From a virus, in IMG/VR virus record IMGVR_UViG_3300037502_002729, positions 1 through 64,000 of that record: a stretch of DNA of 64,000 nt. One strand, 5' to 3'. The notes under the pieces were generated by a model. That model searched no databases, was not told the origin of the DNA, and saw nothing but the letters and a program-made list of their open reading frames with translations. Shown piece by piece: positions 1 to 64,000 of this stretch. A program made the translations under genes and the position numbers. How positions within the stretch are numbered: the stretch's first letter is position 1; each line of letters begins with the position of its first letter.

Positions 1-38
1 TGTAATTCTCTAAGTATTTTGGCTACATCTTTTTCCAT
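1..38 (-). CDS. N-terminal fragment of a gene leaving the left edge
   Basis: A minus-strand ATG at 36-38 opens a frame reading MEKDVAKILREL and runs off the left edge. Only 12 residues are visible, so no function can be given. It would lie downstream of the Cys-rich gene that ends at 101 and could be in the same transcript. Confidence 0.45.
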   Translation of the reverse strand, partial: MEKDVAKILREL

Positions 39-100
39 AACTCATCATCTTTATGATAGGACAAAGATAATTGTATTTTTCATAAAATCAAAAAAAACAT

Positions 101-913
101 TTAAATAATGTAAAGAATATTTTCACGAGTTCTAATTTGACTCCCAGCATTAGATCCTGGTATTTCCATACCTTCAAAAACAAATGGTGTATTTTGTTTA
201 TTTAAATGCCTTGAATATGCTTGTGCTATTTTATTTATGTTAAAATCTTGTTTTTCAAAAGCATTAAAACGACCCAAAGAATCCATTAAGCCAACTTTTT
301 TACCATTAGAATATACAATTGTGTCTTGAACCTCCCCACCTATTGTCATTAAATCAATCATTTTATTTTTAAAAAAATCTGAACTCATATCTTTTGGTTT
401 AACAACAAAATAAGTCCTTTCAGTAGATGGTTTTAAATATTTTTCTGGACATTTCTTGTATTCTATCTGGGGATTACAAAATTTATCACTTTCTGGACAG
501 AACATAATGTTAGACACATTTTTCTTACACATAATTTCTTCTTTTGGGCAATCTTCAACAGATATGTCATTTTGACATTCTTGCCAAACTCCAATCAAAG
601 GATGAACACCCATTTTTAAATCATTCAATTTACCCCTTAAAACACGGTTACGTTCAATATTTTGTTTCCTAGACTTACTATATCTATATGCTGTGATAAT
701 TGCAAATTCACTATTATTTTTCTGAACTTGCCTCATTAATCTTGTTAAGGATGATTCACTAATTACTCCACCATTCTTACAATTCTCAAATATTTTTGTT
801 CCATCTTGTAAAATTTTAATTGGCCCTATATCGTCCAAAGCAGTAACAGGGTATTTTACTTTTTCAGTTAAGTAAATTGATTCATTAATCATTTTTCTCA
901 TTTCTTCTATCAT
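101..913 (-). CDS. Cys-rich DUF3293-like phage protein with leader
   Basis: 270 residues. The first 20 residues contain MINES and YLTEK, resembling the I/L-x-E leaders of many other proteins in this window. A middle block (FAIITAYRY, then N-R-x2-L and L-x2-L-K-x-G) and a later ERTYFVV block recall the DUF3293-type phage family that starts 'ITAFR...eN..R...L'. An insert around residues 112-161 carries about eight cysteines (CQ, C-P-K, MCK, FCPES, FCN, KKC, KCP), possibly a metal-binding knuckle. The function is unknown and the family assignment is tentative. The upstream leader contains TATTTATTATAA. Confidence 0.75.
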   Translation of the reverse strand: MIEEMRKMINESIYLTEKVKYPVTALDDIGPIKILQDGTKIFENCKNGGVISESSLTRLMRQVQKNNSEFAIITAYRYSKSRKQNIERNRVLRGKLNDLKMGVHPLIGVWQECQNDISVEDCPKEEIMCKKNVSNIMFCPESDKFCNPQIEYKKCPEKYLKPSTERTYFVVKPKDMSSDFFKNKMIDLMTIGGEVQDTIVYSNGKKVGLMDSLGRFNAFEKQDFNINKIAQAYSRHLNKQNTPFVFEGMEIPGSNAGSQIRTRENILYII

Positions 914-943
914 AATATTATATTTTTATAATAAATATATTAA

Positions 944-1138
944 TTAACTTGTTTTTCTACTCAAAACATCTTTTAATTCTAATTGCTCAACCAATGTTTT
1001 AGGATCAACTATTTTGAAGGCTTTTTCACCATCATTAAACCCTATTCCATATCTTCCAAACTTGCAATATGTTATACCATCAAGCATAAAAAAATTGTTT
1101 TCTGGAAGTTTTTCAAACTCAATGTGTTTATTTGACAT
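944..1138 (-). CDS. Small hypothetical protein (64 aa)
   Basis: The frame is open from 1180, but the ATG at 1138 (MSNKHIEFEKLP) is preferred. It is preceded by TTTATAAAAAACACAACT, the usual phage leader, while the upstream ATG at 1180 would place that box inside the gene. Residues form a short mixed alpha/beta protein with a GRYGIGFNDG turn. No family recognised. It lies just downstream of the first cytosine methyltransferase, in the same direction. Confidence 0.6.
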   Translation of the reverse strand: MSNKHIEFEKLPENNFFMLDGITYCKFGRYGIGFNDGEKAFKIVDPKTLVEQLELKDVLSRKTS

Positions 1139-1194
1139 AGTTGTGTTTTTTATAAACAATGATAGTGAATTTTTTGGCATAAACCAAATTTTAA

Positions 1195-2100
1195 TTATTT
1201 CAAGTAGGAGAAAATATGTGAAATAACATCAATTGTCCAAGCATTACCAATCATTTTTTTTGCTTGTGATGTAGATACAACACTTGTATAACCTTCTGGT
1301 ATTGTTTGAAGTCTCTCATACTCTTTTAATGTGTAGTATCTAAATGGTAATTTATCCTTGAATGCATTTGGATGCCTTCCAATGGGCATTGTGGTCAACA
1401 CATTGTCCTTATCAACTGTGGTGAGACAATTGCTCTTATTTGTATTGGTTGCCCTTACCTCTAAGCATTGGGTAATAGGTATATCTTTGTCATAATCTTT
1501 TCTCTTTCCATCAGGGTTTAACCTTCTACCAATTATGGTTGCTTTATTTAACCTTCTACCCCTAATTGCACCAGGATTTATAATAGAATCATCCTCAAGA
1601 ATATCACTCAATGAAATGTTCCTATCATCCGGCTCTTTAACATTTGGTATATTTGTCCAATATAATCTAACCCTATTCTGTGCTGAAACCAATGAACTAT
1701 TAATCTTGATTGGTTCTACTCCCAAATATTGGGTAATAACATCCTGGTATTCTTTTTTCATTACAACATTTTCTAATAAGAAATATTTTGGTTTACATTC
1801 ATCAAGCAACCTAACAAATTCAAAAAACAATTTACTCCTTGAATCATTAAAATTAAGTTGCTTTCCAGCAAATGAGAACCCCTGACAAGGGCTACCCCCA
1901 ATTAACAAATCAATCTTTGTAGCAATAAACTCAATTTTTGTCACATCACCCAATTGAACTGTGTTAGGGTAATGATGTTGTGTGACTTTTATGGCATTCT
2001 TATCTATTTCTGATGCAAAATAATTGTTGTATTGAATATTAGCCCTATTCAAAGCAATTTGACCACAAGACATCCCATCAAACAAACTTAATACATTCAT
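1195..2100 (-). CDS. DNA cytosine-C5 methyltransferase (copy 1)
   Basis: 301 residues. It transfers methyl from SAM to C5 of cytosine. Motif I is at 4-12 (LSLFDGMSCGQ follows the N-terminal strand), the catalytic Pro-Cys is C72 in GGSPCQGFSFAGK, motif VI ENV follows FLLENV, and the C-terminal MIGNAWTIDVI corresponds to motif X. It belongs to the short DNMT3-like phage group. It is paralogous to the genes at 2615-3769 and 5275-6135. The motifs are nearly identical, but the target-recognition segments (about residues 150-250) differ, so the three probably recognise different sites (inference). Likely role: protection against host restriction. Confidence 0.95.
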   Translation of the reverse strand: MNVLSLFDGMSCGQIALNRANIQYNNYFASEIDKNAIKVTQHHYPNTVQLGDVTKIEFIATKIDLLIGGSPCQGFSFAGKQLNFNDSRSKLFFEFVRLLDECKPKYFLLENVVMKKEYQDVITQYLGVEPIKINSSLVSAQNRVRLYWTNIPNVKEPDDRNISLSDILEDDSIINPGAIRGRRLNKATIIGRRLNPDGKRKDYDKDIPITQCLEVRATNTNKSNCLTTVDKDNVLTTMPIGRHPNAFKDKLPFRYYTLKEYERLQTIPEGYTSVVSTSQAKKMIGNAWTIDVISHIFSYLK

Positions 2101-2112
2101 ACTTATTATTTA

Positions 2113-2592
2113 TTATTCTTCATCTTCATTATAAAATATATAATCTATTTCTTTAACATCATCAAATGATATAATATAAACATATGAATTTTTTAAGTTA
2201 ATTCTATCATATATCAATCTATGGTGGCCATTTAATATCCAATAATTACCTTTTTTGTCTTCTGCTACAATAATATCACTATCATTATATACTTTATCTG
2301 TTATACTATCTATAAATGTTTTTGAAACATATTTTTGTGTTGAAAATAGTTTTTTATTTTTATCTAATTCTTTTTTTATAAAGTGCATAAACTCCAATGT
2401 ATCATCCCAATATTTTGAAACTGTTGCACTATCGTGTATATTTATTAATTCTAATGGTAATGTTTTTTTATTCACTATATTATAATCAGATGTTCTTAAA
2501 TAATTACCAATACCATGAATTTCATCTCCAATTTTTTTATGGTCTTCCATTAAAAATTTAACCCTATTAATTTGTTTATGTAATTTATTCAT
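2113..2592 (-). CDS. ParB/sulfiredoxin-like domain protein
   Basis: 159 residues. Near residues 108-135 is IIVAEDKKGNYWILNGHHRL, which fits the ParB/Srx nuclease-like core (a strand, then G-H-H-R followed by a helix). The N-terminal half is helical and lacks a recognisable domain. It sits between two cytosine methyltransferases, so it may be a DNA-modification or nuclease accessory (inference). A perfect TATTTATA box lies 11 nt before the ATG. Confidence 0.7.
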   Translation of the reverse strand: MNKLHKQINRVKFLMEDHKKIGDEIHGIGNYLRTSDYNIVNKKTLPLELINIHDSATVSKYWDDTLEFMHFIKKELDKNKKLFSTQKYVSKTFIDSITDKVYNDSDIIVAEDKKGNYWILNGHHRLIYDRINLKNSYVYIISFDDVKEIDYIFYNEDEE

Positions 2593-2603
2593 ATTTTTTA
2601 TTA

Positions 2604-2611
2604 TATAAATA
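2604..2611 (-). promoter_or_regulatory. TATTTATA box upstream of ParB-like gene
   Basis: An exact TATTTATA on the minus strand ends 11 nt before the ATG at 2592. It matches the box seen at many other transcription-unit heads in this window. The promoter role is inferred from repetition and spacing. Confidence 0.5.
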
Positions 2612-2614
2612 TAG

Positions 2615-3769
2615 TTATAAACTTTTTAAGTTTTCAAATATATGTGAAATAACATCAACTGTCCATCCATTGCCCAACATTTTATACCTTTGAGTGTTTG
2701 AAACCCCCTCTGTATAATTATCTGGAACTGTTTGCAACCTTTCACATTCAATAGGAGTCAATTTCCTAATTTTGTATTCATCTTTTATATCATCTGTTAT
2801 TAATGTATTACCAACCCCAGCACTACCACCACTATTTGCAGACAAACAAGGTGATTTACCATCAGTTGAATATATTCTCTCCCCTTGTGAGAAGTTTCTT
2901 TGCAAGTTTTTACCATTATCAAGCCATTTCTTATTTTTACCCAATGCACCAACACATTTTAATTCAGAATCTGATTGATGATTATCAATTGTAATAACAT
3001 ATGGCATAAAGGAGGGGGTTATTGCAACAAATTTGCCCTCATCTAAATAAATTCTATCTTGTAATGATGGTTGTAAATCTGGAATATCCTTGACATACTG
3101 CTGATCTCTACCTCCCATCTTATAATATCCAGCATGTATTGTTCCAGATTTTTCAGGAATGCCCAATTCCTTAATTACTTTATTACCATGTCTATTTAGT
3201 TTTTCAACAGCAATCTGTGATATGTAATATTTGTCATCCACAATAGGTTCTAAAACATCTTTTAGATATATTTTCCTATTTTCTGGTTGTTCAACACCTT
3301 CAATATTTGTCCAATATAACCTAAGTCTATTTTGGGCAGAAACTAATGAACTATTTATCTTAATAGGTTCAACTCCAAGATGTTCTGATATTATATCAGA
3401 GAATTCTTTCTTCATTTTCACATTCTCAAGCAAAAATTTAACATTTGGATTAGTTTCTCTAACCTCATTTAGTATTCTAACATACTCAAAGAACAATTTA
3501 CTCCTTGGATCATCAAAATTAAGTTGTTTCCCAGCAAATGAAAAGCCCTGGCAAGGACTACCACCAATCAATAAGTCAATTTTTGGCAAATTATTACCCC
3601 TTATTTGAGTTACATCACCCAAATGAACTGTGTTGGGGTAGTTTTTCTTTGTTATTTGCATACCATACTTGTCTATTTCAGCAGCATAGTAGTTATTATA
3701 TGGAATATTTGCTTTATTTAAAGCAATTTGGCCACAACTCATCCCATCAAACAAACTTAATACATTCAT
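2615..3769 (-). CDS. DNA cytosine-C5 methyltransferase (copy 2)
   Basis: 384 residues, the longest of the three DNMT3-like paralogs. The N-terminus NVLSLFDGMSCGQIALN matches copy 1. Catalytic C73 is in GGSPCQGFSFAGKQ, followed by FLLENVKMKKEF and the SSLVSAQNRLRLYWTNI block. A longer target-recognition region (about residues 170-330) contains GTIHAGYYKMGGRDQQ and SANSGGSAGVGN, which are absent from the other copies. The MLGNGWTVDVI motif X is intact. Presumed phage DNA modification enzyme with its own specificity. Confidence 0.95.
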   Translation of the reverse strand: MNVLSLFDGMSCGQIALNKANIPYNNYYAAEIDKYGMQITKKNYPNTVHLGDVTQIRGNNLPKIDLLIGGSPCQGFSFAGKQLNFDDPRSKLFFEYVRILNEVRETNPNVKFLLENVKMKKEFSDIISEHLGVEPIKINSSLVSAQNRLRLYWTNIEGVEQPENRKIYLKDVLEPIVDDKYYISQIAVEKLNRHGNKVIKELGIPEKSGTIHAGYYKMGGRDQQYVKDIPDLQPSLQDRIYLDEGKFVAITPSFMPYVITIDNHQSDSELKCVGALGKNKKWLDNGKNLQRNFSQGERIYSTDGKSPCLSANSGGSAGVGNTLITDDIKDEYKIRKLTPIECERLQTVPDNYTEGVSNTQRYKMLGNGWTVDVISHIFENLKSL

Positions 3770-3779
3770 ATTCTTAATT

Positions 3780-4604
3780 CTATAGATTATCTACAATAAT
3801 TTCACATGTTTTATAGTCATTTTTAACAGATTTGACTGCCGCAGACCAAGAATTGTAGTTTTTATCAATATATTTGACATTATATTTGGAAATCCAGTCA
3901 TTTAGGTGTTCATTCTTTACTCCTCTATGATATAATGTGTTGGATAAGACAAATTTCCTCCCAATTTTGTTCAAATTATCAATATATTCCAATAATTTAA
4001 CATCATCTTCAACATTCCATCCATTATATTGGTATTTTGATGCAATATATGGTGGATCTAAGTAAATTATGGCATTTTTGCACAAAGAAATGTCCAATTT
4101 ATCATATTCTAACTCAAATATGGTGATATTTCTTGATTTTGATATGTTTGAATGTATTAAAACCCTATTAAAGTCAGGTTTTTTCATCCCAAATGGCACA
4201 TTATACCCATTTTTGCTAAATCTAACCAAAGAATTGAAGGATAATTGGCATAATAATAGAAAATGTGGTGCAATTTCATCAAAAAACCCAAATAATTTCC
4301 ATTTTTCATTGAAAAATGACCTTAATTCCATATAAGAATCCTTATTTAGCCCATTTTTGAAGTAAAAATGGTAAATTTCCTCCATTTTCTTGTCAATTTC
4401 ATCAATTTTTAGTGAATTATGCATAAAAACAACCGCTTTATTGGTGTCAGAGCCTATTCCACCCCCCTTTGCATTGTATAATATGGGTGCAGACCCAGCA
4501 AATGGCTCAATAACCTGGTCAAATTCATCAAAAATGGGCTTCAAATGAGCCTTATATATCTTATATTTGTTCCCACTATATGAAAAAGGACCTTTTATTT
4601 CCAT
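3780..4604 (-). CDS. Dam-type (D12 class) DNA adenine methyltransferase
   Basis: 275 residues from the ATG at 4604. The frame extends upstream to a TTG at 4625, but MEIKGPFSYSGNK is the usual Dam start with its G-x2-P-x-SG-x-K SAM-binding motif. FAGSAPILYN is motif I and IIYLDPPYIASKY is the catalytic DPPY motif. It methylates adenine N6; T4 Dam is the family prototype. It lies inside the methyltransferase block, transcribed with its neighbours. The recognition site cannot be read from the sequence. Confidence 0.93.
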   Translation of the reverse strand: MEIKGPFSYSGNKYKIYKAHLKPIFDEFDQVIEPFAGSAPILYNAKGGGIGSDTNKAVVFMHNSLKIDEIDKKMEEIYHFYFKNGLNKDSYMELRSFFNEKWKLFGFFDEIAPHFLLLCQLSFNSLVRFSKNGYNVPFGMKKPDFNRVLIHSNISKSRNITIFELEYDKLDISLCKNAIIYLDPPYIASKYQYNGWNVEDDVKLLEYIDNLNKIGRKFVLSNTLYHRGVKNEHLNDWISKYNVKYIDKNYNSWSAAVKSVKNDYKTCEIIVDNL

Positions 4605-4639
4605 AATAAAGTTGTTTTTGCACAATAAACTTAACTAAT

Positions 4640-5278
4640 TTATTGAGCAATATTTGGTTTATTTAGTGATTCTAATATTTCATAACACAATTGTTCAGGT
4701 ATTTTACTCCTTTCATAAGAGTCTTTTCTCCCTTGTGTTCCAGTTTTTGACCCCCTTGGAGCAGGTGCATGATGACATTCCTTATTTCCATTATGACATA
4801 CTGGTTTTGGAATCCAATTATCTGAATTTGTCCATATATCAGTGGGTTTAGCCCTTTCATCACCATACTGGCAATACCAGATAGTGTGTCTTTTAAATTC
4901 TTGCATCCATGGCATTTTCCTTAACATACCCCTTGGATTCTCAATAAAGAAAACCATATCTGGATTAATCTCCAACCATTCCTTAATTAAGGATATGAAA
5001 TGCTGATTAGTTGCATCACATTGTTTTGCATAATTACTTTTTGGCTCTGTCCCATTCCTATGTGTTGAAATAGCAGCAATACTATATGTTGTACAATCTG
5101 GTGAAGCCCAAACAAAGTCTGGAATAAAAGGCACATCTTCTTTTTTTAATTTTGCAACATCAATACACAAGTCAATATCCTTATATTTTTCCCAATCAAC
5201 AGAAAATACATTCATACCTAACTTATCACCAACTTTACCAATAGATCTGCTACCAGCAAATAATTCTAATATATTCAT
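4640..5278 (-). CDS. Short divergent cytosine methyltransferase-like protein
   Basis: 212 residues. LELFAGSRSIG is a SAM-binding motif I, and VFFIENPRG corresponds to the ENV motif. The catalytic loop reads WASPDCTTYS instead of the canonical SPPCQ. The Cys (C62) is kept, but Pro becomes Asp and Gln becomes Thr. Several CxH pairs near the C-terminus (VCHNGNKECHHAPAPRG) might bind metal. The start ATG overlaps the stop of the preceding methyltransferase (ATGA at 5275-5278), so translation is probably coupled. It could be an active but unusual C5 enzyme or a modified-base enzyme. Confidence 0.85.
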   Translation of the reverse strand: MNILELFAGSRSIGKVGDKLGMNVFSVDWEKYKDIDLCIDVAKLKKEDVPFIPDFVWASPDCTTYSIAAISTHRNGTEPKSNYAKQCDATNQHFISLIKEWLEINPDMVFFIENPRGMLRKMPWMQEFKRHTIWYCQYGDERAKPTDIWTNSDNWIPKPVCHNGNKECHHAPAPRGSKTGTQGRKDSYERSKIPEQLCYEILESLNKPNIAQ

Positions 5279-6135
5279 AATTCATTTTTTAGGGGGGAGA
5301 ATATATGTGCAATCACATCAACAGTCCAGCCATTCCCAAGCATATGACTTCTTTCTCTATCACTGCATATAGAAGTGTAACCAACTGGAACACCTTGTGC
5401 CATTTCTGCTTCTTCATTGGTTAAATACCTATACTTCTCCCCATTTGAAATTAATATCATTCCACTATGATATTGATTATAACCCCTTGCTGTCAAACAA
5501 GGTAATTTTGATTTTCTTCCAATAAATGTTGCATTTTTTAAAGGTTTTTGTTGAGCCTTCCAATTAGCAATTCTTTCAACTCTTTCATCTTCAAGCCAAT
5601 TATCACTATTTGAATTTATATCATCAAATGAAATTTCCTTATCAATAGGTTCAGAAATATTTGGGATATTTGTCCAATATAATCTATCTCTCTTTGCTGC
5701 TGTAAATTTTGAACTATTAATCCTCATTGGTTGAACCCCCAACAAATCACTAATGACATCTTGCCATTCTTTCTTCATCTTCACATTCTCCAATAAGAAA
5801 TATTTTGGTTTGCATTCATCAAGCAACCTAACAAACTCAAAGAATAGAATACTTCTTGGATCCTCAAAATTAAGTTTCTTTCCAGCAAAAGAAAACCCTT
5901 GGCATGGACTACCCCCAATCAACAAATCAATTTGTGGTAAATCTTCACCCTTTAATTTGGTAACATCCCCAACCTGGATTGTATCTGGATAATTGTGTTG
6001 TGTTACTTTTATAGCAGGATTATCAATTTCAGATGCATAATACTTTGATACCTTTATACCAAGTCTATTTAATGCAATTTGTCCACAAGACATTCCATCA
6101 AATAAACTTAAAACATTAATTCCTTCACTTTTCAT
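5275..6135 (-). CDS. DNA cytosine-C5 methyltransferase (copy 3)
   Basis: 286 residues. The SAM motif NVLSLFDGMSCGQ lies at 7-18, catalytic C78 in GGSPCQGFSFAGKK, then FLLENVKMKKEW, and MLGNGWTVDVI at the C-terminus. The KFTAAKRDRLYWTNI segment replaces the SAQNR form seen in the other two copies, and the target-recognition region is short. It is the first gene of the methyltransferase run and overlaps the next by four bases. Confidence 0.95.
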   Translation of the reverse strand: MKSEGINVLSLFDGMSCGQIALNRLGIKVSKYYASEIDNPAIKVTQHNYPDTIQVGDVTKLKGEDLPQIDLLIGGSPCQGFSFAGKKLNFEDPRSILFFEFVRLLDECKPKYFLLENVKMKKEWQDVISDLLGVQPMRINSSKFTAAKRDRLYWTNIPNISEPIDKEISFDDINSNSDNWLEDERVERIANWKAQQKPLKNATFIGRKSKLPCLTARGYNQYHSGMILISNGEKYRYLTNEEAEMAQGVPVGYTSICSDRERSHMLGNGWTVDVIAHIFSPLKNEL

Positions 6136-6210
6136 TTTTGATTATTTTGTTCTTAACAATAATAAGAAACATTAATCAAAAACACAACTAATTTGGCACA
6201 TAAATTAAAT

Positions 6211-6513
6211 TTAGGCAATCTTTTTGGCATTTATGATATAACCTGCTAATTCAGCCTTAACCTCTTTTATTTTGCCTTTACCATCCCTTGAGAAAATTGC
6301 CAACCCTTTGAAAGGGAAATAAGTTATTTTAAAAGTATCTAGTTCAGTATCTGGATTGAAGGTTATTGTCTTTCCATCATATGTGAACTTTATCTTGTCA
6401 CCCTCCACATATAATTTTCCAGTTCTACCATCATCAGCTTGGTATTCACCAATATAATCATTTAAGATTATGTTATTCTTTTTTTGATTGAAAAATTTAA
6501 ATACATTAAACAT
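6211..6513 (-). CDS. Small hypothetical protein
   Basis: 100 residues, rich in beta-strand-like alternation (GEYQADDGRTGKLYVEGDKIKFTYDGKTITF). This could be a small lipocalin- or SH3-like barrel, but no family is recognised. It starts five bases after the zincin gene ends and is probably co-transcribed with it. Confidence 0.7.
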   Translation of the reverse strand: MFNVFKFFNQKKNNIILNDYIGEYQADDGRTGKLYVEGDKIKFTYDGKTITFNPDTELDTFKITYFPFKGLAIFSRDGKGKIKEVKAELAGYIINAKKIA

Positions 6514-6517
6514 ATTA

Positions 6518-7114
6518 TTACATTTTACTTTTAACTAGATTATAGAAAAATTTACTAATTTCAGTAGGTGATGATAAGTTTTGACTTTCTAATTGTTTTC
6601 TAAAACCACTTATCATACTTTTTATTGAGTGAATTGATACATTCTTATATTGTGATGTTGGTTTATACTTATCATCTATTAATCCTTTTTTCTGCAACTC
6701 CCTTATCTTCCTCATAGCAAATTCATCAGCAACCTCTTCTGTGTGTTTCATAAATTTGGCAGCCTCATCAATACTAACATCACCAGAATAAACACCATAC
6801 ATAATCTTATCACCATATTTCTTAAACTGGAATTGATGTGCTATCTCATGGAAAATAACAAAAACCAAAAAATTTAAACTCCCGCCAACCATAGTTGAGT
6901 TTATCATAACACCATTATGTAAGGCCAATCCAAGGGCAGGATAATTGAATTTTGCAAATTCTATTTTCTTGCAATCAGATTTCTCTATGAAATTCATAAG
7001 TTCAGTATATAAGGAATCTGATATATCATACTCTTTTTGTATTTTATTTAAAAAAATAGTAATACCATCAGTTTCCTCATTAATTAGTGTTTTAAAAATT
7101 TCTATTAATTTCAT
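6518..7114 (-). CDS. Zincin metalloprotease with packaging-like leader
   Basis: 198 residues. The zinc-binding HExxH is H89-E90-I-A-H93 (FHEIAHQFQ). A downstream acidic helix TEEVADEFA (E127, D130 or E131) could supply the third ligand, as in gluzincins. The N-terminus MKLIEIFKTLINEE resembles the T4 capsid-targeting sequence, with L-I-N-E as a possible prohead-protease site. There is no signal peptide, so it would act in the cytoplasm or be packaged in the head. Its substrate is unknown. It is the first of three leader-bearing zincins here. Confidence 0.85.
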   Translation of the reverse strand: MKLIEIFKTLINEETDGITIFLNKIQKEYDISDSLYTELMNFIEKSDCKKIEFAKFNYPALGLALHNGVMINSTMVGGSLNFLVFVIFHEIAHQFQFKKYGDKIMYGVYSGDVSIDEAAKFMKHTEEVADEFAMRKIRELQKKGLIDDKYKPTSQYKNVSIHSIKSMISGFRKQLESQNLSSPTEISKFFYNLVKSKM

Positions 7115-7118
7115 TACT

Positions 7119-8675
7119 TTAGTCAGTTCTATATGTTATATATGTTTCATCACAAACTCTTATTTCTACCCATTCACCATCATAATATGCTAATGTGGAA
7201 TACCCATCCTCTTCAAAAATGGCTTCATCAAATTTATTTCTATTAAAATAACTAGTTTCATCGATATCAAAATCACGAATAAAACTTTTTGGATTTTCCT
7301 CATAATGATCTACTTCATTATCAATATATTCATAAACTTCTTTATCTGTATAATCATCTTTATCCAAAAAATGTTTTGGATCATCCCAAACCATAGATGA
7401 AATATATTCCATCATTTCATCTTTAGATATTTCAACAAAACTATCCAAATCAATTCCACGATTTTCATAATATGTTCTATTTCTAAATAACTCTGCTATA
7501 TTATCATAAATATCATGAATTGAGGTTATTGCTCTTTCTCTTGCATCTTCTTCTTTAAAGATTTCATATTCCTCTTTTACACCATTTTCATTTACAAAAT
7601 GAAAAACATGTCCCCCATATCTTTCTTCAATTTCCATATCAAAAAAATCAACTTTATCATTCTTTAACTCAAAATATCTATTTAATAAATCAACAAATTC
7701 TTCATTTGGTAAAACATTAGATTCTTCATATAATTTAAAAATAATATTAGCATATTCTAAATTACTATTCTCATCTCTTATTTCCATTTTTTCATAACTA
7801 GTCAAGAACTGATAAACAGCTTGTCTAACACAATCTTCATTTTCATCAAACAATGTTCCACTTTCTAAACTATCTAATCTTTTTCCATTATTTTCAAGAA
7901 CTTCATCTGATATTAACAAATCAATTCTAGTTTTGAAAAAATCAACATACTTTGAGAAATCAAGATCCATAACATTAAAATCTTCCTTTGAAGCATATTC
8001 TGAACCAAATGATTTTATCATATAATCTCCATCTGGGTTCTTCTTTAATAGAAGTTTTATAATGTAATCATAATATTCTTCACTTGGTTTCTTATTGAAC
8101 CTACCCTTCATTTGATAAACAACCCCATTCTTAATTGATGCTGTAACAAGTGATTTATTACTAACTTTACCAGTTTGACCTTTTAACTCATTAACCCTAA
8201 GAGAATATAAATCACCTTTTCCAGATCTACCACAATGCCCCATCCTTTCAGCCTCCTCTCTGCAAGGATTGGTTTTTAACTTAACCCAATAATACCCCAA
8301 CCCAGAATCATCCCTAAAATCCAATATAGTTATGTTTTCATCAAGATATTCAAAATCATAATCTTTTGCCTTCAATGATTTGTGCCATCTATCTTGCATA
8401 TTAACCAATTCATTGAATTCAACATTCTTAATGGTTTGTGTATTACCGTTTAATCCAGTTTTTATCCAATCAATTATCCCAGTTATATCCTCAATTTTTG
8501 ACCTTATCCTTTTGTCTTTAATTTTCTTTGCCAACCACATAGATAATTTACCAGCAACTGAATATAATAATTCAGCATCAGATTGGGATAGCTTGGCAAT
8601 CTTAACAAGATTATCAATAGTAGCCTTATTTTCAGTTAAGATACCAAATTGACTTTCTGTTATAATTATTTTCAT
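7119..8675 (-). CDS. RMGHC-family large phage protein (copy 1)
   Basis: 518 residues from the ATG at 8675. The frame is open to 8720, but MKIIITESQFGILTENK is the recurring leader form, and an AT-rich TATTTATTAATATAAATA leader precedes it. The core has ILDFRDDSGLGYYW at 117-130, then C138 and RMGHC with C148, LYSLR, and YQMKGRFNKKPS. Together these recall PcfJ-like 'CV..Y' domains. The C-terminal third is very acidic and Asp/Tyr-rich. It is a clear paralog of 28848-30401. Function unknown; possibly a packaged protein. Confidence 0.85.
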   Translation of the reverse strand: MKIIITESQFGILTENKATIDNLVKIAKLSQSDAELLYSVAGKLSMWLAKKIKDKRIRSKIEDITGIIDWIKTGLNGNTQTIKNVEFNELVNMQDRWHKSLKAKDYDFEYLDENITILDFRDDSGLGYYWVKLKTNPCREEAERMGHCGRSGKGDLYSLRVNELKGQTGKVSNKSLVTASIKNGVVYQMKGRFNKKPSEEYYDYIIKLLLKKNPDGDYMIKSFGSEYASKEDFNVMDLDFSKYVDFFKTRIDLLISDEVLENNGKRLDSLESGTLFDENEDCVRQAVYQFLTSYEKMEIRDENSNLEYANIIFKLYEESNVLPNEEFVDLLNRYFELKNDKVDFFDMEIEERYGGHVFHFVNENGVKEEYEIFKEEDARERAITSIHDIYDNIAELFRNRTYYENRGIDLDSFVEISKDEMMEYISSMVWDDPKHFLDKDDYTDKEVYEYIDNEVDHYEENPKSFIRDFDIDETSYFNRNKFDEAIFEEDGYSTLAYYDGEWVEIRVCDETYITYRTD

Positions 8676-8728
8676 AAAATGTGTATTTATATTAATAAAT
8701 ATAATATATTCCAAAAACAAAAGAAAAT

Positions 8729-9133
8729 ATGAAATTAATTGTTAGTAAAAAACAATTAGATGTTTTGGTAAAATCAATCAATGATTTGGATAGTTTAAAA
8801 AAACTAAAAAATTGGTTTAAAAAAACTAATGTATTTATCCAGGATAATTGGGAGAAATTACAACATTCCACAAAGTTAGAAAAAGAAGAAACAATAATTG
8901 CATTTTCCATCTTAAAAAGATACATTTTAAATCAAGGTGTAACTGTAAAGGAGTTAACCTTCCTAAAAAACCAATCCCTGGATCTTATTAAGGTATTCTT
9001 TCTAATATGCACCAGGTTTGTCCCACTACCTTTACCAATATTGCCCACATTAATATGGATTTCAAAAAAGACAAGATTTAACTTCTTTCCAAACTCACAT
9101 TTAAAAAATGGTGATGAAATAAAAACCCCCTAA
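8729..9133 (+). CDS. LETM1-like small protein with leader
   Basis: 134 residues. The leader is MKLIVSKKQLDVLVKSI. The C-terminal half reads QSLDLIKVFFLICTRFVPLPLPILP followed by a basic helix and FFPNSH. This resembles the LETM1 ribosome-binding/membrane segment 'D..k..p...lPilp......FPn.lPs'; the similarity is by eye and weak. The gene diverges from the RMGHC gene, and its stop codon lies inside a terminator hairpin shared with the tRNA operon on the other strand. Confidence 0.7.
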   Translation: MKLIVSKKQLDVLVKSINDLDSLKKLKNWFKKTNVFIQDNWEKLQHSTKLEKEETIIAFSILKRYILNQGVTVKELTFLKNQSLDLIKVFFLICTRFVPLPLPILPTLIWISKKTRFNFFPNSHLKNGDEIKTP

Positions 9134-9150
9134 CCATGAATGGTAGGGGG
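9115..9150 (-). terminator. Terminator after the tRNA-Pro gene
   Basis: A hairpin pairs CCCCCTA with TAGGGGG around a CCATGAATGG top. Read on the minus strand, the stem is followed by TTTTTATTT, a good U tract, so it ends the tRNA transcript. On the plus strand it overlaps the stop codon of the LETM1-like gene but has only a weak U run. Confidence 0.8.
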
Positions 9151-9156
9151 CGTTTG

Positions 9157-9230
9157 TTAGGATGACAGGATTTGAACCTGCAACTACTTGCTCCCAAAGC
9201 AAGTGCGCTACCGGATTGCGCCACATCCTA
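9157..9230 (-). tRNA. tRNA-Pro (anticodon TGG)
   Basis: A complete cloverleaf can be folded: acceptor TAGGATG with CATCCTA, D-stem GCGC/GCGC, anticodon stem CTTGC/GCAAG with loop TTTGGGA (anticodon TGG, U33 present), T-stem GCAGG/CCTGT with loop TTCAAAT, and discriminator A. CCA is not encoded. It lies seven bases downstream of the initiator-like tRNA, in one transcript. It would read all CCN proline codons, or at least CCA/CCG. Confidence 0.95.
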
Positions 9231-9237
9231 TTTTAAT

Positions 9238-9312
9238 TGGTTGCAGGGATAGGACTCGAACCTATATCTCTGGGTTATGAGCCCAATATACTAACCCTTA
9301 TACGACCCTGCG
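9238..9312 (-). tRNA. Initiator-like tRNA-fMet (anticodon CAT)
   Basis: The acceptor strands are CGCAGGG and CCCTGCA, leaving a C1 x A72 mismatch. The anticodon arm is GGG-CTCATAA-CCC, with three consecutive G-C pairs. Both are hallmarks of bacterial initiator tRNA, and the loop is identical to that of E. coli tRNA-fMet. The T-arm is ATAGG-TTCGAGT-CCTAT, and the 3' end ACCA is encoded. One departure is T11-A24 in the D-stem, where E. coli initiator has A11-U24. An elongator or Ile2 role is therefore less likely but not excluded. Confidence 0.9.
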
Positions 9313-9321
9313 ATGTCTCTT

Positions 9322-9480
9322 CTATGCGTAGTAGAAGTTTATGTACTTTGGATTTTCAAAGTCCATTCTTCTTAATTTTTTATTTAATAAAATTCTCATC
9401 TTTTTTTTATAAGCACTATTCATTCTCTGCTTACTTGCTTTGCACTGTGTGCATGTACAAACTTTTAATGGATTCTTCAT
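9322..9480 (-). CDS. 52-aa Cys-rich basic mini-protein
   Basis: A minus-strand ATG at 9480 gives a 52-residue frame that begins MKNPLKVCTCTQCKASKQR, is Lys/Arg-rich in the middle, and ends FENPKYINFYYA. The C-x-C-x2-C cluster near the N-terminus followed by a basic helix suggests a zinc knuckle with RNA or DNA binding. Its stop lies ten bases before the tRNA-fMet gene in the same direction, so it may share the tRNA transcript. No named family recognised. Confidence 0.65.
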   Translation of the reverse strand: MKNPLKVCTCTQCKASKQRMNSAYKKKMRILLNKKLRRMDFENPKYINFYYA

Positions 9481-9543
9481 ATGTTTGCTTTTTTATTACT
9501 CTACAAAGATAAGAATGTTTTTTTAAAAAAACAACTTATACCA

Positions 9544-9822
9544 TTAAATACTTGATAAAATGTTTTTTACTCTTTCAATACCCTTTGAATTATGTGCTTT
9601 AACAAACCATTTATTTGTTTCAAGATAATTCTCATTATCATTTAGTATTGCAATAGAATCTTCTGTATCTTCAAACGTTAATTTCCAGATTGCATAATTA
9701 TTATCTTCAATAATTGTTGGTACACCAAAGGTACGTTCAAGAATATGATAAGGAACACTAATTGTGCTTTTCTTACTTAATCCAGTTATATTTATTTCCT
9801 TACCTAATCTAAAATTATCCAT
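9544..9822 (-). CDS. Small hypothetical protein
   Basis: 92 residues from the ATG at 9822. The frame continues upstream into the preceding gene, so this start (MDNFRLGKEINITG) is chosen; it sits five bases after that gene's stop. The core FGVPTIIEDNNYAIWKLTFEDTEDSIAI resembles small phage proteins of the form 'G.P....y..W.l.F.dg....I'. Function unknown. It is the last gene of the Rnl1 block. Confidence 0.7.
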   Translation of the reverse strand: MDNFRLGKEINITGLSKKSTISVPYHILERTFGVPTIIEDNNYAIWKLTFEDTEDSIAILNDNENYLETNKWFVKAHNSKGIERVKNILSSI

Positions 9823-9826
9823 ATTT

Positions 9827-10438
9827 TTAGTTTTCAATAATGTCATAATAATAAGAATTTGTGTTTTCTGAAACCCATCTATCTGAAACAGATTCAACAG
9901 AGGGGATTTCTGTGTCAACCTTTATATCTTTTAAATCCATTGGGAAATTTGTTGTGACCCAATTTGAATCCCTCCATATAATTCTATTGTTTGGCATAGC
10001 CAGTAAATAACCATCATCTGAATAAAGAATATGGGCACATTTGTAATCTGATGGTTCTTCTGATGAAGCATTATTGAACCAATCAACTGTAAACATATAG
10101 TTAGCCCAGGTCTTTGTTTTATCCCTTAATATGACCTCACATTTCAAACCTTCAAGGTAGTCAAATTTCATCACCTCACAATTTTCAGAAAATGCATCCC
10201 ATAATTGTTTAAAATGAAATGGTACATCATTCTTTGGCTCAAATATAAATATTTCAGATAATGGAACTCTACTCCTTAACATACCATAATCTGTCATAAC
10301 ATGGAATGTTAATATTTTATTCTGAACTGATTGCAAACCAAAGACAAATACTGAATCAAATGTATCAAAATCAGCATTGTCTTTGGTAAACCAACTTCTT
10401 CTAACTAAGGCCTTAAACTCTGGTATATTATGGTTCAT
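9827..10438 (-). CDS. Conserved-looking phage protein
   Basis: 203 residues with no signal peptide or membrane segment. Motifs include VRRSWFTKDNADFDTFDSVFVFG and a WFNNASSEEPSDYKCAHILYSDDGYLLAMPNNRI block that looks like a beta-rich globular fold. Its start overlaps the last 11 bases of the RNA ligase gene, so the two are translationally linked. Function unknown. Confidence 0.75.
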   Translation of the reverse strand: MNHNIPEFKALVRRSWFTKDNADFDTFDSVFVFGLQSVQNKILTFHVMTDYGMLRSRVPLSEIFIFEPKNDVPFHFKQLWDAFSENCEVMKFDYLEGLKCEVILRDKTKTWANYMFTVDWFNNASSEEPSDYKCAHILYSDDGYLLAMPNNRIIWRDSNWVTTNFPMDLKDIKVDTEIPSVESVSDRWVSENTNSYYYDIIEN

Positions 10439-11486
10439 TAAGTTCTAATTTAGACAATAAAGAATATTCATCTGGTTTTACTATATTCCATATTATATCC
10501 TCATATCTTTTTTTATCCCAAAATGCAAACAACAAAGATTTATTTTTTGGGTCTAAATCCTTTATTAATAAAGCAAAATCTTTTTTGGAATTTATTTCAT
10601 TTTCATTTAACAAGTTCTCATAAAAATCTAATGCAGTATCATATACAACATTATAGTTTATTTTCAAGAAGTCAACAAAATCCCTAACATTATTGTCCAT
10701 TTCATCTGGTATAGCATCCAATAATAAAGATAAATCTTCACCATTTTTCAAAGATAACCATATATCCATATTAGATATATTAGTTAATATTTTGTGAAGT
10801 CTAACATACTGTTCACCCTTTATCTTAACCCTCATTCCATTTTTGAAGCGTAACACATACCCCTCTTTGTTGTCCTCTATACCCCTCTTTAAGTCTGCAA
10901 AATTATTTGGTAAATTATTATAGCAATTAACAACATCAAAATTTGCTTTGTAATATTCAGTTTGAACATCACCTTCTTCACCAGTTATAACATTGTATTT
11001 TGCTAATAAAACTAATTTCTCTTCATTGTAGCGTACAACTATAACATTTTCAGGATATAATATTTCAAATAAGTAAGTGTAATTTACATTCAACAAGGAT
11101 AAGTCATATCTATTCAATATTTCCAAACCTTTTATAGCCTGGTCAGAGTTAAAGGAACCCCTAGTTGCCATATTCCACTTGTTGTCATAGAAATATACTA
11201 TACCCAAAGATCCATCCATTTTCTCATAGATGTTGAAATCTTCATTTGGTAATTCATCAGCAGAGTGTTCCTCAAAATTTTTAAATTTTGGGAAACTTTT
11301 AGCAACTAAATTACCATCTTCATCCAATATAGTTCCTCTAAAATTTATGGTAACATTATCCCACAAATTACCATACTGAACAGTTCTAGTATAGTTGTAT
11401 ATATACAATGGGTATATTTTGTGTTTTGCTCTCATTAACAAACCATCCTCAACATACTTGTTCAAAACATCTAAATCATATCTCAT
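10428..11486 (-). CDS. rnlA: T4 Rnl1-type RNA ligase
   Basis: 352 residues. ATP-dependent RNA ligases seal 5'-phosphate and 3'-OH RNA ends, classically repairing tRNAs cut by host anticodon nucleases. The adenylated lysine is K89 in YEKMDGSLGIVYFY (motif I, K-x-D-G-S). YLFEILYPENVIVV fits motif IIIa, EGYVLRF fits motif IV, and VKIKGEQYVRLH fits motif V. The C-terminal domain is helical, as in T4 Rnl1. It is encoded about 1 kb upstream of the phage tRNA genes, in the same direction, consistent with tRNA repair. Confidence 0.92.
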   Translation of the reverse strand: MRYDLDVLNKYVEDGLLMRAKHKIYPLYIYNYTRTVQYGNLWDNVTINFRGTILDEDGNLVAKSFPKFKNFEEHSADELPNEDFNIYEKMDGSLGIVYFYDNKWNMATRGSFNSDQAIKGLEILNRYDLSLLNVNYTYLFEILYPENVIVVRYNEEKLVLLAKYNVITGEEGDVQTEYYKANFDVVNCYNNLPNNFADLKRGIEDNKEGYVLRFKNGMRVKIKGEQYVRLHKILTNISNMDIWLSLKNGEDLSLLLDAIPDEMDNNVRDFVDFLKINYNVVYDTALDFYENLLNENEINSKKDFALLIKDLDPKNKSLLFAFWDKKRYEDIIWNIVKPDEYSLLSKLELNEP

Positions 11487-11530
11487 AGTTGTGGTTTTAT
11501 TTGGTGATTAAGTTTAAGCAAAGATACAGA

Positions 11531-11647
11531 CTATTTTTCTACTTTCAAACTTTTTTCTTTAGTTTCTTTTATCTTGATTTCATCAGGTAAGTTTATCTTT
11601 ATTTTACCTTTCAAAGCATCAGGAATTTTAATGTTATTGATATCCAT
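11531..11647 (-). CDS. 38-aa mini-protein (unit copy 2)
   Basis: A minus-strand ATG at 11647 encodes 38 residues starting MDINNIKIPDALKGKIKI, with IKIKETKEKSLKVEK at the end. It is a paralog of the 41-residue frame at 12794-12919; the shared pattern is IPD-x-LKGK-x-KINLP and KEKSLKVE. Two copies conserved at protein level, each following a zincin gene, argue that this is a real gene. Highly charged, no cysteines, probably two strands. Function unknown. Confidence 0.75.
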   Translation of the reverse strand: MDINNIKIPDALKGKIKINLPDEIKIKETKEKSLKVEK

Positions 11648-11678
11648 ATTTTTTTTTGACAAAGATATAATTTATTTT

Positions 11679-12797
11679 TTATGATTCATAATTATCTGGC
11701 ACATCTTCATATAATTTAGCAATTTTTTTCTTCATTTTAATTGCTGTAGCATTCATATCTTTTATTATTGCTCTATATGTTTTTTCTGTATCTATAACCT
11801 GATTTGAAGCGTATTTAATAAATAAATGATTTTTTAAAAAACTCTTAAACTTGCTTAAATAAGCATTTTTTATAGATATATCCCCTTTTGAGATAGGAAT
11901 CATTGTTTTTAAGTAATCTTTACCACTAGCAATCATTTTTCTTATGGTTTTACTTAATTCATTTGATATAAGTTTATCTTTAGATTTACTAAATTTTTCA
12001 GGGGATACTTTTGTTGCTAACTCTTCCCCCAAATCATTGTATAATTTTTCATATGTTATATTTTGACAAATATCAAACTTTTTATACATTTTAGAATTAT
12101 AATAAATTTCCTTGAAATCTTTTTTTGTTACATTCTCATTATCCAATTTTGTTTTTAACTCAGAAGGCCTAACAAGATTTTCAAGTGATGAAAGGTAATA
12201 TAGATTAAAGAAAAAATCAATTAATGTTTGACTATCAGTAAAATTTCTTGCCTGTGAAACTACTTGATACTTTGCATTTAATGCTATATCCTTTTCACCT
12301 TTTAATTGGTTATCAATAAAATGCTTAAGTTCATGTCCAAATGAATCTAAAAATCTAGCGTAATTATCTTTTAATATTATGTGTATCTTTTCATAAACTT
12401 CTTGTATATCTCTACTTGCTAAAAAATTAATAGTAATAGTTGGGTTTTCACTCTTGAGAATTTTTAAATTATAATTTTTTGTTAGGTTATTGTCTATGTC
12501 AAACCGCATACCTAAACTACTCAACAGTAATTCGTCACTTTTTTCTTTAATATCAGGGTTAGCCTTTACAATTGCCTTAATTTGTTGGCTAGTATAAAAT
12601 TTTAAATTTATAAGAACATTTACATCATTAATTTGAAGAGTCTTATCATTTTTAAAAAAAGTCCCTGGTATATTTATAATTGTGGATTTATTAAAATTAG
12701 GGCTTTTTAGGTCTTCTAAAAATTTATCTAATATTTTTTTTGCATAAATAGTAAGCCCCTCTGGAACTCCCCTAGCCTCATTCATTTGTTTTCTCAT
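11679..12797 (-). CDS. Leader-bearing zincin metalloprotease A
   Basis: 372 residues. HExxH is H155-E156-L-K-H159 in FGHELKHFID. The leader MRKQMNEARGVPEG is nearly identical to that of zincin B. Q-M-N-E followed by A-R resembles a prohead-protease cleavage site of the T4 type. There is no signal peptide. The C-terminal ALIKDM-like helix TEKTYRAIIKDMNATA and the acidic tail are shared with zincin B. The start overlaps the stop of the upstream mini-gene (ATGA). Probably a packaged or cytoplasmic protease; substrate unknown. Confidence 0.85.
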   Translation of the reverse strand: MRKQMNEARGVPEGLTIYAKKILDKFLEDLKSPNFNKSTIINIPGTFFKNDKTLQINDVNVLINLKFYTSQQIKAIVKANPDIKEKSDELLLSSLGMRFDIDNNLTKNYNLKILKSENPTITINFLASRDIQEVYEKIHIILKDNYARFLDSFGHELKHFIDNQLKGEKDIALNAKYQVVSQARNFTDSQTLIDFFFNLYYLSSLENLVRPSELKTKLDNENVTKKDFKEIYYNSKMYKKFDICQNITYEKLYNDLGEELATKVSPEKFSKSKDKLISNELSKTIRKMIASGKDYLKTMIPISKGDISIKNAYLSKFKSFLKNHLFIKYASNQVIDTEKTYRAIIKDMNATAIKMKKKIAKLYEDVPDNYES

Positions 12798-12919
12798 GAT
12801 TTGGTTATTTCTACTTTCAAACTTTTTTCTTTATTTTCTCTTATCTTTATTTGTTCAGGTAAGTTTATCTTTACTTTACCTTTCAAATCATCTGGTATTC
12901 TAATGTTGACTATATACAT
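12794..12919 (-). CDS. 41-aa mini-protein (unit copy 1)
   Basis: A minus-strand ATG at 12919 encodes 41 residues starting MYIVNIRIPDDLKGKVKI and ending KEKSLKVEITKS. Its stop TGA overlaps the ATG of zincin A. It is paralogous to the 38-residue frame at 11531-11647. It lies directly downstream of zincin B, so zincin plus mini-gene forms a duplicated unit. It may be a partner or inhibitor of the protease (inference). Confidence 0.75.
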   Translation of the reverse strand: MYIVNIRIPDDLKGKVKINLPEQIKIRENKEKSLKVEITKS

Positions 12920-12953
12920 ATCTTTTTTTTTTTACAAAAATACAATTTATTTT

Positions 12954-14120
12954 TTAATTCTCATACTCATTTGGTATATCTTCATATATTTTTGCAAGTT
13001 TTTTCTTCATTTTAGTTGCTGTAATATTCATATCTTTTATTATTGCTCTATATGTTTTTTCTGTATCTATATCTATACTTGGTATATTATTAATAATAAC
13101 TGATTTATATTTAACAAATAAATGATTTTTTAAAAATGATTTAAATTTTTTTGAAAATACTTCAAATGTTTCATCTAAAGATGAATTAGGCATCTTTTGT
13201 ATAATAACCTTTCTTATAAAGTCTTTACCAGTATATATCATTTTACTAAGGGTTTGTTTTAAAACTTTTGATATTATATCATCTTTAGTGTAATCATTAT
13301 ATGATTGAGGATCTAATTCTTGTTTTAACTCTACATCCAAATTATTATATAATTGTTCATATTTTGTATTTTCACATATATTAAATGTTTTATATATTTC
13401 TGAATCATAGTAACTTTGTAAAAATTGTTTTTTTGTTATTTTTTTAGATTCTAAAAATGTTATTAATTCGCTAGGTCTAACAATATTTTCAGTAGAGATA
13501 AGATAATACAAGTTGAAAACAAACTCATTTAATGTCTCAGTATCTGTAACTGCTCTTGAATTTGCAACAGTTAAATATTTTGCTCTTAATGCTAAATCAT
13601 CTTCTCCTTTTGCTTCCATATTAATGTAGTGCATAATTTCATGCCCAAATTTACTTAAAACTTCATTATAATTGTTTTTTAAAAATTCATATACATTATA
13701 CCCTATATTATCCAAATCATCACTTGCTAACAAATTAATTTGTAGGGTTGGAGTTGAAGTTCTATTAATTTTTAAATTATTATCTTTTGTTAGTTCATCA
13801 TCTACTTCAAAACCCATAGAAAATGAGGTCAACAATAATTCATCAGTTTTTAGTGTAACATTAGGATTTTGATTTACTATGTTTTCTATATCAGAACTAG
13901 ATTGAAAATCAAAATTTATATTAATTAGAACTCTATCAATTTCAACTAGTTTTTTATCTTTTAAGAATTTATATGGTGCATCTATATATCCACTAAGTGA
14001 ATCAAACATCATAAAAAAATTATTGTTTTTTAATTTTGATAATACTTTATCAAATACAATTTTTGAATATTTGCTGATGTTTTCTGGCACACCCCTAGCC
14101 TCATTCATTTGTTTTTTCAT
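12954..14120 (-). CDS. Leader-bearing zincin metalloprotease B
   Basis: 388 residues. HExxH is H160-E161-I-M-H164 in FGHEIMHYIN. The leader MKKQMNEARGVPEN matches zincin A. The two share about the same layout: an N-terminal beta region, LLASDDL before the active site, a helical middle with RPSEL, and a C-terminal YRAIIKDMN helix. They have diverged considerably in the middle, so the duplication is not recent. The start overlaps the cupin stop by four bases. Confidence 0.85.
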   Translation of the reverse strand: MKKQMNEARGVPENISKYSKIVFDKVLSKLKNNNFFMMFDSLSGYIDAPYKFLKDKKLVEIDRVLININFDFQSSSDIENIVNQNPNVTLKTDELLLTSFSMGFEVDDELTKDNNLKINRTSTPTLQINLLASDDLDNIGYNVYEFLKNNYNEVLSKFGHEIMHYINMEAKGEDDLALRAKYLTVANSRAVTDTETLNEFVFNLYYLISTENIVRPSELITFLESKKITKKQFLQSYYDSEIYKTFNICENTKYEQLYNNLDVELKQELDPQSYNDYTKDDIISKVLKQTLSKMIYTGKDFIRKVIIQKMPNSSLDETFEVFSKKFKSFLKNHLFVKYKSVIINNIPSIDIDTEKTYRAIIKDMNITATKMKKKLAKIYEDIPNEYEN

Positions 14121-14392
14121 AATTCAGTTATTTCTACAATTAGGGGTTCATCACCCTTAATAACTCTATGCCACAACCCTTTTGGTATGGATATAGTGTC
14201 ATTATTTTTTAGTTTAATAGGTAAAGCATCCCAGCTTTGGTATTTCCATCCTCCACCCTGGATTATCTTAACCTCTCTATTTGTTCTATCTCTATGCCAA
14301 TGTAATTCTTCAATATCAACAAATTGACTAAACTCTCTAATCAATTTTCCTTCTTTATTTTCTTGTTTGAATGGTAATGTTTCTTTTTCCAT
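14117..14392 (-). CDS. Small cupin-like protein
   Basis: 91 residues. ELHWHRDRTNREVKIIQGGGW followed by ISIPKGLWHRVIKG is a compact cupin core with H-x-H and a later His as potential metal ligands. Single-domain phage cupins of this form exist in large myophages, but their substrates are not known. It lies between zincin B and the leucine-rich-repeat (LRR) array, with overlapping start and stop codons on both sides, so it belongs to the same operon. Confidence 0.8.
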   Translation of the reverse strand: MEKETLPFKQENKEGKLIREFSQFVDIEELHWHRDRTNREVKIIQGGGWKYQSWDALPIKLKNNDTISIPKGLWHRVIKGDEPLIVEITEL

Positions 14393-14796
14393 TATCTATG
14401 TATTATTCCATTTATAAATCCAGGTTTAACCATATCTTGTAATTCTTCATCTGAATATTTTACTAATGCTGTATGTCTAATATACAAACTACTACCAAGT
14501 TCTAGTCCTTTTGGCAAGGAGGTTATTTTTGTATCTCTTATATCCAAAAAACGCCCAACTTCTAATCCTTTTGGTAATGAGGTTATTTTTGAACCAAAAA
14601 TATCCAAATCACGCCCAACTTTCAATCCTTCTGGTAATGATTCTATATTTGATCGAACCAAACTCAAATCACCTTCAACATTTAATTCTTCTTTTGTTAA
14701 TGGTAGATTATTTTCATGTTTCCATATAAATGGTGGATTTTTATTTTCCTTATCTTCAAGGAACTCAAATATCCTTTTTAGTACTTCTTTTTTCAT
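14392..14796 (-). CDS. Phage LRR-cassette protein 1
   Basis: 134 residues with three parts. The N-terminal cap is MKKEVLKRIFEFLEDKENK...WKHENNLPLTKEEL. About three repeats of the form SLPKGLEVGRFLDIRDTKIT (period about 20) follow. The C-terminal cap is KYSDEELQDMVKPGFINGII. The repeats resemble a leucine-rich solenoid with L-P and VGG-x-L positions. It is the last of five head-to-tail paralogs joined by ATGA overlaps. No catalytic motif is seen; a binding or recognition role is plausible. Confidence 0.85.
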   Translation of the reverse strand: MKKEVLKRIFEFLEDKENKNPPFIWKHENNLPLTKEELNVEGDLSLVRSNIESLPEGLKVGRDLDIFGSKITSLPKGLEVGRFLDIRDTKITSLPKGLELGSSLYIRHTALVKYSDEELQDMVKPGFINGIIHR

Positions 14797-15266
14797 TCTG
14801 CATTAATTCTTCCTTTTATAAATCCAGGTTTAATCATTTTTCTTAGTTCATCATCATCATAATCTTCACCTAATGTTATACCTGTTAATTCCAAATTACC
14901 CCCAACTTTCAATCCTTTTGGTAAGGTTTTTATATTGGCACAACCATCTAATATTAAATCACCCCCAACTTCCAATCCTTTGGGTAAAAACTCTATATCT
15001 GATTCAGTTAAATCCAAATGACCACCAACTTTCAATCCTTTTGGTAATGACCTTATATATGTGTAGGATAAATCCAAATCACCACTAATTTTTAATCCTT
15101 CTGGTAAAGATTCTATTTCTGATTGTGAAAAATCCAAATCACCTTTAACATTTAAATCATCTTCTGTTAATGGCATATCATTTTTAAATTTCCATAAGAA
15201 TGGTATTCTCTGTTCTCCTTTTTCTTCAAGGAATTCAAATATTCTTGTTAATGCTTCTTTTTTCAT
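14793..15266 (-). CDS. Phage LRR-cassette protein 2
   Basis: 157 residues with the same cap-repeat-cap plan. N-cap MKKEALTRIFEFLEEKGEQR, about four 20-residue LRR-like repeats (SLPEGLKISGDLDLSYTYIR and similar), then a C-cap KMIKPGFIKGRIN. One repeat has a one-residue expansion (DGCANIKTLP). Start and stop overlap its neighbours by four bases, indicating translational coupling along the array. Confidence 0.85.
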   Translation of the reverse strand: MKKEALTRIFEFLEEKGEQRIPFLWKFKNDMPLTEDDLNVKGDLDFSQSEIESLPEGLKISGDLDLSYTYIRSLPKGLKVGGHLDLTESDIEFLPKGLEVGGDLILDGCANIKTLPKGLKVGGNLELTGITLGEDYDDDELRKMIKPGFIKGRINAE

Positions 15267-15853
15267 TTTCTAATTATTCTTCCTTTTATAAAACCAGAAC
15301 CAATCATTTTTTTTAATTCATCATCTGTGTATTTGGTTAAAGTTGTCCAACTTATAAATAAATCATCACCAACTTCCAATCCTTTTGGTAAGGAAGTTAT
15401 TTTAGAACCGGATAAACTGAACCATTTCCCAACTTTTAATCCTTCTGGTAATGAGGTTATATCATTACAATTATTCAAATTCAAAGTTCCACCAACTTTC
15501 AATCCTTTTGGTAATGTTTGTATTGGCGAAAAAGCTAACCCTAAATTACCATCAACTTTCAATTCATCTGGTAATGAAGTTATGTTTGAATATGATAAAT
15601 TTAAATAACCACCAACTTTCAATCCATCTGGTAATGAGGTTATGTTTAAAAATGATAAATCCAAATCACCACCAACTTTCAATCCTTTTGGTAAAGAGGT
15701 TATATTTGTATCACTTAAATCCAAATTACCTTCAATATTTAATTCTTCATCTGTTAATGGTATATTATTTTTATGCTTCCAAAATAATGGACCCCTATGT
15801 TCTCCTTTTTCTTCAAGGAATTCAAATATTCTTGTTAATGCTTCTTTTTTCAT
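15263..15853 (-). CDS. Phage LRR-cassette protein 3
   Basis: 196 residues. N-cap MKKEALTRIFEFLEEKGEHR, about six repeats, and a C-cap ending MIGSGFIKGRIIRK. The C-cap is identical in protein and nearly identical in DNA to that of protein 4, while the N-cap DNA matches protein 2. This mosaic suggests recent unequal recombination between array members. Function unknown. Confidence 0.85.
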   Translation of the reverse strand: MKKEALTRIFEFLEEKGEHRGPLFWKHKNNIPLTDEELNIEGNLDLSDTNITSLPKGLKVGGDLDLSFLNITSLPDGLKVGGYLNLSYSNITSLPDELKVDGNLGLAFSPIQTLPKGLKVGGTLNLNNCNDITSLPEGLKVGKWFSLSGSKITSLPKGLEVGDDLFISWTTLTKYTDDELKKMIGSGFIKGRIIRK

Positions 15854-16620
15854 TTTCTAATTATTCTTCCTTTTATAAAACCAGAACCAATCATTTTTTT
15901 TAATTCATCATCTGTGTATTTGGTTAAATTTGCCCGAATTATAAATAAATCACCCCCAACTTTCAATCCTTTTGGTAATGAAGTTAATTTTTTGCAATCA
16001 TTTAAAGCTAAAATCTCACCAACTTCCAAGCCTTTTGGTAATGAACCTATAGTGGTATCTCTTAAATCCAACCGACCCCCAACTTTAAATCCTTCTGGTA
16101 AGGATCTTATTTTTGAACCCAACAACTTAATATCACCTCCAACTTTTAATCCTTTTGGTAATGTGGTTATATTTGAAAAACTTAAAGTCAAATTGCCCTT
16201 GACTTCCAAATCATTTGGTAATCGTGTTATTTCTGAATGTAAAAAGTTTAAATTACCTCCAACTTTCAATCCTTCTGATAAAGATTTTATTTTTGAATCT
16301 GATAAATCCAAGTTGCCCCCAATATCCAATCCTTTTGGTAATGAAGTTATGAGTGTATCAACTAAAATCAAATTACCCCTAACTATCAATCCTTCTGGCA
16401 ATGAAGTTATGTCTGAACTTAGTAAATCCAAATCACCCCCAACTTTCAAGCCTTGTGGTAATGAGGTTATGTTAGTATATGATAAATCCAAATCACCTTC
16501 AACATTTAAGTCTTCTTCTATTAATGGTATATTATTTAACAATTTAAATTTAAGTGGTATCCTATGTTCTCCCTTCCGTTCAAGGAAATCAAATATTCTT
16601 TTTATTGTTTCTTCTTTCAT
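15850..16620 (-). CDS. Phage LRR-cassette protein 4 (longest)
   Basis: 256 residues with about ten repeats, the longest member. The repeats keep S-L-P-x-G-L-x-V-G-G-x-L-x-L, while the residues after them (SYTN, LSSD, VDTL, LHSE, RDTT) vary. Variable residues on a constant frame are typical of recognition solenoids. N-cap MKEETIKRIFDFLERKGEHR; C-cap identical to protein 3. ATGA overlaps on both sides. Confidence 0.85.
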   Translation of the reverse strand: MKEETIKRIFDFLERKGEHRIPLKFKLLNNIPLIEEDLNVEGDLDLSYTNITSLPQGLKVGGDLDLLSSDITSLPEGLIVRGNLILVDTLITSLPKGLDIGGNLDLSDSKIKSLSEGLKVGGNLNFLHSEITRLPNDLEVKGNLTLSFSNITTLPKGLKVGGDIKLLGSKIRSLPEGFKVGGRLDLRDTTIGSLPKGLEVGEILALNDCKKLTSLPKGLKVGGDLFIIRANLTKYTDDELKKMIGSGFIKGRIIRK

Positions 16621-17090
16621 TCTCTATCTATTTTTCCTTTTATAAACCCAGGCTTAATCATTTCTCTTAATTCTTCATCTGAATATTTTGTTAAATATGT
16701 ACCCCCAATAAACAACCAACCACCAACTTTTAATCCTTTGGGTAATAATTTTATATTTGTTCCTCTAAAATCCAACCAATCTCCAACTTTCAATCCTTCT
16801 GGTAATGATTTTATATTTGTTTCTCTTAAATCCAACCAACCTCCAACTTCCAAGCCTTCTGGTAATGATTTCATATGTGAATCTTGCAAATCCAAACATC
16901 CTCTAACTTGTAACCCTTTTGGTAATGAGGCTATATCTAAATATGATAAGTCCAAATCACCTTTAACAATTAATTCTTCTTTTGTTAATGGTATATTATT
17001 AAATAATTTCCACAAGAATGGTACTTTGTGCCCTTCCTTTTCTTCAAGAAAATCAAATATTTTTTTTAGTGCTTCTTTTTCCATTACCAA
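16617..17090 (-). CDS. Phage LRR-cassette protein 5 (first of array)
   Basis: 157 residues. It begins MVMEKEALKKIFDFLEEKEGHK; the second Met (17084) is an equally good start. About four to five repeats such as SLPEGLEVGGWLDLRETNIK follow, with Trp replacing a common Asp/Asn. The C-cap is KYSDEELREMIKPGFIKGKI. The start overlaps the end of the head-like gene at 17084, so the array may be transcribed from that gene's promoter. Confidence 0.85.
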   Translation of the reverse strand: MVMEKEALKKIFDFLEEKEGHKVPFLWKLFNNIPLTKEELIVKGDLDLSYLDIASLPKGLQVRGCLDLQDSHMKSLPEGLEVGGWLDLRETNIKSLPEGLKVGDWLDFRGTNIKLLPKGLKVGGWLFIGGTYLTKYSDEELREMIKPGFIKGKIDRE

Positions 17091-17704
17091 CTATTTGAAG
17101 ATTTCAATCCAAGTTGTTTGGAATATCTTCCCACATTACATGACCAGTATCCTGCTGTGGTTCTATCTTTCTTTTGGTCACACTTATGTCTTGCTCTAAA
17201 TGATTTGGCTGCACCTTTGTTTTTATTTCTCACCTTTAAATTTGGATCACCAAATGTAACCTTTTTAACACCCCCACCTGGGGTTTTAACATAAACTGCA
17301 AATTTCTTTGGTCCACCAGGAGTTCTAAATGGTCTTCCCAAATTAACTTTCTTGCCCCTATGTTCAGCCTCATTTAAGAAATCAAAATCATCACTTTCAA
17401 GTACAGGTGCATCAAGATAAACCATTTCACCTTCAAATAATGCAACTTTGCCAGTATCTGACATTACCATTTGTTCATCTTCTTCATTTAGTTGGATTAA
17501 ATCTCTCATCCATAAATCTCTAACTTCATTAATCAAGTCAAAGTATTTTTTGGAATAAACCATAAAAACATTATTAGTTAATGTTAAGTTTTCATCAATG
17601 TGATATTGTAGTTCTTCTGATACTTTCACATTTTCTTTAATAACCAAAGTTCTATTAGAGAACTTCTCTAAATTCTCTTTAATTAATTTTGTAATATTAT
17701 CCAT
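17084..17704 (-). CDS. Probable head/core protein (DUF5872-like C-terminus)
   Basis: 206 residues. The N-terminus MDNITKLIKENLEKFSN is a leader-like helix. At about residues 128-133 is DFLNE followed by AEHRGKKVNLGRP, a good T4-type prohead-protease site (L-N-E) before a basic domain. The C-terminal block VYVKTPGGGVKKVTFGDPN, then RARHKCD and YWSCNVG, is the conserved domain seen in head/core-associated proteins of large phages. It heads the LRR array on the minus strand. The upstream leader contains TATTTATTAGTATAAATT. Confidence 0.8.
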   Translation of the reverse strand: MDNITKLIKENLEKFSNRTLVIKENVKVSEELQYHIDENLTLTNNVFMVYSKKYFDLINEVRDLWMRDLIQLNEEDEQMVMSDTGKVALFEGEMVYLDAPVLESDDFDFLNEAEHRGKKVNLGRPFRTPGGPKKFAVYVKTPGGGVKKVTFGDPNLKVRNKNKGAAKSFRARHKCDQKKDRTTAGYWSCNVGRYSKQLGLKSSNSW

Positions 17705-17780
17705 ATTTGTTATAATTTATACTAATAAATATAGTATTTATATAATTATAACTATTATATAACAAAAATATAAAAATATT

Positions 17781-18407
17781 ATGGATCAGTCAAGTGCCAA
17801 GCAAAAATTAATGGGAATTATTCCAGAATCAATCATAAATCAGATTGATTTAATCTATGAAAAGTATGATATAAACACACAATTAAGGTTAGCACATTTC
17901 TTAGCACAATGCGCTCATGAATCAGGAAATTTTATTGCTGTACAAGAGAATTTAAACTATTCTGCAAAAAGATTACAAGAGGTTTTTGGTAAGTATTTTA
18001 CAACAAAGGAGAAAGCATTATTGTATGAGAGAAAACCATCTAAGATTGCAAGTCTTGTTTATGCAAATAGAATGGGAAATGGTGATGAAGATAGCATTGA
18101 AGGGTATAAATATAGAGGTAGGGGTTACATACAATTGACTGGTAAAAATAATTACTTATTATTTAATAAATCATTAAATGAGGCAGGTATGGATGTTGAT
18201 ATAATTGGCAATCCAGATTTAGTTGCAACAACATATCCATTGGCATCTGCTGGTTGGTTTTTTGATAAAAACAAATTGAATGAGATTGCAGATCTTGGTG
18301 CAACAAGAGATATTATTACAAGAATTACAAAAAGAGTAAATGGTGGAACACACGGGTTAGATTCAAGGATTTCCTATTTCAATAAATTTTATAAAAAACT
18401 AAATTAA
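17781..18407 (+). CDS. GH19 chitinase-like endolysin
   Basis: 208 residues. Glycoside hydrolase 19 endolysins cut peptidoglycan glycan strands. The general acid is E47 in FLAQCAHESGNF. The YRGRGYIQLTGKNNY segment (about 110-124) is the GH19 substrate-groove signature. No signal peptide is present, so a holin would be needed for access to the wall. It starts a plus-strand block that diverges from the head/LRR operon. Confidence 0.93.
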   Translation: MDQSSAKQKLMGIIPESIINQIDLIYEKYDINTQLRLAHFLAQCAHESGNFIAVQENLNYSAKRLQEVFGKYFTTKEKALLYERKPSKIASLVYANRMGNGDEDSIEGYKYRGRGYIQLTGKNNYLLFNKSLNEAGMDVDIIGNPDLVATTYPLASAGWFFDKNKLNEIADLGATRDIITRITKRVNGGTHGLDSRISYFNKFYKKLN

Positions 18408-18411
18408 AAAA

Positions 18412-20232
18412 ATGAAAAAATTAAAATTAATATTGATTTATTCAATATTAACATTCTCATTATTCTCACAGAATAATAAACCTATATCCATTTTCTTTGA
18501 AACAAATTCAAAGGAGTTGAGAACAACATCACACAATTATGCAACCCCCCTCATATTGAACAAAAATATTATTAGAGAAATCATAAATAATGATTTGGAT
18601 TCTCTAACAATCCAATTACCAACCCCAGAGGGCGTTAAAATCCTTAACTTAACCAAAATGGAAATATATGTGGATAACCCCAAAATATATTCTGAATGTA
18701 ATGCCATATATGAACCACAATCGCTTATTTATTCTGGAAAGGTTCAAGGTAATGATAGTGCATTTGCATCTATTGTAATCAATGATAATAGCTTTCAGAC
18801 CTATATTATGGGTGATGGTGAAGGTTGGATTTTTGGTCCAGTAGAGAAGGGGTTTCATGGTGTTTGGCATGAATTAGATGTGAAGCAAACAAAAAATTTC
18901 AAATGTGTTTTACCAAATGAGGAAGAGTTTTTTAAGGAAACCCAAATGTTTGAATATGCACAAGAAAAATCAAATAAAATCAAAGTCATAACAATGTATT
19001 TTGAGGCAGATTATGATATGATTGAAACACTTGGTTCAGGAAAAGAAGTTATTAAATTTATTGAAAACATATTTGCTCAAACTCATTTAATTTATTTAAA
19101 GGAAGGGGTTAATATTAAAATTGCAAGGTTTAAATTATGGGATAGACCAAGTGGTTATAATTATGATGGAACTAATATGTTATATTCATTTGCCAACCAA
19201 TTTAAATCTGAGGATCAATTACCTGAAACATTTGGACAGTTGGTATCTTTAAGAGATGGATTAGGTGTAGCTTTCCTTAGTTCTCTTTGTGATATTGCAA
19301 GATGGAGAACAAGTTATGCTGGTTTGGATATGGAACCAGGAGTATTTCCAAATTATTCTTGGAACACAACAGTAATGACCCATGAAATTGGTCATTTACT
19401 TGGTTCACCCCACACACATGCTTGTTGGTGGAATGGTAATGGAACTGCTTTGGATGGTTGTTGGTTTGTGGAACAGACTGGACCAGTAAAATGTCCAGAG
19501 TTAGAGGTTACATCTGAAACAAAGGGAACAATAATGTCATATTGCCATTTGAATCCAAAGGTGGGAATAAACTACAAGTGGGGGTTTGGGGAACAACCTG
19601 GAAATAAGATAAGAAGAAATATTGCAGAAGCAATTTGTTTGCCACTTGTTGATGCACCTAGAGATTGCAATGCAAATGATTCAACATATTCAAGAATTAA
19701 GATAGAAATTGATAAAAATAAGTTTTTTGAAGATTTTTATTATAATGTGCAACAAAATGGGATTACAATTGTTGAATATAATCCTAACCAAAAAAGAATA
19801 ACAAATGATACCACAATTTGCTTAAAAATTGATTCTTGTTTTACATTAACTTTAAAACATAAAGCAAAATCACCATATAAAAATAAAATTAATTTTAGAA
19901 TATTAAATGGATTTGATACTATATTCCAAATAAATGATGTCTATATAATAGATGAGACAATAACAATTTGTTCAAACAAACAACACAAATATGACAAAAT
20001 TACAAATGATTATTTATCAATTAACATTATTGATAATTTTTACAATAGTAGTTATATTAATCCATCAGAAGGTGATAAATGGATTTTATATAATTTATTG
20101 GGTATTCAAACATCAAGTGGAGTTGGACAATTTAAAATAAATTTAGAAAATAACAATTTTGAAACAGGTTTATATATCCTAACAATAAATGGAAAATTTT
20201 ATAAAAAAATGTTTATAAAAAAAGTGGAATAA
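18412..20232 (+). CDS. Secreted metzincin protease with T9SS sorting domain
   Basis: 606 residues. The N-terminal signal peptide MKKLKLILIYSILTFSLFSQ is followed by a propeptide-like region. The zinc motif H324-EIGHLLGSP-H334 is a metzincin (reprolysin/M12- or M43-like) site, with Cys-rich flanks. The last ~75 residues (NPSEGDKWILYNLLGIQ, then FETGLYILTINGKFYKKMFIKK) match the type IX secretion C-terminal sorting domain, including the GxYil-x-i and K-x-x-K ending. The phage-infected cell would export this enzyme to its surface through the host T9SS. It could also be a host-derived gene. Followed by a terminator. Confidence 0.9.
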   Translation: MKKLKLILIYSILTFSLFSQNNKPISIFFETNSKELRTTSHNYATPLILNKNIIREIINNDLDSLTIQLPTPEGVKILNLTKMEIYVDNPKIYSECNAIYEPQSLIYSGKVQGNDSAFASIVINDNSFQTYIMGDGEGWIFGPVEKGFHGVWHELDVKQTKNFKCVLPNEEEFFKETQMFEYAQEKSNKIKVITMYFEADYDMIETLGSGKEVIKFIENIFAQTHLIYLKEGVNIKIARFKLWDRPSGYNYDGTNMLYSFANQFKSEDQLPETFGQLVSLRDGLGVAFLSSLCDIARWRTSYAGLDMEPGVFPNYSWNTTVMTHEIGHLLGSPHTHACWWNGNGTALDGCWFVEQTGPVKCPELEVTSETKGTIMSYCHLNPKVGINYKWGFGEQPGNKIRRNIAEAICLPLVDAPRDCNANDSTYSRIKIEIDKNKFFEDFYYNVQQNGITIVEYNPNQKRITNDTTICLKIDSCFTLTLKHKAKSPYKNKINFRILNGFDTIFQINDVYIIDETITICSNKQHKYDKITNDYLSINIIDNFYNSSYINPSEGDKWILYNLLGIQTSSGVGQFKINLENNNFETGLYILTINGKFYKKMFIKKVE

Positions 20233-20305
20233 TTGTACTTTTGATATATATAAAGATATTTATTTATTATTTTTAAAATCATTCCTCTTCTTTGGAATTT
20301 TATAT

Positions 20306-20335
20306 ATATCCGATTTTTTTCAAAGAGACCTAACA
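20306..20335. repeat. 30-bp intergenic element, copy 1
   Basis: The sequence ATATCCGATTTTTTTC followed by AAAGAGACCTAACA matches positions 41642-41671 at 25 of 30 bases. Here it lies between the stop of the T9SS protease and the terminator stem. Meaning unknown; it could be chance in AT-rich DNA. Confidence 0.35.
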
Positions 20336-20361
20336 AAAAACTTGTTGGGTCTATTTTTTTT
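20326..20361 (+). terminator. Terminator after the T9SS metalloprotease
   Basis: The stem AGACCTAACA pairs with TGTTGGGTCT around an A-rich loop and is followed by a run of Ts. It ends the 17781-20232 transcript. Confidence 0.85.
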
Positions 20362-20397
20362 AACTATATTTGCAGTATAAACAAATAAATTAACACT

Positions 20398-20736
20398 ATG
20401 AGCAAACTTTTTGAATTTTTTATTAAACTTTTTAAGTTTATCCCTATATTATGGAATTATGCACATTGGGATTACACTTTTATATTAGCAAGTATGAAAG
20501 CATCAACTGAACTAATGTTAAAATCTTATATAGAGAATGAGGCATCTTTAAAAGATATCAAAGAATTAAGAAGATTTATCCAATTATTGGATAATCATTT
20601 GAAGGATGAATATTATCTTATTGATGATGTTAAAGAATCAGTAGCTTTAGAAGAAAAAGAATGGGATGAATTATGTGAGATATTTAAAGGAAACAAAGAA
20701 ATTGAAAAATATGGTGTAAAATCCTGGTGGACATAA
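20398..20736 (+). CDS. Hypothetical phage protein
   Basis: 112 residues, mostly helical. It starts with an aromatic-rich amphipathic N-terminus (FEFFIKLFKFIPILWNYAHWDYTFIL). The WDY pattern after a hydrophobic helix occurs in small conserved proteins of several large phages, with no known role. It is separated from the phosphoesterase by ten bases, so they are probably co-transcribed. Confidence 0.75.
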   Translation: MSKLFEFFIKLFKFIPILWNYAHWDYTFILASMKASTELMLKSYIENEASLKDIKELRRFIQLLDNHLKDEYYLIDDVKESVALEEKEWDELCEIFKGNKEIEKYGVKSWWT

Positions 20737-20746
20737 AAACAAAAAA

Positions 20747-21412
20747 ATGAAAATAACATTTATTTCAGACACACATAACAAACACAAAGAATTAACAGAC
20801 AATAACTTATTGCCTAGTGGTGATGTCATTATTCATAGTGGAGATATTTCAGGTCGGGGTTATGAGCATGAAATAACTGATTTTTTAGATTGGTTTCAAG
20901 GTTTGAATTACACTCACAAAATATTTATTGCTGGTAATCATGATTTCTGGTTTGAGAAAAACTTTGATATTGAACAGAAATATAAAGATAAAGGTGTTGT
21001 TTATTTATTTGACCATTTTATGAATATTGATGGTTTGAATATATATGGATCACCTTGGCAACCAGCATTCTTTAACTGGGCTTTTAATTTACACACAAGC
21101 AAGGACTTAAAATATTATTGGGACAAAATACCTAATAATCTTGATGTTCTAATTACACATGGTCCTCCAAAATACATATTAGATGTTTTGCCAGTTGGGG
21201 TCAATGTTGGTTGTGAGGAATTAACAAAACGTGTTGAGGTTGTTAAACCAAAAATACATTGCTTTGGTCATATCCATTCTGGTTATGGTGAGAAATATGC
21301 TGATGGTGTCCAGTATTTCAATGCTGCTGTCTTGGGAGAGAATTATAAGTTAGCAAACAATCCAATTAACATAGAATACAATATAGAATCAAAGGAAATT
21401 ATCTTTATTTAA
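20747..21412 (+). CDS. Calcineurin-like metallophosphoesterase 1
   Basis: 221 residues. It has the full two-metal motif set: D8-x-H10 (ISDTHN), GD-x2 (HSGDISG), GNHD (IFIAGNHDFW), ITHGPP, and GH-x-H (CFGHIHSG). Such proteins hydrolyse phosphodiesters, and the substrate cannot be read from the sequence. No leader or signal peptide. A second member is at 33111-33764. Confidence 0.92.
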   Translation: MKITFISDTHNKHKELTDNNLLPSGDVIIHSGDISGRGYEHEITDFLDWFQGLNYTHKIFIAGNHDFWFEKNFDIEQKYKDKGVVYLFDHFMNIDGLNIYGSPWQPAFFNWAFNLHTSKDLKYYWDKIPNNLDVLITHGPPKYILDVLPVGVNVGCEELTKRVEVVKPKIHCFGHIHSGYGEKYADGVQYFNAAVLGENYKLANNPINIEYNIESKEIIFI

Positions 21413-21432
21413 GATGTAAATGCTTTTTATTG

Positions 21433-21466
21433 AAAAGTTTGGGATTTTGTGTCCCAAACTTTTTCT
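21433..21466 (+). terminator. Terminator after phosphoesterase 1
   Basis: AAAAGTTTGGGA pairs with TCCCAAACTTTT around a TTTTGTG loop and runs on into more Ts on the plus strand. Confidence 0.85.
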
Positions 21467-21483
21467 ATTTACACTATTTAGCA

Positions 21484-21491
21484 TATTTATA
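21484..21491 (+). promoter_or_regulatory. TATTTATA box before 21507 gene
   Basis: An exact TATTTATA ends 15 nt before the ATG, just after a terminator, as expected of a promoter restarting transcription. Confidence 0.55.
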
Positions 21492-21506
21492 ATAAAAGAA
21501 AAATAA

Positions 21507-21803
21507 ATGGATGAAAATACAATAGCAACTGTTTTAATTACAGCAATAACAGTTTTAGGTTCAGCAAGTGCTTGGAGGTTTTATGAAAAAAGAGAAGAAC
21601 GTAAAAGGAATGAGGATAATTTTATCCGTGAAGATTGTAGAGATAGAATTGCAAAATTAGAAGTTCTATTATTGAAAAGTTCAGAAGAAAAGGATCAAAT
21701 GAGAGATACAATCCTTAAATTAGTTGAGCAAGTTTCAGCTTTAACTGTTAAAGTACAGTTTTTAGAAGAAGAAAATAAAACATTAAAATCAAATCAACAT
21801 TAA
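21507..21803 (+). CDS. Small membrane-anchored coiled-coil protein
   Basis: 98 residues. One N-terminal membrane helix (about 5-24, TIATVLITAITVLGSASAW) is followed by a long charged coiled coil (25-95). This layout fits a spanin-like or tail-assembly accessory protein, but neither is proven. It is followed after two bases by the next gene, with a TATTTATA box in front. Confidence 0.75.
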   Translation: MDENTIATVLITAITVLGSASAWRFYEKREERKRNEDNFIREDCRDRIAKLEVLLLKSSEEKDQMRDTILKLVEQVSALTVKVQFLEEENKTLKSNQH

Positions 21804-21805
21804 TT

Positions 21806-22888
21806 ATGAAAATATTAGTAACAGAAAAACAATTAGCACATATTGTGAATGAATCTTTAGTTAAATCAACAAAGTCTTTTAAAGTTTTTGAATCCCTTGA
21901 ATTAAAAGAAGATATAACTCCTGATGAAATGATTGCTCGAATGACAAAACAAGTTGGTAATAAAATATCAGGAGTAGTTACTAGTCTTGGGAGATTAAGA
22001 ACTCTTGAATCAGAAGATATGAAAAGGGATATAAAAAGATTATTAGACTCATGTGAAAAATTTGAATATGAAGGGAGTATTTTTTATGTGTTTCAACAAA
22101 TTCCATCATTAAGACCAGAGAATGTAATATTCAAAGATAATAGAAGGGAAATTGCATTATATGTAAAACCAAATGTTAATAATCCTTATGAAGATAACAT
22201 TATCTACTATAACAAATTAGTTTTTAATAGATTGCCTTCAAAAGATAGGGGAGAAAATGCAGAATATGTCACAAAATATAATATTATAAATGTATTAATT
22301 GATGAAGATGTTATAACCAAAGAATCATTTACTGAAAATATTAGAAGATATTATAATGCTCATAAAAAAAATAGACAAAGTGCTGACCCATTATTTGAAT
22401 GGTTTGATAAGTTTATTCATGGAAAGGTGACTAGTGAAATACTACAAAAAACTGGGTTAAAAAATTTGAAGGATTTAGACATACATAGTATGAAGCCAGA
22501 CACTTTTAGTGATGAAGGTTTATCTGGGTTTGGTAAATTAAAAAGGAGTATAAGTAGAAAACTAACAGGTCTTGATGCTAAAGAATCTTATTATGTATCA
22601 AAGTTAGCAGACATATTTGATTTAGCTTTTAAGGATGAAAAACGTAGTCATATTTTTAATATATCAGATGAGGATGGTGAAGATTATATGTTATTCCAGT
22701 CAAAACCTTGTTCAGTTTTCTTGAAAAATAACCCTGTAATATATGATGATTCATTAGTGCCATATTTTGAAAATATTGGAACTAAATTTACTGATTTGGT
22801 TAAAAAAGCAGCAGATAAAACATCAAATAAAGAATTAAAAAATATGATTAGAAATTGTAATCCACAATATGGAATTTCACTTAAATAA
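21806..22888 (+). CDS. Leader-bearing hypothetical protein
   Basis: 360 residues. The leader MKILVTEKQLAHIVNESL has V-T-E and V-N-E positions like the other leaders. The body is soluble and mixed alpha/beta, with a helical C-terminus. I recognise no family or catalytic motif. Candidate packaged protein by leader only. Confidence 0.75.
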   Translation: MKILVTEKQLAHIVNESLVKSTKSFKVFESLELKEDITPDEMIARMTKQVGNKISGVVTSLGRLRTLESEDMKRDIKRLLDSCEKFEYEGSIFYVFQQIPSLRPENVIFKDNRREIALYVKPNVNNPYEDNIIYYNKLVFNRLPSKDRGENAEYVTKYNIINVLIDEDVITKESFTENIRRYYNAHKKNRQSADPLFEWFDKFIHGKVTSEILQKTGLKNLKDLDIHSMKPDTFSDEGLSGFGKLKRSISRKLTGLDAKESYYVSKLADIFDLAFKDEKRSHIFNISDEDGEDYMLFQSKPCSVFLKNNPVIYDDSLVPYFENIGTKFTDLVKKAADKTSNKELKNMIRNCNPQYGISLK

Positions 22889-22923
22889 TTAGATATTTTT
22901 CATTATCTTTACAAAAAAAAAAG

Positions 22924-23118
22924 ATGAAAAAAGAAACCCCAACCAACACAGCAAAGAAATACACAAGAGTATTTGTTGATGAGAATTCAACAACAACCTG
23001 GTATTATGATGAATCAATAACAACTAGAGGACCAGTTGAGGTAGTCACAAAGTATAAGAAGTCTTATGAGGATGCCTTAAATAAAGAAGTTAGCAAAACA
23101 AAAAAGGTAAGAACTTAG
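22924..23118 (+). CDS. Small hypothetical protein
   Basis: 64 residues, Thr- and Lys-rich, with a central VFVDENSTTTWYYDES strand pair and a basic tail. Its stop TAG lies in a hairpin shared with the convergent gene. Function unknown. Confidence 0.6.
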   Translation: MKKETPTNTAKKYTRVFVDENSTTTWYYDESITTRGPVEVVTKYKKSYEDALNKEVSKTKKVRT

Positions 23119-23129
23119 TTCTTACCTTT
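23103..23129 (-). terminator. Hairpin between convergent genes
   Basis: AAAGGTAAGAAC pairs with GTTCTTACCTTT. On the minus strand it is followed by TTTTTTG, giving a U tract, and it covers the ends of both convergent genes. Confidence 0.7.
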
Positions 23130-23612
23130 GATAACACCTAAACAGTGTTTAATATATTCTCTACCTCTTGGTGATACACTTTCATCACCATAGATTTTTT
23201 CCAAATCTTTAACCAATTCCTCACCATGTTTATTCTCTTTATATAGTTCAATTATTTTATCCATAGCAGAAACACACTGATTACTTGTTTCATCAAAATA
23301 ATTATATGGTTTATATTGGTTAATTGTATTTGATACCTTATAACATAAGTCTTCTCCTTTGTCTGTTAAGTTTGGTCTAGTCCTCATTGTCTTTAATGTT
23401 TCAATCATATCAGTTAGTGCATTAATGCCAGACTTTCTAATTTTAATACCTTCAATATAATCATCTTGTTCATCATCACCAACAATTTCTTCTAAAGTCT
23501 TAATATTTTTCTTATGGCAGAAACGTCTATTTTCTTCTTTTGATTTTTCATTTAGATATAGATTTTGTATTCTAATCTTATCCTCATCTGTAATATTAAA
23601 TTTTATACTCAT
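23115..23612 (-). CDS. Leader-bearing small hypothetical protein
   Basis: 165 residues from the ATG at 23612. The frame is open upstream, but MSIKFNITDEDKIRIQNLY is the recurrent 'ITE...I..LY..NE' leader, and a TATTTATTGTAATAAATA leader lies before it. Residues LYLNEKS could hold the cleavage point. The rest is helical, with a few cysteines (RFCHKKN, DLCYK, QCVSAM, HCLG) and a C-terminal CLG motif. Function unknown. Confidence 0.75.
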   Translation of the reverse strand: MSIKFNITDEDKIRIQNLYLNEKSKEENRRFCHKKNIKTLEEIVGDDEQDDYIEGIKIRKSGINALTDMIETLKTMRTRPNLTDKGEDLCYKVSNTINQYKPYNYFDETSNQCVSAMDKIIELYKENKHGEELVKDLEKIYGDESVSPRGREYIKHCLGVIKGKN

Positions 23613-23697
23613 TGTGTTATTTTTATTTATTACAATAAATATATATTTTTTCAAAAAAAATAAATAAAATTACTATTTATGTAAAAAATATAGACAT

Positions 23698-24747
23698 ATG
23701 AACTTAAATTTTTCATCAAAAGACATTGCTCTAGCAAAGAAAATCAATTTTGATTTGATTGCAAAACACTTTAAAGCATTAGAAGAAGGTAATGAGGTAA
23801 TTATTGATTTACCCCCAGCCCAAATACAGGCTTTATCAACAGAATCATCCTTAAATAATCAACCAAGTTGGGGTTGGGTGTTCTTGCAAAGTAATATATT
23901 GGATAACAAGATAATAATGGGGGAGAAATTTCAGCGTAAAGTTCTTTATTGTGTTATTGATACTATGGCATATCCAACTCATACTGCATTAATATCAGAT
24001 AACCAATTTGTAGATAAGAAATATTGCAAAGATTTCACAACTGATAGTAGCCAAGATGATGGTCACGGTCATGGTCATCATGTTGCTGGTATTATATTAG
24101 GAAAACATCCCCAATATAAGCTAGGTGTTGGATATGTTAATGGTAAAAATCATGGTGATTTAATTATGGCTCAAAAGGGTTTAAACAAAAATGGTGGGGG
24201 ATCAACAGAAAGTTTGGTAAATGCAATCAATCATGCAATGAATGTGTGGAAAGATAATTTTAAGGATTATTTGTTGGTGTTTAATTTCTCTTGGGGTGCA
24301 ACAACAGAAAACAAGGAAATAACAAAAACAATAAATGATGCAGTAAAAAATGGAGCATTTATTAATGCTGCTGCTGGAAATAATGGTACTGGAGCATTGT
24401 CATTTCCAGGGGCATTATCAAATGTAATTTCTTGGGGTGCTCATGATATTAGAGGCAATAAGGCATCTTTTTCACAATATGGAAATACATTAGTTGGTAT
24501 TGCACCAGGAGTTCAAATTTGGTCTTGCTTTAAAGATAATGGATCTTATGTTAGTTGGGATGGAACATCTATGGCAACACCACATGGTAGTGCTGCTATT
24601 GGCTTATTGTTAAAATATAAACCAGAAATTAAAAATCAAAATGACTTAAAAGAATATCTAACAAAAAACCTCACAGATGGTGGTAATCCTGGTCGTGATG
24701 ATTGGTATGGTTGGGGTTATCCAAAGTTTAGTAGTTTATTCAAATAA
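23698..24747 (+). CDS. Subtilisin-like serine protease
   Basis: 349 residues. The S8 triad is complete: D88 (VIDTMAYP), H125 (GHGHHVAG, in the HG-T-H position), and S291 (GTSMATPHGSAA). N228 in AAGNNG supplies the oxyanion hole. The H loop has a His-rich variant, GHGHGHH. No signal peptide or membrane helix is seen, so the protease is cytoplasmic, packaged, or released at lysis. An N-terminal ~80-residue segment could be an intramolecular propeptide. Unusual cargo for a phage. Confidence 0.93.
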   Translation: MNLNFSSKDIALAKKINFDLIAKHFKALEEGNEVIIDLPPAQIQALSTESSLNNQPSWGWVFLQSNILDNKIIMGEKFQRKVLYCVIDTMAYPTHTALISDNQFVDKKYCKDFTTDSSQDDGHGHGHHVAGIILGKHPQYKLGVGYVNGKNHGDLIMAQKGLNKNGGGSTESLVNAINHAMNVWKDNFKDYLLVFNFSWGATTENKEITKTINDAVKNGAFINAAAGNNGTGALSFPGALSNVISWGAHDIRGNKASFSQYGNTLVGIAPGVQIWSCFKDNGSYVSWDGTSMATPHGSAAIGLLLKYKPEIKNQNDLKEYLTKNLTDGGNPGRDDWYGWGYPKFSSLFK

Positions 24748-24782
24748 CTTTACAATCTAATTATTTTATTTATTATTTTTTT

Positions 24783-25601
24783 ATGGAAAAGATTATAATA
24801 ACTGGAACAAAAGGATTTATTGGGGGAAATTTGTTGGATAGATTAAAAGGCAAATTTGATATTTTAGAAATAAATGAAGACATATTTGATTATAAAGATT
24901 GGATTGGTGAATTAAATTCAATTTTGTTGGATTTCAACCCAAGTACAATATTTCATATTGGAGCATGTTCAAATACTCTTGAGAGTGATGTTAATTATAT
25001 GATGAAAGTGAATTATGAGTTCACAAAAATATTATCAGACTATTGTTTTGATAATGATGTAAAATTAATATACTCATCATCTGCTGCAAATTATGGTATA
25101 AATGGTTTGTACCCATCTAATCTATATGGTTGGAGTAAATATATTGCTGAAAATTATGTTATAAAGAATAATGGATTAGCACTAAGATATTTTAATGTTT
25201 ATGGGTTTGGTGAACAAAATAAAGGCAATATGGCCTCAGTTGCTTATCAGATGTATTTAAAAAAGTTGAAAAATGAAGAAATAAAATTGTTTCCATTAAA
25301 ACCAAAAAGAGATTTTGTATATATTGATGATGTGATTGATGCAAATATTTTTGCAAATGATAATTATAAAACATTATGTGGATTTTATTATGAAGTTAGT
25401 AGTGGAGAATCAAGATTATTTGAAGATATTATGAATATTTTTGGTTTAAGTTATTCATATGCAAACAAAGAACTAATACCAAAAGGATACCAATTTTTAA
25501 CTCAAAGCAATAAAGAAAAATGGATGCCAAATTGGCATCCAAAATATAATTTAGAAAAAGGATTAAAAAAGTATTTTTCAGAACTTAATCAGTTTTTTTA
25601 G
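24783..25601 (+). CDS. NAD-dependent sugar epimerase (extended SDR)
   Basis: 272 residues. The Rossmann motif is G-T-K-G-F-I-G at 8-14. SSAANYG at about 101-107 and Y-x3-K in YGWSKYIAENYV give the SDR active site. ALRYFNVYGFGE matches nucleotide-sugar and heptose epimerases (RfaD-like). It may alter host surface polysaccharide or LPS sugars. Convergent with the amidase gene; their 3' ends overlap by 17 bases. Confidence 0.9.
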   Translation: MEKIIITGTKGFIGGNLLDRLKGKFDILEINEDIFDYKDWIGELNSILLDFNPSTIFHIGACSNTLESDVNYMMKVNYEFTKILSDYCFDNDVKLIYSSSAANYGINGLYPSNLYGWSKYIAENYVIKNNGLALRYFNVYGFGEQNKGNMASVAYQMYLKKLKNEEIKLFPLKPKRDFVYIDDVIDANIFANDNYKTLCGFYYEVSSGESRLFEDIMNIFGLSYSYANKELIPKGYQFLTQSNKEKWMPNWHPKYNLEKGLKKYFSELNQFF

Positions 25602-26127
25602 ATTTAATAAATTCTTTGAATGTAATCCAACCCCAATCAAAATATCTTTCATTTACATATTGTGGTTGATACATAAATGGGCAATCTTTCCCAGATATAT
25701 CATAATGACGATGAACATCTTCAATTGTTAGATTGTGTTTTTCAAATAAATGATGTAATAATTCTTTTACATTATTGATGGTTTTTCCCCAATCATTATC
25801 TATATTTACACACATTTCAATCCCAATGAAATAATCATTTGGACTTCCACCTTGGGGTACTAATGCTTTTCTAATGGGTAGATTGCTTTTTCTTTCCCTA
25901 TCACCAACATGGTAGGCAACTTCATCATCCGGAATTAAATAAATAATTTCTTTATCATCAACAACATAATGAGTACAACCTATTTTCCAATTATTTTTAA
26001 AATAATTCAAATGAGCAGAGGCTCCTGCCCCAGATCGTGTATTTGCTGTCCAATGGACTATAATTCCCTTTAATTTCTTTAATTTTTTATTAGGTCTTTC
26101 AGTAATAAATTTTTCATTAATTGTCAT
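25585..26127 (-). CDS. N-acetylmuramoyl-L-alanine amidase (Amidase_2)
   Basis: 180 residues. Zinc ligands fit H25 (GIIVHWTANT), a His in VHRHYDISGKDCP, and the Cys of the same block (D-C-P). THYVVDD and IGIEM are typical of the PGRP/T7-lysozyme amidase fold. It would cut the bond between MurNAc and the peptide stem. A second endolysin alongside the GH19 enzyme. No signal peptide. Confidence 0.93.
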   Translation of the reverse strand: MTINEKFITERPNKKLKKLKGIIVHWTANTRSGAGASAHLNYFKNNWKIGCTHYVVDDKEIIYLIPDDEVAYHVGDRERKSNLPIRKALVPQGGSPNDYFIGIEMCVNIDNDWGKTINNVKELLHHLFEKHNLTIEDVHRHYDISGKDCPFMYQPQYVNERYFDWGWITFKEFIKSKKTD

Positions 26128-26142
26128 TTTTTTAAAATTTAT

Positions 26143-26150
26143 TATAAATA
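26143..26150 (-). promoter_or_regulatory. TATTTATA box before amidase
   Basis: An exact minus-strand TATTTATA ends 15 nt before the amidase ATG at 26127. Confidence 0.55.
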
Positions 26151-26196
26151 TTCCTAAAATTAATTTTGATTATTATTTTTTTTTTAATATCTTTGA

Positions 26197-26204
26197 TATT
26201 TATA
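26197..26204 (+). promoter_or_regulatory. TATTTATA box before 26224 gene
   Basis: An exact plus-strand TATTTATA ends 19 nt before the ATG. With the amidase box it makes a divergent promoter pair. Confidence 0.5.
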
Positions 26205-26223
26205 ATTAAAAACTAAAAAAAAT

Positions 26224-26973
26224 ATGGCAAAGACTATAAGACTAACAGAACATGACTTATCTATAATCATCAAGAGGGTTATTAGAGAGCAAAATGAAGC
26301 AACAATTTCAAACTATAGAAAGATATTTGTTGATTCTGGTAAATTATCAGAAGAAATATTTGATGAGATTGTTGAAGTTTCCAAAGGCAAAGGTGCTTAT
26401 GTAAAATGGTTGGCAGCAAGAGTTGCTGAAAAGAAAATTAAGGATGAGGATATCTACAAATTTGAAGAATATTTGGATTCTTTTGAAAAAGCAAAAAGAA
26501 GTCCAAGAGGAAAAGCAATGTTTCCTATCATAGATATCAATCAAGTAAAATCATCTTCTGATGTTAGAGCATTTATTGATGCTGCCATCCAGTTTGAAGA
26601 AGTTGGTTCTGTTGAAGGAGAAGAGGAAGAAATGGATTCAGACTCAGTTTTGGTATCAAAATCAGATATTTTGAAATTAAAAGATGTTGGTATTAATTTA
26701 ATTGGTTTAGTTGCTGGTTATCAAATATTCAAAGTATCCAATATGGATAAGCAAACTTGGGAAGTGTATAGAACTATCTTGGGTAAATGTAAGGAGGGTG
26801 CTTCAATACATATATGTACAATTGCAGGATATTCACACTTTAAGAACTACTTGGAAAAACATCCAGGTTCTTCATACTATGTGATATTCAACCAAAATGA
26901 CCCATTATCACCATACCAGTTTCACTATGAATCAAACCAATTCAAGGATAGAAAAGACGCAGATGTATTTTAA
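26224..26973 (+). CDS. WCT-family protein with type-B leader
   Basis: 249 residues. The leader TIRLTEHDLSIIIKRV closely matches that of the deoxyribosyltransferase at 33840. The C-terminal domain has IHICTIAGYSHFKNYL (C198), YYVIFNQ, YQFHYESNQF and D-R-K-D-A-D. The order Cys-Thr, Tyr helix, Y-x-I strand, YQF and N-x-F-x-D recurs in the gene at 30415. No known enzymatic function. Followed by a bidirectional terminator. Confidence 0.8.
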   Translation: MAKTIRLTEHDLSIIIKRVIREQNEATISNYRKIFVDSGKLSEEIFDEIVEVSKGKGAYVKWLAARVAEKKIKDEDIYKFEEYLDSFEKAKRSPRGKAMFPIIDINQVKSSSDVRAFIDAAIQFEEVGSVEGEEEEMDSDSVLVSKSDILKLKDVGINLIGLVAGYQIFKVSNMDKQTWEVYRTILGKCKEGASIHICTIAGYSHFKNYLEKHPGSSYYVIFNQNDPLSPYQFHYESNQFKDRKDADVF

Positions 26974-26990
26974 GTAAAATTAAAATATAT

Positions 26991-27026
26991 AAAAAAGGGA
27001 ATCATACATTATGGTTCCCTTTTTTT
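26991..27026. terminator. Bidirectional terminator
   Basis: AAAAAAGGGAA and TTCCCTTTTTT flank a CAT/ATG inner stem. A and T runs on both sides suit termination of both convergent genes. Confidence 0.88.
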
Positions 27027-27284
27027 TATTAACATATCAAAGCCCCTCATACTCAACCATTTTCCAATAATGCTACCTGCAATATAAACAGGGATTACAA
27101 AGTAATTATGGTTAAATAGGTTATCTAATGAATAATAAGCAACACATAAAGAAGTTAAATTAATCCAAATAGAATTAACTAATAACTCTTTTAATTTATC
27201 TTCATATGTGTATTTTATCTCAAATGTCTTAAATATGTTAAAAACAATCTGGAATATAAAAATTAAAATATAATCAATAATCAT
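27009..27284 (-). CDS. Small membrane protein
   Basis: 91 residues with about three hydrophobic segments (DYILIFIFQIVFNIF, a weaker LCVAYYSLD, and YFVIPVYIAGSIIG), and a basic C-terminus. It starts one base from the stop of the exported protein upstream on the same strand. No family recognised. Candidate holin or membrane accessory (weak). Confidence 0.65.
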   Translation of the reverse strand: MIIDYILIFIFQIVFNIFKTFEIKYTYEDKLKELLVNSIWINLTSLCVAYYSLDNLFNHNYFVIPVYIAGSIIGKWLSMRGFDMLIKKREP

Positions 27285-28021
27285 TATTTGGATATTCTAA
27301 ATCCAGCCCCAATTGAAAAATCAGGGTTTATAGGATCCATATCAAACTTAACAACAAATTTTTTAAAGTCAAACAATCCCCCAACTTTAATTCCGACAAA
27401 ACTCCTTCCAAATTTTGGAAATGAATATGATTTGCTTCCATTCAAAATAGCCAAATCATCAATAAACTGATAATTCACAACCCTGCTTCCAATACCTACT
27501 GAAACAAATGGGGATATAAAGCCTATACGTTGACCATAACCAACATAAATCCTATAACCCTTCTCTATATCCTTTAAACGTTCATCATTCCACTGGATAG
27601 CATTCTGGATGTTTATATTGGAATAAAATTCACTATTATCTAGGTTTGGCCTAAACATCAAATCTCCAACCAAGAATTTGTCTTCACCTACTGTAAAAAA
27701 TAAACCAATTAATCTTACACTTTTGCTTAACCCAATTGTCCCTCTAAATGGTCTTGGGACTAATGTTGTAGGATTATAGTAATATGGGTTACTGTAATGC
27801 ATATTACGATAATACATAACCCTAGGATTAAACAATCCATAACCTTGGTCAAATATTGGTTCAATATCTCTAACAATTACAGTATTAGTTTTTGGAGCAT
27901 ATTTTTCTGTTCTTAATTTCTGTTTTTCTTCACTTTCTTTATTTAGTGTCATTTGTTTGTTCTCAATGTTTTGAGAAAGGCCAATAATAGGCATTAGTAG
28001 TAAGAAAATTAATTTATTCAT
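27284..28021 (-). CDS. Exported, probable outer-membrane beta-barrel protein
   Basis: 245 residues. Signal peptide MNKLIFLLLMPIIGLSQ, then a Tyr/Asn-rich stretch (RNMHYSNPYYYNP) and repeated amphipathic strands ending FSIGAGFRISK, a typical Bacteroidota barrel C-terminus. A phage-encoded outer-membrane protein may change receptor exposure (inference). TATTTATA lies 15 nt upstream. Confidence 0.75.
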   Translation of the reverse strand: MNKLIFLLLMPIIGLSQNIENKQMTLNKESEEKQKLRTEKYAPKTNTVIVRDIEPIFDQGYGLFNPRVMYYRNMHYSNPYYYNPTTLVPRPFRGTIGLSKSVRLIGLFFTVGEDKFLVGDLMFRPNLDNSEFYSNINIQNAIQWNDERLKDIEKGYRIYVGYGQRIGFISPFVSVGIGSRVVNYQFIDDLAILNGSKSYSFPKFGRSFVGIKVGGLFDFKKFVVKFDMDPINPDFSIGAGFRISK

Positions 28022-28036
28022 AATATTAGGTTTATT

Positions 28037-28044
28037 TATAAATA
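28037..28044 (-). promoter_or_regulatory. TATTTATA box before barrel gene
   Basis: An exact minus-strand TATTTATA ends 15 nt before the ATG at 28021. Confidence 0.55.
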
Positions 28045-28107
28045 TTGATTTTTTTTGGAATATATCAATATATTTGTTATTAATTGTATAATTATATCAT
28101 TTTTGGA

Positions 28108-28115
28108 TATTTATA
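28108..28115 (+). promoter_or_regulatory. TATTTATA box before glycosyltransferase
   Basis: An exact plus-strand TATTTATA ends 12 nt before the ATG at 28128. Confidence 0.55.
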
Positions 28116-28127
28116 AAATAAAACAAA

Positions 28128-28835
28128 ATGAAACTTAATGAATATTTAACAGTTGTCATTCCATGCAAAAATGAAAAAAATGTCATTATAGATTGTTTGA
28201 ATTATTTAGATAAACAGAATAACATCACAGGAACAAAAGTTTATATTTGTGATTCATCAAATGATAGACTAACCAAACCATTGATAAAATTAAATGAGTT
28301 TAAAAACTTGGATATTGAAATATTAGGTGGAGGTTTACCAGCAAAAGCAAGGAATATTGGGTTTAAGCATTCAAAAACAATATATACCTTATTTCTTGAT
28401 GCTGATGTTTTTTTAACTGATAAGAATTTATTAACAAAGTGTATGAAAATTTCTCTTGATTATTATTTAGATTTGCAGACTGTAAAATTCAAGACCATAA
28501 ATGGTAAATATGATTTTGCATATATTATGTTGGATTTTTTAAGGAAAATGGTTTCAAAAATATCTCCATTCTGTCTTGGTGGTTTTATGTTGTTTAGAAC
28601 ATTGAAATTGCGTGAGTTGGGGGGGTTCAATAATGAGTGTGTGTTTGCAGAAGATTATGAATTGAGCAAAAGGATTGAGCCAAAGAAGTTTAAAGTTAGC
28701 AATTACAATGTTTACACCTTAAATAGAAGATTTGAATCAAAGGGTATTTATTATATGGGTAAGATGTTACTCAAATCTTTCTTTAATAGAAATAATCCAG
28801 AGTTTTTTAAAAAATCATATGATTACTGGACTTAA
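28128..28835 (+). CDS. Glycosyltransferase family 2
   Basis: 235 residues. The GT-A fold is shown by TVVIPCKNE near the N-terminus, a KARNIG segment and the metal/nucleotide DxD LFLDADVFL. A second acidic cluster AEDYELSKRI is the likely catalytic region. There is no strong membrane anchor. It probably modifies surface glycans or phage DNA/proteins. First gene of a unit with the two large RMGHC/WCT genes. Confidence 0.9.
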   Translation: MKLNEYLTVVIPCKNEKNVIIDCLNYLDKQNNITGTKVYICDSSNDRLTKPLIKLNEFKNLDIEILGGGLPAKARNIGFKHSKTIYTLFLDADVFLTDKNLLTKCMKISLDYYLDLQTVKFKTINGKYDFAYIMLDFLRKMVSKISPFCLGGFMLFRTLKLRELGGFNNECVFAEDYELSKRIEPKKFKVSNYNVYTLNRRFESKGIYYMGKMLLKSFFNRNNPEFFKKSYDYWT

Positions 28836-28847
28836 AAAATTTATAAA

Positions 28848-30401
28848 ATGAAATTAATTAATGTTACAAAAAGTTTAATACTAGAAGCATCAGCAAAAGA
28901 TGTTTTGGTGAATAAGTTAAAATTAAGTGATAAAGCCGCAGATTTCTTTGTTGAAAAATGTGGTAAATTGGCAATTATAATGGCTAATAAAATTATTGAA
29001 ACTATTGTAAAGAATAACCAAAAAGTTACAACAGAACAAGCAATTATTTTGCTAAATAAAGATTATAGAATCTTTAGTGAAAATTTGGTATCCATTATGG
29101 ACTGGATTAAGGTAGGTTTAAATGGTAATTTGGGAACTCATAAAAATGATGATTACCAAACATTAGTTAGGGAATCTAAAAAATGGCATGATGAATTAGA
29201 GGTTGGTTCTGGTATATATAATTATGAAGAGGATGAAGATAATATCATTCTTGATTTTAGGGATGAGGATGGTATGGGATTTTATTGGATAGATTTGCAG
29301 ACTTCATATTGTAATGATGAACAGAAAAGAATGGGACATTGTGCTTCAACTCGTGGTGATACTTTATTTTCATTGCGTGAAACAAGAAGAATAAATGATA
29401 AATTCACAATAAATAAAAGTCATTTAACAGCAGCCATAGAAGAACAAAGTGAGGGTTTTAAAATATTACAACTAAAAGGTCAGAAGAATTCAAAACCAGC
29501 ACAAAAATATCATAAATATATTGCTCAATTACTTATAGACCCAAAAGTTGATATTGTTGGGTTTGGTTCTGAATATGATTCAGCTAGTGATTTTAAATTA
29601 GCAGATTTAAATGATGATTTATTTAAACTTGTTATGAAACATAATGAAAAATTATTTGGAACTATTGCCTTATATTCTGCATACAAAAAAGGATTGATTG
29701 ATAAAGCACCACAGGTAGTTTTTGATATTTTTATAAAACCTGATGAAATGTATATATATGTTAATTCAGAGGACTATGATAGTAGAAGGCGATTAAAAAG
29801 TGGTGGCACAGAAACTATTAATTTTATTGAAAACTTCCTAGAAAATGGTTTGGATTATTTTGATTTTGATCACAATTGGAAAGATTTTACTTATTATACA
29901 AGTAGTGAATTAGAGGATAAAATTGAGGAATATTTAATAAATAATTTTAAAGATGAAATAAATGATTTAAATGAATCAAATGATGATGATGAATATTTTC
30001 AGGATTTAAACTTAGTTGATAAAATTGAAGAATTAGATATAGATGAACTTACTGATGTTATTAGGCAGGCAATGGATCGTGCTTATGAAAGTGCTTACTA
30101 TAATGATATTCATAAATGTATTGAAAAAGCATTATCTGATTATGGTGAGGTTTTAAAATCGAATTATGAGGGTGCATTAATAAGAGTTAATATTTTAGAT
30201 TTTAAAGATGTTATTGATTCTGCTAAAGTTTTATCCACAGCAGGAGAGGTCAAAGATGAGTTATATTGGTTAGTATATGAAGAAGAAAGGATAAGGAAAC
30301 CTAGGTTATATATTGATACTTATTCATATATTGATAAAAGTGAGTTTGTGGATATTTTTTATGAAGCATGTTTAGAAAATAATATACCAATAAAAAGATA
30401 A
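28848..30401 (+). CDS. RMGHC-family large phage protein (copy 2)
   Basis: 517 residues. The leader MKLINVTKSLILEASAKD has L-I-L-E before A-S. It is paralogous along the first ~270 residues to 7119-8675: MDWIKVGLNG at 84-93, NIILDFRDEDGMGFYW at 132-147, RMGHC with C165, LFSLR, and VGFGSEYDSASDF. The Asp/Glu/Tyr-rich C-terminal half diverges. PcfJ-like domain features are suggested, with no known activity. Confidence 0.85.
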   Translation: MKLINVTKSLILEASAKDVLVNKLKLSDKAADFFVEKCGKLAIIMANKIIETIVKNNQKVTTEQAIILLNKDYRIFSENLVSIMDWIKVGLNGNLGTHKNDDYQTLVRESKKWHDELEVGSGIYNYEEDEDNIILDFRDEDGMGFYWIDLQTSYCNDEQKRMGHCASTRGDTLFSLRETRRINDKFTINKSHLTAAIEEQSEGFKILQLKGQKNSKPAQKYHKYIAQLLIDPKVDIVGFGSEYDSASDFKLADLNDDLFKLVMKHNEKLFGTIALYSAYKKGLIDKAPQVVFDIFIKPDEMYIYVNSEDYDSRRRLKSGGTETINFIENFLENGLDYFDFDHNWKDFTYYTSSELEDKIEEYLINNFKDEINDLNESNDDDEYFQDLNLVDKIEELDIDELTDVIRQAMDRAYESAYYNDIHKCIEKALSDYGEVLKSNYEGALIRVNILDFKDVIDSAKVLSTAGEVKDELYWLVYEEERIRKPRLYIDTYSYIDKSEFVDIFYEACLENNIPIKR

Positions 30402-30414
30402 ATTTTAAAAAGAT

Positions 30415-32340
30415 ATGAGATTATTAAAATCATTAGAGCAATTAATCATTGAATCCAGGGTGGATGATATTTATGCCAAGTATTATAATGACATTCCAAG
30501 GAATATATTTGATAGAATTGTGAAAGCAGATCCCAAAACAAAAGTACAGAATGATGATGTCATTCTTATAGGGAAATATGCCAAAGTATTATTGAACATC
30601 TACAAGATTGGCAATATGCCAAATCTTGAGAACTTGGTTGAAGCCACAAGATACTTGAAAATTGTTTATGCAAAAAATTTGAGCATTGATTTGAAGTCTA
30701 TCAAGCAAATATCAGATTTGTATAATGTTGTAAAAGATTATATTGTATCTATTAATACACCAATACGAGAAATCTTAAAAGAATTGCCAAAAGATTCATA
30801 TGAACTTCTTCACAATGGTGAAAAATGGGTTGTATTTAGGCCAAAAACAGAGAAGGCAGCAGCCTGGCTTGGAGTTGGTTCATCCTGGTGTACAACTTGG
30901 GGTAAATACAGTTTAGACCCAGCATACAAAAGTAGGGGCAATTTATTTACAACATATAATTATGCTCCAATATATATTATGATTGATAAGAGTGATGAAA
31001 AACACAAATACCAATTTCAGTTTAAAAAGAATGAGTTTAGAGATATTAGAGATGGTATGATAAACGTTAAAGGATTTTTTAATAAACATGAAGAATTAAG
31101 GGAGTTTTATTTTCCATTATTAACCAACAAAGAAGGTATTTTTAGTGAGGATGTACAATTTGATAGAATGGATGCATTATCAGAAAAGTTTGCAGGTAAA
31201 TTAAATTATATTAGAATTCAAAGATTAATTGAAGCTGGTATAAGCAACCCAATTGCTTTGGCTTTTGCTGAAAATCAAACTTATGACCAAATGACAGAGT
31301 ATGATGAAGATGATGATGAGAGTATGGCACTTATTACTGATGGTAATATTGATAGTATCACATATGATGGGGCAAACATTGATTTTGAACTTAGAAGACC
31401 TTGTTCAAAGACAGGACAAAAATATAATTCAATAGGTGATTTAGAAAATCGTATTTCATACCTAGAAAGTGAAAAAAGGAATAATAATTTGTCTGATTCA
31501 ATTTATGATGAAAGGTATGATTTTAATGAAACATTAGAAAATTATGTAGATGATTATTTTGAAAAAAATAGTAATTCTATAAAGTATATGAATTATAATT
31601 TTGCAACATTAGATAAATTTAAAAAATATTTCTTACAACATATAAATAATAAAAACTCAAAATATTTTGATAAAATATTTGAGGCATATTCAGACAAAAC
31701 ATATGATGCAACCATATCAAATTATAATGGGGCAATAGAAAGAGATTTAGATGATATAAAAAAATACGCATATGTAACTGAAACAGGATATTATTCAAGG
31801 ACACAAGTTTTAAGTGTGAATTCTTATGAGTTTATACAATATGTTAATAGGCAAAGACTTACTGAAATAGATGATTTTTGTGAACTATTTGAAAATTATA
31901 TTGATTATGTTGATATTGTAACTGATGAATGGTATATTGAATATGATACTGTATATCCATCATATGGAGATATGCACCCAGTTATTGCAGATGTATTAGA
32001 AGATTTCATTATGGATGAGTTTGGTGATTTGGATGAGCCAAATCCTGAAAATTTAAGAATTAGAATGAAGTTGTTTGATATAATTGAAAAGTATTATAAG
32101 AATAATGATGAATATAATTGGGAATATAGAGATTACCCAAAAGTTTTTGATGGTTCACTTGTGAAGATATATTTAAATCCAGAAATTGATTTTGATGATG
32201 CAGATGTTAAAGTAATCTTGATTGATAAAAAGACAAAAAATAAATATACTGGAAATATGCCTGTTGATGAATTATATAATAATATGTTTAATTATAAATT
32301 AGACCTATTTTTGAATAATAGTGATGCAGAAGAAGTATAA
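30415..32340 (+). CDS. WCT-family large phage protein
   Basis: 641 residues. Leader MRLLKSLEQLIIESRVDD (I-I-E before S). Core at 138-215: WVVFRPKTEKAAAWLGVG, then SSWCTTW with C159, APIYIMIDK, and KYQFQFKKNEFRDIRDG. It has the same Cys-Thr, Y-x-I, YQF, N-E-F-x-D order as the C-terminus of 26224-26973. The long C-terminus is acidic and Tyr-rich, like the two RMGHC proteins. It ends at a strong terminator. Confidence 0.82.
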   Translation: MRLLKSLEQLIIESRVDDIYAKYYNDIPRNIFDRIVKADPKTKVQNDDVILIGKYAKVLLNIYKIGNMPNLENLVEATRYLKIVYAKNLSIDLKSIKQISDLYNVVKDYIVSINTPIREILKELPKDSYELLHNGEKWVVFRPKTEKAAAWLGVGSSWCTTWGKYSLDPAYKSRGNLFTTYNYAPIYIMIDKSDEKHKYQFQFKKNEFRDIRDGMINVKGFFNKHEELREFYFPLLTNKEGIFSEDVQFDRMDALSEKFAGKLNYIRIQRLIEAGISNPIALAFAENQTYDQMTEYDEDDDESMALITDGNIDSITYDGANIDFELRRPCSKTGQKYNSIGDLENRISYLESEKRNNNLSDSIYDERYDFNETLENYVDDYFEKNSNSIKYMNYNFATLDKFKKYFLQHINNKNSKYFDKIFEAYSDKTYDATISNYNGAIERDLDDIKKYAYVTETGYYSRTQVLSVNSYEFIQYVNRQRLTEIDDFCELFENYIDYVDIVTDEWYIEYDTVYPSYGDMHPVIADVLEDFIMDEFGDLDEPNPENLRIRMKLFDIIEKYYKNNDEYNWEYRDYPKVFDGSLVKIYLNPEIDFDDADVKVILIDKKTKNKYTGNMPVDELYNNMFNYKLDLFLNNSDAEEV

Positions 32341-32343
32341 ATA

Positions 32344-32382
32344 AAAAACCCCCTACTTTATTATGGTAGGGGGTTTTTAGAT
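32344..32382 (+). terminator. Strong terminator
   Basis: ACCCCCTAC pairs with GTAGGGGGT around TTTATTATG, with A and T runs outside. It probably works for both convergent genes. Confidence 0.88.
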
Positions 32383-32384
32383 TG

Positions 32385-32597
32385 TTATTTTTCAATAAAC
32401 ATATTTGTTACATTTACTGGAAATCTTGCAACAGGATAAGTTTTTTCATCCTCATCTTTCTGTTTAACCTCATAGTACCCATCATAGATTTTTACTGTTG
32501 GAACTGAACCAAATTTACATATAATAGTACCTTCTGGTTTTGGTCCATCATAAAGTCTTACAGTTTTTTCTGTTGTGTTGAAAAGTAGTGTCTGCAT
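32385..32597 (-). CDS. Small hypothetical protein
   Basis: 70 residues, beta-rich (ICKFGSVPTVKIYDGYYEVKQK), one domain. No family recognised. Just inside the terminator at 32344-32382. Confidence 0.65.
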   Translation of the reverse strand: MQTLLFNTTEKTVRLYDGPKPEGTIICKFGSVPTVKIYDGYYEVKQKDEDEKTYPVARFPVNVTNMFIEK

Positions 32598-32667
32598 TTT
32601 GTTTTGTTTTTAAATGTTTATGTGACGTATTTGTCTTAGTTTAAATATATGCAATATAGAAATAAAA

Positions 32668-33114
32668 TCAATATAACAATGGTTTTACATCCCCAAATTT
32701 AAATGTATGATTTGAATCAAAGGTAATATCTTCAATAATAGTTACATTCATATTAAAGAATAATTTATCAAAATCATCAATTGTTGCATTTTTGTTATTA
32801 TCAGAATACTCCAAATAAAATTTTATAACTTCTTTTGGTGTATATTTGCCAAATTGGAAATCCAAATGTTTTTTATTTAGTAAATATTTATATCCCATTT
32901 TGGTTGAGCCAATAATGTTATATAATTTATTCTTTGAGACAGAAAAATAGGTTGATTCACCCTTAACTTTAATTAAATTGTGTGTATTATTTGCATATCC
33001 AATTATCTCACCAAATGTTTGATATCCAGAAATAAATATATAGAGACCAACATCAATAGTTGATATTGGTTCTCCTATATAATATTCACCATCTTTATAT
33101 CTAATTAATATCAT
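32668..33114 (-). CDS. Hypothetical protein
   Basis: 148 residues. A beta-rich N-terminal half (IRYKDGEYYIGEPISTIDVG) is followed by a helical segment. Its start overlaps the phosphoesterase stop (ATGA). Function unknown. Confidence 0.65.
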   Translation of the reverse strand: MILIRYKDGEYYIGEPISTIDVGLYIFISGYQTFGEIIGYANNTHNLIKVKGESTYFSVSKNKLYNIIGSTKMGYKYLLNKKHLDFQFGKYTPKEVIKFYLEYSDNNKNATIDDFDKLFFNMNVTIIEDITFDSNHTFKFGDVKPLLY

Positions 33115-33764
33115 CCCACAACATTTAAAAGTTCTTCAGTGTGGTGATCAAACCCCATATCTGATGCAATAGGTTGTTTGTTTAATAAAGCAACAACTTC
33201 TGTCAAATTGTATGGTCTAAATTCTGGGTGTCCATCCATCCCCACATCAATTCTTTTCCCTTTTCCAAACCTTTTATTGGTTGTAAGGTGGCAGTGTCCA
33301 TGTAGGTGCATTATGCCCTTATTTAAGCCATTCCAGGATGCTATGGGGTAGTGGCATAATACAAACTTATTACCATCAACATCAAGTTCAACATAGGAAT
33401 TAACACTCATAAACAACCTCTGGATGTCAGACTTGTTCTTTTCAATATGCTCATCATGATTGCCTAATACTAGGTGTATGTTTTTACATATTAGCCTATC
33501 ATAGAACTCTTGGATTGAATCAAATCCACCAAATGACCAATCACCCAAGCATATTAATAAATCATCCTGGTTGACAACTGCATTTATGTTATTCACAATA
33601 GCAGCATTCATTTTGTCTAATGTTTCAAAATCCCGGGTATTGTTTATGGGGATTTCACCATCTTTGGTTCTCCAATTGGTTGTACCCCTACATATATTCT
33701 TGTGGTTATAGTGGGGATCACTAAATACCCAGATTTGCCTTTCTTTTTTTAATTTTAATTTCAT
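33111..33764 (-). CDS. Calcineurin-like metallophosphoesterase 2
   Basis: 217 residues from the ATG at 33764. The frame is open to 33809, but the upstream part reads as untranslated leader. Motifs: FSDPHYNHKNI, CLGDWSFGG, VLGNHDEH, LCHYPIASWNG, and HLHGHCH. This layout (SDxH...NHxNI) matches the phage and bacterial single-domain phosphoesterases. Not closely similar to phosphoesterase 1. Confidence 0.92.
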   Translation of the reverse strand: MKLKLKKERQIWVFSDPHYNHKNICRGTTNWRTKDGEIPINNTRDFETLDKMNAAIVNNINAVVNQDDLLICLGDWSFGGFDSIQEFYDRLICKNIHLVLGNHDEHIEKNKSDIQRLFMSVNSYVELDVDGNKFVLCHYPIASWNGLNKGIMHLHGHCHLTTNKRFGKGKRIDVGMDGHPEFRPYNLTEVVALLNKQPIASDMGFDHHTEELLNVVG

Positions 33765-33817
33765 TTGTGTTATGTTTTGTGGAGTACAAATATACAAAAA
33801 AAAATACAATAATGCTA

Positions 33818-33825
33818 TATTTATA
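33818..33825 (+). promoter_or_regulatory. TATTTATA box before NDT gene
   Basis: An exact TATTTATA ends 14 nt before the ATG at 33840. Confidence 0.55.
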
Positions 33826-33839
33826 GAAAAAATAAAATT

Positions 33840-34424
33840 ATGAAAAATACTTTTAGATTAACAGAATCAGATTTGGTTAGACTTGTGAAAAGGGTTACTA
33901 ATGAAAACAGAATATTAGAACAAAAATCAGGTAAATCATATAATATATATTTAGCTGGACCTAATGTTTTTAAAAAAGATGCCATTGAGGATTTAAATAA
34001 AATGAAAGAAATTTCAAAAAAATATAATCAGATTGGTAATGCACCCATTGATAATGAAGTTGACTTCACTAAAGTTGGTGCAGCAACTAGAATATTCCAT
34101 GGAAATATTGAGATGATGGATATGTGTGATGTTATTATTGCAAATCTTGAGCCATTTAGAGGTCCAAATGTTGATGATGGCACAGCTTTTGAATTAGGTT
34201 ATGGTTATTCAAAAAATAAAATTATGTATGGGTATATGACTCATTCAGATAGGGAATTAAAAGATATTACTGCTGATTTATATGGAGATGATGAAAAATT
34301 TCCACATGTTGAGAATTTTAAATATCCAAGAAACTTGATGATTGTTGATTCTATTCGTTCTTCAGGTGGCAACATATTCAAAACATTTGAAGAGTGTGTT
34401 AAACACTTGGTTGAAAACCATTAA
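33840..34424 (+). CDS. Nucleoside 2-deoxyribosyltransferase with type-B leader
   Basis: 194 residues. Residues 1-27 are a leader (FRLTESDLVRLVKRV...ILEQ) that matches the leader of 26224 almost position by position. The enzyme starts at about 33: IYLAGPNVF, a middle helix, MCDVIIANL, then DDGTAFELGYG with the likely nucleophile E118. The family swaps or hydrolyses bases on deoxynucleosides. An enzyme carrying a packaging-like leader could act on nucleotides in the newly infected host (inference). Confidence 0.88.
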   Translation: MKNTFRLTESDLVRLVKRVTNENRILEQKSGKSYNIYLAGPNVFKKDAIEDLNKMKEISKKYNQIGNAPIDNEVDFTKVGAATRIFHGNIEMMDMCDVIIANLEPFRGPNVDDGTAFELGYGYSKNKIMYGYMTHSDRELKDITADLYGDDEKFPHVENFKYPRNLMIVDSIRSSGGNIFKTFEECVKHLVENH

Positions 34425-34439
34425 TTTTTTTGTAAAAAA

Positions 34440-34904
34440 CTACATAAACCAATAAGGGATATCTCTATTTTTCCAGGTAGCAAACCTTTTTTTGTCACCA
34501 ATATAATAGTTCCTATATGATTGGACATAATCATCTACTTTATATTGTTCTGGCATTGCAAGTGCAGGTTTAGTAAAACCAATATCTTTAATTTCTGGAA
34601 GATTATCTAAGCACCAATGAATCACATCTGTTGATTTATGGTGCTTTTTGTATCTATATGTGTATTCTTTTGATAGTTCAAGACCTAATTCACATAATAC
34701 TAAATAATTTGTTAATGAAGTTCTACACCAGATGGAACATGGGTGGTTCTTATGAGCCAATTTATATGGAACATCAACTACATCACACATATGATGAACA
34801 GAACATAACAATTGTGCAGTTTCCAATATCATCTTAACAACATGTTTATCACAATGATATTGGGCATTTAGTTGTGGATTTTCATCCAGAAAGAAAATGT
34901 TCAT
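34440..34904 (-). CDS. Conserved phage protein (CDKHVVKMILETAQ family)
   Basis: 154 residues. The N-terminus FFLDENPQLNAQYHCDKHVV continues into KMILETAQLLC. Then come HKNHPCSIWCR, YTYRYKKHH and RNYYIGDKKRFATWKNRDIP. I recognise this as a widespread phage family, sometimes annotated as a pyrimidine-dimer glycosylase-like protein; I cannot confirm that activity. Conserved His and Cys are compatible with metal binding. Confidence 0.8.
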   Translation of the reverse strand: MNIFFLDENPQLNAQYHCDKHVVKMILETAQLLCSVHHMCDVVDVPYKLAHKNHPCSIWCRTSLTNYLVLCELGLELSKEYTYRYKKHHKSTDVIHWCLDNLPEIKDIGFTKPALAMPEQYKVDDYVQSYRNYYIGDKKRFATWKNRDIPYWFM

Positions 34905-34948
34905 ATGTTTTTTTTTGCAAAGATACTAAAATTTTATAAACTACATAA

Positions 34949-34956
34949 TATTTATA
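34949..34956 (+). promoter_or_regulatory. TATTTATA box before 34972 gene
   Basis: An exact TATTTATA ends 15 nt before the ATG. Confidence 0.55.
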
Positions 34957-34971
34957 ATAAAACTTAAAATT

Positions 34972-35520
34972 ATGAATTCTTATTTTTTTAAAATAACAGA
35001 TCAAGAGCAAAAAGACATTTTAGCAAAACATAGGGAACTATATAATGGATATCTTTCTATGCAGCCAAAAGTTAATCCACAAAGGATTTCAATGTATGAT
35101 GATATTTCTGATAAGCAAGGATTTACTTTAAAAAATTCTGATTTAATTAGAGAAGGTAAAACTGGCATGTGTTCTGAATGTGGTGGTAGAATGTATGAAG
35201 GTGAATGCTCTGAATGTGGCTCAATGAATGAAGGTTGGAATACAGAAGACATTGACAATGAAAATAAAATGGATTTTATTGAAATGGATGAAATGTATGA
35301 TGATATGGATGAAACTATCTATGAATTTGAGTATGATGAATATGACGAAATGAGTCCAATGGTTGAAGCATTTGTTAGAGAATCTAAAAAATTAATTTTA
35401 TCTGAATCAAGAAAAAAGAAATCTAAAAAAATTATTAATGAAAATTATATAAAAAATAATCCTATTAATGACAAATTAACTGAAATCAAAAACTTTATGC
35501 ATAGGATTGCAAAATATTAA
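34972..35520 (+). CDS. Leader-bearing protein with zinc ribbon
   Basis: 182 residues. Leader SYFFKITDQEQKDILAKHRE. Residues 64-80 form CSECGGRMYEGECSECG, a two-knuckle zinc ribbon. The middle is extremely acidic (MDEMYDDMDETIYEFEYDEYDEM), and the basic C-terminus has SESRKKKSKKIINENY. It starts a run of leader-bearing genes extending to 40243. Possibly a head-core or internal protein; function unknown. Confidence 0.8.
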   Translation: MNSYFFKITDQEQKDILAKHRELYNGYLSMQPKVNPQRISMYDDISDKQGFTLKNSDLIREGKTGMCSECGGRMYEGECSECGSMNEGWNTEDIDNENKMDFIEMDEMYDDMDETIYEFEYDEYDEMSPMVEAFVRESKKLILSESRKKKSKKIINENYIKNNPINDKLTEIKNFMHRIAKY

Positions 35521-35523
35521 AAA

Positions 35524-35826
35524 ATGGAAATTAAAGAACTTACAGCATTTTTTGTTGATAAAGAAACAAATATACTTGATGTTACATTTAGATTAATTGA
35601 TGATTCTGATGATACTATTAGACAGGATCAAATTGATTATGATTTGGCAGAAGAGTATGGGTATTCAATAATTCCAAATCAATTATCAATTCCAGATGAT
35701 GAGTTACCTGATTCTGAAATTGATGAATTTGAGGATATTGATGTTGATAAATTAGAATTAATAAATTTCTTAACTGAATATTACACAGTTAATCCAAATT
35801 TATTACCAAAACCACAAAATTATTAA
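35524..35826 (+). CDS. Small acidic hypothetical protein
   Basis: 100 residues, strongly acidic (DDSDDTIRQDQIDYD and PDDELPDSEIDEFEDIDVDK), no cysteines. It sits three bases after the zinc-ribbon gene and two bases before the repeat protein, so all three are one transcript. Confidence 0.75.
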   Translation: MEIKELTAFFVDKETNILDVTFRLIDDSDDTIRQDQIDYDLAEEYGYSIIPNQLSIPDDELPDSEIDEFEDIDVDKLELINFLTEYYTVNPNLLPKPQNY

Positions 35827-35828
35827 TT

Positions 35829-36053
35829 ATGAAATTTAAAAAACAATTTGGAGAACAAGAAGAAGCACCAGCATCAAATGGTGGAACACCAGCATCAAAA
35901 TGGGAATCAGGAGCAACAAGAGGCAAAGCCAATCCTATTGATAGCAAATCAAAATGGGAATCAGGAGCAACAAGAGGCAAAGCCAATCCTATTGATAGCA
36001 AATCAAAATGGGAATCAGGAGCAACAAGAGGAAAAGCCAATCCTTTAAATTAA
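35829..36053 (+). CDS. Small protein of 18-residue tandem repeats
   Basis: 74 residues. After MKFKKQFGEQEEAP, the unit SKWESGATRGKANPIDSK occurs three times. W-E-S-G and R-G-x-A-N-P motifs are seen in other large phage structural proteins. The DNA copies are nearly identical, with a 54-bp period. No domain beyond the repeats; probably unstructured, possibly virion-associated. Confidence 0.8.
   Translation: MKFKKQFGEQEEAPASNGGTPASKWESGATRGKANPIDSKSKWESGATRGKANPIDSKSKWESGATRGKANPLN
35895..36050 (+). repeat. Three direct repeats of 54 bp
   Basis: The unit containing AAATGGGAATCAGGAGCAAC repeats at 35907, 35953 and 36007 (approximate starts), nearly without change except that GGCAAAG becomes GGAAAAG in the last copy. 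It codes for the repeat region of the 74-residue protein. The low divergence suggests recent expansion or conversion. Confidence 0.85.
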
Positions 36054-36061
36054 ATAATAAA

Positions 36062-37060
36062 ATGAAACAATTCATAATAACTGAGCAAGAGAAGTATAAT
36101 ATCTTAAAACAATATGGATTGTTTGAACAAAACAAAACATACCCATATAGAAGGCCTGGTGAACAATATTATACACCACCAACTGGACCATTTGCACCTC
36201 CACCAACAAAAGATGAATGGAAGTTAAGTGGAATGCCAACAAAAGAAGACTGGGAAGATTGGTTAATTACAATGTATGAGCCAAGAATAAAAATTCCAGT
36301 TCCTATTTTGGGTGAAATAAAAATGAGTGTAATGGATATTGCTTCAATTTTTGCAAACCTTATACCTTATATTGGTCCATATGTTTCAATAGCATTAGAT
36401 GCTAGTAGTGCTGCTTACTTTACAAGTAAAGGGAATAATTATGAGGCTGGGTTAAGAGCATTATTTATGATAATACCAGGAGTACAACTTCCAATAGTTC
36501 AAAAATTTGGGAAAGAAAAATTAATAAAACTTTTAGCAAAAGTAGAAAATTTAAAGGGAGATGTTAATTTAGCATCAAATTTATCAAAAGAAGAAATGAG
36601 AGATATTGTTTATATATTTAGATATTTTAGACAAAATAAAGAATCAATTAAATTAATATTATCAAAAAGTGCAAAAATAATTGTATCTCTTGGACGTCTT
36701 TCTAAAATAATGTCAGGAATGACAATTGCTCAGTTTATGAGCGCAATGCATAGATTGTACAAAATAAACCCAAAACATCATTTATTTACTAAAGGTAGTA
36801 AAGTTTTATTAAATATATTTACACAATTTGGAATACCTTTTGGGTTATACAAAGGTTGGGATTATTTTTGGAATAAATATGCTTCTGAATATGAAAAACT
36901 TAAAAAGAATAACTATGATAAAGTTGGAAAAAAAACTAGTAATGAGATTATTTTAGATATAATGGAAGCTGGTGAGGATTTTTATTTAAAAGAAGAAACA
37001 ATGGAACAATTTTTTAACTCAATATATGAGTCTAAAGAAGACCAAAAAAACTTTAAATAA
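36062..37060 (+). CDS. Leader-bearing hydrophobic protein, probable virion component
   Basis: 332 residues from the ATG at 36062. The frame opens earlier inside the repeat gene, but KQFIITEQEKYNILKQYGLF is the standard leader and follows the repeat gene's stop. A Pro/Tyr-rich segment is followed by hydrophobic stretches (VMDIASIFANLIPYIGPYVS, ALFMIIPGVQLPIV) that could insert into membranes. The pattern fits an internal virion or ejection protein (inference). One-base overlap with the next gene. Confidence 0.78.
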   Translation: MKQFIITEQEKYNILKQYGLFEQNKTYPYRRPGEQYYTPPTGPFAPPPTKDEWKLSGMPTKEDWEDWLITMYEPRIKIPVPILGEIKMSVMDIASIFANLIPYIGPYVSIALDASSAAYFTSKGNNYEAGLRALFMIIPGVQLPIVQKFGKEKLIKLLAKVENLKGDVNLASNLSKEEMRDIVYIFRYFRQNKESIKLILSKSAKIIVSLGRLSKIMSGMTIAQFMSAMHRLYKINPKHHLFTKGSKVLLNIFTQFGIPFGLYKGWDYFWNKYASEYEKLKKNNYDKVGKKTSNEIILDIMEAGEDFYLKEETMEQFFNSIYESKEDQKNFK

Positions 37061-39555
37061 TGGAAAAAAATATTTTATTAGAAATAAATAGAAATTTAGA
37101 ATTAATGGGAGGTAAACAATTGTTAACAGAAGCTAAATATCCAACCTTTAATCCAAAGATATCAGATAACATTATTGATAATTTAAAATCATTTGAGGGG
37201 TATATTACTAAACAAAATTTAAGGTATAAATTACCACAAATAAATGATTTAATTAAAAAATTAGATGACAACTATCCAAAATCGCTTGAAATAGCAAGTG
37301 AGTTCATAAATAATCCAATTTTTACTTATGGTGAAAAAATATCATTTTTTTCTAATTTATTTAAAATTAATTATAATAATTTAAATCAAATAGTTGAAGC
37401 TTATACTAATATAAGAGGTACTATACAGGATAGAGAATTATTTTTGAATTCTTATGTAAAATCCTTTCCTGAATCAGATGTTGGAAATTTTTTTAAAAAA
37501 ATAATTCCATTATTGTCTAAAACAAATAAAAATCACAATAGAAATATAATTAAATTTTATGAAAAATTTTATGATTTTGTTAAAAATAAAAATATAAACA
37601 TAGATTTAGGACAGTTAAATCAAAAAATAGATGCTATTTTTAGTAATCCTAATATAGCACAAAATGTCAAATTTAATTTGTTACTAAAATTAACAGGTTT
37701 AAATAAAGAAAAAATATATGAATTTTATGGTAAATTACTAAATTTATATAACAAAAGCGAAATAAATACACGAGTTAAAACTAATATAAATCATTTCTTA
37801 GAAACAGGTGATGAATTAAGTAGAACTAGATTACAAGATGTAAAAGAAATAAAAAAATTATTTGAAGAAATTAATATTAATGATGGTGCAAGTATGTCTG
37901 CTATATTAGCCTATTTGCCTTTTTTTTATAAAAAAGGTGCATTTGGTGGTAGGATAGGTGCATTAAAGGGTACAGGTGCAAAGGTATTAGGTGAAAAAGC
38001 TCTAATACTTTTTGCAAGATTATTTCCAATACATATTAAACATTTGTATGATGCTTTATCTATTTTTTTTATTTCTCAAAAAAGAAGTAAGGCAGCAATA
38101 GAAGGTAAACTAATTAGTATTATTAATGATTGGGGAACAGCACTTAATTCTATTGAAATTTATAATGATAGTATTAAAAAAGGTATTTTTCCAGCTAAAC
38201 CACCAAACTTCAATGAAATTAAGTTTAAATATGAAAAACAAATAAAAAATTTATTGGGTGGGTACATTCTTATAACAAATAAAACATTAGCTCAAACTTT
38301 AATCCCAGAATTAAAAAAAATAATAGATGTTATAAATACAAATAAACAATTTAAATATGATAAATTAGATTTAATACAAATTTTAAATGAACAAGTTAAG
38401 GAGTTGACTGAAGCAAGTACTGATGCTAAAGTTCCAATAAAATTTATTGAATTTTTAGATACTTTAGATTCAATCCAAATTGATCCTAACATTAGACCAG
38501 CCAGTAAAAAAGAGAAAATTTTTGATTTGATGTTTTCAACATATCATATGCCTATTGATGTTAATAATTTGAAAAAAACTTTAACAGAACGTATAAAAAA
38601 TATAGTAAGTGCTGATAACCTCAAAAAAATACTCACAAATGGTTTAAAGACAGTTATCTATGGAGCACCAATTAATCCTATATTGATAAGAAGATGTTTT
38701 AAAATTTATAAAGATGAGATAATAAAAAATAAAGGTAGAAAGGGATTTCCAAAACTTTTTTACCAAGTTAAAATTATATTACATGCTTATTTGACATATG
38801 TGTTTGTCTCAATAATTATTAGGTTTTTATATGGTATTTTTATTACATTAGCTAATGCAATTACTTTATATCCTAGATGGCTTTTTGACCAACAATATAA
38901 TTTAGAAAGTAGTGATAATTCTAAATGGCAAGGGTTAGTGAATAATAATTATGAGAAAGCAATTATAGAAGCAAAAAATAATAATGAATCATTTATTAAA
39001 ACATTTCTTTTTTATGAACTTAAAAAAAATATATTACCAATATTAGAAAATACTATTAATTCAACAGCAGATAAAGATTTTACAAATGTTCTAAAAAGTT
39101 TTGGATCAGAATGGTATAAATTACTTATACCACCTGAATTATTAAATTTTGAAACAGGTATTATGTCTAAAGTATGGAAAATTGCTATTGGGTATATAAC
39201 AAAAGAAGATTATAGTAGTTTTATTGCTGCAATAAATGATGTTTTATATCGCATAAAAGAAGATTTGCTTAAAAGTCTTAGAAATATAAATTTAAATCAA
39301 ACAAACACAACATCTACTACAAACCAAACCATTTATAAAACATATAATTATGATTCTATGTATAATAAAACCTTTGTTCCTTATTTTACATATGAAAATA
39401 TAAAGTCAATTAAATTAAATAATATTGATATTAGTAGAAACGTAATAAAAAATCAAAGAGGAGGTATTATAATAAAAGATGTTCAAAGAAATGATGTTGA
39501 AAATATTGTAATAACAAGCAAATATAATAATAACATATATAAACTAAAAAATTAA
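37060..39555 (+). CDS. Large leader-bearing protein, probable virion component
   Basis: 831 residues. The leader KNILLEINRNLELMG then KQLLTEAK has L-T-E before A-K. The protein is helical, Asn/Lys-rich, with two hydrophobic regions: SMSAILAYLPFFYKKG, and HAYLTYVFVSIIIRFLYGIF, which is long enough to cross a membrane. No catalytic motif was found. Size, leader and hydrophobic segment suggest an ejected or head-internal protein. Starts one base before the previous stop (TAATG). Confidence 0.78.
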   Translation: MEKNILLEINRNLELMGGKQLLTEAKYPTFNPKISDNIIDNLKSFEGYITKQNLRYKLPQINDLIKKLDDNYPKSLEIASEFINNPIFTYGEKISFFSNLFKINYNNLNQIVEAYTNIRGTIQDRELFLNSYVKSFPESDVGNFFKKIIPLLSKTNKNHNRNIIKFYEKFYDFVKNKNINIDLGQLNQKIDAIFSNPNIAQNVKFNLLLKLTGLNKEKIYEFYGKLLNLYNKSEINTRVKTNINHFLETGDELSRTRLQDVKEIKKLFEEININDGASMSAILAYLPFFYKKGAFGGRIGALKGTGAKVLGEKALILFARLFPIHIKHLYDALSIFFISQKRSKAAIEGKLISIINDWGTALNSIEIYNDSIKKGIFPAKPPNFNEIKFKYEKQIKNLLGGYILITNKTLAQTLIPELKKIIDVINTNKQFKYDKLDLIQILNEQVKELTEASTDAKVPIKFIEFLDTLDSIQIDPNIRPASKKEKIFDLMFSTYHMPIDVNNLKKTLTERIKNIVSADNLKKILTNGLKTVIYGAPINPILIRRCFKIYKDEIIKNKGRKGFPKLFYQVKIILHAYLTYVFVSIIIRFLYGIFITLANAITLYPRWLFDQQYNLESSDNSKWQGLVNNNYEKAIIEAKNNNESFIKTFLFYELKKNILPILENTINSTADKDFTNVLKSFGSEWYKLLIPPELLNFETGIMSKVWKIAIGYITKEDYSSFIAAINDVLYRIKEDLLKSLRNINLNQTNTTSTTNQTIYKTYNYDSMYNKTFVPYFTYENIKSIKLNNIDISRNVIKNQRGGIIIKDVQRNDVENIVITSKYNNNIYKLKN

Positions 39556-39559
39556 TAAT

Positions 39560-40243
39560 ATGAATTATATTGAAAAACATTTAAATTTATCAAAAAATTT
39601 AAATAAATTATTAAATGAAGAAATATGTAAAAATGGAAAAAATAATTTAAACAATTTGCTAAATAATGGTTTTTTTTTAAAAAAAAATATACTAACTGAA
39701 GCAGCAATTGAACCAGTAGAAGGTTTATTAATTAAATATAGAAATTTTTATTACAAAAATATTGCAAAAAAAATTTATAATGAAAAAATAAGTTATACTG
39801 GTTTTAGTGATGTTAAAATTTATAACCATTCTAATATTTTACAAAATCCAAATTATTATTTTATATTAACTTTTAAAACAGGTGATACTGGGACTTATTC
39901 TGCTGATACTAAAGTGATGTTATATAATTTACCAAAACAAAGATTTTTTTATTATGAATATGATAATAGTTCTGTTGCAAAATGGAAAAAACCAATTATA
40001 GGATATACACCTTTAGGAAGGGGAACAGAACTTGATTTTTATGAAGATTCAATTGATGCTTTAGTTCTTTCTGCAACAACAAAAGAAGTGAATTTTGGTG
40101 TAGAAAAATTTAAAATGGATCGTTTATCACCTTCACCTGATTGGTCAAAATCATTCCCAGCAAGTAAAATATTTGAAGATTTTGATGAATATTCAGAAGA
40201 TTTGTTAAGAGCTAAAAACCAAGTAATTAAAAAAATAACATAA
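39560..40243 (+). CDS. Leader-bearing protein
   Basis: 227 residues. A long Asn/Lys-rich leader has LNKLLNEEI and then KKNILTEAAIEP, two candidate cleavage points. The body begins at about residue 50 with a YYKNIAKKIY helix, then beta-rich FILTFKTGDTGTYSADTKVM. Function unknown. Last gene of the leader-bearing run; a terminator follows. Confidence 0.75.
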   Translation: MNYIEKHLNLSKNLNKLLNEEICKNGKNNLNNLLNNGFFLKKNILTEAAIEPVEGLLIKYRNFYYKNIAKKIYNEKISYTGFSDVKIYNHSNILQNPNYYFILTFKTGDTGTYSADTKVMLYNLPKQRFFYYEYDNSSVAKWKKPIIGYTPLGRGTELDFYEDSIDALVLSATTKEVNFGVEKFKMDRLSPSPDWSKSFPASKIFEDFDEYSEDLLRAKNQVIKKIT

Positions 40244-40310
40244 ATCTTACAGATAGCATCTGTTGATTATAAATCGGATTTTTTAAAAAGAGGAGGTGTT
40301 CAAAATTTGG

Positions 40311-40350
40311 AAAAGGTTGGTGATAAGCCAACCTTTTCTTTTTTTTTAAC
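40311..40350 (+). terminator. Terminator after the virion-protein block
   Basis: AAAAGGTTGG and CCAACCTTTT form the stem around TGATAAG, followed by a long T run. Between 40244 and 40310 no gene is seen. Confidence 0.85.
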
Positions 40351-41014
40351 CCTTCTTTGACATAATAACTTTATCAATTATTCCATAAGCCAAAGATTCA
40401 TTTGCATCTAGCCATAAATCCCTACTAGCATCAGTTTTAACAACTTCTGGATCTTTTCCACAATATTGACCTAGCAAGGTGAACAAAATATCATTTGTTT
40501 TTTGCCATTCTTTCATTGTGATTTCAGCATCTTGAATATTCCCAACAGCACCCCCAGAACTCTGGTGTAACATTGTTTTGGAAAACCGCAAGGAACTTCT
40601 CTTTCCTTTTGTTCCAGCACCAAGCAATATTGAACCCATTGATGCAGCCATTCCTGTGTTCACTGTGGCCACATCACACTTAATGTAGTCCATAACATCA
40701 ACAATTGATAAACCTGCCTTCACAGAGCCACCAGGGCTATCTATATGCAATGTTACATCAGATGAATCAGATGAATCCAAGAACATAAGTTGAGCCTGGA
40801 TTATGGTGGACATTCTATCTTCAACTGGACCTGCCACCCATATTAACCTATCTCTCATCAATCTTGAGAAGATATCAATTTGTGTTGCCCTCATTTCCCT
40901 TTCTTCAAGGATATAAGGTGTCATAGATGCAGATACATTTTTTTCAAAATAATCCAAATGGGATGATGGTTTTCCCAAGTGATCCACATAATAAGATTTA
41001 AATTCATTCTTCAT
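40346..41014 (-). CDS. clpP: ClpP protease subunit
   Basis: 222 residues. Catalytic S125 is in GMAASMGSIL, H150 in TMLHQSSGG, and the Asp is D199 in ASRDLWLD. LHIDSPGGSV is the substrate-strand signature. An N-terminal extension of about 30 residues may be a propeptide. It forms barrel peptidases that need an AAA+ partner; the ClpC-like ATPase at 51368 is the obvious candidate. The phage also carries tmRNA, whose tagged products are classic Clp substrates. Confidence 0.95.
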   Translation of the reverse strand: MKNEFKSYYVDHLGKPSSHLDYFEKNVSASMTPYILEEREMRATQIDIFSRLMRDRLIWVAGPVEDRMSTIIQAQLMFLDSSDSSDVTLHIDSPGGSVKAGLSIVDVMDYIKCDVATVNTGMAASMGSILLGAGTKGKRSSLRFSKTMLHQSSGGAVGNIQDAEITMKEWQKTNDILFTLLGQYCGKDPEVVKTDASRDLWLDANESLAYGIIDKVIMSKKG

Positions 41015-41048
41015 ATTATCCTTTTTTCAAAATATAATAAAAAATAAA

Positions 41049-41537
41049 TTAATAAGCAAATGATGATTTATAATCTTCCCATATTTTTATAATGGATGAA
41101 TCATTTGATAGAAATGATGGTGTTCTTGGTGTAAACCTTAAAGGCATTTTGGCTTCATCTGGTGTTTTATCCCCCTTCTTTAGGTTACAAGGTAAACAGC
41201 AAGTTATTAAATTATTCCAAGAATTTTTACCCCCTCTTGATTTTGGAATTATATGGTCAATTGTTAATTCTTTTTTTGACCCGCAATAAGCACATTCATT
41301 ATTATCTCTTTTATATATACGTTGTCTATTAACTCTTAAATTCTTCATCTTATGTGAGATATATTTAAGAAGCCGGATTATCAATGGTTTTTCATAATGA
41401 GTTGTTTCTGTTCTTATAACTTCAAAACCATTCTTTATAATTTCAGCTTTTCCCTTAATCACCAATATAATAGCTCTTTTTAGTGTTGTAATATTAAGTG
41501 GTGTATAATCTGAATTTAGAACAAGTATTGTTTCCAT
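41049..41537 (-). CDS. HNH endonuclease
   Basis: 162 residues. CAYCGSKKELTIDHIIPKSRGG, then NNLITCCLPCNLKKG, forms an HNH fold with two CxxC zinc knuckles and the catalytic D-H at ITIDHI. The N-terminal LNSDYTPLNI segment is the usual extension in the stand-alone HNH family. It may be a homing-type or DNA-processing nuclease. Upstream of ClpP in the same direction. Confidence 0.92.
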   Translation of the reverse strand: METILVLNSDYTPLNITTLKRAIILVIKGKAEIIKNGFEVIRTETTHYEKPLIIRLLKYISHKMKNLRVNRQRIYKRDNNECAYCGSKKELTIDHIIPKSRGGKNSWNNLITCCLPCNLKKGDKTPDEAKMPLRFTPRTPSFLSNDSSIIKIWEDYKSSFAY

Positions 41538-41564
41538 ATTTTTTTATTAAAAATATAATAAAAT

Positions 41565-41603
41565 AAAAAAAGGGTTGCAAGTATTTTGGCAACCCTTTTT
41601 TAA
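41565..41603. terminator. Terminator hairpin
   Basis: AAAAAAGGGTTGC pairs with GCAACCCTTTTTT around AAGTATTTTG. On the minus strand it closes the 27-residue frame upstream of the HNH gene. A and T runs on both sides suit either direction. Confidence 0.8.
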
Positions 41604-41687
41604 TTATAAGTTTATGGCTTGAAGCCGTGTTTGCAATTTCAACATCCGATTTTCTCCAAAAAGACATAACATGTTTGATATTTTCAT
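41604..41687 (-). CDS. Possible 27-aa mini-protein
   Basis: A minus-strand ATG at 41687 gives MKISNMLCLFGENRML followed by KLQTRLQAINL. The leader upstream (TATTTATTAAATATAAC) has the phage box form, and a terminator follows the stop directly. A promoter-frame-terminator layout for so short a frame is suggestive, but there is no homology evidence. Confidence 0.4.
   Translation of the reverse strand: MKISNMLCLFGENRMLKLQTRLQAINL
41642..41671. repeat. 30-bp intergenic element, copy 2
   Basis: 25 of 30 bases match 20306-20335 (shared ATCCGATTTT and AGAC-TAACA). It lies inside the possible 27-residue frame, on the opposite strand. Confidence 0.35.
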
Positions 41688-41765
41688 ATTATATATTGTT
41701 ATATTTAATAAATATTTGTTTATAAAAAAGTGTGTATTAATTTGGATATAAAAAAAATATAATTA

Positions 41766-41773
41766 TATTTATA
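41766..41773 (+). promoter_or_regulatory. TATTTATA box before thioredoxin
   Basis: An exact TATTTATA ends 11 nt before the ATG at 41785. Confidence 0.55.
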
Positions 41774-41784
41774 CTAAAAAAAAT

Positions 41785-42108
41785 ATGGAACTTACAAAAG
41801 AACAACTAGTAGAAAAAATAAATGCTGGTGAAAAAATGGTTGTGGACTTCTATTCAAATAATTGTGGTCCTTGTAGAATTTTAAAACCTATGTTTGAGCA
41901 TTTGGCAAACAAATTAAAAAATAATAATTCTGATGTTTCATTATACACATTTAATATCCAGACTGATGTTAATTATGCTGTTAATGAAGTTGGAGTTAGG
42001 GGTGTCCCAACAATAAAGAGTTACTTGGAAGCAAAGGAAAAAGAAACAATTGTTGGATTGCCAAGTATGTTTGAATTAGAAGGGTTAGTTACTGCATTAA
42101 ATGGATAA
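41785..42108 (+). CDS. Thioredoxin
   Basis: 107 residues. The redox motif CGPC is in VVDFYSNNCGPCRILKPMF, and the cis-Pro is in GVRGVPTIKSY. A complete thioredoxin fold of standard length. It reduces disulfides in the cytoplasm, for example those of a ribonucleotide reductase. Preceded by its own TATTTATA box. Confidence 0.95.
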   Translation: MELTKEQLVEKINAGEKMVVDFYSNNCGPCRILKPMFEHLANKLKNNNSDVSLYTFNIQTDVNYAVNEVGVRGVPTIKSYLEAKEKETIVGLPSMFELEGLVTALNG

Positions 42109-42114
42109 TAAGTA

Positions 42115-42122
42115 TATTTATA
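42115..42122 (+). promoter_or_regulatory. TATTTATA box before 42139 gene
   Basis: An exact TATTTATA ends 16 nt before the ATG. Confidence 0.5.
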
Positions 42123-42138
42123 TATAAATATATAGAAT

Positions 42139-43044
42139 ATGCTACGTATAAGTGAAAATGAAAAAAAATATATAAGGTCTTTATACTATACTAAAAATAT
42201 AAATGAGCAAGGCTCTGCTGATTCACCTAGGTCTTTTATGAATCCTACTCAATATTCTAGGTATAATGAAAAAGAGGCAAAAGAATTAATAGACACATAT
42301 AATAATGTTATTACTAGATATGATGTTAGTACATCAAATGGTATTCATAACTTATTAAGTGATGCACAACTTACAGCAGCATTTGCAACTGGTGGTGTTG
42401 CTGATAATTATATTGGTTTATTACATTCACTTTATTGGTTTTATGAGGGTTTAAATTTACCTGAAAATGATGAGAATAGGACTAAAAAATTTATACTTGG
42501 TGTTATTGAATTAGTATTGGCTGTGCCAGGTTTTGCTGAATTAACGCCAGTTGCAAAATGGAAAGATACTATAGTGAATCAACCAGTTGTTCATTCAATA
42601 GATAAAATTAATAATATATTTACTCCATTTTGGAGGAAAATAGAAGATTATTTTAAAACTATTAATAAATCATTAAATGATATGCTTGTTTTCTTTTTAG
42701 AAATAAATTTTGATTTATTGGCAAATATATGCAAATTTCTTTTAGATAAATTTGATGCTATAAATTCTTGGTTTTTTAAAATGGTTGAATATATGAAAAC
42801 ATTAGGGGGTGGTGTTTTGAAAAAAGTTGAATCTAGTGCAAATGTTTATGTTACTGGTCAAAATGCTGAAAACTTAAAAAGTGGTGTAGAAACAATCCTA
42901 ACAAGTCCTAATCCAAAAGTACAAACTAATCCAAATGTGTATTCCCTATCAAATATACCAATGAATGCACAAGATTCAACAGATCCTGCACAATACCAAC
43001 CAAAACAGAACCCTACTCCGCAAAAAATCACCAAAAAATTCTAA
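42139..43044 (+). CDS. Leader-bearing phage protein
   Basis: 301 residues. The leader LRISENEKKYIRSLYYTKNI ends NEQ, like the other 'I-x-E...LY..N-E' leaders. The middle has NGIHNLLSDAQLTAAFATGG and FILGVIELVLAVPGFAELTP, a moderately hydrophobic helix. The C-terminus is Gln/Asn/Pro-rich and probably disordered. Probable virion or packaged protein; function unknown. Confidence 0.75.
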   Translation: MLRISENEKKYIRSLYYTKNINEQGSADSPRSFMNPTQYSRYNEKEAKELIDTYNNVITRYDVSTSNGIHNLLSDAQLTAAFATGGVADNYIGLLHSLYWFYEGLNLPENDENRTKKFILGVIELVLAVPGFAELTPVAKWKDTIVNQPVVHSIDKINNIFTPFWRKIEDYFKTINKSLNDMLVFFLEINFDLLANICKFLLDKFDAINSWFFKMVEYMKTLGGGVLKKVESSANVYVTGQNAENLKSGVETILTSPNPKVQTNPNVYSLSNIPMNAQDSTDPAQYQPKQNPTPQKITKKF

Positions 43045-43097
43045 TCATTATTTGAATGGTGCTTAATTTTTACTATTTTTAAAAAAAAACTAAAAAT

Positions 43098-43811
43098 ATG
43101 ACAGACAACAAGGCAATTTTGATTGGACACTATGGTGGAGATAATACACATAGTTTGGCAGCATGGAGTTCAACTTTCTTAGATTTGGAAATACCTATGC
43201 CAGAGAATATAGATGAAAGGGTTGATGCAATTGTTGACTATATTGTGAACAATTCAAAGAAGATTAGGAATGTGGAACAATTATTGCTTTATTTGGGACA
43301 AGAAGGGCATAATTCGCCTTTTAGGTTTAGCGCCTTACACTTTGTCACAACAACAGAAATAGCCACTCATATTCAATTTTTAAAGCATTCTGTGGCATTA
43401 TTAGCAGAGAATGCAGAATCAGCAAGATATAAGGAATTAAAAGAAGATAAATTCTATTTGCCAAAAGATTGGCTTGAGTTTGGAGAAAAAGGTAAATTTT
43501 GGTATGATACATTAAATGCTCAAAGTGAGAAATTGAATAAAATGTATCATAATTGTTTTAAAGATTTGGTTGAAGCAGGAGTGCCAAAAGCAAGAGCAAA
43601 GGAATCTGCTAGATTTTTCAAGATGTATAACTCACAGCTAAATAGTAATAAGTTCCTATCATTTGATGGGTTTGTCCAAATCTACAAGAAAAGATGTTTG
43701 GAATCACCATCACAATATGAGATTGGTAATGTTGTTGAACAAATGCTTAATCAGATTAAAGAAATACCTGGAAACCCATTTAAATATTCATTAAAAGCAT
43801 TTGGCTTATAA
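43098..43811 (+). CDS. thyX: Flavin-dependent thymidylate synthase (divergent)
   Basis: 237 residues. GQEGHNSPFRFSALHF fits the FAD-contacting H-x-S-P-F segment. The signature region is KHSVALLAENAESARY at 96-111, where typical ThyX has RHR-x7-S. The arginines are partly replaced (K96, S98), and the spacing is about two residues longer, as in some phage members. It makes dTMP from dUMP. Separated from neighbours by a terminator. Confidence 0.82.
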   Translation: MTDNKAILIGHYGGDNTHSLAAWSSTFLDLEIPMPENIDERVDAIVDYIVNNSKKIRNVEQLLLYLGQEGHNSPFRFSALHFVTTTEIATHIQFLKHSVALLAENAESARYKELKEDKFYLPKDWLEFGEKGKFWYDTLNAQSEKLNKMYHNCFKDLVEAGVPKARAKESARFFKMYNSQLNSNKFLSFDGFVQIYKKRCLESPSQYEIGNVVEQMLNQIKEIPGNPFKYSLKAFGL

Positions 43812-43813
43812 AA

Positions 43814-43846
43814 AAAAGGGCTTATATCACTATAAGCCCTTTTCTA
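43814..43846. terminator. Terminator after thyX
   Basis: AAAGGGCTTATA and TATAAGCCCTTT flank TCAC. A and T runs serve both the thyX gene and the convergent holin gene. Confidence 0.85.
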
Positions 43847-43861
43847 TTTTGGCAAATTTGA

Positions 43862-44083
43862 TTATTTACCTTTTTTTGCAACTTTTGGAGTTTCAACTGG
43901 TGTTTCAGTAGGTGTAATAACTGGGGTTTTTGAGATAAAAGACCACACAGCACCAATTAATGTAGAAAGACCACCAATGATTTCAGTTACAACTGTTTCA
44001 TCAACAAGGCCTTTTGTAACTAGAATACCACCAAAGAATGTAAGTAAATGTCTAACAACTCCTAGAATCTGTTCTTTAGTCAT
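43862..44083 (-). CDS. Holin-like small membrane protein
   Basis: 73 residues from the ATG at 44083 (MTKEQILGVVRHLLTFFGG). The frame opens further up only through a TTG. Two membrane segments (VVRHLLTFFGGILVTKGLV and IIGGLSTLIGAVWSFI) are joined by a short acidic turn, then a Pro/Thr-rich basic tail. This matches small class II holin-like phage proteins, which would let the endolysins reach the wall. Confidence 0.75.
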   Translation of the reverse strand: MTKEQILGVVRHLLTFFGGILVTKGLVDETVVTEIIGGLSTLIGAVWSFISKTPVITPTETPVETPKVAKKGK

Positions 44084-44160
44084 TTGTTTTTTTTTTAAAA
44101 AAATGTTTAGATATAACAATATTGTTATATTTATAAATATATAAAAAATTGTAAAAATTT

Positions 44161-45738
44161 ATGAATAGTTTTAATTTATTTAGATTAGATGAGGGTGCAG
44201 CTAGGAAACCAAAATATATTTCAGAAAATGAATTCCAATTTGTTTATGATTGTATTAAGGGAAAATATAAGAGTATTGTAAGTGAGGCAGATAAAGATAA
44301 ATTGCGGGACAAAATATTAAGTTATTTGACTGTAGAAACTACTTTTGAGGAAAATGTTAATTATGGTAATTGTGAAGCTGCTATGGCATATATTAAAAAA
44401 TTAAAAAAAGATAATCCTAATAGTGAAGATTTATCAAAAGTTCAATTATTTTGTAGTACAGTACCAAAATTTATGAATGAATGGATTCAAAAAATATTTG
44501 ACAATATTGTACAAGAAAAAAACTACCTTCTTCGTAAAAATTTCATTTCATTACATATAGATATTTTTATTGATTTTTTTACAAATAGGGAAAGCGCAGA
44601 TATTGTTAAAAAAACACCAAAAAGTTCACTTTATGATAGTTTGGTTGTATTGTATGATTCAAAATTTGATAAAAAAAATAGTTTAATCTCATTTGAATTT
44701 AATAATGAAACTAAAAATTTTATATTTAAATTATTAAAAATTTATTTAGGTATTAACCAAAAAAATCAACCTAAAAGTAAAACTTATGGGCATAATGATT
44801 GTAGAAGGTTAGATACAACAATTAGAAAACTTTTATGTGCAATAACTCATAGTAGACGGTCCCCAGATTATTTTAAATTTGAAAGAGGGTTTGAACATTC
44901 AAATCAATTTAAACCATTTAAAGGTGGTATTGCTTATAATATATCCACAATTGATGATTTAAATGCTGCTGGACAAATTGAAAAATATAGTGATGAAAAA
45001 GAAGAATCTATTACTCAACAAAAAGTATATGTTGGATATATTAATTTATTAAAAATAATGTTAGCAAGTGATAGTATTAAAGAATTATATAAAAATTGCC
45101 ATCAAGAAAATGAAAACTATACTAATTGCAAAGTTAATAATTCAAAGGTTAAAGAAGAAGTTAGAGAAATTTTTAATAATACAGTTTTTTTACAAATAAT
45201 TAATAATGAAAAAATGACAAAAGGTGATGTAATGGTGACTAATCCTGTTTCTTTATGTAGAAATTATGAAGAAAATGTTTTAGTTAAAGATGATATTTTA
45301 GAATTAAAATACTTCACCATAAAGGATATTGTAGATAAAGATTATATTGTTCATATAACAAGAATATTAGAACCAGATTTTAAAAAAATATATGCCAATA
45401 TTGATTATAATACTTTTATTAAAAATAATGGAGGTGATTCTAATTTTTTTATTAAATTTTTTAAAGAATTAATCTCTACTATAATAGAGATTTCCCAAGA
45501 AAAAATTGAAAAAGATTTTGAACAAATTAAAAATACATTTTCAAACTTAAATGGTTTAATAATTGCAGGACCAAAGTATGTTAAAAATGAAAATTGGAGA
45601 ATTTTTATAGATAGGGGTACTGGTAAACAAAGAGGTATTGGTGTGGCTATTAATGTAGAGTTACCACCAGATTTTGCAACTAAAGCAAGAGATATTTATT
45701 ATGTTAAATCAAGGAATCTTTTCTGTTTCAAAAACTAA
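44161..45738 (+). CDS. Leader-bearing hypothetical protein
   Basis: 525 residues. The leader NSFNLFRLDEGAARKP has L-D-E before G, resembling a cleavable targeting sequence. The rest is helical and Lys/Asn-rich with some Cys (YGNCEAAM, CSTVPK, NCHQEN, NYTNCKV). No catalytic motif seen. The upstream leader holds TATTTATAAATATAT. Confidence 0.72.
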   Translation: MNSFNLFRLDEGAARKPKYISENEFQFVYDCIKGKYKSIVSEADKDKLRDKILSYLTVETTFEENVNYGNCEAAMAYIKKLKKDNPNSEDLSKVQLFCSTVPKFMNEWIQKIFDNIVQEKNYLLRKNFISLHIDIFIDFFTNRESADIVKKTPKSSLYDSLVVLYDSKFDKKNSLISFEFNNETKNFIFKLLKIYLGINQKNQPKSKTYGHNDCRRLDTTIRKLLCAITHSRRSPDYFKFERGFEHSNQFKPFKGGIAYNISTIDDLNAAGQIEKYSDEKEESITQQKVYVGYINLLKIMLASDSIKELYKNCHQENENYTNCKVNNSKVKEEVREIFNNTVFLQIINNEKMTKGDVMVTNPVSLCRNYEENVLVKDDILELKYFTIKDIVDKDYIVHITRILEPDFKKIYANIDYNTFIKNNGGDSNFFIKFFKELISTIIEISQEKIEKDFEQIKNTFSNLNGLIIAGPKYVKNENWRIFIDRGTGKQRGIGVAINVELPPDFATKARDIYYVKSRNLFCFKN

Positions 45739-45968
45739 TTATTCTTTTTTGCATTAAAAACTTCTGCAAACTTTTCACTTGCAACAAAACCTAATCCAGC
45801 AATTGCCAACCAAACCAAACCTTCAAAAACATAGTTAGTTATTGTAAAATCTGAAAATAAATCAACAATTGATGCAAATATGATTGTCATTGATGCTGAA
45901 ATACCTATTGATCTTTTACTTGAAATTTCCCCATTTGCTGTCAATAATGATTTAAAAAACTTTTTCAT
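45735..45968 (-). CDS. Small two-helix membrane protein
   Basis: 77 residues with two membrane helices (about 23-42 and 48-63) and a basic N-terminus and tail. Adjacent to, and overlapping the stop of, the M23 peptidase gene (ATGA). A second holin or antiholin candidate within the lysis block. Confidence 0.7.
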   Translation of the reverse strand: MKKFFKSLLTANGEISSKRSIGISASMTIIFASIVDLFSDFTITNYVFEGLVWLAIAGLGFVASEKFAEVFNAKKNN

Positions 45969-47131
45969 TTCATAATACTAATTATTCTATTTATTTCAGT
46001 TATTAGTTGTTTTGATATAATCTTATTTTCAAATTTATAAGGTTCAGTAAATGATTTTGATATATTTGACAATGAAAAATCATAAGGTTGATTTAATGAA
46101 TTTGTAATATTTGATGATGAGAAATCATAAGGGCTAACAAATGACTTTGTTTGTGATGTGGTTGGAAAAGTATATCCTGTATCAACATCATCATTTTTAG
46201 AGAATTTATATGGTTCTGATTGTTTTTTTTGTTTTTCTTTTAGTTTTATTTTAGATGTTAGCCCTAAAGTAACTGTTACATCAATATATGAATTTTCTTG
46301 TGAAAAACTAGCAATTAAGTCTCCTAATACTGCATTTTTTTTATTAAAGTTTATATCTTCTGAGCATATTTTTACTATATAATTTTTTGAATTATGAGAA
46401 ACTGATATTTTATGGCAATTACTAGATGATGTGTTATTTACCTTACATGTTTTGAATTTACAATAAAATTTTGTAGCATCAGGGTTATACATGTAATCAC
46501 TACTAAAATTATCTTCACTAGAATTAAATGAATTTTGAATAATACTACCTATTTCTGTTAAACTATAATTTGGTTTGTCCTTTACTGATTCAACAGTTAT
46601 ATTATTTTTTGTATTTTTTCCACTAAAATCATATGAATCATCTTTTAGTTTTTGACTAAAATCATATGAATCATATTTAACTATAGGTTCATTATTAACA
46701 TCTTTTGGTATTAGTTGCCCACTTATCACATCTTCAGGATTCAAAAATTCCCCCCTTCTAATTACTTCAAAATGTAGATGAGCACCAGTTGTATGACCTT
46801 TACCAGGGTCATTTTGATCACCCCCACTTAATCCAATAAGTTGACCAACTTTAACAACATCTTTAGGCTTAACTAACACTTTTCTCAAATGACAATATTT
46901 TGTAACAATATCATCATTATGTTTTATCTTAATGAATCCACCACAAGTACTCCTATTTGGATCACTATCTATAACAACCCCATCTGCTGGGGCAAAAACT
47001 TCAGTTCCAGATTTAACACCAATGTCTAAACCTTTGTGTTTTTTATTACCCCTAACTGCATTAAATTTAGAGGTTATTAGACTTTTTTGATAGTTCTTTA
47101 TTGGTGGATATAGAATATTTTCAATCAACAT
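45965..47131 (-). CDS. M23 peptidoglycan endopeptidase with C-terminal repeats
   Basis: 388 residues. Lysostaphin-type zinc site: H32-x3-D36 (KHKGLDIG) and H-x-H in GAHLHFEV. The rest of the fold is present at residues 25-135. The C-terminal ~250 residues carry short repeats such as [EQ]-PYDFS, SYDFS and PYKFS spaced through Asn/Ser-rich linker. The C-terminus KQLITEINRIISIMK contains an I-T-E like that in the leaders. There is no signal peptide. May be a virion-associated lysin at the tail or head (inference). Confidence 0.9.
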   Translation of the reverse strand: MLIENILYPPIKNYQKSLITSKFNAVRGNKKHKGLDIGVKSGTEVFAPADGVVIDSDPNRSTCGGFIKIKHNDDIVTKYCHLRKVLVKPKDVVKVGQLIGLSGGDQNDPGKGHTTGAHLHFEVIRRGEFLNPEDVISGQLIPKDVNNEPIVKYDSYDFSQKLKDDSYDFSGKNTKNNITVESVKDKPNYSLTEIGSIIQNSFNSSEDNFSSDYMYNPDATKFYCKFKTCKVNNTSSSNCHKISVSHNSKNYIVKICSEDINFNKKNAVLGDLIASFSQENSYIDVTVTLGLTSKIKLKEKQKKQSEPYKFSKNDDVDTGYTFPTTSQTKSFVSPYDFSSSNITNSLNQPYDFSLSNISKSFTEPYKFENKIISKQLITEINRIISIMK

Positions 47132-47148
47132 AATTTATATATTTTATA

Positions 47149-47156
47149 TATAAATA
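47149..47156 (-). promoter_or_regulatory. TATTTATA box before M23 gene
   Basis: An exact minus-strand TATTTATA ends 17 nt before the ATG at 47131. Confidence 0.5.
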
Positions 47157-47166
47157 TAGTAAATGA

Positions 47167-47772
47167 TTAAACTATTTTTTTAACATCAATCAAATCACAT
47201 AATTTTTTTTGGTATTCATCAATATTTCTACTTTCTTTTAATTGTTTTAGTAATTTTAAGTCCTTATTTATTATGTGTTGATTTTCATTTATTATCTTCT
47301 TAACATAATGGACATATGTTTTATTTTCAGCATATATTCTATACAAGAAATCAAAATAATCATCCCTTGACTTTTCTTTATTTCTAAATAAAAATTCTTG
47401 AAATAATTTATAATCTTTAACACTATCTATCCAGCAATTATAAGTTGAATAATTTTTATTAACCCCTACTGCAACAGTTGGTCTTCTTTCAGGGTAACGC
47501 ATACCAAATAGATTGTTGTTTTCAACAAAAATTTGACTAGACATATATCCACTTTCTAATATTGCTTGGGCAAAAACAATGTCTGGATATTTTATATTAT
47601 TTTCAAGAATTTCAAAATATAGAAAAACTAATTCAACATTATTTTCCTCCATTAATTTTGCTTCATCTATTTTCAAAGAGGGAATTTTATTTTGTTGAGG
47701 TTTAAAACCTACTACTTGCCCAAATAAGCAAATATTTCCAATTACACATATTGTGTATAATATTTTTTTCAT
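47167..47772 (-). CDS. Exported glucosaminidase-like hydrolase
   Basis: 201 residues. Signal peptide MKKILYTICVIGNICLFGQV. The GH73-type catalytic Glu is in IVFAQAILESGYMSSQIF, followed by ENNNLFGMRYP and CWIDSVKDYKLFQEFLF. It cuts GlcNAc-MurNAc bonds. It carries a signal peptide, unlike the other lysins here, so it would act from the periplasm without a holin. Confidence 0.9.
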   Translation of the reverse strand: MKKILYTICVIGNICLFGQVVGFKPQQNKIPSLKIDEAKLMEENNVELVFLYFEILENNIKYPDIVFAQAILESGYMSSQIFVENNNLFGMRYPERRPTVAVGVNKNYSTYNCWIDSVKDYKLFQEFLFRNKEKSRDDYFDFLYRIYAENKTYVHYVKKIINENQHIINKDLKLLKQLKESRNIDEYQKKLCDLIDVKKIV

Positions 47773-47806
47773 AAAATTATTTTTAAAGTTTTATATAATA
47801 AAATAG

Positions 47807-47830
47807 AAGAGTCATATAATATGACTCTTC
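47807..47830 (-). terminator. Terminator directly after tmRNA
   Basis: GAAGAGTCAT pairs with ATGACTCTTC, and a T-rich stretch follows on the minus strand. It begins four bases after the tmRNA CCA end, as in independent tmRNA genes. Confidence 0.85.
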
Positions 47831-47833
47831 ATT

Positions 47834-48255
47834 TGGTGGAGACGCAGGGAATTGAACCCTGGTCTTGCTCGTAATTAAGTAAATAGACTACATGTTTATT
47901 CCATAGATTCTGTATGGACACATAAGACAGTTCATATTTTGCCATTTGATCTGCCAACTGTGGAGGGTTCACTTCTGCTATTTGCATAGACTAACAGGTA
48001 GCACCCCTAACCAAAACCTTTGACACAATAAGTAGTATCACACTATGAGGCTTCTGTTCCTAGGTTATATGCCCACCGACCTGGGGTTGTTATGACTACT
48101 AAGCCGCAACAACAGCATCTTCACGTACAAGACCTAAAGTTGCTAAAGTTTCTAAAGTGTTGCCATTTAAAGGCTTGAACCAGTTGTTAATGAGGTTAAT
48201 TCAGCCCCAACATGCCTACTTACACAATCCACGCCAATCGATACCTTTCGTCCCC
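47834..48255 (-). ncRNA. ssrA: tmRNA (ssrA), phage-encoded
   Basis: A 422-nt RNA gene fills a coding-free stretch. The acceptor strands GGGGACG and CGTCTCC pair over seven bases, with one G-U. The 3' end CCACCA is encoded, and the T-arm reads CAGGG-TTCAATT-CCCTG. The D-like loop has GGTATCGATTGG, the tmRNA 'TCGA' signature. A reading frame near 48078-48141 ends GCGGCTTAGTAG: reading GNTLETLATLGLV then REDAVVAA before tandem stops. The resume codon is unclear; an Ala (GCA) start giving ATLGLVREDAVVAA is also possible. The tag ends VVAA rather than the usual ALAA. It would rescue stalled ribosomes and tag peptides for Clp. Positions 48256-48397 hold only the promoter region of the downstream plus gene. 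Confidence 0.93.
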
Positions 48256-48397
48256 TTGTCTTTGTATAAATACCTCACTTGTTTTGAGAATACAAATATA
48301 CATCCCTTTTTTTGATTTTCCAAATGTTTTTATATAAATTTTATTAGAAGTTTACAAAAATTATTTTTATATTTGCATTTAATAAAAACAAAAAACT

Positions 48398-49258
48398 ATG
48401 TTAGTAGCACATATGCCAATTCCAAAATCAAATCTTATTGATTCTATATTTTCTTTATTGAAAAAAAATAATGGGAAATTTAAATCAGAGAAACAATCTA
48501 ATTTTTTAATAACTCAATTAAAAATGCATAATGGGTTTTTAGGTTATGTTAATAATGGCAAAATAAAAAATCCTATATTTGTTGAATATGATAAATATGG
48601 TATTACAAAACTATTAAAGAAATTAACTGGTTCAAATATGATTGAAATTATTTTTGAGAGGAATGCACAAAGTGAATTACATCCTAAAGATGTTATAATG
48701 CTAAAAAAAATTGAATCAATTTTGATTGAGCAACAACCAAAAGAAACTATTACAAATAAAAAACAATATAGGTTATCAACATATGAACTTGCAAAAAATG
48801 TATATAGTTTAGCAAAAAACAATAATGGACTTTTTAAGTCAGAGGCACAAGGAAATTTCTTGATTGAACAACTAAATTTATCTGATGGATATTTGGGTCA
48901 AACAAATGGGATTAAGTATAAAAACCCAATTTTTGCAGAATACAATAAGGAGGGTATTACAAAGATATATAAACAAATGGCTGCTTCAACTAAGGTTGAA
49001 ATAATTTTTGAGAGAAAAGTTGAAGGTGAGTTGACATCTCTTGAGGTTAAAGCCCTAGCTTCTTATAAAAGGAAATTGAAAAAACTTGAAAAGGAATTGA
49101 AGGAAAGAATGACATCTTTTTTGACTGGGGATTTCAATAGTAGTGGGGATCCTTCAACATATACAGAAGATATCATTGAAATGTATAATAGGGATAATGA
49201 TGTGAAAATAAAAGCCATTGAACATATTAAAAGTGAGATTGCCAAACTTGAAAAATAG
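48398..49258 (+). CDS. Internally duplicated hypothetical protein
   Basis: 286 residues. Two homologous halves, about 10-95 and 128-210: LLKKNNGKFKSEKQSNFLI matches LAKNNNGLFKSEAQGNFLI, then NPIFVEYDKYGITK matches NPIFAEYNKEGITK, and both end EIIFER. The C-terminus is a coiled coil with a short Ser/Gly insert. A small ligand-binding or scaffold fold is possible; no family recognised. Confidence 0.8.
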   Translation: MLVAHMPIPKSNLIDSIFSLLKKNNGKFKSEKQSNFLITQLKMHNGFLGYVNNGKIKNPIFVEYDKYGITKLLKKLTGSNMIEIIFERNAQSELHPKDVIMLKKIESILIEQQPKETITNKKQYRLSTYELAKNVYSLAKNNNGLFKSEAQGNFLIEQLNLSDGYLGQTNGIKYKNPIFAEYNKEGITKIYKQMAASTKVEIIFERKVEGELTSLEVKALASYKRKLKKLEKELKERMTSFLTGDFNSSGDPSTYTEDIIEMYNRDNDVKIKAIEHIKSEIAKLEK

Positions 49259-49268
49259 TTTGGTTGTA

Positions 49269-49276
49269 TATTTATA
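49269..49276 (+). promoter_or_regulatory. TATTTATA box before LRR genes
   Basis: An exact TATTTATA ends 18 nt before the ATG at 49295. Confidence 0.5.
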
Positions 49277-49294
49277 ATTGAAATTAACTATGCA

Positions 49295-49699
49295 ATGGAA
49301 AAAGAAAAACTAAAAAAAATATTTGAATTCATTGAAGAGAAGGAAGGGCATAAATTTCCAATTATATGGAAATTAATTAATAATATCCCATTTACAAAAG
49401 AAGAATTAAATATTGAAGGTGATTTGGATTTATCATACACTACTAAAATAACCTCTTTACCCCAAGGCTTGAGAATTGAAGGTGATTTTTATATTGATTA
49501 TTCATATGTTGAACTACCAAAAGGATTAGAAGTTGGTGGTGATGTGTATGTAACAGGCACATACTTGGAGGATTACACAAAGGAACAGGTAATGACAATG
49601 ATTTATCCTGGTTTTATAAAAGGTGATTTAATTTATAATATGGGTGATTCTTATGAGAATGATGGGGATGAGGATGAAAATGATGATGGGTTTCTATAA
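49295..49699 (+). CDS. Phage LRR-cassette protein 6
   Basis: 134 residues. The same N-cap (MEKEKLKKIFEFIEEKEGHK) as the array at 14.4-17.1 kb, then about two repeats (SLPQGLRIEGDFYIDYSYV, then LPKGLEVGGDVYVTGTYL), C-cap YPGFIKGDL, and an added acidic tail. First of three plus-strand paralogs about 33 kb from the main array. Confidence 0.85.
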   Translation: MEKEKLKKIFEFIEEKEGHKFPIIWKLINNIPFTKEELNIEGDLDLSYTTKITSLPQGLRIEGDFYIDYSYVELPKGLEVGGDVYVTGTYLEDYTKEQVMTMIYPGFIKGDLIYNMGDSYENDGDEDENDDGFL

Positions 49700-49711
49700 A
49701 TTAAAAATACA

Positions 49712-50089
49712 ATGAAAAAAGAACAATTAAAAAGAATATTTGAATTCATTGAAGAGAAGGAAGGGCATAATGTACCATTTTTATGGAAATTTAAAAATAA
49801 TATACCATTAACAGAAAAAGATTTGAATGTTAATGGTGATTTGAATTTATCTGATTCAAAAATAAAATCATTACCAGAAGGTTTAAAAGTTGGTGGTGAT
49901 TTGTATTTAGATGGTTCATATGTGGAATCATTACCAAAAGGATTAGAGGTTTATGGAGATTTATATATAGCAGATACAGTCTTAGCCTCTAAATCTAATG
50001 ATGATTTAATAGTAATGATAAAACCTGGATTTATAAAAGGAGAAATAATAAATAATGAAGAAGAATATGATGAAGGATATGATGATTGA
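49712..50089 (+). CDS. Phage LRR-cassette protein 7
   Basis: 125 residues. N-cap MKKEQLKRIFEFIEEKEGHN, about three repeats (SLPEGLKVGGDLYLDGSYVE and others), C-cap MIKPGFIKGEI, acidic Tyr-rich tail. Same layout as its neighbour, separated by 12 bases. Confidence 0.85.
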   Translation: MKKEQLKRIFEFIEEKEGHNVPFLWKFKNNIPLTEKDLNVNGDLNLSDSKIKSLPEGLKVGGDLYLDGSYVESLPKGLEVYGDLYIADTVLASKSNDDLIVMIKPGFIKGEIINNEEEYDEGYDD

Positions 50090-50106
50090 TTTAAATTAAA
50101 AATAAA

Positions 50107-50517
50107 ATGGAAAAAGAACAATTAAAAAGAATATTTGAATTCCTTGAAGAGAAGGATAACAAGAGAGTACCCCTAACATGGAAATTAATCAATGATTTTG
50201 ATTCAATAGATGATAAAGATTTATTTTATGATGATAATTTTGATTTATATGGTGCAAGAGTAAAAAGATTACCAGACAATTTTACTGTTAAAGGATATCT
50301 TGATTTAAGATTGACAAAAATAAAAACTCTCCCAGATAATTTAACTGTTGATGGTGATTTATACCTAACGGCTTTAGAAATAGATTCAGTTCCAAAAAAT
50401 CTAAAAGCACACTCAATGTTTGCAAAATACACAACTCTATCTGAAAAATATTCATACAAAGAAATTAAGGATATGATAAAAGAAAAGGGTGGTGAAGTTA
50501 AGTTTTTAACAATTTAA
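50107..50517 (+). CDS. Phage LRR-cassette protein 8 (divergent)
   Basis: 136 residues. N-cap MEKEQLKRIFEFLEEKDNKR is conserved, but the repeats read LPDNFTVKGYLDLRLTKIKT and LPDNLTVDGDLYLTALEID, so the G-L position has become D-N. The C-cap has lost the PGFIKG motif (MIKEKGGEVKFLTI). The most diverged of the eight. Confidence 0.8.
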   Translation: MEKEQLKRIFEFLEEKDNKRVPLTWKLINDFDSIDDKDLFYDDNFDLYGARVKRLPDNFTVKGYLDLRLTKIKTLPDNLTVDGDLYLTALEIDSVPKNLKAHSMFAKYTTLSEKYSYKEIKDMIKEKGGEVKFLTI

Positions 50518-50524
50518 TTACCTA

Positions 50525-50532
50525 TATTTATA
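50525..50532 (+). promoter_or_regulatory. TATTTATA box before M20-like peptidase
   Basis: An exact TATTTATA ends 10 nt before the ATG at 50543. Confidence 0.55.
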
Positions 50533-50542
50533 GAAAAAAAAT

Positions 50543-51355
50543 ATGAACAAAGAATTATTAAAAGAAGTGTTATCAATTCCATCATATAGTGGCAGGGAAC
50601 TAAAATTAGTTAATTACATATGTGAATTTCTAAAAAAGAATAATATACCATATGAGGTAGATGAGATGCTCAACATATATTGCACAAAGGGTGAAACAGA
50701 AACCTATCCTTGTGTTGTAGCACACACAGATACAGTCCACAACAACACTTATATAGATGTTAGAACTGAACTAAGGGAAAATTCAAAAGGTGTCTTAAAA
50801 GAGGCTTATAAGGGTTATAATAAGATTGGGCAACCAACTGGAGTTGGGGGTGATGATAAAGCTGGTGTTTTTGCCTGTTTGACTTTATTGACAGAATTAC
50901 CAGTTTTAAAGGCTGCTTTTTTTGTATCAGAAGAAATTGGGTGCATTGGTTCATTGGCAGCAGATCCAGAATTTTTCAAAAATGTTGGCTATGCCATACA
51001 GTTTGATGCTCCATTTGATTGGATGGTGACTGAAATTTCATCTGGTGTTCCTTTATTTAATAGGGATAGTGAGTTCTTCAATAAGATTAATAGTGTATTA
51101 GTAGAGAATATAGCCCCCAAGTATGGTTCACATCCTTATACAGATGTATATGCTTTAAAGAAGTTATTTGATTTTAGTTGTCTTAACATATCTATTGGGT
51201 ATTATGATTATCATACACCAGATGAGTATGTTGTTTTAGAAGATGTGGAGAATGGAATTAAAATAGGAAGGGAAATGATTGCAAGTTTAGGTTATAAAAA
51301 ATATGAAAAGAAACATATACCAGTTATAAGGCCTTTTTTAAGGGAAAAGGGATAA
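50543..51355 (+). CDS. M20/M28-type metallopeptidase (aminopeptidase-like)
   Basis: 270 residues. Two-zinc motif: H61-x-D63 (CVVAHTDTVH), GGDDKAGVFA, EE-x2 in VSEEIGCIGS, FDAPFDW, and the C-terminal His in YHTPDEYV. It has the catalytic domain without an obvious dimerisation domain, which is short for M20. It could trim peptides released by Clp (inference). Next to the clp gene, convergent with it across a shared terminator. Confidence 0.88.
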   Translation: MNKELLKEVLSIPSYSGRELKLVNYICEFLKKNNIPYEVDEMLNIYCTKGETETYPCVVAHTDTVHNNTYIDVRTELRENSKGVLKEAYKGYNKIGQPTGVGGDDKAGVFACLTLLTELPVLKAAFFVSEEIGCIGSLAADPEFFKNVGYAIQFDAPFDWMVTEISSGVPLFNRDSEFFNKINSVLVENIAPKYGSHPYTDVYALKKLFDFSCLNISIGYYDYHTPDEYVVLEDVENGIKIGREMIASLGYKKYEKKHIPVIRPFLREKG

Positions 51356-51360
51356 AAAGG

Positions 51361-51387
51361 AAGGGGGTCAATTGACCCCCTTTTTAA
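51361..51387. terminator. Bidirectional terminator, M20-like gene and clpC-like gene
   Basis: AAGGGGGTCAATTGACCCCC is a perfect palindrome followed by TTTTT. It overlaps the last codons of the minus-strand clp gene. Confidence 0.88.
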
Positions 51388-53380
51388 TTATAACATTTTC
51401 ATCTTCAACAACCAAATTGTAAGGTTCATTTTCTTTAATGAAGCCATTTAAAACCTCATCAGATATTAAATCCTCAATCTTATCTTGGATTGCTCTCTTA
51501 ATTGGCCTTGCACCATAAGTTTCATCAAATCCAACTTTGCTAATTAAATCAATAATAGATGAATCAAAGGAAACAATGTAATTAGATTCTGTTAATCTTG
51601 TAATTAGTTTGTTAAGTTCAATTTCAGTTATCTTTTTAACATTCTCATCATTCAATGTATTGAATACAATGGTATCATCAATACGGTTCAAGAATTCAGG
51701 TGAAAAGAACTTTTTCAATTCTTTCATTAGCATTTCTTTTTTAGCAACTTCATTGCCATATTTGGATGATGTGAAACTAATTCCAGTTCCAAAGTCTTGG
51801 AATTTTTTAATACCCAAGTTTGTTGTTAAAATGATGATTGTATTTTTGAAATTAATAGTTTTACCTAAACTATCTGTTAGATGACCTTCATCCAATATCT
51901 GCAATAACAAATTAAAAACATCCTTGTGGGCTTTTTCAATCTCATCAAATAAGATAATTGAATATGGGTTATTCTTAACTTTTTCAGTTAGTTGACCACC
52001 TTCATCATGACCAACATAGCCTGGAGGTGAACCTATTAATCTTGATATGGTGTGTTTTTCTTGGTATTCACTCATATCAACCCTAATCAATGATTTCTCA
52101 TTTCCAAATAATTGTTTGGCTAATTGCTTTGCTAAATGTGTTTTACCAACTCCTGTGGATCCTAAGAATATGAAACTACCTACTGGTCTATTTGGGTCTT
52201 TAATGTTAAGCCTATTTCTTTTAATAGACCTTGTAATAGATTCAACAGCAGCATCTTGACCAATAAGGTTTTCTTTAATTTTCTTATCTAAATTTATTAA
52301 TTTTTGTTTTTCATCTATGTTCATTTGTTCTAGTGGAATATTTGTCATAATAGAAACCACAGAATAAACATCCTCAATATCAATCTTTCTCTTATTCTTT
52401 AAATTATTTTCTTCAAACTTTTTTGTTTCAGAATCAAGTTTTGTCAATAACTTCAATTCTTTATCTCTAATTTCAGCAGCCAATTCATATTCTTGGTTGA
52501 TAACAACTCTTGTTTTTTCTTTCTTCAAATCATTAATCTTTTCTTTTAATATTTGAATTGATTCTGGTATCTTGACATCAACTTGGAGTTTTGCACCAAC
52601 TTCATCAATAATATCAAAAGCCTTATCAGGGAATGCTCTATCATTAATATATCTATCAGCCATCTTAACACATAATTCTATAACATCATCACTATATGAT
52701 GCCTTATGGAAGGATTCATATTTGTCAATAGATTGTTTAACAATTTTTATTGTTTCACTTATTGAAGGTTGTTCAAGTTTGATTTTTTGAAATCTTCTTG
52801 CTAATGCACCATCTTTTTCTATTGATTTTTTGAATTCATCAAATGTGGTTGCACCAATACATTGAATTTCCCCAGATGCCAATGCTGGTTTAAATATGTT
52901 TGCACCATCCATAGCATTAGATGAATTACCAGATCCAATTAATGTGTGTATTTCATCAATGAATATAATAACATTTGGGTTTGCAATTAACTCATCAAGA
53001 ATTACCTTCATCCTTTCCTCAAACTGACCCCTATATTTGGTACCAGCAACAACAGATGTTAAATCTAAATTTACAATTCTTTTGTTTAGTAGATTTTGAG
53101 GTCCTTCACCTTTTGAAATCATTAAGGCAACGCCCTCAATCAAGTTTGTTTTACCACAACCAGCATCACCAAGAATTAATGGATTGTTTTTCTTGCGTCT
53201 TGATAAGACTTGAGCCAATCTCTTAACTTCTTTTTCCCTACCAATTGACATATCTAGTTTCCCCATTTCAGCCAATTTGGTTAAATCTCTACTAAAATTG
53301 TCCAATACTGGAGTTTTTGAACCAGAGGTGTTTTTCTTACCTCTTGTTGTTTTTTCATCATCAAAATAGTCAACATTCAT
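51368..53380 (-). CDS. ClpC-like AAA+ unfoldase lacking the N-domain
   Basis: 670 residues, two AAA+ modules. Walker A1 GDAGCGKT at 71-78, Walker B1 IIFIDE at about 138-143, a ClpC-type middle domain about 270-335 (NQEYELAAEIRDKEL, UVR-like), Walker A2 GSTGVGKT at 407-414, and Walker B2 ILFDEIEKA at 476-484. The Clp_N repeat domain is absent; the protein starts with a ~25-residue linker. The ClpP-docking region reads DFGTGISF (about 529-536), where ClpC has VGF. Probable partner of the phage ClpP. Confidence 0.93.
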   Translation of the reverse strand: MNVDYFDDEKTTRGKKNTSGSKTPVLDNFSRDLTKLAEMGKLDMSIGREKEVKRLAQVLSRRKKNNPLILGDAGCGKTNLIEGVALMISKGEGPQNLLNKRIVNLDLTSVVAGTKYRGQFEERMKVILDELIANPNVIIFIDEIHTLIGSGNSSNAMDGANIFKPALASGEIQCIGATTFDEFKKSIEKDGALARRFQKIKLEQPSISETIKIVKQSIDKYESFHKASYSDDVIELCVKMADRYINDRAFPDKAFDIIDEVGAKLQVDVKIPESIQILKEKINDLKKEKTRVVINQEYELAAEIRDKELKLLTKLDSETKKFEENNLKNKRKIDIEDVYSVVSIMTNIPLEQMNIDEKQKLINLDKKIKENLIGQDAAVESITRSIKRNRLNIKDPNRPVGSFIFLGSTGVGKTHLAKQLAKQLFGNEKSLIRVDMSEYQEKHTISRLIGSPPGYVGHDEGGQLTEKVKNNPYSIILFDEIEKAHKDVFNLLLQILDEGHLTDSLGKTINFKNTIIILTTNLGIKKFQDFGTGISFTSSKYGNEVAKKEMLMKELKKFFSPEFLNRIDDTIVFNTLNDENVKKITEIELNKLITRLTESNYIVSFDSSIIDLISKVGFDETYGARPIKRAIQDKIEDLISDEVLNGFIKENEPYNLVVEDENVIIKKGVN

Positions 53381-53395
53381 ATCTTATGTTTTTTT

Positions 53396-53403
53396 TATAA
53401 ATA
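53396..53403 (-). promoter_or_regulatory. TATTTATA box before clpC-like gene
   Basis: An exact minus-strand TATTTATA ends 15 nt before the ATG at 53380. Confidence 0.55.
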
Positions 53404-53434
53404 TCATACAAATTTTGGACTAATCCAATAGTTT

Positions 53435-53447
53435 TGACAAATTGTCA
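53435..53447. promoter_or_regulatory. Operator-like palindrome 1
   Basis: TGACAAATTGTCA is a perfect 13-bp inverted repeat (TGACA / TGTCA), centre 53441, within the clp-hsp20 divergent promoter. Confidence 0.6.
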
Positions 53448-53465
53448 GGAAAATAATATATTATA

Positions 53466-53478
53466 TGACATTTTGGCA
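53466..53478. promoter_or_regulatory. Operator-like palindrome 2
   Basis: TGACATTTTGGCA differs from a perfect TGACA/TGTCA palindrome at one position. Its centre is 53472, exactly 31 bp from site 1. Confidence 0.55.
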
Positions 53479-53496
53479 TATAATGACACCTATAAC

Positions 53497-53509
53497 TGAC
53501 GTTTTGTCA
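53497..53509. promoter_or_regulatory. Operator-like palindrome 3
   Basis: TGACGTTTTGTCA (TGAC/GTCA perfect, one outer mismatch) is centred at 53503, exactly 31 bp from site 2. A further right-half TTTGGCA lies at 53521-53527. Confidence 0.55.
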
Positions 53510-53579
53510 TATAAAAATAATTTGGCATTAAATTTGACTTCCTCATAAAAAAAATAAACAATTATAAAAAAACAAAATT

Positions 53580-54011
53580 ATGAAAAACAAAGATTATTTA
53601 GCAGAGTTATTATTTGGATCATTTAGTCCATTTATTATTTCATCAAACTCACCTTACAACCCTTTTAGTTCATTAGACCAAAACATTTCATCACAATCAA
53701 CCCAAAGTCATAGTATTTTTGGTGATGAGTATGATATTGAAACAACAAAAGATGGGGCATATGTTTCCTTTGAAGTTCCAGGTTATACAAAAGACAATTT
53801 AGAAATTGTTTTAGAAAACAAGGAAATAAATATAATTGGAAAAAGGACATATAACAAGAAGGGGGATACCAAAACAATAAAACACAGGTTTAAGTTGGGT
53901 AATTACCAAATTAATGAGGCTAACATTGAGGCAACAGTTTCAAATGGAATTTTAACATTATTTTTACCAAATTATGTTGAAACAGGTAAAAAAACAATAT
54001 CCATTTCATAA
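53580..54011 (+). CDS. Hsp20 / alpha-crystallin small heat-shock protein
   Basis: 143 residues. The alpha-crystallin domain spans about 50-140: VSFEVPGYTKDNLEIVLENK, then IEATVSNGILTLFLP with the conserved A-x-x-x-n-G-[VI]-L. The N-terminus is Ser/Pro-rich and disordered. It holds unfolding proteins. Divergent from the ClpC-like gene, with three palindromes between them. Some large phages carry hsp20. Confidence 0.95.
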   Translation: MKNKDYLAELLFGSFSPFIISSNSPYNPFSSLDQNISSQSTQSHSIFGDEYDIETTKDGAYVSFEVPGYTKDNLEIVLENKEINIIGKRTYNKKGDTKTIKHRFKLGNYQINEANIEATVSNGILTLFLPNYVETGKKTISIS

Positions 54012-54019
54012 ATGCTATA

Positions 54020-54027
54020 TATTTATA
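54020..54027 (+). promoter_or_regulatory. TATTTATA box before lipoprotein
   Basis: An exact TATTTATA ends 11 nt before the ATG at 54039. It begins nine bases after the hsp20 stop. Confidence 0.5.
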
Positions 54028-54038
54028 TTAAAAAAAAT

Positions 54039-54503
54039 ATGAAAAATTTCATTCCCCTACTTATACTATTCTTAATGTTCTCATGTGAGAAGGATGTAAT
54101 TACATTACAACAAGTTGTGTTAAATAAAAAAATAAATGCTGTTGAGTTGTCAATTGATTCTACAATAAAATATTCTAGTCTAAATGAAGATTGGTTTTCA
54201 ATTGCCTCAAATGCAACTCATAGAATTTCAACTAAATTTTATCATAATGATAGTTTGGGCAATATAACAAACTTAACATCTATGATTATAGATAGTAATT
54301 ATGTTGTTAAATATCAGTTAGATTCTTTATCAAAAAGCAAGATTACTATTTTGGATAAGAATAAAGAGGGGAATGATTTAGGTTTACTTTTTAATATAAA
54401 GACAACAACACCTGAATTTGGTTTTGTGTATGTTAAAGTCTATAACAAAAATTGTGATTCTATTTTCCATTACAAATATCCTTTTATTGTTTCTACACCT
54501 TAA
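54039..54503 (+). CDS. Lipoprotein, function unknown
   Basis: 154 residues from the ATG at 54039. The signal MKNFIPLLILFLMFSCEKD has an L-M-F-S-C lipobox. After Cys come E-K-D, acidic or charged residues typical of Bacteroidota surface-lipoprotein export. The mature part is beta-rich with no family recognised. It could mediate superinfection exclusion (inference). Confidence 0.8.
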   Translation: MKNFIPLLILFLMFSCEKDVITLQQVVLNKKINAVELSIDSTIKYSSLNEDWFSIASNATHRISTKFYHNDSLGNITNLTSMIIDSNYVVKYQLDSLSKSKITILDKNKEGNDLGLLFNIKTTTPEFGFVYVKVYNKNCDSIFHYKYPFIVSTP

Positions 54504-54527
54504 ATTAGACTAATTATTTTTACTAAG

Positions 54528-54567
54528 TCTCCAAAATATTTTATATATTTTTGGAGGCTTTTTTTAT
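54528..54567 (+). terminator. Terminator after lipoprotein gene
   Basis: GTCTCCAAAA pairs with TTTTGGAGGC across an AT loop, with a T run after. Confidence 0.8.
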
Positions 54568-54573
54568 TTTATA

Positions 54574-54581
54574 TATTTATA
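54574..54581 (+). promoter_or_regulatory. TATTTATA box before KTSC gene
   Basis: An exact TATTTATA ends 11 nt before the ATG at 54593. Confidence 0.55.
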
Positions 54582-54592
54582 TAAAAAAAACT

Positions 54593-54835
54593 ATGGCAAT
54601 CACAAAAGAAATTATAAGTGGCACAAAAATCATTAATGAAATAAAATCTAGTAATGTCAAAAAGACTGAATACAATTTAGAAACAAAGAAATTGCTAGTA
54701 GAATTCAATAATGGAATTAAATATGAATATGATGATGTCCCACACAAAATATACACACAATTTAGAATGGCAGAATCCCAAGGCAAATTCTTTAGTTCAA
54801 ATATTGCAAAAAGTTATAAATACACAAAGAAATAA
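54593..54835 (+). CDS. KTSC-domain protein
   Basis: 80 residues from the ATG at 54593 (MAITKEIISG). TKKLLVEFNNGIKYEYDDVP, then QFRMAESQGKFFSSNIAKSY, fits the KTSC domain (F-x-x-G-x-x-Y-x-Y-x-x-V-P ... A-x-S-x-G-x-F). This domain is common next to lysyl-tRNA synthetase or in phages, and may bind RNA. Two bases before the nucleotidyltransferase gene. Confidence 0.85.
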   Translation: MAITKEIISGTKIINEIKSSNVKKTEYNLETKKLLVEFNNGIKYEYDDVPHKIYTQFRMAESQGKFFSSNIAKSYKYTKK

Positions 54836-54837
54836 GA

Positions 54838-55581
54838 ATGGAAAATAATATATTAAAAAGTTTTGTTGTTAAAGATACATTGAATCCAAAAGTTTGGGAT
54901 CATCCCAATGATATAAAAAAGGCAAAAATAAAACCAGAAATCAAAAAAGGTTTATTGGATATTGCAAATGAATTTATTGAATTTTTGGATGAGGATGTTT
55001 TTGTTGAAGATATAATATTAACTGGTTCCCTATCCAATTATAATTGGTCAGAATATTCTGATTTTGATTTGCATATAATTATTGATTTGAATCAATTTGA
55101 GGATGAAGGTGAGATTTATTTAAAATTATTTTCAGCAAAGAAATTAATTTTTAATGATAAACATAATTTAACAATCAAAGGTTATGATGTGGAAGTTTAT
55201 CCTCAAGATGAAAAAGAAGAACACACAGCAGAAGGTCAATACTCATTAATGAATGAGGAATGGTTGGTTGTGCCAAAAAAAGAAAAGCCCCCAGTTAATA
55301 AAACAAAATTAAAATTAAAAATAAACCATTGGGTTGAATTTGTTAAGAAGACATTAAAAGATGCAGATGAGGCATCATTAAAAGTTTCAAAAACAAAAAT
55401 AAAAAAATTAACAGATAAATTAAGAAAGTTTAGGAAAGGTGGTTTGGAGAAGGGAGGGGAATTCTCAAATGAAAATTTAGTTTATAAATATTTAAGAAGA
55501 AGTGGCCTATTAGATAAGGTGTTTAATTATCAATATAAGAAAAGAACAAAGGAACTATCTATTGAGAATGAAATTTATTAA
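54838..55581 (+). CDS. Nucleotidyltransferase-fold protein
   Basis: 247 residues. LTGSLSNYNWSEYSDFDLHI at about 61-80 is the pol-beta NTase motif: G63-S64 and D75-x-D77, with a third acidic residue in YDVEVYPQD. The C-terminal half is Lys-rich and helical. It might transfer AMP or NMP to RNA or protein; the target is unknown. Such NTases recur in large phages near packaging genes. Confidence 0.85.
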   Translation: MENNILKSFVVKDTLNPKVWDHPNDIKKAKIKPEIKKGLLDIANEFIEFLDEDVFVEDIILTGSLSNYNWSEYSDFDLHIIIDLNQFEDEGEIYLKLFSAKKLIFNDKHNLTIKGYDVEVYPQDEKEEHTAEGQYSLMNEEWLVVPKKEKPPVNKTKLKLKINHWVEFVKKTLKDADEASLKVSKTKIKKLTDKLRKFRKGGLEKGGEFSNENLVYKYLRRSGLLDKVFNYQYKKRTKELSIENEIY

Positions 55582-55620
55582 ATTTTATTTTTTGCATATT
55601 AATATTTGACATTATAGATA

Positions 55621-55628
55621 TATTTATA
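55621..55628 (+). promoter_or_regulatory. TATTTATA box before packaging block
   Basis: An exact TATTTATA ends 16 nt before the ATG at 55645, the head of the run to 59655. Confidence 0.55.
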
Positions 55629-55644
55629 TATAAATAAAAATAAA

Positions 55645-55839
55645 ATGGCAGTAGTTAGTGCAAATACTTTTTATGAATACACCAAAGGTATGTTGGGTTT
55701 TTTTGATGGAAGTCCTATAACTGGGACAACACAAGTACCACATCCACAAGCAGTTGTTATAAATACAACAGGTGGGACTGATACAGTTATTGAATTGTCA
55801 GCAGTTGCATTAGGTGGAATAAATGGCTTAAATAATTAA
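55645..55839 (+). CDS. Small structural-like protein
   Basis: 64 residues, Gly/Thr/Val-rich with a TPHPQAVVINTTGGTDTVIE-like beta core and no Cys. The ATG is preceded by the TATTTATA box. The position at the head of the scaffold/portal block suggests a capsid or neck accessory. No family named. Confidence 0.65.
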   Translation: MAVVSANTFYEYTKGMLGFFDGSPITGTTQVPHPQAVVINTTGGTDTVIELSAVALGGINGLNN

Positions 55840-55852
55840 AAAAATATAAAAA

Positions 55853-57151
55853 ATGAGTAGATTAAAACCAATAGGTAGTGAAAAACTACAAGGTGATGCA
55901 AAGTTAAATAGAATGTTAGAGATTGCTATGTACAAGGAAGTTGATAAAGAAAATATCAATGAAACTAGTTCAAAAGAATATGACATTCAATTGATGGATG
56001 GTAATATATATGCAGTTGTCAAGGAAAAATTGGGCTATATAATTAAAAAAGGCATAAATGAATCTTCATTAGATTATATTGACCCAATTAGGAATAGAAA
56101 ATATTATAGATCATATTCTCAAGCATTTAAAAAATTAAATTTAATAACAAAAGAACTAAATGAGTTATATGATAACCCAAATGGTATATCATTGTTTGGT
56201 GAGCAAAAGAAATTTACATTAAAAACGCCAAAACCAGCTCAACCAGATAATGAAATGGGTGATATGCCTGCACCACCACCAGAACCACCTGCTGTGCCAA
56301 GTCCAGAATTACCCCCATCCCCATTGGAAGGTGGTGAAGGTCAAATGCCACCACCTGCTGAACCAGGTATGGAAGGTGAAATGCCAGATATGGAAGGTAT
56401 GGATGATGAAATGCCAGATATGGAAGGTATAGATGGTGATATGCCAGATATGGAAGATGAACCAATAGATTCAAAACAAGACAAGGGTGATGAGGAAGTT
56501 ACATTTAAAACAATCCAAAAACTAACAGGAAGATTAACACAAAAGATTAGAACTTTGGAAAATGAGGAAGGTTTAACATCTGAAGAAGTTAAGTATGTTA
56601 TTAATATGGTTATATCCTCATTAAATATTGACATTCTTGATGAAGAAGATATTGATGATATTATTTCAAAATTTGAAGGAGGTGGAGAAGAAGGTGATAT
56701 GGATAATGAATTACCTGATATGGAAGGGATAGATGACACAGAGGGAATGCCTGATATTGAGGGTATGGATGATATGGGTGGTGAAATGCCAGATATGGAA
56801 GGTATGCCTGATATGGAAGGAATGCCACAACAAGGGGGTGAAGAATATACACCAAAAAAGAGGTATAGTGAGTCTAAGATTGATAATATTATTTCAAAAT
56901 ATTTTGAATTAAGCCCTCAAGAAAAATTAATATCTGAACAAAAGAAAAGAAAATTAGAAAAATCATTAAATGAAAATTTAAAATCAATTAAAATTTTATC
57001 TGAAACAGAAAAACAATATTCTGCTGCAAATAATTTCTTAAATAAGTTTAAAAGATTTGAAGTTATAGGTAAGACTAACTTGGGTAATATTATGTTGAAA
57101 CTAAATGAAAACACTATAAAAATAACAAAAAAAGGACAAATCATAAAATGA
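55853..57151 (+). CDS. Probable head core/scaffold protein with acidic repeats
   Basis: 432 residues. The N-terminal 125 residues (KLNRMLEIAMYKEVDKENIN, then IYAVVKEKLGYIIKKGI) form a globular domain. A middle tract (130-205 and 275-325) is Pro-, Asp- and Met-rich with repeats such as MPDMEGMDDE. The C-terminus is Lys-rich and helical (EKQYSAANNFLNKFKRFEVIG). Position before terminase and portal, acidic low-complexity and helical tail suggest a scaffold or core. Overlaps the next gene by four bases. Confidence 0.75.
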   Translation: MSRLKPIGSEKLQGDAKLNRMLEIAMYKEVDKENINETSSKEYDIQLMDGNIYAVVKEKLGYIIKKGINESSLDYIDPIRNRKYYRSYSQAFKKLNLITKELNELYDNPNGISLFGEQKKFTLKTPKPAQPDNEMGDMPAPPPEPPAVPSPELPPSPLEGGEGQMPPPAEPGMEGEMPDMEGMDDEMPDMEGIDGDMPDMEDEPIDSKQDKGDEEVTFKTIQKLTGRLTQKIRTLENEEGLTSEEVKYVINMVISSLNIDILDEEDIDDIISKFEGGGEEGDMDNELPDMEGIDDTEGMPDIEGMDDMGGEMPDMEGMPDMEGMPQQGGEEYTPKKRYSESKIDNIISKYFELSPQEKLISEQKKRKLEKSLNENLKSIKILSETEKQYSAANNFLNKFKRFEVIGKTNLGNIMLKLNENTIKITKKGQIIK

Positions 57152-57540
57152 ATAGATTAGTTTTTATAAATTCTCTTGGTGTTAATTATAAAGGTGATTT
57201 TTTGTATGAATTTATCTTTTCATCTTCTGATTCAGTTTGGGGTGAAAACTGGGAGGCAAAACCATCAAATGGTTATCCAAAACCACCAGAATTAAAATAT
57301 ATTAAAAAAGTTGGACAATTATTATCAGAAGATGTATCATTGTATTTGATACAGAACTCTGATTATTTTTCTATGATTGATTCTGTTGATGGTGTTATAG
57401 CATTAGGATGGGAAGTTAATGAAGATGTCAAAAATAGATTGGTATTTAAGTTTGGGGAAACTGAACAAGAAATAAAAAATAAACTCTATGAAAGAGATTT
57501 AGTTTTGGAATTTGAAAAAACCATAGTATATGAAAATTAA
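57148..57540 (+). CDS. Small conserved phage protein
   Basis: 130 residues. FIFSSSDSVWGENWEAKPSN and a later VIALGWEVNEDVKNRLVFKFGE give a compact fold. I believe similar proteins occur next to head genes in large myophages, but the function is unknown. Start and stop overlap both neighbours. Confidence 0.75.
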   Translation: MNRLVFINSLGVNYKGDFLYEFIFSSSDSVWGENWEAKPSNGYPKPPELKYIKKVGQLLSEDVSLYLIQNSDYFSMIDSVDGVIALGWEVNEDVKNRLVFKFGETEQEIKNKLYERDLVLEFEKTIVYEN

Positions 57541-58309
57541 TAAAAAAGTATTAACCTTATTGGAGGAGGGTTTTTCTATAAACACTTTAAAAGGTATGAG
57601 TGATAATAATATAAATTATTTATACTCAAAGTTGTTAGGTGAGCAATCAACCACAACAAAAGGAAGCATCTCAACTAAAAATGAACCAAAGGCTATGCAA
57701 TTAGCAGCCAAAGGTTATAATGTTAGATTAGAGAAAAGAGAAATGGGTGAGGCTAAAAAGTCTAAAGCCAATCCTTGGGCTATTTGCACAGCACAATTAA
57801 AGAAAGAATTTGGCACATCTGAAAGAAGTGAGTGGACAAAAGCACAAAAAAACAAATATGAAAGATGTGTTATGGATGTTAAGGGTAATTCAAAAAAAGA
57901 TATGAAGGAATCAAATATGATTGATTCTTTTATTGAAGACCAAATGAATAAAATGGTTGAATCAAAATTAAGACCACAAGTTACAAAGAGAGGTTTGTTA
58001 AATCATTTAAAAGAACAAGCCCCTGACACAAAGCCAGTTGTAAAACCAGCTAATCCAAAAATAAAACCATCAAGGAGAGATAACCCATTCCAAAACCCAC
58101 GCCCAGGTGTAAAAACTGTTCCAAAAGCAGATACTACAACAAAGCCAGTTGTAAAACCAGCTGATCCAAAAATAAAACCATCAAGGAGAGATAACCCATT
58201 TCAAAACCCACGCCCAGGTGTAAAAACTGTCCCAAAGGCAATATCACCAGATAAAGCAAAAAATGCTATTATTGATAACATCATGCAATTAATAAATTTT
58301 GAAGGATAA
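57530..58309 (+). CDS. Probable core/scaffold protein with two 37-residue repeats
   Basis: 259 residues. The leader KINKKVLTLLEEGFSI and SKLLGEQST have L-x-E positions. A domain NPWAICTAQLKKEFGTSERS then YERCVMDVK at about 80-125 carries paired cysteines. The C-terminal half has two near-identical 37-residue units (TKPVVKPANPKIKPSRRDNP, then FQNPRPGVKTVPKA; N becomes D in unit 2). Basic and Pro-rich. Overlaps the next gene (TAATG). Confidence 0.75.
   Translation: MKINKKVLTLLEEGFSINTLKGMSDNNINYLYSKLLGEQSTTTKGSISTKNEPKAMQLAAKGYNVRLEKREMGEAKKSKANPWAICTAQLKKEFGTSERSEWTKAQKNKYERCVMDVKGNSKKDMKESNMIDSFIEDQMNKMVESKLRPQVTKRGLLNHLKEQAPDTKPVVKPANPKIKPSRRDNPFQNPRPGVKTVPKADTTTKPVVKPADPKIKPSRRDNPFQNPRPGVKTVPKAISPDKAKNAIIDNIMQLINFEG
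58030..58240 (+). repeat. Two direct repeats, 111-bp period
   Basis: AAAGCCAGTTGTAAAACCAG starts copies at 58030 and 58141. The copies differ by a few substitutions only, including AAT to GAT. They encode the two 37-residue units of the scaffold-like protein. Confidence 0.85.
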
Positions 58310-59655
58310 TGAAGAACATAGACAAACTAATCAACAAAAAATTAAGAGAACAATTAGAATACACTGGTCCTGAACGCATGGATCCTAGATTGGAGAAAAA
58401 ACTTGCAGACCCAAATTCTATGTTTGGACAAAACCCCGCCTTAAAGAGGGGGGCATTAGATGTTCAAAAACTATATAGCCGTTCATTTAATGATGTATTA
58501 AATAGGGTTAGAAGAATTGCAGGTAAAGAAACTTTAACAGCAAATGAATTAGTTTCAATTGTAACATCAAGAGTATATCAGAATGCTGCTGCAATTCAAC
58601 AATTAGAATCTAGGTATAGTGATGAACTAGTTGAACTAGCAATTAGTGAAACATTAAATGAAATGGAAGTTAGTGATGATGAGTTTATCATTAATGCTAC
58701 TTTAGGAATGCCAGGCAATGATGTTGTTGGTAAAATGAGAAAAGAAAAAGATAAAATTAAACAAGAATTATCACCAGAAGAAGAAGAAGAATTATCAAAT
58801 GAAGTTTTCAAAAGGGATATTATCAATGCTATCATTGGTGGGGTTGCAAGGAAAACTCATTACATATATGAGAAGCCAGAGGTTAAAGCACAATTAGATG
58901 CAATTAACCCAAAATTATACCAACTATACTCAACAACAGTTCCTTTAATTGATGCATTATATTTCTTGAATGAAGGTATGATGGATATGGCAGCAAAAGG
59001 TGGTGGAGTTTCAGCTGCTGTTGATGTTGATGATGAAGAAGATCCAGAAACTGGTGAAACAAAGACTGTAATCAATGCAACAGCATTTATGTTTCCAATA
59101 TTATGTCATGAAATTGCAAAGGGGATTGAAGAGGCATTAGCAAAGCATGGTTATCCTAGTGATGATAATATGGCTAATATGACATTAGGTCAAGCAGACA
59201 CATTAAAATCAGAAACAGAAGGTTTAAGAATTGGTCCAGCCATTTTGGAAAAAATAAGAAATATTTTACCTACCGAATTATTTGATAAATCAGATATTGG
59301 TTTGATTAGGTTTTTCTTTGTTGAGTTATATAAAACACCAGCAGATGAATTTATTAATTTAATGAAATATGTAATATCAGATACACCATCTGACCAAGAC
59401 TATGCAAAAAGAGAATTTGATGGATTAATTGAACAAGCTAAAGTTAGTAAAGAGAGATATCTTGATTACTTACAAAGCCAATATATGGATGATATGGATA
59501 TAGATGATGAAGATGCTTATGATGGTAGTGGATTTGCTCCTAATCAAGCACCAGATGATTATACTGGTGGTAAGCAAACAAATTTTGACCCCTCAGATTT
59601 TGAGGACATATCACTTGATGAGTTATTGAAAGATTTAAATATTAGAAGAAATTAA
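58309..59655 (+). CDS. Probable head or neck structural protein
   Basis: 448 residues, helical, with a 'leader' of KNIDKLINKKLREQLEY. Residues include DPRLEKKLADPNSMFGQNPA and long helices. The acidic C-terminal tail (YMDDMDIDDEDAYDG) ends FEDISLDELLKDLNIRRN, a possible binding peptide. The place before terL suggests a packaging or head component, but I see no named family. Confidence 0.75.
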   Translation: MKNIDKLINKKLREQLEYTGPERMDPRLEKKLADPNSMFGQNPALKRGALDVQKLYSRSFNDVLNRVRRIAGKETLTANELVSIVTSRVYQNAAAIQQLESRYSDELVELAISETLNEMEVSDDEFIINATLGMPGNDVVGKMRKEKDKIKQELSPEEEEELSNEVFKRDIINAIIGGVARKTHYIYEKPEVKAQLDAINPKLYQLYSTTVPLIDALYFLNEGMMDMAAKGGGVSAAVDVDDEEDPETGETKTVINATAFMFPILCHEIAKGIEEALAKHGYPSDDNMANMTLGQADTLKSETEGLRIGPAILEKIRNILPTELFDKSDIGLIRFFFVELYKTPADEFINLMKYVISDTPSDQDYAKREFDGLIEQAKVSKERYLDYLQSQYMDDMDIDDEDAYDGSGFAPNQAPDDYTGGKQTNFDPSDFEDISLDELLKDLNIRRN

Positions 59656-59669
59656 TAAAAAAAATATTT

Positions 59670-59706
59670 AAAACCCCAATCTTTAATTAGGTTGGGGTTT
59701 TTTTAT
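59670..59706 (+). terminator. Terminator before terL
   Basis: AAACCCCAAT pairs with GTTGGGGTTT, followed by TTTT. It ends the scaffold block transcript. Confidence 0.85.
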
Positions 59707-59714
59707 TTTGTGTG

Positions 59715-59722
59715 TATTTATA
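59715..59722 (+). promoter_or_regulatory. TATTTATA box before terL
   Basis: An exact TATTTATA ends 12 nt before the ATG at 59735 and directly follows the terminator. Confidence 0.6.
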
Positions 59723-59734
59723 AAAAAAGAGAAT

Positions 59735-61486
59735 ATGACAAGAGACCAAGTATTAATTGAATCTGCTAAATGCATAAAAAGTACACCATACTGTTTAAAG
59801 ACTTATTTGCAGACATATGATAATACTGTAAAAAAATATGTTCCATTAGATTTATTTCCAGACCAGATTAAACTAATTGAGGATTTTGATACATATAATG
59901 AAAATATAGCACTAAAATATAGACAAGCAGGTGTGTCAACAGTAACTGCTGCTTGGATATCAAAAAGGTTGGCATTTGCAAATAGAAATAAACCTGAGAA
60001 AATATTGATTATTGCAAATAAATTGGATACTGCTGTGGAAATGGCAAATAAAGTTAGGCATTTTACAGAACAATGGCCAAATTGGGTTGGTATTGGATTT
60101 TCATCAGAAAAAAACTCTGCAAGGCATTTTAAATTGAATAATGATTGTGAGGTTAAGGCAGTAGCAACATCAAAAGACGCATTAAGGGGTTATACCCCCA
60201 CCACATTAATATTTGATGAGGCAGCATATATTGATGCTGATCCTGACTTCTGGGCAGCATCTATGGCATCCCTATCAACAGGTGGTAAAGTTGTTGTGAT
60301 ATCAACACCTAATGGATATGACCCAATATATTATGAGATATATGATCAAGCATTGCGTAATGTTAATGATTTTAAAATCACAGAAATGGTTTGGTATAGA
60401 GATCCAAGATATACCAAAGATTTGTATATGGTGAAAACAAAAGATATGATTCATTATCTTTTGAATAAAGAAGAGTATAGCAAAGATGATATAATTGATT
60501 TATCACATGAGAGTTCTTATGATAGAGACCATCAGAGAGTTATTGAATATATTGAAGAAGGTTATAAGCCATGTTCATCTTGGTATGAAGGAATGGTTAA
60601 AAAACTTAAATATGATAAGAGAAAAGTATCACAAGAGATTGAGAGTAATTTCTTGGGGTCAGGGGATAATGTATTTGATTCTGAATTATTAATGAATATA
60701 TCAAAAAACTATTTGGCAAATCCAATATCAAAATTGATGGGAAATAGTTTATGGATGTTTAAAGAACCAGAAAATGGTCATAGGTATGTTGCAGGTGTTG
60801 ATGTATCAAGAGGAGATTCAGAAGATTTTTCTGTAATTCAAATAATTGATTTTGATGCTCAAGAACAAGTTTTGGAATATGTTGGCAAAATACCTCCGGA
60901 TATATTGGCTGAAGTTGTTTATAAATGGTGTTCATTATATAAGGCATTTGTTGTTGTTGATTTAACAGGCGGAATGGGTGTGGCAACATCTAGGAAACTA
61001 CAAGAAATGAATTATCCAAGTTTATATTATGATAATATTGATTCAGGAAATAAATGGAAATATGACCCAAAAATAAATGAAAGAATACCAGGAATAAATT
61101 TTAATAATAAAAGAGTTCAAATGATTGCTTCATATGAGGAAGCTCTAAGACATAACTTTAAGATTTATTCAAATAGACTATACAATGAAATGAATACGTT
61201 TATATATATAAATGGAAGACCAGATCACCAAAAAGGACATCATGATGATTGTATTATGGCAATTGCTATGGCAACATTTGTTGCTGAAAAATCATTCCAG
61301 AATTTGGAAAAAGTAACAAACCATACAAAAGCAATGATTAATTCTTGGAGTACTTTTACAAACACATACACAGAACAATCTTTATTTTTTAACCCAATGA
61401 TTCCAAGTAGTGGACCTAGAAAAATAAAAAATGAACCAAATGTAAATGATTATCAAAAATATAATTGGCTATTTGGTGTTAGATAA
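59735..61486 (+). CDS. terL: Terminase large subunit (T4 gp17-like)
   Basis: 583 residues from the ATG at 59735. ATPase: a variant Walker A KYRQAGVST at about 59-67, Walker B TLIFDEAAY at about 154-162, coupling motif VVISTPNG. Nuclease: HRYVAGVDVSRGDSEDFSV at about 346-364 carries the first catalytic Asp, FVVVDLTGGMG the second, and HHDDCIMA the third. It packages DNA through the portal and cuts it. The typical T4-like order continues with the portal next. Confidence 0.96.
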   Translation: MTRDQVLIESAKCIKSTPYCLKTYLQTYDNTVKKYVPLDLFPDQIKLIEDFDTYNENIALKYRQAGVSTVTAAWISKRLAFANRNKPEKILIIANKLDTAVEMANKVRHFTEQWPNWVGIGFSSEKNSARHFKLNNDCEVKAVATSKDALRGYTPTTLIFDEAAYIDADPDFWAASMASLSTGGKVVVISTPNGYDPIYYEIYDQALRNVNDFKITEMVWYRDPRYTKDLYMVKTKDMIHYLLNKEEYSKDDIIDLSHESSYDRDHQRVIEYIEEGYKPCSSWYEGMVKKLKYDKRKVSQEIESNFLGSGDNVFDSELLMNISKNYLANPISKLMGNSLWMFKEPENGHRYVAGVDVSRGDSEDFSVIQIIDFDAQEQVLEYVGKIPPDILAEVVYKWCSLYKAFVVVDLTGGMGVATSRKLQEMNYPSLYYDNIDSGNKWKYDPKINERIPGINFNNKRVQMIASYEEALRHNFKIYSNRLYNEMNTFIYINGRPDHQKGHHDDCIMAIAMATFVAEKSFQNLEKVTNHTKAMINSWSTFTNTYTEQSLFFNPMIPSSGPRKIKNEPNVNDYQKYNWLFGVR

Positions 61487-61497
61487 ATTAAAATATT

Positions 61498-63354
61498 ATG
61501 GAGAGCAATAAAAATCAAAATTTAACAGTTTGGCAAAGGTTATCTGCAACTTTTGGTCCAAATTCATTATTAAGTCAAGATGTTCCAACATATAAGTTTG
61601 ACAAAAAAGAATTGTTAAGAACTCAAAATAAACTTGATTATGAAAGGGAACGTTTACAAGCACAACAATCATTCTACTTATCAAACCAATGGGCAAAAAT
61701 TGACAATCATTTATATACACAAGCAGTTTACTATGAACCAACAAGATTGGCCTCAGTTTATGATTTTGAATCAATGGAATTTACGCCAGAAATAGGTGCA
61801 GCATTGGATATATATGCAGAAGAGTCAACAACAACAGATGAAGATGGGCATATGTTGCAAATATATTCTGAATCAAAAAGAATAAAATCAGTATTGGCTG
61901 ACTTATTCAATAACATTTTGGATATAAATACATCATTACCAATGTGGACAAGAAATACTTGTAAGTTTGGTGATAATTTTGTCTTTTTAAAATTAGATCC
62001 TGAGAAAGGTATTGTTGGTTGTAATCAATTACCAAATATTGAGATTGAAAGATTAGAGCCAGGTAGTTCAGAAAAATCTCCAAATTATGGTGAAATGTCA
62101 TCAAGCAATGAAACATTGAAATTTAAGTGGAAGAATAAACAAATGGAATTCCAACCTTGGGAAATTGCACATTTTAGAATATTAGGTGATGATAGAAAAT
62201 TACCATATGGAACATCATTATTGGAAAAAGCAAGACGTATATGGAAACAACTTTTGTTGGCAGAAGATGCTATGTTGATTTATAGAACATCAAGAGCACC
62301 AGAAAGAAGGGTGTTTAAGGTGTTTGTTGGAAATATGGATGATAATGATGTTGAAGCATATGTACAACGTGTTGCAAATAAATTTAAAAGGGAACAAATT
62401 GTTGATGGTAAAACAGGAAATGTTGATATGAGATTTAATCAAATGGCTGTTGACCAAGATTATTTTGTTCCAGTTAGGGATCCAGGTCAAGTAAGTCCAA
62501 TTGAAACTTTACCAGGTGGAACTAATTTAGGTGAAGTTGCTGATATTGAATATATACAAAAGAAATTGGTAACAGCACTAAGAATTCCAAAAACATTTTT
62601 AGGGTTTGAAGATGTAGTTGGTGATGGTAAAACATTGTCATTACAAGATATTAGATTTGCAAGAACCATAAATAGAATACAAAAATGTATGATATCTGAA
62701 CTAAACAAGATTGCAATTATACATTTATTTTTGTTAGGGTTTGAAGATGAACTTTCAAATTTTACATTAGGTTTAACAAATCCATCAACTCAAGCAGATT
62801 TATTAAAAATTGATATATGGAAAGAAAAAATTGGTCTATATCAACAAGCAGTTGCTGATCCTGGAACAGGTATTGCCCCAACATCTACAACTTGGGCTAA
62901 AAAACATATTTTTGGTTGGTCAGATGAGGAAATTAGATTAGATTTACAACAACAAAGAATTGAGAGAGCAGCTGGTGAAGAATTAAAACAAACACCATTA
63001 ACTATAAAGAAAACTGGATTATTTGATAATATTGACAAATTATATGGTGCAGTTAGTGGTACAACAACTGGTACACCACCACCACCTCCACCCCCAGGCG
63101 GAATGGATATGGGTGGAATGGATTTGGGTGGAATGGATATGGGGGCACCTCCACCTCCTCCAGCACCAGAATTAGGTGGTGGAGAAGCACTACCACCACC
63201 TGAACCTGGATTGGCTCCAGAGTCAAGAATACGTAATTTGAATATTCTTCTTGAAAATAATACTATTGATAGTGGCGGTTATAAATCATTAGAAAAAAGT
63301 AGAAAATCTTTAGGTGTTATTGAGAAAGAATTAAAAAAGTTATTAAACTTATAA
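61498..63354 (+). CDS. Portal protein (T4 gp20-like)
   Basis: 618 residues. LSATFGPNSLLSQDVPTY, GAALDIYAEESTT, and RAPERRVFKVFVGNM with DQDYFVPVRDPGQVSPIETL (about 315-345) are portal signatures of T4-like phages. DPGTGIAPTSTTWA is near the wing/crown. A C-terminal tail (about 530-585) is Pro-, Gly- and Met-rich (GGMDMGGMDLGGMDMG) and ends ESRIRNLNILLENN. It starts 11 bases after terL. Confidence 0.95.
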   Translation: MESNKNQNLTVWQRLSATFGPNSLLSQDVPTYKFDKKELLRTQNKLDYERERLQAQQSFYLSNQWAKIDNHLYTQAVYYEPTRLASVYDFESMEFTPEIGAALDIYAEESTTTDEDGHMLQIYSESKRIKSVLADLFNNILDINTSLPMWTRNTCKFGDNFVFLKLDPEKGIVGCNQLPNIEIERLEPGSSEKSPNYGEMSSSNETLKFKWKNKQMEFQPWEIAHFRILGDDRKLPYGTSLLEKARRIWKQLLLAEDAMLIYRTSRAPERRVFKVFVGNMDDNDVEAYVQRVANKFKREQIVDGKTGNVDMRFNQMAVDQDYFVPVRDPGQVSPIETLPGGTNLGEVADIEYIQKKLVTALRIPKTFLGFEDVVGDGKTLSLQDIRFARTINRIQKCMISELNKIAIIHLFLLGFEDELSNFTLGLTNPSTQADLLKIDIWKEKIGLYQQAVADPGTGIAPTSTTWAKKHIFGWSDEEIRLDLQQQRIERAAGEELKQTPLTIKKTGLFDNIDKLYGAVSGTTTGTPPPPPPPGGMDMGGMDLGGMDMGAPPPPPAPELGGGEALPPPEPGLAPESRIRNLNILLENNTIDSGGYKSLEKSRKSLGVIEKELKKLLNL

Positions 63355-63362
63355 TATTTATA
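63355..63362 (+). promoter_or_regulatory. TATTTATA box before 63377 gene
   Basis: An exact TATTTATA ends 14 nt before the ATG at 63377 and starts the base after the portal stop. Confidence 0.5.
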
Positions 63363-63376
63363 AAAAAAAGAAAAAT

Positions 63377-64000
63377 ATGAAATTTGGCAAATTAAAAACA
63401 ACCATTGAGAATGATCTTTCAGAATCAATAAAAGATAGAAAGGTTTTTAAAGAAAATATTAAAAATTTTAAAAAGCATATATTAGGTGATAAAAATTTAT
63501 CCAAACTATATGTTCTATATGGTGATTTATCTAAACCTAGGGGTTTGAATGAAGTTGATGCAAAAAATTACTTGGATGAAGGTATTGATTGGGCAAAAAA
63601 GTTGATAAAAAAATCAAAAACACCATTGATATTAAATGGTTCAAATAACAATAATTATGAAGACATTGATAAATTGGTTTACGAAACAATCAATAATATT
63701 GATGAGCAGATTAAGGTTAAAAATAGAATATTGGAGACAATAAAAAAACCATTAGTTACTAATGAAAATATTATTAATATACCAATAAAATCTATGGTTA
63801 AGATTGCAAATAACAAAATTAGTGAGTATATAAATACTCTAAATGAGGAAACAAAAAAAGAAATATTAATACTTTTGAAAGAAGATAAAAATAAATTAAA
63901 CTTGGATTTTAATCAATTAAAAGAAGATGTTAGTAAAAAATTAAATGATTTATTGATTACTGAAAAGAATAGTGATGTTAGTTCAAAAATACTAAAAGCA
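63377..64000 (+). CDS. Gene following portal, cut by right edge
   Basis: 208 residues visible, no stop. MKFGKLKTTIENDLSESIKD, then helical Lys/Asn-rich sequence (NIKNFKKHILGDKNLSKLYV, later LNEETKKEILILLKEDKNKL). In T4-like phages a prohead protease or core gene often follows the portal, but no such motif is visible here. Function unassigned. Confidence 0.75.
   Translation, partial: MKFGKLKTTIENDLSESIKDRKVFKENIKNFKKHILGDKNLSKLYVLYGDLSKPRGLNEVDAKNYLDEGIDWAKKLIKKSKTPLILNGSNNNNYEDIDKLVYETINNIDEQIKVKNRILETIKKPLVTNENIINIPIKSMVKIANNKISEYINTLNEETKKEILILLKEDKNKLNLDFNQLKEDVSKKLNDLLITEKNSDVSSKILKA

Follow-up and report, generated by a model that had tools for sequence, protein, structure and literature searches.

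Phages have been known for years to encode tmRNAs, and to our knowledge the purpose of these RNAs is not clear. Phage G and mycobacteriophages are among the phages with tmRNA genes (see the list of phages carrying ssrA in Hudson et al. 2014, PMC4131195), and the phage family described here resembles them in this respect, although the tag of the Bacillus phage G (AKLNITNNELQVA, 13 aa) is unlike the long, conserved kind found here. Al-Shayeb et al. 2020 (PMC7162821) named tmRNA and SmpB as ribosome-rescue genes in huge phages; as in the sister clade described below, both are phage-encoded, and the main text of that paper makes no mention of a Clp protease or chaperone, nor does its tmRNA/SmpB passage mention linkage or tag length. 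In a paper on a marine methylophage (PMC9004378), it was speculated that this phage might employ its tmRNA for tagging and destroying host proteins. Likewise, ClpP, ClpA/ClpX and Hsp20, which belong to the same protein families as those considered here, are on record from jumbo phages, including Atu_ph07 (PMC6102473); Iyer et al. 2021 (PMC7824862) discuss them as functions that serve assembly or are directed at the host. SmpB is mentioned in neither of these two papers, and tmRNA is not mentioned in that on Atu_ph07. Within the open-access literature, supplements aside, we found no paper that joins tmRNA or SmpB with the Clp set or that describes the tag. Phage tmRNA/SmpB and phage Clp proteins have been published separately; what looks new is the module in which they are linked, together with its tag.

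Genomic context and gene content

The window, by which we mean the whole 64-kb stretch of DNA that was analysed, is the first part of a 107,342-bp virus record, which in turn belongs to a giant phage. Among named genomes, those of two phages of 635 and 642 kb (LR745206 and LR756502) come closest; many nearer relatives are found in IMG/VR, several of them 308–326 kb in size, and the relatives span about 320 to 640 kb. One of them, IMGVR 3300032050_000001 (321,283 bp), is probably a complete, circularised genome because it carries a 56-bp direct terminal repeat. The host of the family is probably a member of the Bacteroidota, since the titles of the best 80 matches to bacterial ClpC point to Bacteroidota (one being an unclassified 'uncultured bacterium'), one relative encodes a TonB-receptor-like outer membrane protein, and the first residues of the phage tags are common to some Bacteroidota tags.

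Table 1. Coordinates of features in the window, its record and two related genomes
Feature	Coordinates	Strand	Evidence or remarks
ClpP peptidase, 222 aa	40346..41014	-	Pfam 2.2e-56; PDB 1y7o 1.8e-48
Thioredoxin	41785..42108	+	Pfam 2.7e-16
tmRNA (ssrA), one-piece, encoded 3′ CCA	47834..48255	-	ARAGORN; Rfam RF00023, 86.5 bits
tmRNA acceptor stem, 3′ strand CGTCTCC (U70 at 47840)	47838..47844	-	Pairing
tmRNA tag reading frame GNTLETLATLGLVREDAVVAA, two stop codons	48096..48164	-	Tag frame with indications of selection
tmRNA acceptor stem, 5′ strand GGGGACG (G3 at 48253)	48249..48255	-	Pairs with 47838-47844
M20/M42-type metallo-peptidase (predicted), 270 aa, catalytic domain only	50543..51355	+	Weak Pfam; ligands; fold
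ClpC-like AAA+ unfoldase, 670 aa, without N-domain	51368..53380	-	Pfam AAA_2 3e-68; PHROG 4871 4e-230
ClpP-docking loop position, ISF in window	51773..51781	-	IGF in 77 relatives
Hsp20 small heat-shock protein, alpha-crystallin domain	53580..54011	+	Pfam 1.4e-9; divergent from unfoldase
Terminase large subunit	59708..61486	+	PHROG 2, 5.7e-36; context, conserved structural block
Portal protein	61498..63354	+	PHROG 213, 1.8e-65; context
T4-type head protease (phrog_207)	64619-65320		In record, past window
ClpC, IMGVR 3300042465_005589 (sister clade)	56857-58905
Peptidase, same record	58920-59741
tmRNA, same record	61226-61622
SmpB, same record	62485-62922
tmRNA of LR745206, 29-aa tag	204891-205273		nhmmer E 0.06 and inspection

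The initial annotation of this DNA had named a tmRNA, a ClpP, a ClpC-like AAA+ unfoldase, an M20-like peptidase, an Hsp20 and a thioredoxin as one protein quality-control set, and the genes themselves were all borne out (Table 1). The tmRNA gene is full length, with positions 1–374 of the Rfam model matched and identical coordinates given by ARAGORN. Its tRNA-like domain has the acceptor stem, the 3′ CCA and the G3·U70 pair, which is the alanine identity pair and is retained in all acceptor stems compared among the relatives. Pairs 4–7 of the stem show compensatory changes across the relatives; mispairing at pairs 6–7 occurs in three sequences as cut, some ends of which are perhaps miscalled. 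The resume codon is mostly preceded directly by AAN and reads GGC in the phage tmRNAs, in agreement with the Bacteroidota.

The unfoldase resembles bacterial ClpC in its two AAA+ modules, its UVR motif and, in most relatives outside the window's clade, its ClpP-docking loop, and the Walker, pore and arginine motifs are present. Its best solved relative is ClpC of S. aureus (PDB 6em9, 1.9e-205), from which it differs in the absence of the N-domain: residues 13–649 align to ClpC 150–787, and Clp_N, the N-terminal adaptor-binding domain, is not among the family matches listed for the protein. We call it ClpC-like because it begins where the N-domain of ClpC ends. Judged against the consensus [IVL]G[FL], the docking tripeptide is IGF in 77 relatives, VGF in LR745206 and LR756502, and ISF in the clade of the window. 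The IGF/VGF loop supports ClpP as the probable partner of the unfoldase in the family, the ISF of the window clade being the weak point. A VGF near the C-terminus of the window's unfoldase is unrelated, as the docking loop is the IGF/ISF position only.

ClpP has the S14 fold with an intact catalytic triad (Ser125/His150/Asp199). It is present as a single copy in each 270–330 kb relative searched, in the 107- and 200-kb records and in most larger relatives (18 of 20 records overall), and its distance from the rest of the module varies (about 10, 25 and 75 kb in three genomes; range 10–80 kb). We considered and rejected the idea that its main role is that of a head protease: a separate T4-type head protease (phrog_207) is placed between the portal and capsid genes, about 24 kb from ClpP, so a head-maturation role for ClpP is unnecessary. 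The block to which this protease belongs continues in the record beyond the window and includes the terminase, the portal, the major head protein and an acidic protein that resembles a scaffold.

For the peptidase, the Pfam match to M42 lies at its cut-off and that to M20 just below. The metal-ligand positions (H61, D63, D104, E130, E131, D155 and H224) do not vary among 19 relatives, and the fold of an AlphaFold model (mean pLDDT 90) matches those of M42/TET aminopeptidases and PepT. Taken together, the ligands and the modelled fold place the protein in clan MH as an M20/M42-type peptidase, and the matched enzymes trim peptides, in agreement with the role of peptide trimmer suggested earlier. 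A second (lid, dimerisation or PDZ-like) domain is absent, 270 aa being too short for one, and the fold matches to the M42 and PepT relatives cover the region of that domain with long gaps.

Linkage across relatives

Conservation of the arrangement was examined in 80 ClpC relatives (66–97% identity), contigs being counted if they had enough downstream sequence. The peptidase is near ClpC in all 61 contigs with room. The tmRNA shares the strand of ClpC and lies 2.0–5.6 kb downstream of it in 52/52 contigs with room, which represent 24/24 sequence clusters at about 95% identity. A reverse search started from tag DNA patterns and hence was independent of ClpC; of the 27 loci with room that it gave, 26 have ClpC upstream. 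The unfoldase, peptidase and tmRNA are fixed in order and orientation in the relatives, and the genes that intervene between them vary. Likewise, when 39.5–54.5 kb is compared with the 321-kb relative, all six named elements are kept and, of the 14 other ORFs, two, an excess beyond chance (Fisher p = 7e-4). Part of this synteny may be general genome collinearity, because the module adjoins a collinear structural block (54.5–107 kb).

The expectation that relatives keep the whole set together therefore holds for the unfoldase, the peptidase and the tmRNA, and fails for the other members, given the varying distance of ClpP described above. Hsp20 adjoins the unfoldase in 32 of 72 relatives and is an optional part of the module. 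Thioredoxin was dropped from the set, as its matches in relatives (only 37–43%) lie at unrelated places; it is probably outside the module.

The tag peptide

Among 49 phage tmRNA sequences the tag is 21 aa long in 40 and 22 aa in 9, with 29 distinct peptides (examples from relatives: GNTFAKMAALGLTREASVVAA), compared with 9–10 aa in the Bacteroidota. Specifically, 20 Bacteroidota-type genomes were searched with ARAGORN and a tag was obtained in 19; all 19 tags are of that length and end in L/M-A-A, the last two alanines being invariant. In the 25 distinct phage 21-mers, G1, G11, L12, E15 and V19 do not vary, K6 is almost constant, and the most variable position is the next-to-last (A, G, T, V, K or E); the tag of the window's phage terminates in VVAA, and some relatives' tags end in VTI, VKA or VEA. 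Hence the phage tags conserve their inner residues and vary at the end, whereas the bacterial tags do the reverse. The GGC resume codon is common to both groups, and some host tags likewise begin with GNT. Across the aligned phage tags pN/pS is about 0.55, and variation is highest at third codon positions (p = 0.02 by column shuffling); as the sequences are related, both figures are indicative only, and they point to protein-level constraint on the tag frame.

A second kind of tag, 28–29 aa long, occurs in larger relatives (about 600 kb); it is represented by GKTNELGTSEDLVAALANILPVKEVAFA from a 597-kb record and GNTNEVGSVEDLVFALRNNILKANRLAVA from a 228-kb record. The tag of LR745206 (GNVNEVVTREDLVAALQNNMLLVEEPATV) has 29 aa. 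Long tags are not a property of all phage tmRNAs, as is clear from phage G and from Lak-C1, whose tag is DDEIDFRMAA (10 aa).

SmpB

The absence of SmpB noted in the initial annotation extends from the window to the whole record, and SmpB was also not found in near-identical records of 200 and 270 kb or in the circularised 321-kb relative. It is likely that the genome of the window's phage, itself incomplete in the record, lacks the gene. In a sister clade (ClpC 62–63%), smpB follows shortly after the tmRNA (for an example of the gene order see Table 1), and within the tag class of that clade it is found 0.8–2.6 kb after the tag in 8 of 9 loci with room. In one other relative (3300033995_001164) smpB is about 190 kb away, and SmpB is also encoded by the collection's Lak phages as well as several of the Al-Shayeb phages. 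Because SmpB is absent from the record and the relatives checked, the window's phage probably borrows SmpB from the host, which the sister phages need not do. The proposal of an almost self-contained trans-translation and degradation route thus fails for the window's phage, which probably lacks SmpB, and stands for the sister clade.

LR745206, the closest named genome (ClpC 53%, ClpP 60%), has both SmpB and a tmRNA. The tmRNA was missed by an Rfam search above threshold and by ARAGORN at default settings, and relaxed ARAGORN settings gave hundreds of chance matches. The reading of this genome as one with SmpB and without tmRNA was rejected once the divergent gene had been located.

Discussion

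Taken together, the intact genes, the fixed linkage, the conserved tag and the ClpP-docking motif kept in the family are what would be expected of a phage that runs its own line of trans-translation and disposal, made up of the tmRNA, the ClpC-like ATPase, ClpP and the peptidase; we regard this reading as having an even chance of being correct. From these features we infer that the tmRNA is charged and tags, that ClpC and ClpP form a complex, that the phage ATPase recognises the tag and that the phage benefits. Specifically, the host synthetase would charge the phage tmRNA with alanine, and SmpB from the host (or, in the sister clade, from the phage) would load onto it. The tmRNA would free ribosomes stalled on broken mRNAs, which are likely to be common while host DNA and RNA are dismantled, and would append the 21-residue, phage-specific tag. 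The ATPase would then unfold the tagged chains into phage ClpP for cutting, and the M20/M42-type peptidase would trim the resulting peptides. The gain would lie in free ribosomes, in amino acids recycled under phage control and in a lower reliance on host ClpX. Counting against such a line are the unlinked ClpP, the ISF of the phage's own clade and the border that the module shares with the structural block; also, host ClpX could read the VVAA end of the tag (PMC9601184).

It is a reasonable guess that the long tag would be read directly in the pore of the unfoldase, because N-domain adaptors, on which ClpC relies, are of no use to an ATPase without an N-domain. More tentatively, and with a probability clearly short of even, the inner stretch of the tag (G-N-T-F-A-K-M-A-x-L-G-L..E...V) may be an orthogonal degron that is read by the N-domain-less phage ClpC working with ClpP. 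If so, ribosome rescue in the infected cell would no longer be tied to host ClpX and would feed the phage protease instead.

The alternative that survives best is one in which the tmRNA only tops up or replaces host rescue during the destruction of host mRNA, host ClpXP degrades the tagged chains, and the phage ClpC and ClpP are unrelated to the process. The di-alanine end of the window's tag, which is of the type usually read by ClpX (PMC9601184), is consistent with this, as are the lack of linkage between ClpP and the module and the occurrence of phage tmRNAs outside it, for example in Bacillus phage G. Against this alternative stand the tmRNA–ClpC linkage seen in both searches and the tags themselves, whose inner residues are invariant, whose variation peaks at the next-to-last residue and whose end may be VTI, VKA or VEA; we consider it somewhat unlikely.

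The position of the unfoldase beside the terminase-portal-protease-capsid block, and the assembly roles suggested for phage Clp ATPases (Iyer et al. 2021, PMC7824862), raise a different idea, namely that the ATPase and ClpP remodel capsid or tail proteins or remove host proteins, with the tmRNA a mere neighbour. Yet the phage encodes a T4-type protease dedicated to the head, and the tmRNA and smpB stay by the unfoldase while its other neighbours change. We know of no assembly role for either tmRNA or smpB, and we judge this idea improbable. Less probable still is a tag that is a signal other than a degron, by which rescued chains would be localised, stabilised or held, for example by Hsp20 or by ClpC without ClpP. 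Such a signal would suit a tag that is double the length of bacterial ones and varies at its end but not in its inner stretch, and it would suit the ISF of the window clade in place of IGF; against it, ClpP is present in every 270–330 kb relative checked and in most larger ones, and a peptidase invariably accompanies the ATPase. The ssrA gene is a frequent attachment site of prophages, and the phage tmRNA might be a relic of integration into the host gene; this last reading finds support in no result of the analysis and is refuted, to the point of having hardly any probability left, by the full-length gene, the compensatory pairs, the selection apparent on the tag and the fixed position across many giant phages.

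The linkage of a tagging RNA with an unfoldase and a peptidase, joined by SmpB in the sister clade, makes the purpose of a phage tmRNA testable. If the tag of the disposal line is private, it would be a ready-made orthogonal degradation signal, and it would be evidence of a takeover by giant phages that extends beyond translation to protein quality control. The phages of this family may thus dispose of proteins through a line of their own during infection.

Other genes of the phage and its relatives

In the 321-kb circularised relative, a phage-borne outer-membrane protein resembling TonB receptors is encoded immediately 3′ of the tmRNA, and the ClpC-like double-AAA+ unfoldase (ClpC) and the M20/M42-type peptidase flank an HExxH-type metallopeptidase-like protein. 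An HNH endonuclease gene that adjoins ClpP in the window is kept in this relative (58%). The tmRNA of LR745206, the closest named genome, is divergent, with an atypical T-loop and a tag of 29 aa; it was missed by Rfam at threshold and by ARAGORN on default settings.

A small protein of leucine-rich-repeat-like type (MEKEQLKRIFEFLEEKEGH...LPEGLKVGGDL...IKPGFIKGEI) also occurs in the phage record as about 18 paralogues, arrayed in tandem in three inserted clusters, two of them within the structural block. These have no match in the 321-kb and 318-kb relatives, and the single copy scanned had no Pfam match. The phage further carries a reprolysin-like M12 metallopeptidase and, past the window end, a cluster of sugar-nucleotide and glycosyltransferase genes, as judged by sequence, apart from one with a PHROG match. 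In another record, IMGVR 3300042562_001598, an extra partial fragment of the ClpC D2 AAA+ module lies close to the full ClpC gene.

Coordinates of the features (L427, stretch of the 321-kb relative)
Feature	Coordinates	Detail
TonB-receptor-like protein	L427 6060-9335 = IMGVR 3300032050_000001 126060-129335	1091 aa
HExxH-type metallopeptidase-like protein	L427 2852-3460	
HNH endonuclease	window 41049-41537	
Divergent tmRNA	LR745206 204891-205273	
Leucine-rich-repeat-like paralogue clusters	window 49295-50517; record 65334-68353; record 74654-79774	
Reprolysin-like M12 metallopeptidase	window 18412-20232	606 aa
Sugar-nucleotide/glycosyltransferase cluster	record 86144-98604	GDP-mannose dehydratase-like, DegT-like, several glycosyltransferases
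Extra partial ClpC D2 fragment	IMGVR 3300042562_001598 213198-213668
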